Of a stretch of DNA of 32,086 bases, positions 1 to 32,086 are shown piece after piece; position 1 is the stretch's first letter; every line of letters begins with the position of its first letter. Location: contig VYDB01000119.1 of the NCBI GenBank assembly GCA_009843635.1, positions 1 to 32,086 on the forward strand, given 5' to 3'. The position numbers and the translations under genes were made by a program. Origin of the DNA: Gammaproteobacteria bacterium (GTDB lineage Bacteria > Pseudomonadota > Gammaproteobacteria > Pseudomonadales > Azotimanducaceae). Below the pieces are notes generated by a model. It made no database searches. It had not been told where the DNA came from and saw nothing but the letters and a program-made list of their open reading frames with translations.

Positions 1-56
1 GCGCAGGGGAGCGGTAAGGGGGGTGAGGCAGTTGAGTTGCTTCGGGGTTGGAGGAG

Positions 57-169
57 CGGCGCTTCGCGCCGTTTCGAGGGCAGGATGCCCTCGGTCCGGG
101 GAACCGCCGTCGGTTCGGGATTCCCCTTGGGGCGGGCGTGGACCATTGGAAGGAGGGCATCTTGCCCTC
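57..169. repeat. Repeated stem-loop GAGGGCA-N3-TGCCCTC (two copies) plus a GC hairpin
   Basis: Two hairpins share the same 7-bp arms, GAGGGCA/TGCCCTC, but have different 3-nt loops: GGA at 76-92 (arms extend to 8 bp, 75-93) and TCT at 153-169. A separate hairpin, CGGCGC-TTC-GCGCCG, lies at 57-71. Conserved arms with changed loops suggest a REP-like interspersed element or RNA structures held by selection. Whether they recur elsewhere in the genome cannot be seen here. Confidence 0.6.
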
Positions 170-207
170 GCACGGTGGGTTCGCCAAGATGCCAGTGCTC
201 CTGCTTA

Positions 208-217
208 GGTTTAAACC
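208..217. promoter_or_regulatory. Perfect 10-bp palindrome near the sulfatase start
   Basis: GGTTTAAACC is a perfect palindrome ending 21 bp before the sulfatase ATG. Such symmetric AT-centred sites are often operators of sugar-responsive regulators, but no regulator is assigned and a chance occurrence is possible. Confidence 0.25.
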
Positions 218-238
218 GAGATTCGCTCAGGCACATTG

Positions 239-1915
239 ATGAGGCTGGCATCACTCATTCTCGCGATTGCGCTCTGCGTTTGGTCGCAGTTCGGCCAGGG
301 GCAGGTTCCCGGCCCGCCCAACGTGATCCTGGTGTTGGTTGACGACATGGGGTGGTCTGACGTGGGGGCGTTCGGCGGCGAGATCGAGACGCCGCACATC
401 GACCGGCTCGCCGCGGGCGGGCTGCGCTTCACGCAGTTTCACACCACCGCCAAGTGCTTCCCTTCGAGGGCTGCCCTGCTGACCGGTCGATATCCCGAGC
501 AGGTGGGCATGGACGAATCGCCAACCGGCGTCATTCGCGACAGCATCACCATCGCCCAAGCGCTCAGCGCGGCGGGCTATCGGACCCTCATGGTGGGCAA
601 GCACCATGGCGGCGACCATCCCTTGGACCTTGGGTTCGAGCGCTACGCAGGGCTGCGCGGCGGGGCCTCCAATCACTTCAATCCGGGGGTCGCCGCACGG
701 CCCGGCGAACCTGAGCCGGCGCGCAAGACCTACATGGCGCCAAAGGGGCGCTGGTGGTGTTTCGACCGGCAGTGCGTTCAGGGCTATGCGCCGCAGCGGG
801 AGGACTTCCACACCACCGACGCCTATACGGATTGGGCGCTCGACTTGCTGACGGAACATGCGCGCGACCCATCGCCCTTCTTCCTCTACCTCGCCTACCA
901 GGCTCCCCACGACCCGCTCCAAGCGTGGCCAGCCGATATCGAGCGGTACTTGGAGCGTTACGAAGCGGGCTACGCGGCGGTCGCCGATGCCCGCTACCGG
1001 CGCATGCTTGAGATCGGCCTGATCGACGCCCGCTACCCTCGCTCGACTCCGACCTACAGGGATTGGACCAGCTTGGCCCTAGATGAACAACGGGAGCAAG
1101 CAAGACGCATGGCGGTCTATGCCGCCATGATCGACCACGTTGACCGGAGCCTGGGCCGGCTCATCGCCCACTTCGAACGCTCGGGGAAGCTCGACCAGAC
1201 CCTGATCCTGTTCACCTCCGACAATGGCGCTTCGGCGGAGTTCGTGCCCTCCGCAACGGGGGAAGGCGAGATCGGCGAGCAGCACCTGATCGGCTCGGTG
1301 GGGCGCTGGGCGACCCTAGGCGGTGATTGGGCGAATGTGGCCAACACGCCCTTCCGGTACTTCAAGAACCACAGCTTCGAGGGCGGCGCGGCTTCTCCGC
1401 TCATCGTGCATTGGCCCGATGGCATACGAGAACCCGGCCGGGTGGTCTCGGCCAATGCGCACCTGATCGACCTCTTCCCCACGCTCCTGTCCGTGACCGG
1501 CGCGGGCGATGGCCGAGCGGCCAGACTGCTTGCTGAAAGCCCGCGGCTGGAAGGCATCGACCTCAGCGCGTATCTCCAGTCCTCCAACCCAATCGAACGC
1601 ACCCAACCGGTGTTCCAACGGTGGGGCCTCGGACGTTCCGTGCGCACTGACCAATGGAAGCTGCTCTCACAGGCCACAGCAAGGGAAAGCAGTTTGCAAC
1701 TGTTTCTACGCTGGCGGGCGCAGCAAGCCGAGGCGTCGGAACCATCGAAGCGGCCCGCAACGCCGCCAGTGGAACACGGCGATTGGCAGCTCTACGACAT
1801 GAGCGTCGATCGCACGGAAACCACCGACGTCGCCAAGCGCCATCCGCAAGTCGTCGCCCGGTTGACCGCCGCCTACGACGATTGGCTGAAGCGGGTCAAA
1901 CCCGATTCCGAGTAG
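239..1915 (+). CDS. Secreted type I sulfatase (arylsulfatase family)
   Basis: Hydrolyses a sulfate ester, probably on a carbohydrate given the neighbours; exported to the periplasm. From the ATG at 239 the protein is 558 residues. An in-frame TTG lies directly before it at 236, but ATG is preferred. Residues 1 to about 22 form a signal peptide. The metal-binding pair D35-D36 lies in NVILVLVDDMGWSD. The maturation motif CFPSR starts at Cys73, the residue converted to formylglycine, so this is the cysteine type needing a formylglycine-generating enzyme, which is not in the window. GKHHGGD, APHDP and FTSDNGAS supply the other expected active-site residues. Length fits the family. It is convergent with the GntR gene (21-bp gap), so it is a separate transcript from the facing operon. 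Substrate is not deducible. Confidence 0.93.
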   Translation: MRLASLILAIALCVWSQFGQGQVPGPPNVILVLVDDMGWSDVGAFGGEIETPHIDRLAAGGLRFTQFHTTAKCFPSRAALLTGRYPEQVGMDESPTGVIRDSITIAQALSAAGYRTLMVGKHHGGDHPLDLGFERYAGLRGGASNHFNPGVAARPGEPEPARKTYMAPKGRWWCFDRQCVQGYAPQREDFHTTDAYTDWALDLLTEHARDPSPFFLYLAYQAPHDPLQAWPADIERYLERYEAGYAAVADARYRRMLEIGLIDARYPRSTPTYRDWTSLALDEQREQARRMAVYAAMIDHVDRSLGRLIAHFERSGKLDQTLILFTSDNGASAEFVPSATGEGEIGEQHLIGSVGRWATLGGDWANVANTPFRYFKNHSFEGGAASPLIVHWPDGIREPGRVVSANAHLIDLFPTLLSVTGAGDGRAARLLAESPRLEGIDLSAYLQSSNPIERTQPVFQRWGLGRSVRTDQWKLLSQATARESSLQLFLRWRAQQAEASEPSKRPATPPVEHGDWQLYDMSVDRTETTDVAKRHPQVVARLTAAYDDWLKRVKPDSE

Positions 1916-1936
1916 CGGAGTCGCGGCCAAGCCCCC

Positions 1937-2638
1937 TCAGGGCTCGCTGCCAAAGTGCCTCGCGGCGGCCTCGGTGGCGGCGATCAGGTGGGCGCGCATG
2001 GCCTTTCGAGCGGCGTCCGCGCTGCGAACCTTGAGCGCGTCGAGAATTTCCTTGTGCTGATCCACGGCGGGGTAGATGCCCTCCTCCAGAATGCGGCTGT
2101 GGAAGCCGCTCGACAGCACGCTCTGGTTGCGCAGCGTCCACAGCCACTGCACCGCCTGGGTGATGGCGGCGTTTTCGGTCGCTTCGGCGATGGCCACGTG
2201 AAATCGCGCATCGACTTCCTCGATGCGCGGCGTGCCGGCAAACTTGCGCATCTCCTCAAAGATGTCCTGCAGCGCTGCAAGCTGTGAGTCGGTGATGCGC
2301 TCCGCCGCCAAGGCGCTGGCTTCGGGTTCCAAGATGAGCCGCAGTTCGAGCAGCTCAAAGGGCCCGATGCCCTCATCATCCAACGTGACGCGCTGCCGAT
2401 GGCCCTGCTGGGTGACGTAGATGCCCGACCCGGTGCGCACGTCGATCAGGCCGGACACTTCAAGCGCAATCATGGCCTCACGAATGGTCGGGCGGGAAAC
2501 CTGCAGCATCTCCGCAAGGCGCCGCTCGGCGGGCAGCTTCTCGCCCGGCTTCACCTCGCCATTGGCCACCAGTTCCGCGATGCGCTGCGCCACCCGCACA
2601 TAGAGCCGCTGCTGGCTCTCGATGGGTGCCAGCTTCAT
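1937..2638 (-). CDS. GntR/FadR-family transcriptional regulator
   Basis: A 233-residue one-component regulator, probably sensing a carboxylate or sugar-acid intermediate. Residues about 8-75 form the winged helix-turn-helix (GEKLPAERRLAEMLQVSRPT, then a TGSGIYV wing). Residues about 90-225 form an all-helical FCD effector domain containing the DARFHVAIAEAT segment that carries conserved D and H metal-ligand positions. The ATG overlaps the stop of the preceding oxidoreductase gene as ATGA, so it is the last gene of the leftward operon and may autoregulate it. The TGGTCAGG sites near the operon promoter at about 12.2 kb are candidate targets, by inference. A short AGCCC-N5-GGGCT hairpin overlaps its end (1930-1944). 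Confidence 0.92.
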   Translation of the reverse strand: MKLAPIESQQRLYVRVAQRIAELVANGEVKPGEKLPAERRLAEMLQVSRPTIREAMIALEVSGLIDVRTGSGIYVTQQGHRQRVTLDDEGIGPFELLELRLILEPEASALAAERITDSQLAALQDIFEEMRKFAGTPRIEEVDARFHVAIAEATENAAITQAVQWLWTLRNQSVLSSGFHSRILEEGIYPAVDQHKEILDALKVRSADAARKAMRAHLIAATEAAARHFGSEP

Positions 2639-3729
2639 GGTTCGCTTATCCGCCGGCGCTGATCCGCCAGCGCCTGCGCCCGCATGCTGAGCTCAGCCGC
2701 CCGAAACGTGTGCGCCTGGGTCATGGCGGTCTCCGTTCCGTTCAGGGCGTCGAGAATCAGCCGCCCGAAGAACGGAAAGCCCACCTTGCCGAGGCAGTCG
2801 ATCGCTTCAACCGACTGGCCGTCCGCCCGCAGGATCATGGAGGCAGGAGCCTGGCGCGCCGGGTCCAAGTACTTGCGCAATTCCAGGGTTCCGGCCGTCC
2901 CGGTGATGAAGGTGCGTCCATCGCCCCATACGGGCAGCCCGTCCGGGGTGAACCAGTCGAGCCGCGCGTAACAGGATGCGCCATTGTCCCCCACCAGGGC
3001 GAACTCGCCGAAGTCCTCCAGGCCCGGCATATCCGGGTGATTGAGATTGCAGGCCCGCGCATGTTCCACCGTTGCGTTGTCACAGCCCGCGTAAGCGAGG
3101 AACTGCTCCACCTGGTGCGAACCGATGTCGGTGATGATGCCGCCGTAGCGGGCCTTGTCGAAGAACCACTCCGGACGCGTCTCCTTGGATAATCGATGCG
3201 GCGCCAGGATCAGCACGTGCAGCACGCGGCCAACCGCCCCTTGGGCGATCAACTCACCGGCATGCCAAGCCGCCTCGTTGTGCAGGCGTTCGGAGTAATA
3301 GACAAAGTAGCGGCGCTGATGTTCCGCAACGAGGCCGCGCAATGCCTCCAATTGTTCCAAGGTGGTGAAGGGCGACTTGTCGGTGAAGTAGTGCTTGCCC
3401 GCCTCGACCACGCGGGCGCCGATCGCTGCTCGTTGGTCTGGGATGGCGGCTGCGGCGATGAGTTGCAAGCGGTCGTTTTCCAGCAGGTCCGTGAAGCTGG
3501 CGACGGCTTGGGCCTGGGGATACCGCGCTTGGTAGGCACGAAGGCGCTCCGGGCGTGGATCGTAAACGTGCGTCAAGGTTGCCCCGGCTTCGATCAGGCC
3601 ATTGGTCTGGCCGTAGATATGGCCGTGGTCCAAGTAGGCCGCGGCAAACTCGAACTCACCCGGCGCGACCACGGGCGCCGGCTTCCCCTGGGGCGCATAG
3701 GTTGCTCCCTCGCCGATGCTCACAGCCAT
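2635..3729 (-). CDS. Divergent Gfo/Idh/MocA-family oxidoreductase
   Basis: A 364-residue protein of the NAD(P)-dependent sugar dehydrogenase family. It starts at an ATG that overlaps the end of the membrane-transporter gene by 10 bp and ends in an ATGA overlap with the GntR gene. The usual N-terminal GxGxxG loop is replaced by DHGHIYGQTNG, as in a sub-branch of the family, and the usual EKP motif is FTDKSPF. The DIGSHQ segment keeps the histidine of the family's catalytic motif. No signal peptide, so probably cytoplasmic. It may act on a sugar or cyclitol product delivered by the upstream genes; the unusual nucleotide-site signature leaves the cofactor and reaction uncertain. The family assignment is firmer than the function. 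Confidence 0.87.
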   Translation of the reverse strand: MAVSIGEGATYAPQGKPAPVVAPGEFEFAAAYLDHGHIYGQTNGLIEAGATLTHVYDPRPERLRAYQARYPQAQAVASFTDLLENDRLQLIAAAAIPDQRAAIGARVVEAGKHYFTDKSPFTTLEQLEALRGLVAEHQRRYFVYYSERLHNEAAWHAGELIAQGAVGRVLHVLILAPHRLSKETRPEWFFDKARYGGIITDIGSHQVEQFLAYAGCDNATVEHARACNLNHPDMPGLEDFGEFALVGDNGASCYARLDWFTPDGLPVWGDGRTFITGTAGTLELRKYLDPARQAPASMILRADGQSVEAIDCLGKVGFPFFGRLILDALNGTETAMTQAHTFRAAELSMRAQALADQRRRISEP

Positions 3730-5027
3730 CCCAAGCCGACCAATGTGCTATACAGGGCGCTGGCCACGACGGTCAGGATGCAAAGCACCATGGCGCTGTT
3801 GTACAGCGCCGCTTTGCGGCCCTGCGGCCGGTCCTCCCCCAAGTACGACGAACGGTTGTTCAGGGCCAGCCAGCCCACGTAGGCAATGGGCAGCAGAAGC
3901 CCGCAGAACGCGGAGGTCGGCAGGATCACGTAGGGCCCCATGGTGGTCCACAGGAAGACGCCGAGCACCGCTGGCGTCGGTGCGAGGCAGGCCAGCCGAT
4001 AGGCCGTGGAGCCTTCCCTGAGATCGAACATTTCCCGGGCCGCGGCGCCGCAGGTGAGCATGTGCATCACCAACGACCCCACGGCCATGCCCAGCACGCC
4101 GAGGGGAAACACCAAGTGCGCAACGATGTCGCCGAAGCCCGCCGCGCTGAACATTTGCCCGGCCCTTGCTGGGCTAAGGCGGGTTTGCAGATCGCCATCG
4201 CCGCCGTGCAGGGCCGCTGCGGCAGCGATGGATATGAGCATGGTGACCAGCAGATAGGGCACCACCAAGCCAATGACGATGTCGGTGCGCGCTAGGCTGC
4301 GGTGCTCTCGTTGCCAGCCCCGGCGCAGCAGCGTGTAGCCGTACACGAAGGTCATGTTGATGCCCACCGCGGTGCCTAGGGCGGCCATCATGGTGGTGAC
4401 GCCGAATGCATCGCCCGGCAGGGAATGGGGCACGAAACCCCACAGCACCGCGGCCCAGTTCACATTGCCCTGCAGGCTGGCCATGACGACCACCCAGGCG
4501 AAGCTTAGCACCACCAGGGCGCTCAGCACCTTGATGCCATTCTCAAAGAGCCGCACCGCGCGCTGCCCCTTGTCGTAGTTCCAGACTGTGTAGGCGCAAC
4601 CCGCCCAGACCAGCACCGCCAACGTGAACAGGTAGAGCTCGCGGGCCACTGCGGACCCCTCGTTGGCCAGCCCGAACCCGGTCACCACGAGAATCGCCTC
4701 CTCAAGCATCCCGGCGCTTAAGGGGTAGTGCGAGAACCCCCAGATGATGCTCGAGCCCAAGGCGGCGATCGCCCACAGCCAAGCCAGCAGCGGCGAAAAG
4801 TGCTGCCTCATGGCCGCGAAGGGCCGCTCGCCGGTGGACAGCGTCTGGTGCGCCAAGGCAAAGAGCATGATGCAGCCGACCAGCATGGAAACCGGCTGCA
4901 CCCAGAGGAACTCGTAGCCGAACACCGAACCGATGGTCAGCGAGGTGACGGCCGACCCACCGCCTAGGGTCATGGCACCCTGCAGCCACCCCGGGCCACC
5001 CTCGCGGATTTGCGCGAGCAACCTCAT
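3720..5027 (-). CDS. Nramp-fold membrane transporter without canonical metal motifs
   Basis: A 435-residue polytopic inner-membrane protein with about 11 hydrophobic segments. Its N-terminus (GPGWLQG...SVFGYEFLWV) aligns position by position with Nramp-type Mn2+/Fe2+ transporters. The metal-binding DPGN of helix 1 is GGGS here (residues 22-25), and the helix-6 MPH motif appears as INMTF (223-227). It therefore has the Nramp (LeuT-like) fold but probably not divalent-metal transport. Embedded and translationally coupled between two Gfo/Idh/MocA genes (ATGA overlap upstream, 10-bp overlap downstream), it is more likely to move the operon's organic substrate, possibly with a coupling ion. That role is inference; an ordinary metal transporter is not fully excluded. 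Confidence 0.8.
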   Translation of the reverse strand: MRLLAQIREGGPGWLQGAMTLGGGSAVTSLTIGSVFGYEFLWVQPVSMLVGCIMLFALAHQTLSTGERPFAAMRQHFSPLLAWLWAIAALGSSIIWGFSHYPLSAGMLEEAILVVTGFGLANEGSAVARELYLFTLAVLVWAGCAYTVWNYDKGQRAVRLFENGIKVLSALVVLSFAWVVVMASLQGNVNWAAVLWGFVPHSLPGDAFGVTTMMAALGTAVGINMTFVYGYTLLRRGWQREHRSLARTDIVIGLVVPYLLVTMLISIAAAAALHGGDGDLQTRLSPARAGQMFSAAGFGDIVAHLVFPLGVLGMAVGSLVMHMLTCGAAAREMFDLREGSTAYRLACLAPTPAVLGVFLWTTMGPYVILPTSAFCGLLLPIAYVGWLALNNRSSYLGEDRPQGRKAALYNSAMVLCILTVVASALYSTLVGLGWL

Positions 5028-6166
5028 CGGTACGACTTCGCCATGTCGATGTTGGCCTCGATCGCAGCCGGTTGCCGCAGGCTGGTCGAGGCGATCTTCC
5101 GTTGCAAGGTTGCCTCATAGGCTTCTGCGTCCAAGGGCAGGGCAACAGCCTGGCCGCGCCAAGCCGACAGCAGCATGGCGTTGGCCAGTTCGATGGAAGG
5201 CAGCCCGGCGGCCGCCGGCGTAGCCAGCGGCTCGCCCCGGGCAATGGCATCCACGAAGTTCCGCAGCACGGCCGCATGCTGATCCACGGGCTCCGCCGGC
5301 GTGATCGGATGTTCGGTGAATTCAGGCATGCCGAACATGTCCAGCGTGTTGGCACAATGATCGGCCACGCTCTGCGCCGACGCGTATAGCCGAATCCGCT
5401 CGCCGTCGAAGCGGAGGGTGCCGAGATCGCCCACCAAGTCGAGCTGATTGATGCCGGGGGCTTCGCCGCTGGAGGCGGTGACCGTGCCAGTCAACCCGTT
5501 GGCAAAACGCAGCGTGGCCGTGACCTCGTCTTCCACGTCGATCTCGTGGTATCTGCCGAACCCGGCGACGGCGAAAATATCGTCGGGCTGGCCGACGAGC
5601 CACTGCAGCACGTCCAGGTTGTGGATGCATTGGTTGATCAGCAGGCCGCCGCCCTCACCCGGCCAAGTGCCGCGCCATTTGCTCACCTTGTAATACACAT
5701 CCGGGCGATACCAACTGGTCATGGTCCAAGCGAATCGTTGCAGGGGCCCGAGACGCCCTTCATCGACAAGCGTCTTGATCCGGGCATAGGCCGGATGAAA
5801 TCGCTGGTTGAGCATCACCGCAAAGCGGCTCCGTTCGGGGGTGGCCGAGACCAAGCCTTGAGCCTCACCGATGGACATGGCAAGCGGCTTCTCCATCAGC
5901 ACGTGCAGACCTTGTTTGAGGGCTGCCAAGCCGATTTCAGGATGGCTTTGGGTCGGCGTAGCGATGAGCACCGCATCGGCCAGGCCGCTGTCGATCAGTG
6001 CCTGGTGGTCCGGGAAGCTGGGCACGCCGAAGGGCGCCCCGAGATCGTCGCCGCGCCCACAGACCGCGCTCAGCGCCGCGCCCTCGATGGCGCCGCCGCT
6101 CAGCAGCTTGGCGTGCTGCTGGCCAATGTTGCCGAGGCCAATGATGCCGACTCTGACGGCGCTCAC
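5024..6166 (-). CDS. Gfo/Idh/MocA-family NAD(P)-dependent oxidoreductase
   Basis: A 380-residue cytoplasmic dehydrogenase of the glucose-fructose oxidoreductase / inositol dehydrogenase family. The Rossmann loop is seen at the N-terminus (GIIGLGNIGQQHA), the catalytic EKP in LMEKPLAMS, and a substrate-domain signature in GGGLLINQCIHNLDVLQWLV. It probably oxidises or epimerises a sugar or cyclitol. The start is GTG at 6166, overlapping the stop of the cytochrome-dehydrogenase gene (GTGA); its own stop overlaps the next ATG (ATGA). This is the canonical partner of the divergent homologue at 2635-3729, and the two may catalyse consecutive or reverse oxidation steps. The specific substrate is unknown. 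Confidence 0.92.
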   Translation of the reverse strand: MSAVRVGIIGLGNIGQQHAKLLSGGAIEGAALSAVCGRGDDLGAPFGVPSFPDHQALIDSGLADAVLIATPTQSHPEIGLAALKQGLHVLMEKPLAMSIGEAQGLVSATPERSRFAVMLNQRFHPAYARIKTLVDEGRLGPLQRFAWTMTSWYRPDVYYKVSKWRGTWPGEGGGLLINQCIHNLDVLQWLVGQPDDIFAVAGFGRYHEIDVEDEVTATLRFANGLTGTVTASSGEAPGINQLDLVGDLGTLRFDGERIRLYASAQSVADHCANTLDMFGMPEFTEHPITPAEPVDQHAAVLRNFVDAIARGEPLATPAAAGLPSIELANAMLLSAWRGQAVALPLDAEAYEATLQRKIASTSLRQPAAIEANIDMAKSYR

Positions 6167-8940
6167 GGATCGCCTGCCTTCGGCAGCAACACGCCGCCCT
6201 CCGGCGTGGCCATGCGCACGCCGGTCACGCTGCCGTCGTCCGCCAGCACAAACTCCAGCCGCAGCTCACGCGGCTCAAAAATGAAATGATCCTCCCGCTC
6301 TTCGCGCAACGGGCCGTTGAATATCCCGCTTTTCACTTCCAGGTCACCACCCCCGTAGACGAATTGCAGCTCGAAGCCGCCCCCGCCGTAGCGCCCTTGG
6401 TACTTCGCATAGTGCGTGTTGACGGGCACCAATGCCAGTTCCGAAGCTGTCCAGAGCTGCACACGCCCCTCGGTTTCCCGGCGTATGCGGGCCATGAAGT
6501 CCGCGTCGATAGCGCGGCCCGCATGTCCCCAAGACCGGTTTAGATGGGTGAGCAACCCCGCCGCGGTCTCATCGTCGAAGCCGGGCATGGCGGCATGCCC
6601 CGGCATGACGCCGTTCCAAGCCTCGCCGTCCACTTCAATCGGGCCGGCAAGCCCGTGCAGCACGACTCGCGCCAACACCTCGCTCGGTCCGGTCACCCAG
6701 GAGGATCCGGCGAGCGGGGGCCCCAGGGATTCGAGGCCAGCGCCATCGGCTCCGTGACAGGTGGCGCATTGCGCCTCGTAGTACTGCGCGCCCAGCTCGC
6801 GGTGCCGCTGCTGCATTGGCGTCAGGGGCTTGGCGTCGGCCGGCAGATCGTCACCCGGCCAGGTGACGCTGCGCCGCGCTCGTGCGATGGCGGGCCAGAG
6901 TTCGCTGTCCTCCGCGGAAAAAACCGGATGGGGCTCGGCAAGCTGAAGGCGGGCAAAGCCTTCGTCCCGCGTGAGGGCAAAGAATCCGTCCAGAATCGCT
7001 CGCGCCAGCCAGGCTCGGTCTTGCTGGGCTGTGGCAACATCCAGCCAGCCCGCAGCTTGGCGGCTGTCACCACGCAGGCCTTGGCTGACGAGGTTGGCCA
7101 CGAAGGCCGTGGCCGCTTCGATTTCGGCGTTCCAAGCGCCTGAGGCAAGCAGCCCCTGCAGAAGTTCCGGCTCCTGGCCGAGAGCTGCCGACTGCACCGC
7201 CGCCCGCTTGTAGGCATTGCCGCCATCCTCCACCAGTTGGCCCACCAAGTGTTGCCGGACGGCGGGCGATGCGCCGTGGGGCGCCAGCGACAGGATCAGA
7301 TGCTGCATGAACACTCGATCGATTTGCCCGGACATGAGCCCCAGCAACTCAGCCTCGGACAGTAGGTCCGCGCCCGCTTCCAAGCCGGCGAGCCGCACCC
7401 TGGCATCGGGATGCGCCAAGGCCTCAAGTACGACCGCCTTAACCAATTCGCCGCGACCTTGAAGCGTCCACAAGGCGTGCACCGCTGCCAGCGGCGAGCC
7501 GGTTGCAGCGATTTCCACCAGCCGCTGCCGGAGCCCTCTTCCCCAGTCGGCGATCAGCAGGCGCTGGGCGGTGTCGCGCTGCCAGCCGTTGGGGTGGCCC
7601 AGCCACGCCAACAGGGCGTCGGGTGTGGTTGCCGCCGAGAACTCCCGTTTCGAACCCCCACCATCCTGCCGGGTAATGCGCCAGATCCGCCCCATCCCCA
7701 AGGGCCGCTCGAGCCCCCGCTCCTTCGCTTGGGCGCGCAGCTCGTCACTGATGAACACATGGTCCTGAATCACGCCGCGGTAGAAGTCCACGACATAGAG
7801 CGCGCCATCGGGGCCAACCTTGACGTCCACAGGCCGAAACCGTTCATCGGTCGAAGCCAGGAACTCCCGCTGCGTCCATTGCTCATCGGGGTAAAGCATG
7901 TGCTCGGCGCTGACTTTCAAGCCGTCTCGATGGAGGCGCAGCCGCGCCACGGCGTTGGCGGCCGGTTCCGCCACGAACACGTCATCGGCGTGCTCCGGCC
8001 CGAACTGGTCGCCCCGGTACACGGCCATGCCGCTGGCGGAGGTGGGTTGGTCAAGACGGCCGTCCTCCCTCAACACGCCCGGCACGTAGGCTCGATTGAC
8101 GCCGGTGTTGACCCGCACCGCGAACATTCGGTCCCGCCCGCTGATCCGGGCGTTCAACCCGGGTGCGCCGGAGTTGCCCGCCCGCACCACGGCTTGCGCA
8201 TCGTAGCTGTCGCCGAGCAGCAGAACGGAGTTGGTGTTGTAGTAGAGCCTGCCGACGTTATCCTTGCTGATGCCCCACTGGCCGCGGAAAAGCGTCGGCT
8301 CCGAGATCAACTCGCCGCCAACGACACGCAGCCGGCGCGCGGACTTGGCGCTGTACAGCCAGTTGTCCAGACCCATGAGCAGCCCGTTCTCGGCATGCTC
8401 CACCGAGCCGGGCTGATCGCCATAGGCGCCCAGCGAGACCCGATCATCGCAGTCAATGGTCGCCGCGCTGCCGTCCGTGTTCGGGCACAGCCACAGGTTC
8501 GGCGGCTCCGCGATCAGCAGGCCCTCGTTGACGATGGCAACGGCGCGCGGCAGGACCAGTTGGTCAGCGAGCACTTCGCGGCGGTCGTAAACGCCGTCCC
8601 GATCCTGGTCCGAAAGCCGCACGACCGCACCAACGGGGGCTTCCTGACCGGTGCCGTAGGTGTCCGGCATGAATCCCCGCATCTCGGCAGCGTACAGGTT
8701 GCCGGCCTCGTCCCAAGCGATGGCCACCGGGTCTTCGATGAGCGGCTCGGCCGCCACCGGCTCGACGGCGAACCCGGGCGCCAAGGCGAAGCTGCCGAGC
8801 GCCTCGGTGGGGGTCAACACCGGGGCCGGCGGTGTGTCGAACGCCTTGTGGGGAGGAGGGGCCGGCTCGGCGGCCTGGGATTGCGCGTGCGCAAGCAGCC
8901 CGAACAGGAGGGCGATAACGCCTCTATGAACTCCCCTCAT
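6163..8940 (-). CDS. PVC-type dehydrogenase with HEAT-like middle and C-terminal cytochrome c
   Basis: About 925 residues, exported by an N-terminal signal peptide (hydrophobic run ending near AQSQAAE). Residues about 45-430 resemble the beta-propeller 'membrane-bound dehydrogenase' domain common in Planctomycetes/Verrucomicrobia (LAPGFAVEPVAAEPLIEDPV, AWDEAGNLYAAEMRGF). The middle carries alpha-helical HEAT-like repeats. A single c-type heme site, CATCHG, lies near residue 725, with a candidate distal Met in MPGHAAM. The last ~90 residues form an extra beta-rich domain (YAKYQGRYGGGGFELQFVYG). It likely oxidises a periplasmic sugar or alcohol and passes electrons to a cytochrome. I prefer the ATG at 8940 (TGATG with the previous stop) over the in-frame TTG at 8943. 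Such proteins are unusual outside the PVC group. Confidence 0.88.
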   Translation of the reverse strand: MRGVHRGVIALLFGLLAHAQSQAAEPAPPPHKAFDTPPAPVLTPTEALGSFALAPGFAVEPVAAEPLIEDPVAIAWDEAGNLYAAEMRGFMPDTYGTGQEAPVGAVVRLSDQDRDGVYDRREVLADQLVLPRAVAIVNEGLLIAEPPNLWLCPNTDGSAATIDCDDRVSLGAYGDQPGSVEHAENGLLMGLDNWLYSAKSARRLRVVGGELISEPTLFRGQWGISKDNVGRLYYNTNSVLLLGDSYDAQAVVRAGNSGAPGLNARISGRDRMFAVRVNTGVNRAYVPGVLREDGRLDQPTSASGMAVYRGDQFGPEHADDVFVAEPAANAVARLRLHRDGLKVSAEHMLYPDEQWTQREFLASTDERFRPVDVKVGPDGALYVVDFYRGVIQDHVFISDELRAQAKERGLERPLGMGRIWRITRQDGGGSKREFSAATTPDALLAWLGHPNGWQRDTAQRLLIADWGRGLRQRLVEIAATGSPLAAVHALWTLQGRGELVKAVVLEALAHPDARVRLAGLEAGADLLSEAELLGLMSGQIDRVFMQHLILSLAPHGASPAVRQHLVGQLVEDGGNAYKRAAVQSAALGQEPELLQGLLASGAWNAEIEAATAFVANLVSQGLRGDSRQAAGWLDVATAQQDRAWLARAILDGFFALTRDEGFARLQLAEPHPVFSAEDSELWPAIARARRSVTWPGDDLPADAKPLTPMQQRHRELGAQYYEAQCATCHGADGAGLESLGPPLAGSSWVTGPSEVLARVVLHGLAGPIEVDGEAWNGVMPGHAAMPGFDDETAAGLLTHLNRSWGHAGRAIDADFMARIRRETEGRVQLWTASELALVPVNTHYAKYQGRYGGGGFELQFVYGGGDLEVKSGIFNGPLREEREDHFIFEPRELRLEFVLADDGSVTGVRMATPEGGVLLPKAGDP

Positions 8941-9872
8941 CAATAGGTCATGTTGCGGAGGTATTCGTAGCTGCGCTGGATGGCGCTGAGCGGATCTGGC
9001 GGGTTGTCCCGTTCCACGAAATGGTAGGCGGCGCCGACCGCCTCAGCCTCAGCCACGAAGCTGGGAAAGTCGATGGTGCCGTGGCCCACGTCTTCAAAAT
9101 CGCCGTTCGCGTCGATGTCCTTCAGGTGAGTGCTGTTGAACCGGCCGCGGTAGCGGCTCAGGTAGTCGCTCAAGCTACCGCCGGCCTTGACGATCCAATA
9201 CGTATCCAACTGAAAGCTGACGTTCTGGGGATCGGTTTGCTCGATCATCAGGTCGTAGGGGATGATGCCGTCGATTGGGCTGAGCTCCCAATCGTGGTTG
9301 TGGTAGCCGAATTGCACGCCTTGGGCGGCGCAGACCTCGCCAGCGGCATTGATGGCGGCGATGTTTTGCTTCACTTGATCGAGCGAGCCGAACGCCGTTG
9401 GCGGCAGCGCGGGCAGGTTGATGACCTTCTGCCCGAAGGCCTGCGCATCCTCCAGCGCATGCTTCACGTTCTCGACCAGGTACTTGGCTTGGCCACGCTC
9501 CGCAAAGACGCGCATCGCCTCCTCGCGGGGCATCTGCATGACATCCGCTGGCAGCTTGGGCGTCACGCGCCCGACGGGCGCCTGGAGCCCGACTTCGGCC
9601 ATGAGTTGCTTCACATGCTCGACCGGGCGGCCTAGTAGGCCCATGGCGGAGAACTCGACCTGCGCGTAGCCGATGCCAGCCACCTGCCGCAGCGTGCCCT
9701 CGAAGTCCTGCAGCATCAGCCGGGTGACGGTGGATAGCTGCAGGCCGATTTGGGTCAGCCGCCGACCACCTGGCTGCATCGCCCGGTCAGCGGCCGACGC
9801 CCGGCCATGGGCCAGCAGCGCCGCGGGAACCAGGGCCGCCCCTCCGAATTGCAGCAGTTCGCGTCTGCGCAT
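8940..9872 (-). CDS. Tat-exported sugar phosphate isomerase/epimerase-like TIM-barrel protein
   Basis: About 310 residues of the xylose-isomerase-like TIM-barrel superfamily (AP-endonuclease 2 fold), typical of hydroxypyruvate isomerase-like and inosose-handling proteins. The N-terminus MRRRELLQFGGAALVPAALL is a twin-arginine signal, so it acts in the periplasm. Barrel metal and acid positions are suggested by YAQVEFSAMG, FGYHNHDWE, FQLDTYWIVKAGG and STHLKDID. The ATG at 9872 gives the neatest Tat signal; an in-frame GTG at 9881 adds three residues. It follows the TonB receptor by about 14 bp and touches the next gene, so all three are one transcript. It may convert a sugar or keto-cyclitol before uptake. 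Confidence 0.88.
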   Translation of the reverse strand: MRRRELLQFGGAALVPAALLAHGRASAADRAMQPGGRRLTQIGLQLSTVTRLMLQDFEGTLRQVAGIGYAQVEFSAMGLLGRPVEHVKQLMAEVGLQAPVGRVTPKLPADVMQMPREEAMRVFAERGQAKYLVENVKHALEDAQAFGQKVINLPALPPTAFGSLDQVKQNIAAINAAGEVCAAQGVQFGYHNHDWELSPIDGIIPYDLMIEQTDPQNVSFQLDTYWIVKAGGSLSDYLSRYRGRFNSTHLKDIDANGDFEDVGHGTIDFPSFVAEAEAVGAAYHFVERDNPPDPLSAIQRSYEYLRNMTY

Positions 9873-9886
9873 AGCTGGCACTCACT

Positions 9887-12145
9887 CTAAAAGCGGATGC
9901 CCAATTGTAAGCCCGCATAGCGTTCGGCATCTCTGGGGAAAGTCTGGATGTAGGTCGGATTGTTCCCCCACAGCCCGCCGAAGTTGGCGATGCTGCTGAC
10001 GTAGTCCTCATCGAAAAGGTTGTTTACGAACAGGGTGACGGAGTACCGCTCGGAGACGCTGTCGATAATGCCGAGGCTCAGGTTGGCGATGCCGTATGAC
10101 TCCTGTTCAGAGCCGGGGTCGGCCAGCAGGGAGAAGTTCACGTCATCCTGCCATTGATAGGACAGATTGAGGAAGCCGTCGAACGGCAGGTTTTCGAGGG
10201 GCAGCAGATACTCCGCACTGACGGTGAACTTGAAGTCCGGGCTGTTGTTGAGGTCTTCGCCACCGAGATCCTGCGCCATCCGTCCAGTGCCCATGCCGGC
10301 GCTGTCGAGGAGTTCAACGCAGCCCGTGGTCTGGCCCGGCCAGCAATCCGCCCCTGCGAACTCCTTGATTTCGGCGTTGATGAAGGCGATGCCGCCGACC
10401 AGCCGCAAGTTTTCGGTCAATGCCGCTTGGAAGTCGACCTCGAGGCCATAGGTCTCGAGTTCGCCGACATTGGTGATGCCCAGCTCAACGTTGTTATCGA
10501 CGATGCGGGCCTGCTGCGCCTGGAAGTCGTCGTAGGTGGCGAAGAATACCGTGGGGTTGAACTGCAACCGACCATCGAGGAACGTGCCTTTCATGCCCAC
10601 CTCGAAGGCCAATGAGTCCTCATTGCCCACTGAATTGTCGGAGGTGCTCTGGTTGAAGCTGCTGGAAATGTCGTAGCCCTGCCCTTTGTAGCCCGAGGAA
10701 ACCGATCCATAGACCATGACGTCGTCATTGACAAAGTGCTGCACACCCACCTTGAAGGTGGCGGCGGTCTCGCTGTCGGACCCGGATAGGGATACGCCGC
10801 TCAAGGCATTGTCAAAGCCGTGGGAGATTTCCTCATCCTGCACCCGGGCGCCCAGGATCAAGGCGGTCGCGTCGGTGATGGACAGGGTGCCCTGGCCGTA
10901 GAGGGCCAGCATTTCCGTGCCCGTATCGGCCACCCAGTTCGCGGCAAAGAGCGGGCCGCGCTGAAAATTCCGGCCGTAGTCGACATCTGAGTAGTAAAAG
11001 CCGGCGACGTATTCGAAGGTATCTGATGCGGGCGAGATCAGCCTGAATTCATGGGACAGGGATTCCAGTTCGAAGCCGCCGCCCTGCACAAGGCCGCCCG
11101 ATGCCGCGCCGCCGGTGAACAGCGCCAGCAGGTCAAAGGCCGTGCCGTCCACATCACGCGTGACCTGATAGTCCCACTCGTTGTACGCGGTCACCGACAG
11201 CAGTTCATGCTCGCCGATGTCGATGCTCAGCCGCAAACCGGCATTCCAAGCATCGGATTCATCCGCCGTGAGATCGTCGCTGGCGATGGTGGTGTTGTCT
11301 GGTGAGGGATCGATTCCCGCGAGCACCAGAGAGGACGGCAGAAAGCCCAAAAAGGCAGCATTGGCGGGCACCGAGCGCATGGTGGCGTTGCAGCAGGTCG
11401 ATTCGCTCTCGCTGCGCTCGCCAAAGACCGTTGCCGTGACACGGTCGCTTAAGTCGAACACCAGCTTGCCACGCACGCCCCAGGACTCGTTGCCGTCCAG
11501 TTCCTCACCGGTGGTGATGTTGTCGATGTGCCCGTCCTCGCGATCCTTGACGAACGCGCTCAGCCTGAAGCCGGCGGAATCGCTCAACGGGCCGCCCGCG
11601 GTCAGCGCCACGTTAAACTCGTCGTCGGTGGTGTATCCCCCCCGAAAGCGGAAGTCGAACTCTTCGCCCGGCGCCTGGGTGACCACGTTCACCACGCCAG
11701 CCGAAGCGTTCTTGCCGAACAGGGTGCTCTGCGGTCCGCGCAGCACTTCGATGCGCTCGATGTCCAGCAGGTCGCTGAAGGCTTGGGACGACCGGACCAA
11801 GGGCACGTCGTCCACGACGATGGCGACGCTCGGTTCAATGTTGATGCTGAACACGTTGGTGCCGATGCCCCGCAGGCTGAAGCCGCTGTTGGTGGCCCAG
11901 TCGCCCCGGTTGACCGTCAACGAGGGGGAGATGCGTGTGATGTCGGTGAATTCGTCGATCCGCATGGCTTCGATGGTCGACTCGTCCACTGCGCTCACCG
12001 CAACCGGCACGTCCTGCACGCTCTGTGCGCGCTTCGTGGCTGTCACAACGATTTCCTCAAGATAGACAACCTCGCTGGCCAGAACAGGCCCAGTCAGAAT
12101 CGCCCCAACAAACGCCAACCCCGCGCACCGGATTCTTTTGCACAT
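9887..12145 (-). CDS. TonB-dependent outer-membrane receptor
   Basis: A roughly 752-residue outer-membrane importer and first gene of the leftward operon. The ATG at 12145 has AGGGGAT about 6 nt upstream and starts a signal peptide ending near VLAS-E; the frame stays open to 12253, but that extension crosses the promoter and lacks a signal peptide at its start. A TonB box (EEIVVTATKR) follows the cleavage site, then the plug (ISPSLTVN...SLRGIGTN, VLRGPQSTLFGKNASAGVVN), and a beta-barrel ending in aromatic ...YAGLQLGIRF. It energises uptake of a large substrate; the sugar-type operon suggests an oligosaccharide or glycoside rather than a siderophore. Confidence 0.93.
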   Translation of the reverse strand: MCKRIRCAGLAFVGAILTGPVLASEVVYLEEIVVTATKRAQSVQDVPVAVSAVDESTIEAMRIDEFTDITRISPSLTVNRGDWATNSGFSLRGIGTNVFSINIEPSVAIVVDDVPLVRSSQAFSDLLDIERIEVLRGPQSTLFGKNASAGVVNVVTQAPGEEFDFRFRGGYTTDDEFNVALTAGGPLSDSAGFRLSAFVKDREDGHIDNITTGEELDGNESWGVRGKLVFDLSDRVTATVFGERSESESTCCNATMRSVPANAAFLGFLPSSLVLAGIDPSPDNTTIASDDLTADESDAWNAGLRLSIDIGEHELLSVTAYNEWDYQVTRDVDGTAFDLLALFTGGAASGGLVQGGGFELESLSHEFRLISPASDTFEYVAGFYYSDVDYGRNFQRGPLFAANWVADTGTEMLALYGQGTLSITDATALILGARVQDEEISHGFDNALSGVSLSGSDSETAATFKVGVQHFVNDDVMVYGSVSSGYKGQGYDISSSFNQSTSDNSVGNEDSLAFEVGMKGTFLDGRLQFNPTVFFATYDDFQAQQARIVDNNVELGITNVGELETYGLEVDFQAALTENLRLVGGIAFINAEIKEFAGADCWPGQTTGCVELLDSAGMGTGRMAQDLGGEDLNNSPDFKFTVSAEYLLPLENLPFDGFLNLSYQWQDDVNFSLLADPGSEQESYGIANLSLGIIDSVSERYSVTLFVNNLFDEDYVSSIANFGGLWGNNPTYIQTFPRDAERYAGLQLGIRF

Positions 12146-12206
12146 AATTGATCCCCTGTAGTCCGTTCTTAATCGACAGATGGCCCCGAGCTGAGGGCTC
12201 CAAAAT

Positions 12207-12286
12207 TGGTCAGGCCACCTAGCCACCTTACGCATACCAGTAGGCTCAGTCAACTGCTATTCCTGACCAGTGCTATTCCTGACCAG
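12207..12286 (-). promoter_or_regulatory. Operon promoter bracketed by three TGGTCAGG sites
   Basis: On the minus strand, TTGACT (12253-12248) and TAAGGT (12230-12225) are separated by 17 bp, a plausible sigma-70 promoter for the TonB receptor operon. TGGTCAGG occurs twice in direct orientation just upstream (minus strand, at 12285-12278 and 12269-12262) and once inverted downstream (plus strand 12207-12214). The two upstream copies belong to a 16-bp tandem duplication at 12255-12286 that also covers the stop codon of the oxygenase gene. The layout suits a dimeric regulator, perhaps the operon's GntR protein. Confidence 0.45.
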
Positions 12287-13673
12287 CCAAGCACCCTTCA
12301 ACAAATTCGTGCATGAGCGCAATGCGCTGTTCCTGGTAGCGGCCCAGGGTCAACTGGCTGCGCGAGGCTGCCGCTGAGTGCATGCCGCGCTGGATGTTCG
12401 GGAGGTTTGCCATGTCCTGGTCGAAGACATGGGCGATTCGACCCCACTCCGGCAGCGACTCGAAACAGTCATCGAAGCCGAGCCTGGTCAAGGATGGGCA
12501 CGGCGGGCGAGGGGCGTTTTCGGGAATCGGCGCCATGAGCCGCACCGTGAACAGGGATTCGTCGGGATTGTCGCCGAGCGGCAGGAACTGGTAGAGGAGC
12601 GGCAACCCCTCGCCCAACCAAGGCCCGAAATTCGGAAACATGGCGTACTGGATGCTGTCGATCATTTCAGCATCACAGAGATGGCTGAAATCCGCACCCA
12701 TCATGGCGCCCATGCTCTCGCGGCGCCAAGCGGCGACCTCCCGGCGCCCGAATTGCGCCATCTCCGCGTGATTCGGCGGCGCGACCGGCGCATCGGGGCC
12801 AAACGCGGCGGCAAAGCTCTGCACCGCGATGACTGCTGCATCACGCGCACTCACTTTGTCTTGAAGCAAGGGGCTGGGGACCGCTGCGGGGGTGATCAGC
12901 CGGCTGATGATCGCCCCTGCTGATTGAAAGGCGTCGTATTGGGTATTGGCATCACCCGTGAACTCCATCGCATCGAAGTGCGTTTCCTCCACGTGGTACG
13001 CCTCTAGGAACGCCGCCCATACCGTCTTCCAATTGGCCCGTATCTTCTTGGCGGTGCGCACCAGCGTGAATCGGTTGGCCAGATCAAAATGCGCGAAATG
13101 ATCAACCAGCACCCCGAGCGCATCCTCAAGGGGACCGGCGTTCGGATCTGGATTGACAAAGAGGCAACCACCCCATCGCCCGACCTTGATCTCCGGCAAG
13201 GTGTATGAATCGTCAACCCCTGGAAAGTCCCACTTGCTGGGCACCCGCTTCAATTTGCCGTCGATGCGCCAACGCCAGCCATGGAAGGGGCACTTGATCT
13301 CATCGCCGCCTTCGCTGGCCGTGCAAAGGCGCGTTCCGCGGTGCAAGCAAGCGTTGTAAAACGCCTTGAACTCCTCTTCCGCCGTTCTAATGATGATGAA
13401 GGACAAGAGCCCCACGTCGTAGGGAATGCGGTCGCCCACCTCGGGAATGTCCTCCTCGCGGCAGGCGTACTGCCATGTCTTGCCCCATACGTGAGCCATC
13501 TCGCGGGACGCGTATGCGCGGTCCGTGTAGGTGCTGAAAGGAATCTCACCGATGGATGGCCGATAGTTGCCACGCGCTTGGATGGCCGCCGAAAGCGGCC
13601 CTGCGTCATTAGCCAGCATGTCCTGGAACAGCGGACTCTCCTTCGATGCATAGCCCTCTATAATGCCCGTCAT
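12273..13673 (-). CDS. Rieske non-heme iron oxygenase, alpha subunit
   Basis: A 466-residue aromatic-ring-hydroxylating-type oxygenase. The Rieske [2Fe-2S] ligands are C109-x-H111 (ACLHRGTRL) and C128-x2-H131 (CPFHGW). The mononuclear iron site has the pattern N214...E224-A-Y-H227-x4-H232, and a late Asp in VFDQDMANLPN is the probable third ligand. It hydroxylates or demethylates a ring or terpenoid-like substrate with O2 and external electrons. No ferredoxin, reductase or beta subunit is present in the window, so electron donors must be elsewhere. ATG at 13673 with AAGG upstream. It is divergent from a membrane protein gene and about 127 bp upstream of the TonB receptor gene, with a promoter between them. 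Substrate not deducible. Confidence 0.92.
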   Translation of the reverse strand: MTGIIEGYASKESPLFQDMLANDAGPLSAAIQARGNYRPSIGEIPFSTYTDRAYASREMAHVWGKTWQYACREEDIPEVGDRIPYDVGLLSFIIIRTAEEEFKAFYNACLHRGTRLCTASEGGDEIKCPFHGWRWRIDGKLKRVPSKWDFPGVDDSYTLPEIKVGRWGGCLFVNPDPNAGPLEDALGVLVDHFAHFDLANRFTLVRTAKKIRANWKTVWAAFLEAYHVEETHFDAMEFTGDANTQYDAFQSAGAIISRLITPAAVPSPLLQDKVSARDAAVIAVQSFAAAFGPDAPVAPPNHAEMAQFGRREVAAWRRESMGAMMGADFSHLCDAEMIDSIQYAMFPNFGPWLGEGLPLLYQFLPLGDNPDESLFTVRLMAPIPENAPRPPCPSLTRLGFDDCFESLPEWGRIAHVFDQDMANLPNIQRGMHSAAASRSQLTLGRYQEQRIALMHEFVEGCLAGQE

Positions 13674-13796
13674 TTGCTCTGCCTTAGCTGATGGTTATCT
13701 CGCCGAGAGGCTAGATTACCGGGCGCAGGCCGATCGGTGAAGCCCGTTGCCGGATGGCATCGACAACGCACGGACCGAGTCCACGGGAGGAATGGC

Positions 13797-14507
13797 ATGG
13801 GAACCTACGATGCTGCCGCTGCGCTCAGCTCAATCGACGCCAACGTCGTCTGGGTGCTGGCATTTTTCGCGATTGCGGCCGTGGCGACCTTTGTCTATCT
13901 CCTGCAGTCCTTCAAGCTGGCGCGTGCCCATGAGGCTTACTCCTCCCCACTCCCCGCTGTGGGCTGGTTCGCCGTTCACGACCTGCACTTCGTGCTTCTC
14001 TATGATCTGTGGTTTGACGTTTACGACCATTGGTGGGTGAAGGCTTGGTGGGTTGCCCTGGTTTTCACAACCCTGATCGAGTTCGCCCTGGTTGGGATGA
14101 TCATCAAGTACGGCCGCAAGGAACTCGCGCCTTGGGCCTCCGACAGGCAATTCCTCGGCTTGGTCGCCTTGGGCACGGCTGCGATTGGCGTTCTATGGCT
14201 GCTCGTCAAGGACTCCATGGACGACCCCCTTTTCCTGATCTCCTTCCCAATCACCGCCTTCTGGGCCGTGCCCTTCAGCACCGCATTGATGCTCAGGCGG
14301 AACTCACAAAGGGGGCAGTCCACAATCTTGCCCATCTGCAGTGTGTTCATCGTCGGGTCCTTTCAAGGCGCCCTTTGGTTCATCGACCCGTTTTTCCGAT
14401 CGCCCGTTTTCCTGATGTTCACGGCCATGGGGGTCTCATGGGCGTTGGTGAACCTGTGGATGCTGAGGCGCCTGCCAGCCTACTCCCCGCAGGCCAGTCC
14501 AGCATGA
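13797..14507 (+). CDS. Unknown multi-pass membrane protein
   Basis: Not recognised. From the ATG at 13797, preceded by GGGAGG about 6 nt upstream, it is 236 residues with about 7 hydrophobic segments rich in Trp, Phe and Tyr. Charged and aromatic loops include HDLHFVLLYDLWFDVYDHWW. The frame is open upstream to 13737, but the Shine-Dalgarno supports the later start. No signal peptide cleavage site or catalytic motif is evident. It diverges from the Rieske oxygenase gene, sharing a ~120-bp promoter region, which hints at a linked role such as a membrane anchor, transporter or sensor for the same substrate. Its composition is already less GC-rich than the genes to its left. Confidence 0.75.
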   Translation: MGTYDAAAALSSIDANVVWVLAFFAIAAVATFVYLLQSFKLARAHEAYSSPLPAVGWFAVHDLHFVLLYDLWFDVYDHWWVKAWWVALVFTTLIEFALVGMIIKYGRKELAPWASDRQFLGLVALGTAAIGVLWLLVKDSMDDPLFLISFPITAFWAVPFSTALMLRRNSQRGQSTILPICSVFIVGSFQGALWFIDPFFRSPVFLMFTAMGVSWALVNLWMLRRLPAYSPQASPA

Positions 14508-14519
14508 GGGTGATTTTAG

Positions 14520-14978
14520 CTACGTAGGCGTAAGTCGAATAACCGGTATCTCACGAACACCTTCCGATTGGGCTTCGTAGTCCCGGTAAGGGGGGAAGAG
14601 TTCAACAAGCTCATTCCAAATCGATTCTCGGTCGGTCCCCTCGATTAGTTCAGGCACTATCCCAGAGTGTTCTTGCGCCACCTGAATCCACCCTTTGCCT
14701 TCCGACATGAGGTTTAGGTACCAATGTGGATGCTCTGGAGCCCCGCCTCTGGATCCAACGACCACAAAGCTCTTGTCGTCCTGCACATAAATCAGTGGGA
14801 TAGTGGATGGCTTACCGGACTTCCTCCCGATAGTTGTGAGCAGTAGCGTCGGCACCACCTTGTCACCCCCAACTGGTCTAGAGTCCCACATATGACCCTT
14901 CCTACCACCTGACTGTATGTACTCTGTCAGGTGCCGGACTATCCATCGCTGCAAGCTGCCATTTATGACTGGCTTCAC
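14520..14978 (-). CDS. Deazaflavin-dependent (Ddn-type) nitroreductase-family protein
   Basis: A small split-barrel flavin/deazaflavin oxidoreductase. Typical family features are LLLTTIGRKSGKPSTIPLIY, then FVVVGSRGGAPEHPHWYLNL, with a C-terminal PPYRDYEAQ segment. Members reduce substrates with F420H2 or bind FMN or heme; the cofactor cannot be decided here. I chose the GTG at 14978 because AGGGG lies 7 nt upstream, giving 152 residues. The frame is open to a TTG at 15008 that lacks any ribosome site. It is divergent from the sigma-factor gene across an AT-rich region with two palindromic operators. With the luciferase-like enzyme at 25.7 kb, it is one of two possible F420-linked enzymes in this island. 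Confidence 0.85.
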   Translation of the reverse strand: MKPVINGSLQRWIVRHLTEYIQSGGRKGHMWDSRPVGGDKVVPTLLLTTIGRKSGKPSTIPLIYVQDDKSFVVVGSRGGAPEHPHWYLNLMSEGKGWIQVAQEHSGIVPELIEGTDRESIWNELVELFPPYRDYEAQSEGVREIPVIRLTPT

Positions 14979-15018
14979 AGTCACACCCCTGATTCGCGGA
15001 AAATCCAATTTTACAAGA

Positions 15019-15042
15019 AAATTAGTATATAGGCACTAAAAA
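15019..15042. promoter_or_regulatory. Candidate operator 1 (TTAGT-N8-ACTAA)
   Basis: An imperfect dyad sharing TTAGT-N8-ACTAA (15022-15039) with operator 2. It sits just upstream of the -35 box of the sigma-factor promoter. Its centre is 62 bp from the centre of operator 2, close to six helical turns, so both would face the same side of the DNA. Confidence 0.5.
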
Positions 15043-15045
15043 CTA

Positions 15046-15074
15046 TTGATTCGCACTCCAAGCCTCTATACCAT
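15046..15074 (+). promoter_or_regulatory. Candidate promoter of the sigma-factor gene
   Basis: TTGATT (15046-15051) and TACCAT (15069-15074) are separated by exactly 17 bp in an AT-rich intergenic region, each matching 4 of 6 sigma-70 consensus positions. The predicted start of transcription (~15081) falls in operator 2, so a bound repressor would block initiation. Confidence 0.45.
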
Positions 15075-15080
15075 CCATAA

Positions 15081-15104
15081 AAATTAGTATTTAGATACTA
15101 ATTT
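15081..15104. promoter_or_regulatory. Candidate operator 2, perfect 10-bp inverted repeat
   Basis: AAATTAGTAT-TTAG-ATACTAATTT is a perfect inverted repeat of 10-bp arms with a 4-bp centre. It lies between the -10 box and the ribosome-binding site (GGGGG at 15111-15115) of the sigma gene. Symmetry and the second copy upstream point to a dimeric repressor; the TetR protein at 20.6-21.3 kb or an outside regulator are candidates. Confidence 0.6.
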
Positions 15105-15121
15105 CTAGAAGGGGGTAGCCT

Positions 15122-15673
15122 ATGGCAATCGGTGAAGGGGACGTTGGCACTCTTTTTGAATCCGAACACGATAGTTTAGTGCGAAAAATGCAACGGATCG
15201 TTAAGGACAGGTTCGACGCCGAAGACGTTGCGCAACTGGCCTACATAAAGCTAATTGAGAAGATAAGAAGCGGATACGAGATTGAGCACGGCCGCGCGTT
15301 CCTCTTTCGCGTTGCAACCAATCTCGCAATCGATCACTACCGCAAGTCAAAGATCGAAAGCGCACGGCTTGCTTCCTATAGTTTTGCCACACTGGACCCT
15401 GATCAAAGCCAGACCGAGCTTGATCAAGAAATCGAAGCCGTCACATCGACTGATCCGCGAATCGAAGCTTGTCTGGATGCCACCCAACGAGTAGCTGATG
15501 TTCAGGCATCACTTACTTCCCTCACTCCAAAGTGCCGACGGGTGTTCCAGGTCCACAAGTTTGGTGAACTGAGCTACAAACAGACTGCCGAGACTTTGGG
15601 TATCAGCGTCAGCATGGTAGAAAAATACATGTCTCAAGCGTTGACCCACGTTCGCCAAGCGACTTCCGTTTAG
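15122..15673 (+). CDS. FecI-like ECF sigma factor
   Basis: A 183-residue RNA polymerase sigma factor of the extracytoplasmic-function type. Region 2 spans about residues 12-80 (DRFDAEDVAQLAYIKLIEKI, then FLFRVATNLAIDHYRK), and region 4 about 125-180 (SLTPKCRRVFQVHKF, ELSYKQTAETLGISVSMVEK), the latter closely resembling FecI-type iron-uptake sigma factors. The ATG at 15122 follows a strong AAGGGGG. FecI-type factors usually neighbour a FecR anti-sigma gene and a TonB receptor. No FecR-like gene is seen here; the nearest TonB receptors are 3 kb left and 7.5 kb right. It is controlled by an apparent dual-operator promoter, so transcriptional rather than anti-sigma control may be in play. Its stop is 3 bp from the convergent gene. 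Confidence 0.9.
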   Translation: MAIGEGDVGTLFESEHDSLVRKMQRIVKDRFDAEDVAQLAYIKLIEKIRSGYEIEHGRAFLFRVATNLAIDHYRKSKIESARLASYSFATLDPDQSQTELDQEIEAVTSTDPRIEACLDATQRVADVQASLTSLTPKCRRVFQVHKFGELSYKQTAETLGISVSMVEKYMSQALTHVRQATSV

Positions 15674-15676
15674 TCC

Positions 15677-16228
15677 TTAAGCCGCATTATCGATTCTGTT
15701 GTCCCGAAGCCTGCAGAATCGGTCCAAATGGAATTCCGTGCCACCAAATTTCTGCGCGAGCACGACAATGCGCTTTAGGTGGTGACCCACTTCGCACTCG
15801 TCAGTTGTTGCAATAGCACCATGAAGCTGAAAAGCAGAGTGGGCAATTTCCCGGGCACTTCTATCACAACGCACCTTTAAGGCTGCCAAGTACTCCGAAG
15901 CCATCGGGTTCCCATCTCTTAAGTGAATAGCCGCCGCGTAGAGTAATGATGTCGCTAGTTCGAACGCGACATGCATGTCAGCCATTGTGTGTTGCAGCAC
16001 CTGAAAATCACTCAGCGCGCTGCCGAACTGACGTCGCTGCCCTGTGTAGGCAATGGTCAGTTCATTCAGCCGGCGCATCATGCCTACCTGTTCTGAACAA
16101 GCAGCTAGAATAGCCATGTCGGTCACCTGTTCCAGAATCGAAGTGCTTTCCGACTGCGTCAACAATGCATCAGCGCCCACGAGCACCTGGTTGGCAGAAA
16201 CCTCTGCAGCGTTAGGAGTCTCGTCAAA
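15677..16228 (-). pseudogene. Acyl-CoA dehydrogenase, C-terminal fragment of a broken gene
   Basis: This frame is open from 16228 to its stop at 15677 and encodes the C-terminal helical half of an acyl-CoA dehydrogenase: FDETPNAAEVSANQVLVG, AYTGQRRQFGSALSDFQVLQ, LHGAIATTDECEVGHHLKR, KFGGTEFHLDRFCRLRD. A possible internal start is GTG at 16186. It continues the fragment at 16234-16905, but TAG, TAA and TGA close all three minus-strand frames within 16224-16236, so simple frameshifting cannot join them. Together they would give about 400 residues, the normal size. The C-terminal part resembles non-catalytic or atypical subunits of heteromeric acyl-CoA dehydrogenases. It may be a decayed gene, or two polypeptides could still fold together. 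Confidence 0.72.
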
Positions 16229-16233
16229 TTAAA

Positions 16234-16905
16234 CTATCCAACAACCCGCCCAATGCCTTGCAAATGCTGGCTTCCGTCACATGAAACGGACAATTTATTT
16301 TGGCGAGAGTCCTTACTGCCATCGAACGTGCGATAATTGTAAAGATCCAACGCATCGCGATCGACCAGAAAAAGGCCCAGACGCTCGCCATCGATCATGG
16401 CAGATAGCACAATCTTATCTGCGGCAGCAGCATTGTAGACAACACTCTTTGAACCCTGGATCTTGTATCCGCCTTCACAAGTCTCAGCTTGCGTGGAAAC
16501 AGCGTCTAGACTGTATGACGAGCCGCGTTCCTCGTGAGCAAGAGCAATATGAACAGAACCGGATATTATGCGCTCAACCAAGCCTTTGAATCGGTCATCG
16601 TGCAAGACATCCAACACCTGCGCCCCAAGTGCCAAAGACTCGAGAAATGGCTCGGTCACTCTGTAGTATCCGAGCTGTTCAAACAATATCAAGGTATCTA
16701 TGGGATCACCCGAGTAGCCGCCAAATTCCACACTAAATGGTATTGAGAGGTAGCCCAGCTCTGACACTTCGTTCCAGATGGCCGTATCGAATCCATCACG
16801 ACTACTTCTCGACTCTGCCCGATCGGAGAACTGGTAACTGCCGCGCAAGTACTTCTCAATGCTCGTACGAAGGACAATTTGGTATTCAGAAAACTCAAAG
16901 TTCAT
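16234..16905 (-). pseudogene. Acyl-CoA dehydrogenase, N-terminal fragment of a broken gene
   Basis: A 223-residue frame with the N-terminal helical and beta-barrel parts of an acyl-CoA dehydrogenase: EVSELGYLSIPFSVEFGGYS, FEQLGYYRVTEPFLES, IALAHEERGSS, YKIQGSKSVVYNAAAADKIV. It starts with ATG at 16905, 9 bp after the stop of the intact acyl-CoA dehydrogenase gene. Its last ~25 residues before the TAG at 16236-16234 do not look like the family, suggesting an insertion or scrambled junction. The original gene probably formed a two-subunit complex with its neighbour, as in steroid-side-chain degradation systems; that is inference from adjacency. Confidence 0.72.
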
Positions 16906-16914
16906 CAGCTATGC

Positions 16915-18117
16915 CTAGTTCCTGAGAATGGCTTTGGCGATGATGTTTCTCTGGATTTGTGCTGACCCTCCGTAGATCGTGGCGGCACGATTGTTCAGGT
17001 AGTAGTTCGGAATCGTAAGCGAAGCCTCATCACCAACATGTTCACCCACATAGCTTGGATCTAGCACGTGGTTCTGAGATACCGAAAATCCAGTGCCGAT
17101 AGCCTGCAGCGCTAGTTCGTCTACCCGTTGCCCCAGCTCCGTCCCGGCAAGCTTGACTAGTGATGAAAGCACACCAGGGTTGTCACCGACTCTAAGGGTT
17201 GCACTCATCCTGTTCTCGGTCTGCTGCAAGGCTAGTGAATCTATTTCCAATAGACCCAAACTAGAGCGAAATTTCGGTTCCTCGATGTATGAGCACCCAG
17301 AATGGTGTCGATATAGATGAGCGTTTCTTCGAACGACTTTCAGGCGCCTGTTAATGATCGAATACTGGCTGATCAGTCCCCGCTCAAATTCCAAGAGAAA
17401 CCTTGCTATTTCCCACCCTTGGTTTTCTTCTCCCACTAAGTTGGTTGCTGGAATTCGAACGTTGTCAAAGAACACCTGGCACTGTTCAATCTCTCCGTCC
17501 AACCCCAAGATTTCCTTCCGGGTAACGCCAGGAGTATCAAGATCAACAAGAACAAAGCTGATCCCAGCCTGCGGCCTACCTTCCGCGGACGTTCTCACGA
17601 GGCAGAAGATCTTGTTGGAGCGATGAGCGTAGCTCGTCCAGATCTTGGTACCATCTATGACGTACTCATCACCTTGCTTGACCGCTCTTGTTCGCAATGA
17701 AGCCAAGTCCGAACCCGAGTTGGGTTCGGAAAAACCTTGAGCCCAGACATCCTGCCCATCCAATATTCTAGGCAGTAACTTTTTTTGCCCCTCGCTTCCG
17801 TACTTCATTAAAACCGGACCGAGCAACAGTATTCCTGACATCTGCAGAGTCGGTGCACCCGACTCAACTAGTATCTCCTTGAAGATCATTCGCTGGGTGT
17901 AGCTCCACCCTGGCCCCCCGTATTCCTCCGGCCAATCAGGAGCAGCCCATCCTTGAGCGTTGAGAACTTTCTGCCATGCCATCGATGCATCAAAGTCCGA
18001 GAAGATGCTCGTAGTTAGCTCTCCAGCCCGACGCAGCTTAGCTGATAGGTTCTCGTTTACAAACTGACGGACTTGGTCAGCAAACAGGAGGTCCTCCGGG
18101 GGTACGTCTAAATCCAC
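16915..18117 (-). CDS. Acyl-CoA dehydrogenase
   Basis: FAD-dependent alpha,beta-dehydrogenation of an acyl-CoA. The start is taken as GTG at 18117, with GGAG 9 nt upstream, giving 400 residues, the family norm. The frame is open to a TTG at 18279, but that extension has no family likeness. Motifs seen: WAAPDWPEEYGGPGWS, WAQGFSEPNSGSDLASLRTR (FAD/substrate loop), IDGTKIWTSYAH, DNVRIPATNLVGEENQGW, and the C-terminal NNRAATIYGGSAQIQRNIIA. The glutamate in LEFERG sits where isovaleryl-CoA-type enzymes keep the catalytic base; the YEGT position used by medium-chain enzymes is YGGS here. It is co-directional with the broken homologue and divergent from the acyl-CoA ligase gene. Confidence 0.92.
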   Translation of the reverse strand: MDLDVPPEDLLFADQVRQFVNENLSAKLRRAGELTTSIFSDFDASMAWQKVLNAQGWAAPDWPEEYGGPGWSYTQRMIFKEILVESGAPTLQMSGILLLGPVLMKYGSEGQKKLLPRILDGQDVWAQGFSEPNSGSDLASLRTRAVKQGDEYVIDGTKIWTSYAHRSNKIFCLVRTSAEGRPQAGISFVLVDLDTPGVTRKEILGLDGEIEQCQVFFDNVRIPATNLVGEENQGWEIARFLLEFERGLISQYSIINRRLKVVRRNAHLYRHHSGCSYIEEPKFRSSLGLLEIDSLALQQTENRMSATLRVGDNPGVLSSLVKLAGTELGQRVDELALQAIGTGFSVSQNHVLDPSYVGEHVGDEASLTIPNYYLNNRAATIYGGSAQIQRNIIAKAILRN

Positions 18118-18476
18118 TTGACTATGCTCCAAAACGGAATAGCTTAATCCACAAGGTTGTAGACGAATCTTCCTGCCTTTCACCCTAGTACCGGGCTTGT
18201 TCACTTGATCTGGGGAGAACGCTAAACTGATTCGTCTACGGTATAGATGAACACCAATCCTGTCCGGGCAAAGTTCCAAACAGCGGAAGTCCTCCTTTGC
18301 ATTGCAATGGATTATTGATGAAACCGGGTGTCTCCAACTTGAACGCGAACCCGGGGAATGGCCTCCATTTGGTAATTTCGTCGCCGAGGGGGTTGGATTT
18401 CAGCCGGAGTGGGGGGTGTTTTCGCAGATCATGAATTGCCTACTCGGCTTGCTGATTCCGGAACGAGGAAGAGATC
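18118..18476. other. Divergent intergenic region
   Basis: Lies between the start of the acyl-CoA dehydrogenase and the acyl-CoA ligase. The minus-strand frame stays open to 18279, but without homology. A 10-bp palindrome CATTGCAATG lies at 18300-18309, a possible operator. A small plus-strand frame at 18302-18508 overlaps the ligase start and shows nothing recognisable. I see no confident -35/-10 pair; promoters for both flanking genes must lie here. Confidence 0.5.
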
Positions 18477-20075
18477 ATGAACCTATCCACCTCCCACACA
18501 ACAGCTGACCCGGCCGCCGAAGTGGAGAACGTTACCGTGGGTGCGCTGCTACGAAGGGTCGCGGAACAGACTCCCGAACAAGTCGCAGTTGTCGAGTGCC
18601 GCGTGGGCAAAACCACAGAACGAACGCTCAACTATCAGCAGTTGCTGGAATCCGCGGAGGCAATTGGGAGGTGGGCGCTTCTGTCACATGAACCGGGTGA
18701 CCACATTGGAATCTGGGCACCCAACTCTCTTGATTGGTACCTCTTGCAGCTAGGTTTTAGCCTGGCGGGCATAACTCTAGTGACCGTCAATCCAGCTTTT
18801 TTGAAGGAAGAAGCCGATTACGTACTTAACCACTCTGGCTGTAAAACCGTGATCACCGTTCCCGACTATCGGGGTGCTGCGCTCACTGAAATCGCTCAAG
18901 ATATTGCGAACAACTCGGCCACCCTCGCGAACGTTCTAGATTTGAACGAAGTTCCTTCCCTAGTCAAAAAGGCCGACACACAAGCCATTGCGCTGCCAGA
19001 TGTCAGCCCAGACTCACCCTGCATGATTCAGTACACATCGGGCACAACGGGTACTCCGAAAGGAGCAACCCTGGGACACGCGGCGGTAGTAAATTACGCA
19101 AAGTTTGCGGAACTCGGACTGGAACTACCCAAAGGATCCAAGTGGGTCAATTTCATGCCCATGTTCCACACCGGGGGCTGCATCTACATGGCCTTAGGTT
19201 GTCTGTGGAACAAGGGGGTCCATCTACTGGTGGACTCTTTCGACGCAGAGTACACGCTACAGTTGATAGAAGAGCATCGCGCTCACTTCCTCTGGTGTGT
19301 GCCAACCATGTACTTCACTATGTTCGAACATCCGAACTTTGAAAAGTATGACAAGTCTTCCCTAGTTGTCGTCGCTTCGGGTGCCACGACAGTGCCTCCT
19401 GAACTCGTCACTCGCCTTGAAACTCATTTTACCGGCGAATTCATCATGCTATTCGGGCAAACCGAGTGCGGGATGATATGTCAGACTACGCGAGGCGACA
19501 CACTTGAGCACAAGTCTCGTACCGTAGGTAGGGCCATGCCTCATACCGAGCTGAAAATCGCCAGTGTCGAAACAGGAGATCCGCTGCCAGTAGGTGAGGT
19601 TGGGGAAATATGCGTGCGTAGCCCATCGGTCATGCTCGGTTATCATCAAAGGCCAGAAGCGACGGACGCTGCGATCGATCAAGATGGTTGGCTGCACACA
19701 GGCGACCTAGGCGTCATGGCAGCCGACGGGTACTGCGCGATCACAGGACGCATCAAGGACATGATCATCCGGGGCGGCGAGAACATATTCCCACGCGAGA
19801 TCGAGGACGTACTCATAGAGCATCCAGATGTGCTTGATATCTCCGTGTTCGGGATTCCCGACAAAAGATGGGGTGAACAAGTTGCAGCCGCCGTCCGCGT
19901 GGCCCCTGGAGCAACTAGCACGGATCAGGAGCTCGCTGATTATCTGCGCGACAAACTAGCGCGTCACAAGATTCCTCGCGCCTGGATGAGAATGGATGCG
20001 TTTCCGGTCACCGCCTCTGGAAAAGTAAAGAAGTTTGAACTCAGGGATCAATACGTCAGAAACAACGTCACTTAA
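18477..20075 (+). CDS. Acyl-CoA synthetase (AMP-forming, FadD-like)
   Basis: A 532-residue member of the ANL superfamily that activates a carboxylic acid to its CoA thioester with ATP. The phosphate-binding loop YTSGTTGTPKG is at 186-196. Further motifs are LFGQTECGM, MLGYHQRPEATD, DGWLHTGDLG, RIKDMIIRGGENIFPREIE and the C-terminal SGKVKKFEL with the likely catalytic lysine K516. ATG at 18477 follows GAGGAAGAG. It is the entry step for the acyl-CoA dehydrogenases and mutase of the island. Chain length or ring type of the substrate cannot be told; medium/long-chain or cyclic acids are all possible. Its stop is 1 bp from the convergent cupin gene, with no room for a dedicated terminator. Confidence 0.94.
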   Translation: MNLSTSHTTADPAAEVENVTVGALLRRVAEQTPEQVAVVECRVGKTTERTLNYQQLLESAEAIGRWALLSHEPGDHIGIWAPNSLDWYLLQLGFSLAGITLVTVNPAFLKEEADYVLNHSGCKTVITVPDYRGAALTEIAQDIANNSATLANVLDLNEVPSLVKKADTQAIALPDVSPDSPCMIQYTSGTTGTPKGATLGHAAVVNYAKFAELGLELPKGSKWVNFMPMFHTGGCIYMALGCLWNKGVHLLVDSFDAEYTLQLIEEHRAHFLWCVPTMYFTMFEHPNFEKYDKSSLVVVASGATTVPPELVTRLETHFTGEFIMLFGQTECGMICQTTRGDTLEHKSRTVGRAMPHTELKIASVETGDPLPVGEVGEICVRSPSVMLGYHQRPEATDAAIDQDGWLHTGDLGVMAADGYCAITGRIKDMIIRGGENIFPREIEDVLIEHPDVLDISVFGIPDKRWGEQVAAAVRVAPGATSTDQELADYLRDKLARHKIPRAWMRMDAFPVTASGKVKKFELRDQYVRNNVT

Positions 20076-20076
20076 A

Positions 20077-20571
20077 TTACGACGTCGGGACAATCAAATC
20101 CATCGGATCAATTTTGGCGGCTTCCTCTGGTGTGAGGCCTTCAAAGGCTTTCATGTACTTCATGCCGATGATGTAGCTACTACCGTCTTCTTCGAAGTTG
20201 TGTAGGAATCGGTCGTCCGTGGGCGTGCCTATGAAGATGGTTAGTAACTCCATACTGTGATCTTTCGTGACGGGCTGATGGACTTCGCCCGGATGTTCAT
20301 AGGCAATATCGCCCTGTTTAAAGACCTTGTCACCATACTGCCATTCACCGCTGACTGTGTAGGCCATCGCCACGCTGAAGTGATCATGGTTCTGGGTGAT
20401 CGTGTGCGGTCCCATCCGAAAATTGAGGACGCAGATGTTGTGCTCCTCATCGGCTTTCAGAATACGGAACTCAGCACCGTCCACCAGTCCCCAAGGAAGC
20501 CAAGGTACTTTACTGGACTCTATCCTGCCTACGTGCTCTGCTAGCAGCGAATTAGTCCCTACATCAGTCAT
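20077..20571 (-). CDS. Cupin-domain protein
   Basis: A 164-residue small beta-barrel of the cupin superfamily. Motif 1 appears as GPHTITQNHDHFSVAMAYTV, with metal-ligand histidines in HDHF, and motif 2 as GDIAYEHPGEVHQPV. It could be a metal-dependent dioxygenase or isomerase, or a ligand-binding protein; catalytic activity is not proven by the motifs. The ATG at 20571 gives a complete cupin. The frame is open to 20790, but that part lies over the regulator gene in another frame and is not cupin-like. It follows the TetR gene by 25 bp in the same direction, so the pair is probably one transcript. Confidence 0.82.
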   Translation of the reverse strand: MTDVGTNSLLAEHVGRIESSKVPWLPWGLVDGAEFRILKADEEHNICVLNFRMGPHTITQNHDHFSVAMAYTVSGEWQYGDKVFKQGDIAYEHPGEVHQPVTKDHSMELLTIFIGTPTDDRFLHNFEEDGSSYIIGMKYMKAFEGLTPEEAAKIDPMDLIVPTS

Positions 20572-20596
20572 TGCGTTTACCCGAATTCTCCGGTGT

Positions 20597-21337
20597 TTAG
20601 ATTGAAGACGCTTTCGACAGAGTGCCGCCCCACCCTCTGATGGACTGGGGATTCCTACGAATTCGATCAAAATTTTCAGTGCCTGTTTCGGTCTCGATGT
20701 GAAGTTGCGCTTGGCACTCTTTAACAAAGGCTTCATTAAAGTGATCCGCACACATTCCGAAAAGAAGGCTAAAGTTCTGAATAACGCCATGATAAATGGC
20801 TAAATCTTCGACCAGGTCACTTTCCTTCGCCCGATGGGTTTCGAAATACAGCCACGATTGCCATAGGTGCCACTGGTTAGCGGCAATAATCGCTGTTGAG
20901 TGTGGAGGTCGTGGGGGGATCATCGCATTCGCAGCTACCTCGTCGTCCAGTAGTTGTTGAAACTGGCCCACAGCCCAATCATGAAACTCGAAATACTGCG
21001 TATCAAGCTGGTCGTTTTTGTCTAGTATGTTCTGGAGTGAGCAAAAGAAGAAGCGATACTTCCAAAGGCTTCTTCCAATACCAATCTGAAACTGGGCAAC
21101 ATAAGACGCACTTAGTGGTCGTGGCTCGGTCGTACTCGGCGTAAGGGTCTCGCGCATCTCCGCCTCGATCATGGGGAAAATGCTTTGCAGGATCATGTCC
21201 TTCGATTTAAAGTGGTAGTTCAGATTCCCTGGGCTTATCCCCAATTCAGCTGCAATTCGATTGACCGGTACGTTTTGCACACCGTACCTATTAAAGAGCT
21301 CAATGCTCGCAGCGGTTATTTTATCTTTGGTTTTCAT
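20597..21337 (-). CDS. TetR-family transcriptional regulator
   Basis: A 246-residue regulator from the ATG at 21337; a TTG two codons upstream (21343) is the alternative. The N-terminal helix-turn-helix is clear (ITAASIELFNRYGVQNVPVN, RIAAELGISPGNLNYHFKSK). The C-terminal effector domain is divergent, as usual, and rich in aromatic residues (WKYRFFFCSLQN, NQWHLWQSWLYFETH), which suits a hydrophobic ligand such as an acyl-CoA or terpenoid. It is divergent from the EthD gene across 91 bp that contain a TTGGG-N11-CCCAA dyad (21362-21382). It probably represses itself, the cupin and perhaps other island genes. Confidence 0.9.
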   Translation of the reverse strand: MKTKDKITAASIELFNRYGVQNVPVNRIAAELGISPGNLNYHFKSKDMILQSIFPMIEAEMRETLTPSTTEPRPLSASYVAQFQIGIGRSLWKYRFFFCSLQNILDKNDQLDTQYFEFHDWAVGQFQQLLDDEVAANAMIPPRPPHSTAIIAANQWHLWQSWLYFETHRAKESDLVEDLAIYHGVIQNFSLLFGMCADHFNEAFVKECQAQLHIETETGTENFDRIRRNPQSIRGWGGTLSKASSI

Positions 21338-21361
21338 GCTCAAAAGTCAATTCTTTTTCCA

Positions 21362-21382
21362 TTGGGGGCTATCAATGCCCAA
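21362..21382. promoter_or_regulatory. Possible TetR operator
   Basis: A TTGGG-N11-CCCAA dyad centred midway between the divergent TetR and EthD genes. Location and length suit a TetR-type site, but arms are only 5 bp. Confidence 0.25.
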
Positions 21383-21428
21383 ATTCGTCATCCACTATGA
21401 AGTGAGCCATACACTAAGGTAGCACATC

Positions 21429-21737
21429 GTGATTCAGGTAACCGTTCTCTATCCTCGAGTTGAAGCCAAAACCTTTGATTTTGAATACTACAAAACCCAC
21501 CACATGGGCCTTGTGCGCAGGATTTTCGGTGAAGATGCATGGAACATCGAAGTCGAACGAGGCGTTGAAGGTGGAAGACCCGGGGCAAAGCCCTCGTTTG
21601 TCGCCATTTGTCGCCTGCAAACCCACGATATCGAAACCTGGCACAAACACATTCAACGTGAGCTTGAAGAGTTTGTCGGAGACATTCCAAACTTCACAGA
21701 GATGCAGCCGACTATTCTTTTCACTGAAATCGTTTAA
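21429..21737 (+). CDS. EthD-domain protein
   Basis: A 102-residue dimeric alpha+beta barrel-type protein: VTVLYPRVEAKTFDFEYYKT, HHMGLVRRIFG, FVAICRLQTHDIETWHKH. The EthD/ABM fold is found in small accessory proteins, monooxygenases and decarboxylases in ether, polyketide and aromatic catabolism. Start is GTG at 21429 with AAGG about 8 nt upstream. It is divergent from the TetR gene and convergent with the membrane-protein gene, 4 bp away. A precise reaction is not evident. Confidence 0.82.
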   Translation: MIQVTVLYPRVEAKTFDFEYYKTHHMGLVRRIFGEDAWNIEVERGVEGGRPGAKPSFVAICRLQTHDIETWHKHIQRELEEFVGDIPNFTEMQPTILFTEIV

Positions 21738-21741
21738 CCTC

Positions 21742-22545
21742 CTAGCCCTTTGCCGAATGAGCGCTCTCTGGCCAATGTTGGCGAGAGAGTACAACACTGC
21801 AGATCCAAATGACAGTAAAGCAACAAAGAACTGCGGCAATTCCCGAAAGCTGCAGCAAGACACCGGAGCCACTGATGGGTGAGTTCATTACGAGGAACAT
21901 AGGCCAACCACTTCCCAAATGACCCATCACCGCACCAATCGGTGCAAGTGGGATAACCACAAGCTTCGTCGTTCCCTTCAAGTTTGGAAGCAGGAGTGCG
22001 ATCAGCGTAATCCCCACCAAGGCTGCGGTTGTATTCAAGAACGGCCACGTGAATGGTGCTAGAAATGCAAATGGCCACAGGGGCTGAGGTTCATAGTAAA
22101 CCCAGAGGCCAGAGACAACCGGATATATCTCAAATAGGATATAGATCGCAACGGATGCCAAGCTGTAAGCCCAAACATATCGCGTACTAACGCTCCCGCC
22201 TTCCAATTTCGGCAGGAAAATGAGGTAAGTCACGCCAAACGCAATGACGTAGGCGAAAAGCATGTGTAGCGGTAGAATTCTATCAACTGCGGAGAAGACC
22301 ACGGTTGCTCCAACAGGTGGATGAATCAGGTGGCCGAGATATCCGATGATGGGTTCTAGAAAACTAGCCGCCGCCGCACCGACCATCAGATATACCGGCA
22401 GAAGTGAACGCGTTTTGTAGGCCATGCGGAATCCATAAAGGAGCACAACAGCAGCAATTGCTCCAAACAGCCAGATCGCAAACTCTTGAACTTCCATCGG
22501 CATCTCTGCCAAAGGGGTCGGAGGGATGTGACTATTCGATTCCAT
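21742..22545 (-). CDS. Unknown multi-pass membrane protein
   Basis: Not recognised. A 267-residue protein with about 7-8 hydrophobic helices. Notable segments are SFLEPIIGYLGHLIHPPVGA, FEIYPVVSGLWVYYEPQPLW and GHLGSGWPMFLVMNS; Glu, His and Trp in or near membrane segments could bind a metal, heme or a lipid. ATG at 22545 with AAGGCG 8 nt upstream. It stands alone between convergent EthD and a long divergent intergenic region before the second TonB receptor. A transporter, membrane oxidoreductase or lipid-modifying role are all possible; size and topology loosely resemble the other unknown membrane protein (13797-14507), but no sequence identity is obvious. Confidence 0.75.
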   Translation of the reverse strand: MESNSHIPPTPLAEMPMEVQEFAIWLFGAIAAVVLLYGFRMAYKTRSLLPVYLMVGAAAASFLEPIIGYLGHLIHPPVGATVVFSAVDRILPLHMLFAYVIAFGVTYLIFLPKLEGGSVSTRYVWAYSLASVAIYILFEIYPVVSGLWVYYEPQPLWPFAFLAPFTWPFLNTTAALVGITLIALLLPNLKGTTKLVVIPLAPIGAVMGHLGSGWPMFLVMNSPISGSGVLLQLSGIAAVLCCFTVIWICSVVLSRQHWPESAHSAKG

Positions 22546-23134
22546 GTTGAGTTCGCCTTGTTCAATACTCAGTCTGCGCTATTTCCTGTAGACGAGTGAC
22601 CAAGCGAGTTACCTCAGTTAAGGTCAGCTACCACAATGCTCGGGGGATTTGGCACTTTTCTTCCTATGCCGCATGGGGATTGAACTTATCTTCCCTCTGC
22701 AGATCCCCCTATTGGGTGTCGAAAGTCCAACAACTTTGGTCAAGGTTCTGCTCTGGGTGCCACTACTGATTCTTCTGTTCCCCATTGTTTTTCCAGGGAC
22801 GCCGACAGGCTAAGGGGAACTCCGGCCTGCCGAGCTCCCAAACGGAGGTTGGCGAGACCGCCCTCGCCCAGCGTTAAGGGCCAATTCCCCGAGGCCATGC
22901 CCACGCCGCTGCAGAGCGACACCCATAGCCGCCATCCAGATCACCCTTAACGGCAACGCCACCAACCTGATAGCGTCCCTCGAAATGCAAATCCCTCCAA
23001 TCAGGAGAAGGGGGAGTAGTTACTCAACTCTTGGGGTGGGGTGATTTACCGAGCGATTCGTCTACCAACTAGAGGCGTTGTGCCGCCCCAACTTTTTGGC
23101 GAGCACCTTCCAGAATCCATACAGGTAGTTTCCT
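22546..23134. other. 589-bp intergenic region with inverted repeats
   Basis: No protein-coding gene is supported; a 60-codon minus frame at 22740-22922 has no recognisable features. A GC-richer block (about 22800-22960) contrasts with both sides and contains a perfect 9-bp inverted repeat, CGTTAAGGG (22872-22880) and CCCTTAACG (22944-22952). A CAGGC/GCCTG pair lies at about 22805-22830. The part nearest the TonB gene contains a leader hairpin, listed separately. It could be remnants of a mobile element or an unrecognised small RNA. Confidence 0.45.
23031..23097 (+). terminator. Possible leader terminator/attenuator before the second TonB receptor gene
   Basis: TTGGGGTGG (23031-23039) can pair with CCGCCCCAA (23083-23091), one G-U pair included, and is followed by TTTTT at 23093-23097. 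A competing short hairpin, GGCG-N6-CGCC, lies at 23074-23087. It ends 37 bp before the receptor ATG, so it could end an upstream small transcript or attenuate receptor expression. The loop is long, so confidence is low. Confidence 0.3.
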
Positions 23135-25537
23135 ATGAAGAACTCCATTCAGTCAGTAACGTTCATGGCCATCGTTACCTTAATCACTAGCGGAAATGTT
23201 GCAGCGCAAGAGCTAGAAGAGATTGTTGTTGTCGCACAAAAGCGCACTCAAAATCTCCAGGACGTCCCGGCAGCTATTGAGGTGATTTCAGGTGAAAAGC
23301 TTGACAATTCTGGTATCTCAGACTTGTCTGAACTTCATAACATCTCCCCAAGTTATGCCATTAACGCCAGCGGTGCAGGCAACCAGCCCTATATACGAGG
23401 TGTTGGATCCGGCATCAACGGCAATAGCGTTGATTCAATCGTCAGTCTGTATGTCGATGGTGTCTTCGTTCCAAGAAGCTACGCTCTCCTAACTGGTATA
23501 GGAGAGGTTAACGACTTCGAGTCCGTGGAGATTCTCAAGGGTCCTCAGGGGACCCTATACGGTCGCAACGCCACGGGAGGCGCGATCGTAATCGAAACAT
23601 TTTCGCCTGTAGTGGGAGAGGAGTTCAGCGGCAGCGCTACCGTTTCGATCGGCGACTACGGCCAGCGAGAATTCGCTGTAAGGTTCAGCGGCAGCTTGTC
23701 TGACACTCTGGCAGCTACCGCGTCATACATGGACTACGAAAACGACGGATTCGTTGAAAACATTCGTGCAGGCGACGATTTTGATAGCAAAGACGGATGG
23801 ACCGCCTCCACCAAAATTGTTTATGAACCGACCGATAGCGCCAGCTTTGAGTTTTCTGCGTTCGTCGCAGAAGATGACAATCGATCCTTCCTCGTCCACC
23901 AAGTGGGCCAAACGGACAACGAACTTGCGAACGCACTACTACCAGGGTTTGGATTAAACAATGCTCAGGTAGGTTACTTTGGTGCCCTCACACAACTCTT
24001 GCCGGTAGCTGGTGTTGCTCCCACAAATCCTGCAGTTATCGGCGCTGTGCTGCCACAGATTGCGGGTATTCGTTTTCCTGGTGGTGCGGGTGATGGAAAC
24101 GTTGAAAACAACAGGTCTGGGCATCAGGTTGGCGGTCGCGGTGCTTTGGGGATCGGCGCTGGTCCAAGTATGGGTGAAAACAACACTGGACAAGTTTCCG
24201 AAAACACTCAGCTATCACTGCGTGCAACCTTCAATTTCAATCGATTTGACCTAGTTTCTGTATCAGCCTACGGCGATTTCGATCAATCATCGACTCTCGA
24301 TGTGTTCCGAGCCCTGCCAGAAACTCTGCCCGATCTAACCGTCCTAGCCCCACTCGCAGCCAATCCGGCCGCTGCTCTACCCTTACTGACCCTATTCAAT
24401 CAGGGCAACATCGGCTTTTCCGGTTCCACAGATTCTGATTTTCGATCACAGGAACTCTACATTGCATCAACCCAGAGCGCAGTAGAGTGGATCGCCGGCA
24501 TCTACTACTTCAAGGAAGAGTTTGATGCAGCCGGGGTAACGAATGATCTCTTCGGCTTAAACGTACCAAGTTCCTTCGCGGCGATGGAAACTGAATCCCT
24601 AGCCGTATTCGGCGAGGCGACGGTTCCGTTAACGGACGCGCTATCGACCACACTTGGGATTCGCTACACGGATGACCAAAACGACCTGACTAACCGCAAC
24701 GCAGAGGTGGGCCTACCAGTTGTCGGTCCGCGCACGAGAAGCAACGACAACGACGAGTTCACCTATACGGCCAAACTCACCTACATCGGTAAAAACGCGA
24801 CGTACTACGGGGGCATCACCACGGGTTACAAAGCTGGCATCTTCAATACCGGTGATCCCAACTCAGACCCTGCGGAACCCGAGGACATTACTTCCTATGA
24901 AGTGGGTTTCAAAGCGAGCCTCGCCGACAACAGAGTTCGACTAAATGGCGCTGCATTCTTCTATGACTATGAGAACATACAGTTGAACGTGCTCGACGCC
25001 ATTGATGGTTCAACAAGGGTTGCCAATGAGTCAGAAGCTGAAGTCTTGGGATTTGAGCTGGACATCGAAGCCTTGGTCGGCGATCGAACCACTCTATTCG
25101 GCGCTGTCACGTTCCTCGACTCTGAATACACTGAGGATGCTCTGGTTGTTGCAACCGGTCAGATTCAGCAAATCACGGGAAATGTTCTGCCCTATTCTCC
25201 GGATATCAACCTTGTGGCCGGCTTACGCTATACGATCCCCCTCAGCTTTGGTGAGTTGTCACTGAATCTATCAGCCAACTACAACTCGGGGCAGTTCTAC
25301 GACCAATCCAACCTTCTTGGCAGTGGTCAAGATGGCGACGAAGACGACTCGTTTACTGTCGCCAAGGCAAGCATTACCTATCGTTCGGCAGACGACAGGT
25401 GGTTGCTCAGAGGATACGTCAACAACCTAACTGATGAAGAGTATATGGCGGGTGGCTTCGACTCTGGCGGTCTTTTCCAGATGACCAACCAAGCACGTCC
25501 ACGCCACTATGCTGTCACTGCTAGCTACAGATTCTGA
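23135..25537 (+). CDS. TonB-dependent outer-membrane receptor
   Basis: An 800-residue outer-membrane importer. Residues 1 to about 24 are a signal peptide ending NVAAQ; the TonB box follows (ELEEIVVVAQKR). The plug contains IRGVGSGINGNSVDSIVSLY and ESVEILKGPQGTLYGRNATG. The barrel ends at ...PRHYAVTASYRF with the terminal Phe typical of outer-membrane proteins. Low-complexity Gly/Asn loops around residues 310-350 are likely extracellular. It lies in the catabolic island beside oxygenases rather than iron genes, so the cargo is probably the hydrophobic growth substrate; in sphingomonads and marine gammaproteobacteria such receptors often flank aromatic, terpene or steroid degradation genes. 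The ATG at 23135 has AGG about 9 nt upstream. Confidence 0.93.
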   Translation: MKNSIQSVTFMAIVTLITSGNVAAQELEEIVVVAQKRTQNLQDVPAAIEVISGEKLDNSGISDLSELHNISPSYAINASGAGNQPYIRGVGSGINGNSVDSIVSLYVDGVFVPRSYALLTGIGEVNDFESVEILKGPQGTLYGRNATGGAIVIETFSPVVGEEFSGSATVSIGDYGQREFAVRFSGSLSDTLAATASYMDYENDGFVENIRAGDDFDSKDGWTASTKIVYEPTDSASFEFSAFVAEDDNRSFLVHQVGQTDNELANALLPGFGLNNAQVGYFGALTQLLPVAGVAPTNPAVIGAVLPQIAGIRFPGGAGDGNVENNRSGHQVGGRGALGIGAGPSMGENNTGQVSENTQLSLRATFNFNRFDLVSVSAYGDFDQSSTLDVFRALPETLPDLTVLAPLAANPAAALPLLTLFNQGNIGFSGSTDSDFRSQELYIASTQSAVEWIAGIYYFKEEFDAAGVTNDLFGLNVPSSFAAMETESLAVFGEATVPLTDALSTTLGIRYTDDQNDLTNRNAEVGLPVVGPRTRSNDNDEFTYTAKLTYIGKNATYYGGITTGYKAGIFNTGDPNSDPAEPEDITSYEVGFKASLADNRVRLNGAAFFYDYENIQLNVLDAIDGSTRVANESEAEVLGFELDIEALVGDRTTLFGAVTFLDSEYTEDALVVATGQIQQITGNVLPYSPDINLVAGLRYTIPLSFGELSLNLSANYNSGQFYDQSNLLGSGQDGDEDDSFTVAKASITYRSADDRWLLRGYVNNLTDEEYMAGGFDSGGLFQMTNQARPRHYAVTASYRF

Positions 25538-25549
25538 TCTTTAGCTAGC
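25520..25549. terminator. Strong hairpin across the receptor stop codon
   Basis: GCTAGCTA (25520-25527) pairs with TAGCTAGC (25542-25549), and the inner AGAT/ATCT pair surrounds a TCTG loop, giving a 12-pair stem with one C-T mismatch. It spans the TGA at 25535-25537. No T-tract follows on either strand, so it is not a classical intrinsic terminator; it may stabilise the 3' end or serve the convergent gene. Confidence 0.4.
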
Positions 25550-25660
25550 AAAGCCGAGTGGCCGAATCCCGTCTCCGACGTCACAAAGGTTTTCAATCGG
25601 TGTTTTTGAAGTAGATGGTTCGCCACTATTCGAAAAGCTGGCTAATCTCGATCCAGAGTT

Positions 25661-26698
25661 TCAACGAGCGAAGGTTTTGCAGATTCGCACGTAAGTATCG
25701 TAGCTCTCTTCCTCCTTCAGCGGCGGCACATAAGGTGTGTGGAGAACCGCATGTGGGACAAATTCCTGGTAGTACTTAAATTGTTCACGACACTCGCCAG
25801 GTGTTCCAACAACTGCATATCGTTCCAATAGAACATCAGGCACACATTCAGCCAATGCAGGTGGGCCACCCTCCATCAGACCAGCCATAACTTTGTCTCG
25901 CTCACCGAGTAATCCGTCTCTCTTCAGGACAAAATCACCGAGCGGATGGCATACATACGTGCCGACCTGAATGCGCGCTCTGTAAAGAGCTGTTTCCCGG
26001 TCCTCATGAGGGCTGCAAATAATGTACTGGACAATGTCAACTTCGCCCTGGTCCCGATTGGCTTTGGTTGCACCTTCTGCAAGCCCGGGAATAAGGTGAT
26101 TCTTCATCAACTCAGGAGTTGGCAAGAACCCCATAATCCCGTCACACAGCTCTCCTGCTAGCCTCAGCATCGCAGGTTGAATTGCCCCGAGGTAGAGCGG
26201 GAAGTCAGGCATTGGGAACGGTCGTTGACCAAACGGATTCATTGGGGGAATGCAAAACTTGTAGAACTCTCCTTCAAAATCAAACTGTGCACCACTGCGG
26301 GCATGTTCGAGGTACATTTTCATGATCTTAATGTATTCGCGCATTCGCGTCGCTGGACGGTCAATTTCAACCCCGTTAAAGAACTCGTTAAAGCTCGCTC
26401 CTCCGGGACCAATGACCAACCTTAGCCGCCCGTTCGACAACTCGTTGACGTCCATTGCCGCGTTCGACATTTCGAATGGAGACCGTTGGGCCGCAGCCGC
26501 TAAACCGATGGCCAAATCAATCTTGCTAGTGGTAACAGCGGATGTTGCTTGTTGGACAAAACCATTGCGGTAGGCTTCATAACCCCAAACCGAATCGAAT
26601 CCAGATTCCTCGGCAATCTTTGCCATTTCCCCGAACCGATGCATGGGTTGATTCACACCAGGCATGGATACACCTAGTCTAAAATAACGGTTGTTCAT
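25661..26698 (-). CDS. Luciferase-like (LLM class) flavin-dependent oxidoreductase
   Basis: A 345-residue TIM-barrel enzyme using FMNH2 or F420. Seen: RLGVSMPGVNQPMHRFGEMA at the N-terminus, IAEESGFDSVWGYEAY, MDVNELSNGRLRLVIGPGG, FPLYLGAIQPAMLRLAGELC and VVGTPGECREQFKYY. The length is typical. It could be a monooxygenase attacking the growth substrate (Baeyer-Villiger or hydroxylation type) or an F420-dependent dehydrogenase; the Ddn-type gene at 14.5 kb makes the F420 option worth considering. ATG at 26698 has a strong GAGGAG 9 nt upstream. It follows the Rieske oxygenase gene by about 120 bp in the same direction and is probably co-transcribed. Confidence 0.9.
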   Translation of the reverse strand: MNNRYFRLGVSMPGVNQPMHRFGEMAKIAEESGFDSVWGYEAYRNGFVQQATSAVTTSKIDLAIGLAAAAQRSPFEMSNAAMDVNELSNGRLRLVIGPGGASFNEFFNGVEIDRPATRMREYIKIMKMYLEHARSGAQFDFEGEFYKFCIPPMNPFGQRPFPMPDFPLYLGAIQPAMLRLAGELCDGIMGFLPTPELMKNHLIPGLAEGATKANRDQGEVDIVQYIICSPHEDRETALYRARIQVGTYVCHPLGDFVLKRDGLLGERDKVMAGLMEGGPPALAECVPDVLLERYAVVGTPGECREQFKYYQEFVPHAVLHTPYVPPLKEEESYDTYVRICKTFAR

Positions 26699-26820
26699 AC
26701 AACTACTCCTCGACTAGACAAGTGTCTCCAAGGGACAACCAGTGTAAGAACGTAGCCCATGAGTACAATCGAGGTGACAAGCACGATCCAGAGTGCCTAA
26801 TACCAAGACCATAAGCCGAC

Positions 26821-28242
26821 CTACTTCGCCCGTCCGATCAATCTGTCTATTTCTGCCTGATAGTGCCTGATACGAACCTCGGCCTCCGACAGTAGCGGGC
26901 CTTCAAAAGCTTCCGACATCATGCCTTTGTGGACATTGGGCACACGTTGGGCGTCTTGCCAGAGAACGTGTCCCCAAACCTGCGAATTACAATCTTCAGG
27001 CACGCCCCACCTTGGTTTGTCTCTATCCGGTCTCTCAGAACCATCCCAGCCAGGCGGCCCAAAGCTATCCGGTCCAAAGTTGTTGATGTCCATGACGCGG
27101 ATTTCTGGATCACTCACCGGCAAACACAAGGTCAACGCCCAGTAATAGCTCAAGTTCGGATCCGTTGGATGAGGCTTCCACTGCTGGATCAGCAGCCCAT
27201 CCGAAAAACAGTTCAACGTGACGTTTGGAAACAAGTGATAGTTCCAATCGTCCGTAATTTGATCATCAGTGAGAAGGTCAAAAAACCCATAGCCGTGCTT
27301 CCTACCCCACTCTCTCTTGGTCTCGACCAAGGCCGACTTGTATTCGTACCCTTTCAGGCCCTCATACTTTTCGGGACTTCCACCATAAAGCTCGATGAAT
27401 GCCTTTTGTGCGTCATTGACAGCTTCACGGTCTGGCCAACACAAAGGGGCATTACCGAGTTCAAGGAACATGCGACTCATTCCGTTCTCATATAGGTCGT
27501 ATTGAACGTCGTTGATTGTCGTCATGACGGGACGCAATTCGGGATGCACGTCTTCAGAGTGGTAGAACTCAATGAATGCATCCATTGCGGTTTTCCAGTT
27601 CGCCGGCCAATCCGCTTCGAAATCACGCAGGACCCGAAACTCACCAAATGGGTAAGCTTTCAGGTGGTCGGGGATCACATCAAGATACTCGACCAACGGA
27701 CGCGCCTCGCCATCGATGTTGATGAAGATAATGGAATTCCAAACTTCGCATCGCACCTTTTTTAAGCACAAGGGGCCGGACAGCACCTCCTCCCTGAAGA
27801 TTTCTCTGTTCTTTACTTTGATGTTGTTGCCATCAAGATCGAACTTCCAGCCATGAAAGGTGCAATAGAAGTTCTCACCCATGGTGCCAAAGTCGTCTCT
27901 GACGAGTTGATTTCCTCGGTGCGGGCAGACATTGAAGTAAGCCTTGAGGTCTGCCTCTGTTTCACCTGTCTGCACGACGACAAAAGACTCGGGACCGATG
28001 TCGTACTTGAGGTAGCTGCCTTTGGAGGGCAAATCCATGGTGACACCCGCCACAAGCCAAGTCTTGCGGAATACGTGCTCCCATTCCAACGCCCACTCTT
28101 CGCTCGACAGGTATCTGTCCTTGCTCGGACGGTCAGTTCCATAATCGATGTAATCTGCCTTTTGCTCGATATTCCCTTCAGATGCCCGCGAGGGATAGGA
28201 GACATAACCTTCTCTGTAATCGTACTCTGCGTTCTTGCTCAT
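26821..28242 (-). CDS. Rieske non-heme iron oxygenase, alpha subunit
   Basis: A 473-residue ring-hydroxylating-type oxygenase. Rieske ligands: C106-P-H108 (VCPHRGNQL) and C127-x2-H130 (CTFHGWKF). Iron site: N215-W-K, then F-Y-H228-x4-H233, with a late Asp in LWQDAQRVPN as likely third ligand. It is a different paralogue from the one at 12.3-13.7 kb: the spacing of motifs is similar, but the sequence between them differs widely. No beta subunit, ferredoxin or reductase is nearby. ATG at 28242 with AAGG upstream. It is divergent from the FAD oxidoreductase operon across 164 bp, which hints at shared control and consecutive steps on one substrate. Confidence 0.93.
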   Translation of the reverse strand: MSKNAEYDYREGYVSYPSRASEGNIEQKADYIDYGTDRPSKDRYLSSEEWALEWEHVFRKTWLVAGVTMDLPSKGSYLKYDIGPESFVVVQTGETEADLKAYFNVCPHRGNQLVRDDFGTMGENFYCTFHGWKFDLDGNNIKVKNREIFREEVLSGPLCLKKVRCEVWNSIIFINIDGEARPLVEYLDVIPDHLKAYPFGEFRVLRDFEADWPANWKTAMDAFIEFYHSEDVHPELRPVMTTINDVQYDLYENGMSRMFLELGNAPLCWPDREAVNDAQKAFIELYGGSPEKYEGLKGYEYKSALVETKREWGRKHGYGFFDLLTDDQITDDWNYHLFPNVTLNCFSDGLLIQQWKPHPTDPNLSYYWALTLCLPVSDPEIRVMDINNFGPDSFGPPGWDGSERPDRDKPRWGVPEDCNSQVWGHVLWQDAQRVPNVHKGMMSEAFEGPLLSEAEVRIRHYQAEIDRLIGRAK

Positions 28243-28343
28243 TCGCTTTGATACCTTGAGTTAAGTGTCCACACGTCGCTACGACTGAAGACGATGTTGA
28301 AGATAAAACACCCCAATCTGTCAATCGGCCTCCATGAGGTAGC

Positions 28344-28380
28344 TTGGCGTATACTTCGTCTAGGCAATTATAACCAGACG
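28344..28380 (+). promoter_or_regulatory. Possible promoter and dyad of the mutase operon
   Basis: TTGGCG (28344-28349) and TTATAA (28368-28373), 18 bp apart, lie about 30-60 bp before the GTG start of the FAD oxidoreductase. The -10-like box is in the centre of a dyad, CGTCTAGG and CCAGACG (28357-28364, 28374-28380), a natural repressor position. The promoter boxes are weak. Confidence 0.35.
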
Positions 28381-28406
28381 TTCACTAGATTCGAGGGACC
28401 CTGTCC

Positions 28407-29990
28407 GTGACAAAACCATATGATGTTGTATGCATTGGTGCCGGCAGCAATACGCTCGTCCTCGCAGCCTACATGGCTAAGGCAGGTAAAAGCGTTTTAC
28501 TGTTAGAAAAGAATGACCAAGCCGGAGGCGGGGTTATTTCGGTAGAAATTGCGCCAGGGTTTACTCATGACCCACATGCAACTGGCTATATCTCGTTCCA
28601 GGCGAATCCTGCAATCAAGGATGATGAACTTGGTCTCTTTAGTAGGTTCGGTCTCGAGACTTTCACTTACGAGGCTAGCTTTGCGTCCATTTTCGAATCG
28701 GGTGAAGGCCTAGTTACCTATACGGATATCGATCGCTCTTGCGAGGGCATCGCCAAGTACTCGCAGAAAGACGCTGACAGCTATCGAGCCTTCGTTGCCA
28801 AGGCAAAACAGATACTTCCTATCTTAGGCCGAGGATCGTCCACACCGCCCCTGCCAACCGGGCGTTTCTTTTCGCTTCTGGAACAAAGTGAAATCGGCCG
28901 CGAGCTCCAAAGCGCTATGTTCAAGAGCGCATACGACGTGATCGAGAGTCTATTCGAAACTGTGGAAGTGAAGCTGCACTACCTAAAGTGGTGCGCTGAA
29001 GTGATGGAAAATCCTGAAACCAACGGTACTGGTATCGTCATGTACCAACTATGCGGGCTAGCTCACACCTATGAGGCACTAGGAATCACGGGCGGGTCAA
29101 AAAACCTCACGAACGCCTTAGTCCGATGCATTGAGCGCTACGGTGGTGAGATTCGTCTCAATAGTGAAGTCGCAAAGGTAGATATCGAGTCCGGCAATGC
29201 GACCGGAGTCACCCTCGCTACGGGTGAGCATATCGCCGCTAGCGATGCAATCGTGGGCTGCATTCACCCTTGGCACTTGGGCGACGTCGTACCTGGGGTT
29301 GATCCGAACATTGCCGCCAGAGCGCGCCAAACCAAACTAAGCGGGCACGGCGCACTCAACCAACAAATCGCACTCACTGAGCTTCCAGAGTTTAGGGCCG
29401 GATCCGAGTACCGAGACGCGATGTGCGTCGAATACGTGCCGCTGGATCTAGACGGTGTCAGGAAGACTTTCGATCAGTACCGTTTCGGTGAAATCCCAAA
29501 GCGCTGCATTAGCCCTATGACGATGGTGCATTCGCTAAAGGACCCTTCCCGTGCGCCAGAAGGACAATGTGCGATGTATCTGTACCACTTCGCACCGCTG
29601 GAATTGAAGGAAGGTGGTATCGAGGCGTGGTCTCAGCAGCGAGAGACCTTCGCAGATGCAATATGGGAAGCATTTGCCAGCTTCACCACAAACATGGACC
29701 AAGACAAAATAATAGCTCGACTCATCGAAACTCCACTGGAACACCACCGTCACTCAAACAGCATGGTGAACGGCGACATTATCGGGTTAGGCACCACGAT
29801 TGGCCAGCTGATGGGGCAACGACCCATCCCCGAGCTCGCCAACTACAGAATTCCAGGCTTGGAGAAACTGTACTTGGCTGGTCCCTTTATGCATCCAGGT
29901 GGGACCGTGCTCTTTGGCGGTAGAGCGACTGCCATAAAGATGTGCCAGGACATGGACATCGATCTACACAAAGTTTTCGAATTCATTTAG
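28407..29990 (+). CDS. Phytoene-dehydrogenase-like FAD-dependent oxidoreductase
   Basis: A 527-residue flavoprotein of the CrtI/PYROXD2-like amine-oxidase superfamily. The N-terminal dinucleotide-binding loop is VVCIGAGSNTLVLAAYMA (GAGSNT at 11-16), followed by LLLEKNDQAGGGVISVE. The C-terminal FAD motif is LYLAGPFMHPGGTVLFGGRA. It desaturates, saturates or isomerises a hydrophobic isoprenoid-like or polycyclic substrate, possibly at the membrane. GTG at 28407 with GAGGG 9 nt upstream. No carotenoid synthesis genes are around, and it leads an operon with a B12 mutase, so a catabolic role is more likely than pigment synthesis. It is followed by a small gene 11 bp downstream. Confidence 0.9.
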   Translation: MTKPYDVVCIGAGSNTLVLAAYMAKAGKSVLLLEKNDQAGGGVISVEIAPGFTHDPHATGYISFQANPAIKDDELGLFSRFGLETFTYEASFASIFESGEGLVTYTDIDRSCEGIAKYSQKDADSYRAFVAKAKQILPILGRGSSTPPLPTGRFFSLLEQSEIGRELQSAMFKSAYDVIESLFETVEVKLHYLKWCAEVMENPETNGTGIVMYQLCGLAHTYEALGITGGSKNLTNALVRCIERYGGEIRLNSEVAKVDIESGNATGVTLATGEHIAASDAIVGCIHPWHLGDVVPGVDPNIAARARQTKLSGHGALNQQIALTELPEFRAGSEYRDAMCVEYVPLDLDGVRKTFDQYRFGEIPKRCISPMTMVHSLKDPSRAPEGQCAMYLYHFAPLELKEGGIEAWSQQRETFADAIWEAFASFTTNMDQDKIIARLIETPLEHHRHSNSMVNGDIIGLGTTIGQLMGQRPIPELANYRIPGLEKLYLAGPFMHPGGTVLFGGRATAIKMCQDMDIDLHKVFEFI

Positions 29991-30001
29991 CGGGAAGACC
30001 T

Positions 30002-30211
30002 ATGAAACTCTATGCATCAGACAACTCCGATCTAATGGAAGTGGAGCGGATTACAAGAGAAGGCAAAAACCTAATCGTTGAAGGTACGATTATGGGTGCG
30101 ATGCCGATTCGCGCGACAGTCAAACCAGCTGAATTGCGAAAGGCCTTCGGAGTCATGGACATCAAAACCATGTTCTTCGCAGCAACAATGCTCTTTCGAT
30201 CCTCTCGATAA
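30002..30211 (+). CDS. Small unknown protein in the mutase operon
   Basis: Not recognised. 69 residues from the ATG at 30002, with GGGAAG upstream; the frame is open earlier (29942), but that part overlaps the previous gene. The sequence mixes a beta-rich start (LMEVERITREGKNLIVEGTI) with MGAMPIRATVKPAELRKAFG and a basic, hydrophobic end (FFAATMLFRSSR). It could be a small soluble or membrane-peripheral subunit or chaperone. Its place between the FAD oxidoreductase (11 bp) and the mutase (26 bp) suggests co-translation and a role in that pathway. Confidence 0.7.
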   Translation: MKLYASDNSDLMEVERITREGKNLIVEGTIMGAMPIRATVKPAELRKAFGVMDIKTMFFAATMLFRSSR

Positions 30212-30237
30212 ACACTTTCGAATTCAGGTAGCCCACA

Positions 30238-31878
30238 GTGAAAAACGAACAGAGAGAAGCCATAGAGCGGGTTAAAGTCCAGCTATCTAGAACGCGCTCT
30301 TGGGCAGGGCTCGATGTCGATGCGTTCTATAAGCCTAGGGCGTCGGATGACACATACGACTCCGAACTGAGCGATCCCGGTTCATTTCCCTATACGAGAG
30401 GTATTTCACCATCCGGCTATCGTGAGCGAATGTGGACCCTTAGGAACATTGTTGGATATGGTTCGCCGAAGGACACCTTGGAAGGGATTCGAACCGCCTT
30501 ATCAGCCGGCACCGCCGGCATAAACGTGGTCCCAGACGCACTGACACAACAGGCGATAGACCCAGACCACCCTGCTTTCGGCGTGGAAGTTGGATCCGAG
30601 GGCTGCTCCATTGCGTGTGCAAGCGACATGGAACAGTTAACCGAGGATATCGACATCACAAAAACCGGCGTCGCATATCACTATGGGATGCTGGCATATG
30701 CGGTGTCGGCCGCGACAGCCAAGCGACGCGGGATTGAACTGGACAAGATGCGCGGGTCGTCAATGCCAGATCACCTTTCCTATTCACTCTCAGGCTGGGG
30801 ACAGCATCTGTTGCCTGCAGAGTTTGCACATAAGGCCACACTCGACTATGTCGAGTTCGCTACAAAAAACAGTCCGCTATGGGCGCTAGCAATTCCCCAA
30901 GCCTATGATCTTCGAGAGCGTGGTGCTTCGCCGTGGGGTGAAGTCGCTTACGGCATGGCAATCATGAACCAAACTATGTCGGATCTAATCGAGCGCGGAT
31001 GTAGTATTGACGACATCGCCCCTAGCCTAGCCTGGGTATCGACTTCGGACATCGATTTCTTTGAAGAGGTCGCCAAGTTTCGAGTGATTCGAAGAGTATG
31101 GGCTCGAACAATGAAAGAACGATTTGGAGCCAAAGACTCAAGGTCGCTTTCAGTGCGCATCGCATGTCATACGGCTGGAAAGTCGCTTGTGTACCAGCAA
31201 CCCCTAAATAATCTCACCAGAGTTGCAATTCAATCGTTTGCCGCATTGTGCGGCGGAGTTCAGTCACTAGAGTCTTGCACATACGATGAACCCATAAGCA
31301 TCCCCACGCCCGAGGCACGAGAGCTTGCTACCAGAACCCAACAAATTCTCGCGCACGAGGTAGGCGCAGCACGTACTGTAGACCCACTGGGTGGTAGCTA
31401 CTACGTTGAGGCGCTTACCGACGAAGTTGAGGCTCGAGCCATGGAATTGCTCAACCAAATCGAAGAGATAGGCATCATCAATGCCGTCAGCGATGGCAGC
31501 ATTGAAGCGGCTATGGACGAGAACAATCTCATCAAAGAACGTGAAATCAACAACTGCGAGCGAATTGTCGTCGGACATAACGAATTCATACCCGAGGATG
31601 AGCCTCAGCCAAAGCGTTTCTCGTTCTCTAGAGAACGTGTGAAAAAGCACGTCGAGAAGTTCGTGCAGATGAAAAAGGATCGCAACAATGCCGAACTAGA
31701 ATCAAGGCTGAGGCGCCTCTACCAAACCGCCGCGGGGAACACCAACTTTCACGAAGCAATGATCGACGCATTCGTGGCCAATGGATCAATTGGCGAAGTG
31801 TGGGGAACCGTACGACTGGCGAACGGACTCTCGTATGACCCGTTCAATGTAATCAAACACCCATTTTCCTTGGAATGA
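30238..31878 (+). CDS. Coenzyme-B12-dependent acyl-CoA mutase, large subunit (atypical)
   Basis: 546 residues, matching the large subunits of split mutases such as isobutyryl-CoA and 2-hydroxyisobutyryl-CoA mutases; the B12-binding domain is encoded by the next gene. The family is plain from PYTRGISPSGYRERMWTLRN, GIRTALSAGTAGINVV and EVGAARTVDPLGGSYYVEAL. The active site is unusual. The methylmalonyl-CoA mutase Tyr89 position is Ile71, Gln197 is Met176, the Arg207 area has no Arg (Gly186/Trp187), and His244 is Asp224 in PQAYDLRERG. Ile at the Tyr89 position is the hallmark of 2-hydroxyisobutyryl-CoA mutase. Alignments were made by eye. It probably rearranges the carbon skeleton of a non-standard acyl-CoA. 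GTG start at 30238 with CAGG upstream; its stop overlaps the next ATG (ATGA). Confidence 0.9.
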   Translation: MKNEQREAIERVKVQLSRTRSWAGLDVDAFYKPRASDDTYDSELSDPGSFPYTRGISPSGYRERMWTLRNIVGYGSPKDTLEGIRTALSAGTAGINVVPDALTQQAIDPDHPAFGVEVGSEGCSIACASDMEQLTEDIDITKTGVAYHYGMLAYAVSAATAKRRGIELDKMRGSSMPDHLSYSLSGWGQHLLPAEFAHKATLDYVEFATKNSPLWALAIPQAYDLRERGASPWGEVAYGMAIMNQTMSDLIERGCSIDDIAPSLAWVSTSDIDFFEEVAKFRVIRRVWARTMKERFGAKDSRSLSVRIACHTAGKSLVYQQPLNNLTRVAIQSFAALCGGVQSLESCTYDEPISIPTPEARELATRTQQILAHEVGAARTVDPLGGSYYVEALTDEVEARAMELLNQIEEIGIINAVSDGSIEAAMDENNLIKEREINNCERIVVGHNEFIPEDEPQPKRFSFSRERVKKHVEKFVQMKKDRNNAELESRLRRLYQTAAGNTNFHEAMIDAFVANGSIGEVWGTVRLANGLSYDPFNVIKHPFSLE

Positions 31879-32086
31879 GCGCCATGTCTGAGGAACCAAG
31901 AATTCGCTGCTTGTTGGGCATGCTCGGCACTGACGTCCACAGCAAGGGTGTCCGTACTCTCGCTCAATTGCTCCGAGATGCTGGCATAGAAGTGATTTAC
32001 ATTGGGGAACACAACACGGTCCCAGGCATGGTTAGGACTCTCGCCAAAATAAACTGTTCATTTCAGGTCTCTGGGGGACAGCGTGT
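31875..32086 (+). CDS. B12-binding small subunit of the acyl-CoA mutase (partial)
   Basis: Runs off the right edge; 70 codons are visible. The ATG at 31875 overlaps the mutase stop as ATGA; a second in-frame ATG is at 31884. The visible part has the cobalamin-binding signature DVHSKG (D-x-H-x-x-G), whose histidine replaces dimethylbenzimidazole as lower cobalt ligand, followed by the typical LAQLLRDAGIEVIYIGEHNT. This makes a two-subunit mutase. The later sequence of the domain is outside the window. Confidence 0.88.
   Translation, partial: MSAMSEEPRIRCLLGMLGTDVHSKGVRTLAQLLRDAGIEVIYIGEHNTVPGMVRTLAKINCSFQVSGGQR

Follow-up and report, generated by a model that had tools for sequence, protein, structure and literature searches.

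The window, that is, the whole stretch of DNA that was analysed, comprises the 32,086 bases of contig G000:C120 from a genome of 4.49 Mb (96% complete) and carries a mutase gene at its right end. This gene (30238..31878, + strand) encodes a protein of 546 amino acids, identified by PF01642, TIGR00641, phmmer, alignments, and an AlphaFold model as the large, substrate-binding subunit of a putative adenosylcobalamin (AdoCbl)-dependent acyl-CoA mutase. Its open reading frame (ORF) is intact, with a GTG start at 30238 and a stop at 31876-31878, which overlaps by four bases with the start (31875) of the gene for a B12-binding small subunit. The PF01642 profile matched over the whole domain with 426.5 bits (cut-off 22.1), and the score for TIGR00641, 366.6 bits, was also above the cut-off (303.8). 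A phmmer search against the PDB returned 2-hydroxyisobutyryl-CoA mutase (HCM, 4r3u) as the top hit, followed by the methylmalonyl-CoA mutases (MCM) of human, M. tuberculosis, and P. shermanii. The scores for the profiles of methylmalonyl-CoA mutase (NF006944; 295.7 bits, cut-off 876) and IcmF (NF045497; 141.4 bits, cut-off 1500) were below the respective limits, and the ORF in the window is not fused to a GTPase. A canonical fused MCM is encoded elsewhere in the host genome (G000:C58). By comparison with known mutases, the gene pair is predicted to encode a heteromeric AdoCbl-dependent acyl-CoA mutase of a separate subfamily.

Only the 5′ part of the small-subunit gene is present in the window (31875..32086, + strand, LGMLGTDVHSKG motif), as the contig ends at position 32086. 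The cobalamin motif DxHxxG reads DVHSKG in the window and was present in all 12 loci of the clade described below. At approximately position 32031, the ORF departs from the family consensus. This position is the start of an insertion-element end (32031..32086), and these last 56 bases of the contig open with a 26-base terminal repeat that cuts the ORF. In the form of imperfect inverted copies, the same repeat also flanks a 106-bp element at 16211-16316, which sits inside a split acyl-CoA dehydrogenase ORF. PF02310 matched the full-length small subunit of L033 with 68.8 bits and the shortened copy of the window with 26.5 bits, below the cut-off of 32.1. The remainder of the small subunit was not found in the genome itself, and no further copies of the insertion-element end were detected in 40 stretches from 20 of the 152 contigs or in plasmids. 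Because the small-subunit reading leaves the consensus at the 26-base repeat, either an insertion element seems to interrupt the operon of the host genome, or the assembly was broken within the repeat. The window copy of the mutase may be broken, and the pathway may be decaying in this organism, because the related 106-bp element is found in a neighboring acyl-CoA dehydrogenase in addition to the interrupted small subunit. The interruption limits claims on the window organism and does not touch the clade.

Upstream of the mutase, several genes are located, most of which recur near its relatives. Directly upstream lies a gene for a CrtO/amine-oxidase-like FAD oxidoreductase (28407..29990, + strand), preceded by genes encoding the alpha subunit of a Rieske non-heme iron oxygenase (26821..28242, − strand), a luciferase-like (LLM-class) oxidoreductase located between the receptor and the Rieske gene (25661..26698, − strand), and a TonB-dependent receptor-like protein, possibly involved in substrate uptake (23135..25537, + strand). 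Farther away are the genes of an AMP-dependent acyl-CoA ligase (18477..20075, + strand) and an acyl-CoA dehydrogenase that may act in a later step (16915..18279, − strand). The receptor-like protein and the acyl-CoA dehydrogenase, both named from sequence, were each found in six of the 12 mutase neighborhoods.

The clade formed by the mutase comprises 12 loci in 10 genomes or records including the window, and the 11 other large subunits are 55-59% identical to that of the window. A scan of 84,980 species genomes yielded four loci with 57-58% identity among the best 80 of 577 matches, the other 76 having at most 38%, so that the size of the clade is a lower bound. One further locus (57%) was obtained from plasmids, where the other 29 matches listed of 426 were at most 37% identical. 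Second copies in two genomes came to light in whole-genome searches, as did two more genomes in the family of Sphingobium faniae and two more in the Hydrocarboniphaga family. The other hosts are sphingomonads (S. faniae, FAN, G658; Aurantiacibacter rhizosphaerae, AUR, G659), members of the Hydrocarboniphaga family (among them a Hydrocarboniphaga MAG, G660, with the loci HYD1 and HYD2), a betaproteobacterial MAG with two copies (BET1 and BET2, G661), and a plasmid of Paraburkholderia sp. PGU19 (PGU, L112); the further loci are designated G736, G754, G982, and G985. Within the order of the window organism (293 genomes, E ≤ 1e-60), all matches besides the window itself were mutases with 28-33% identity, and no clade member beyond the window was found among 398 genomes of the phylum (E ≤ 1e-110). 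Among 277 genomes of the betaproteobacterial MAG's family, the clade mutase was found only in that genome itself. G658, G659, and G661 additionally carry a long mutase of the canonical fused-MCM type (29-30% identity).

A quick maximum-likelihood tree of 106 mutases, calculated from two PDB references and 104 of 120 mutase sequences after removal of 16 of the 24 rows longer than 640 amino acids, grouped the 12 loci in a single clade (SH-aLRT 100, the only support measure used) on a stem of 2.33 changes per site, with long branches flagged. The clade lies outside the MCM and HCM branches and in no sampled known clade; ethylmalonyl-CoA mutase was left out of the tree, and IcmF was compared by sequence profile and fold only. 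L035 appeared as the sister with weak support (63). In five pairs within the clade, dN/dS was 0.06-0.14 (dS 0.67-1.9); the clade mutase is under purifying selection.

The AlphaFold2 model of the large subunit, calculated from 52 aligned rows, displayed the mutase barrel with high confidence values (pLDDT 90.2, pTM 0.91). In a Foldseek search, HCM (4r3u_A) was the best match with a TM score of 0.89 and 31% identity, followed by MCM and IcmF. The eight barrel strands of the model comprise residues 67-72, 94-97, 145-147, 173-175, 215-221, 264-270, 307-312, and 343-345, and most of the residues changed in the clade are located on these strands or at most three residues away from them; Gly186/Trp187 are found at the end of the helix 180-187.

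From the sequence alone, it had been proposed that Tyr89, Gln197, Arg207, and His244 of MCM (P. shermanii numbering) correspond to Ile71, Met176, Gly186/Trp187, and Asp224. The same correspondence was obtained in the phmmer and the MAFFT alignments. With the strand positions of the model also in agreement, a shifted alignment that hides the canonical Tyr, Arg, and His could be ruled out, and the pocket proved to be genuinely non-canonical in a gene outside the sampled known clades. Pocket residues were compared at hand-chosen positions between the 12 clade members and 41 other mutases, which had been hand-picked from 84 candidates of 480-620 amino acids; the Tyr89 position was anchored on the Y89F entry 5req of the PDB. 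Tyr89 is replaced by Ile in 11 clade members and by Met in one (mainly Tyr, 19, or Phe, 15, in the other mutases), and Gln197 by Met in all 12 (Gln in 38 of the others). The Arg207 site, represented in the window by Gly186 plus a one-residue insertion (Trp187), is Gly in 10 and Val in two clade members, with Trp as the next residue in 10 (others mainly Arg, 19, or Gln, 17), while His244 is replaced by Asp in 10 and Asn in two (others mainly His, 36). Isobutyryl-CoA mutase and IcmF have Phe and Gln at the Tyr89 and Arg207 positions.

The rebuilding of the pocket is wider than the four sites noticed initially. Thirteen of the compared positions are invariant within the clade and differ from most other mutases (A116V, S164A, T166H, T195S, Q197M, N198P, S241Q, R283S, S285A, F287V, H328A, Q330H, and N366C), with T166H and Q330H representing His148 and His311 of the window protein; S114N was found in 10 of the 12 members. 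The pocket residues of the window protein are I71, N96, V98, A146, H148, S174, M176, P177, G186, W187, Q221, D224, S263, A265, V267, A309, H311, and C347. An unselected scan of residues 40-399 revealed 26 sites that are invariant in the clade and at which at least 30 of the 41 other mutases share a different residue. Arg283, Asn236, His328, and Gln330, presumably the pantetheine contacts, are all altered; because these residues are changed, we can only infer that CoA is bound. Family residues retained in the clade are Arg82, Arg87, Asp118, Asp199, Tyr243, Gln361, and Glu370, of which Glu370 and Tyr243 were present in all 12 members. The anchors for the cofactor and CoA, comprising Glu370, Tyr243, Arg82, Arg87, and the DxHxxG motif, are therefore among the conserved features. 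Lys604 of the small subunit is replaced by Met throughout the clade (12 of 12, MLGTDVHxKG). Of 108 other mutase genes, 60 have Lys at this site and 43 yielded no motif; the remaining five matches with another residue look like chance frames. From the pocket table and the Lys604 site, the substrate end, the thioester contacts (presumably His244 and Gln197), the pantetheine path, and part of the adenosyl site are predicted to differ, whereas cobalamin binding and the catalytic core are predicted to be retained across the clade.

Membership in the MCM, HCM, and IcmF groups was rejected. With Ile, Gly, and Asp at the Tyr89, Arg207, and His244 positions, a score for NF006944 below the cut-off, and a placement outside the MCM branch, the protein does not belong to the MCMs. 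The HCM-specific Asp (Asp117 in the HCM numbering) is represented by Val98 in the window and by Val in all 12 members, and the branch is separate from 4r3u, although the Ile is shared. Isobutyryl-CoA mutase and IcmF were excluded by Ile71, Gly186, the missing GTPase fusion, and the low NF045497 score. Judged by sequence comparison, the clade appears to be a subfamily of acyl-CoA mutases in its own right, distinguished by its rebuilt active site and representing a rare branch of the B12 enzymes that rearrange carbon skeletons.

One companion gene of the mutase encodes the Rieske oxygenase. Clustering placed it in eight of the 12 regions, and a direct search added G985 as the ninth; the gene maps were built from greedily called ORFs, and an absent family may be a missed call as in the case of G985. 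Rieske proteins with at least 50% identity were present in exactly the mutase-bearing genomes, namely, the same three of 298 in the S. faniae family and the same three of 58 in the Hydrocarboniphaga family. In the 298-genome sample, where at most five candidates per genome were scored, the threshold was chosen after the gap to the next relative had been seen (47%, in G862, a genome without the mutase), and in the 58-genome sample, a preset limit of 1e-90 returned just the three mutase genomes. The corresponding chance figures of 2e-7 and 3e-5 ignore kinship and the fact that the center genome of each sample was a known mutase holder beforehand; each sample contributes two independent coincidences among related genomes. 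In S. faniae, the Rieske gene is located on another contig than the mutase and its product is 90% identical to the AUR copy. Of the plasmid records, 920 had a Rieske match; the highest identity (51%) belonged to the record that also carries the best plasmid mutase (57%), and the 14 others listed had 34-38% identity. The betaproteobacterial MAG showed no Rieske gene within its mutase neighborhoods of 12.9 and 15 kb. The CrtO-like FAD enzyme, detected in five of the 12 neighborhoods, was rejected as an obligate partner: with up to four candidates scored in each genome, it was detected at E ≤ 1e-90 in 27 of 298 genomes, which do not include G736 and G754, two of the three mutase genomes.

The ligase was found in 10 of the 12 neighborhoods and is absent from those of FAN and BET1. 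It adjoins the mutase in HYD1, HYD2, and G982, is one gene apart in BET2, G754, G736, and G985, and lies at a distance of 10-14 kb in the window (10 kb), PGU, and AUR. The ligase of the window is 39-43% identical to those of other mutase neighborhoods, among which several share 62-80% identity. A gene for the MeaB chaperone is present in six of the 12 neighborhoods. Further families recur in subsets of the regions, including acyl-CoA dehydrogenases, ECH/MaoC hydratases, a pair of an HMGS-like protein and a thiolase, a CoA-transferase, and an E1/E2 set of a 2-oxoacid dehydrogenase. Three loci also contain an HpcH/CitE-type C-C lyase, whose score lies below the RipC cut-off (169 of 375 bits). 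The fullest annotated cluster is that of the PGU19 plasmid with genes for DUF1302, DUF1329, and MMPL proteins, acyl-CoA dehydrogenases, MeaB, and a cobalamin adenosyltransferase. DUF1302, DUF1329, and MMPL genes are typical of clusters for hydrophobic substrates.

We infer, with a probability of about 0.6, that the members of this subfamily have a new specificity and act in the catabolism of a hydrophobic compound, in which a Rieske and a ligase step would precede the transfer of the CoA-carboxyl group away from a hindered and probably quaternary carbon. The Rieske step and the quaternary carbon are deduced from gene association, and the Rieske enzyme could act on another atom. The non-polar acyl pocket and the relocated polar contacts suggest a bulky acyl-CoA without a carboxylate, and the neighboring genes make a branched or cyclic, hydrophobic, quaternary acyl-CoA plausible; the starting compound is likely a hydrophobic terpenoid- or steroid-like molecule. 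In the proposed pathway, the Rieske enzyme would oxidize a substituent on the hindered carbon, the ligase would form the CoA ester, and the mutase would shift CO-SCoA from the quaternary or tertiary alpha carbon to the neighboring methyl group, as IcmF does. This move would make dehydrogenation, hydration, and C-C cleavage possible, so that the product could enter beta-oxidation via the linked acyl-CoA dehydrogenases and MaoC/ECH hydratases, with the CitE-type lyase available in three loci. The usual AdoCbl radical chemistry, that is, homolysis, abstraction of a hydrogen atom from the methyl carbon, and a 1,2-shift of CO-SCoA, is expected because the cofactor core and the DxHxxG motif are kept. 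The thioester would be bound in another way: the roles of His244, Gln197, and Arg283 would fall to the new residues His148, Gln221, Asp224, and His311, and Ile71, Val98, Met176, and Trp187 would build a non-polar acyl end. Without His244 and Gln197, the enzyme could have a low or different activity.

Of the other explanations, the most serious is that the enzyme has diverged far from its HCM/RCM relatives and isomerizes a larger acyl-CoA with a 2-hydroxy group or another oxygen function, the hydroxyl group being supplied by the Rieske enzyme. HCM is the nearest solved structure and has Ile at the Tyr89 position, a hydroxyl group could find binding partners in the new polar residues His148, Gln221, and Asp224, and Rieske enzymes can hydroxylate. 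Nevertheless, we regard it as unlikely, as the HCM-specific Asp is Val in every clade member, the clade is placed outside the HCM branch, and the linked genes resemble a long pathway for hydrophobic compounds, unlike the short hcl-hcmAB operon described in PMC7176365. The sequence-only reading had seen in the Ile and the other altered positions a new specificity, perhaps for a branched, hydroxylated, or cyclic acyl-CoA. Its claim of a new specificity gains weight from the clade outside HCM and MCM (SH-aLRT 100) and the conserved rebuilt pocket, whereas an HCM-like hydroxyl-binding site was not supported: the Ile is shared, but the Asp is not. It is improbable that the protein is a mutase of an ordinary class (alkylmalonyl/succinyl or isobutyryl type) that drifted in a special lineage with mutually compensating pocket changes; the fold and the cofactor core are indeed conserved, but all 12 members lack Arg or Gln at the Arg207 site, His244, and Gln197, the host already has a canonical fused MCM, and G658, G659, and G661 hold a mutase of this type as well. 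A protein with little catalytic activity or without mutase function, such as a subunit for regulation or binding or the product of a decaying gene, would fit the loss of many canonical residues, the interrupted small subunit of the window, and the precedent of P. shermanii MutA, in which the mutase family has lost catalysis, but has little chance in view of the purifying selection, the universal presence of Glu370, Tyr243, and DxHxxG, the MeaB genes in half of the neighborhoods, and the co-occurring Rieske enzyme.

The relocation of the CoA-carboxyl group from a hindered carbon by a subfamily of new specificity remains the preferred reading. A bolder version, which we put forward tentatively and consider doubtful as a whole, combines the new mutase class, a dedicated Rieske enzyme, and the CoA ligase into a three-step module for dismantling the quaternary carbons of polycyclic-terpenoid or steroid-like compounds. 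Its targets would be gem-dimethyl or angular-methyl centers or carboxyls of the resin-acid type; the substituent would be converted to a carboxyl group, activated, and moved to the sister methyl group, after which the carbon would leave as acetyl-CoA and a ketone would remain. In this version, the position of the catalytic His would have shifted between barrel strands, with His148 or His311 taking over from His244.

Quaternary carbons block beta-oxidation, and few enzymes handle them. To our knowledge, comparable B12 chemistry is confined to the pivalyl-CoA and 2-hydroxyisobutyryl-CoA mutases. Among the matches listed from open-licence PMC, which leaves most subscription papers outside, the titles and abstract openings contained no report of the mutase pocket, of a module of Rieske enzyme and mutase, or of a B12 mutase in the catabolism of terpenoids or quaternary carbons. 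A subfamily that is maintained by selection, has a pocket of another kind, and is linked to a single Rieske oxygenase points to an uncharacterized catabolic route, and the co-occurrence in the two families checked suggests an undescribed bacterial breakdown of bulky branched molecules. With His244, Gln197, Asn366, and Lys604 all replaced, the clade also offers a test of the extent to which an active site regarded as essential in mutases can be dispensed with, and its mutase may serve as a scaffold for engineering.

With MCM (human MMUT, P. shermanii MutB), the clade shares the PF01642 barrel, Glu370, Tyr243, Arg82/Arg87, and the DxHxxG motif, whereas Tyr89, Gln197, Arg207, and His244 are missing and the B12 domain is located on its own chain. 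The alkylmalonyl-CoA mutases ActD and MatB of the actinonin and matlystatin clusters, compared by description only, resemble the clade in that a mutase has been proposed for a bulky acyl-CoA; ActD is assigned to the HCM subclass in PMC5719088. In contrast to the clade loci, their genes are found in actinomycete biosynthetic clusters with a carboxylase and a reductase, and the substrate has a free carboxylate. HCM (HcmAB, 4r3u) is similar in its separate large and small subunits, its fold, and the Ile at the Tyr89 position, and PMC7176365 describes a neighboring CoA ligase and a MeaB-type GTPase in the HcmAB operon, a likeness to the clade loci. The clade differs from HCM by an identity of only 31% in the fold match, changes at all of the Gln197, His244, Arg283, Asn366, and Lys604 sites, Val in place of the HCM Asp, a separate branch, and a long catabolic cluster linked to a Rieske enzyme. 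IcmF (PDB 5cjw and others) also matches the fold, although the clade mutase is not fused to a GTPase and has a different pocket. IcmF catalyzes the interconversion of pivalyl-CoA and isovaleryl-CoA, in which CO-SCoA is moved off a quaternary carbon (PMC10481361), and the same shift is proposed here for the clade.

Two of the genomes that hold the mutase clade, those of a Hydrocarboniphaga MAG (copies L033 and L130) and a betaproteobacterial MAG (L032 and L131), each encode two diverged mutase copies. In the Hydrocarboniphaga MAG, each of the two copies is accompanied by a Rieske gene and a CoA ligase gene of its own. The mutase cluster on the Paraburkholderia sp. PGU19 plasmid (L112) includes a 2-oxoacid dehydrogenase set encoding E1alpha, E1beta, a lipoyl protein, and E2 (4362–7372), parts of which were also found in the mutase neighborhoods of Sphingobium faniae, the genome G754, and one locus each of the Hydrocarboniphaga (HYD1) and betaproteobacterial (BET1) MAGs.

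The window also encodes a second Rieske oxygenase (family F27; 12273–13673, minus strand). It shares 53% identity with a Rieske protein of G982, another mutase-holding genome, whose gene is located approximately 13.5 kb from the mutase. Because of this relative, the second Rieske oxygenase is possibly a member of the mutase pathway. Two membrane-like proteins (21742–22545, minus strand; 13737–14507, plus strand) gave no match in Pfam. At both Hydrocarboniphaga loci, a relative of the former (40%) is encoded directly upstream of the Rieske gene; in S. faniae, the distance between the Rieske gene and a relative of these Hydrocarboniphaga proteins is about 2.3 kb. An F420H2-dependent quinone reductase family protein (PF04075) is encoded at 14520–15008 (minus strand).

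A split acyl-CoA dehydrogenase ORF (15677–16186 and 16234–16905, minus strand) contains a 106-bp element (16211–16316) whose terminal inverted repeats are imperfect, matching at 19 of 23 positions. Its terminal repeat recurs with a start at 32031, inside the mutase small subunit gene, in the stretch that closes the contig (32031–32086).

Outside the clade, the tree and alignment revealed lone, long-branched mutases in L039 (6908–8530), L035 (962–2611), and L077 (9886–11526). All three carry Asp or Asn at the His244 site, the adjoining pocket motifs are likewise changed, and these enzymes may represent additional uncharacterised specificities. The genome to which the window belongs also encodes a canonical fused methylmalonyl-CoA mutase (G000:C58:31801–33333, a 737-amino acid frame); therefore, the window mutase is probably not the propionate enzyme of its host.
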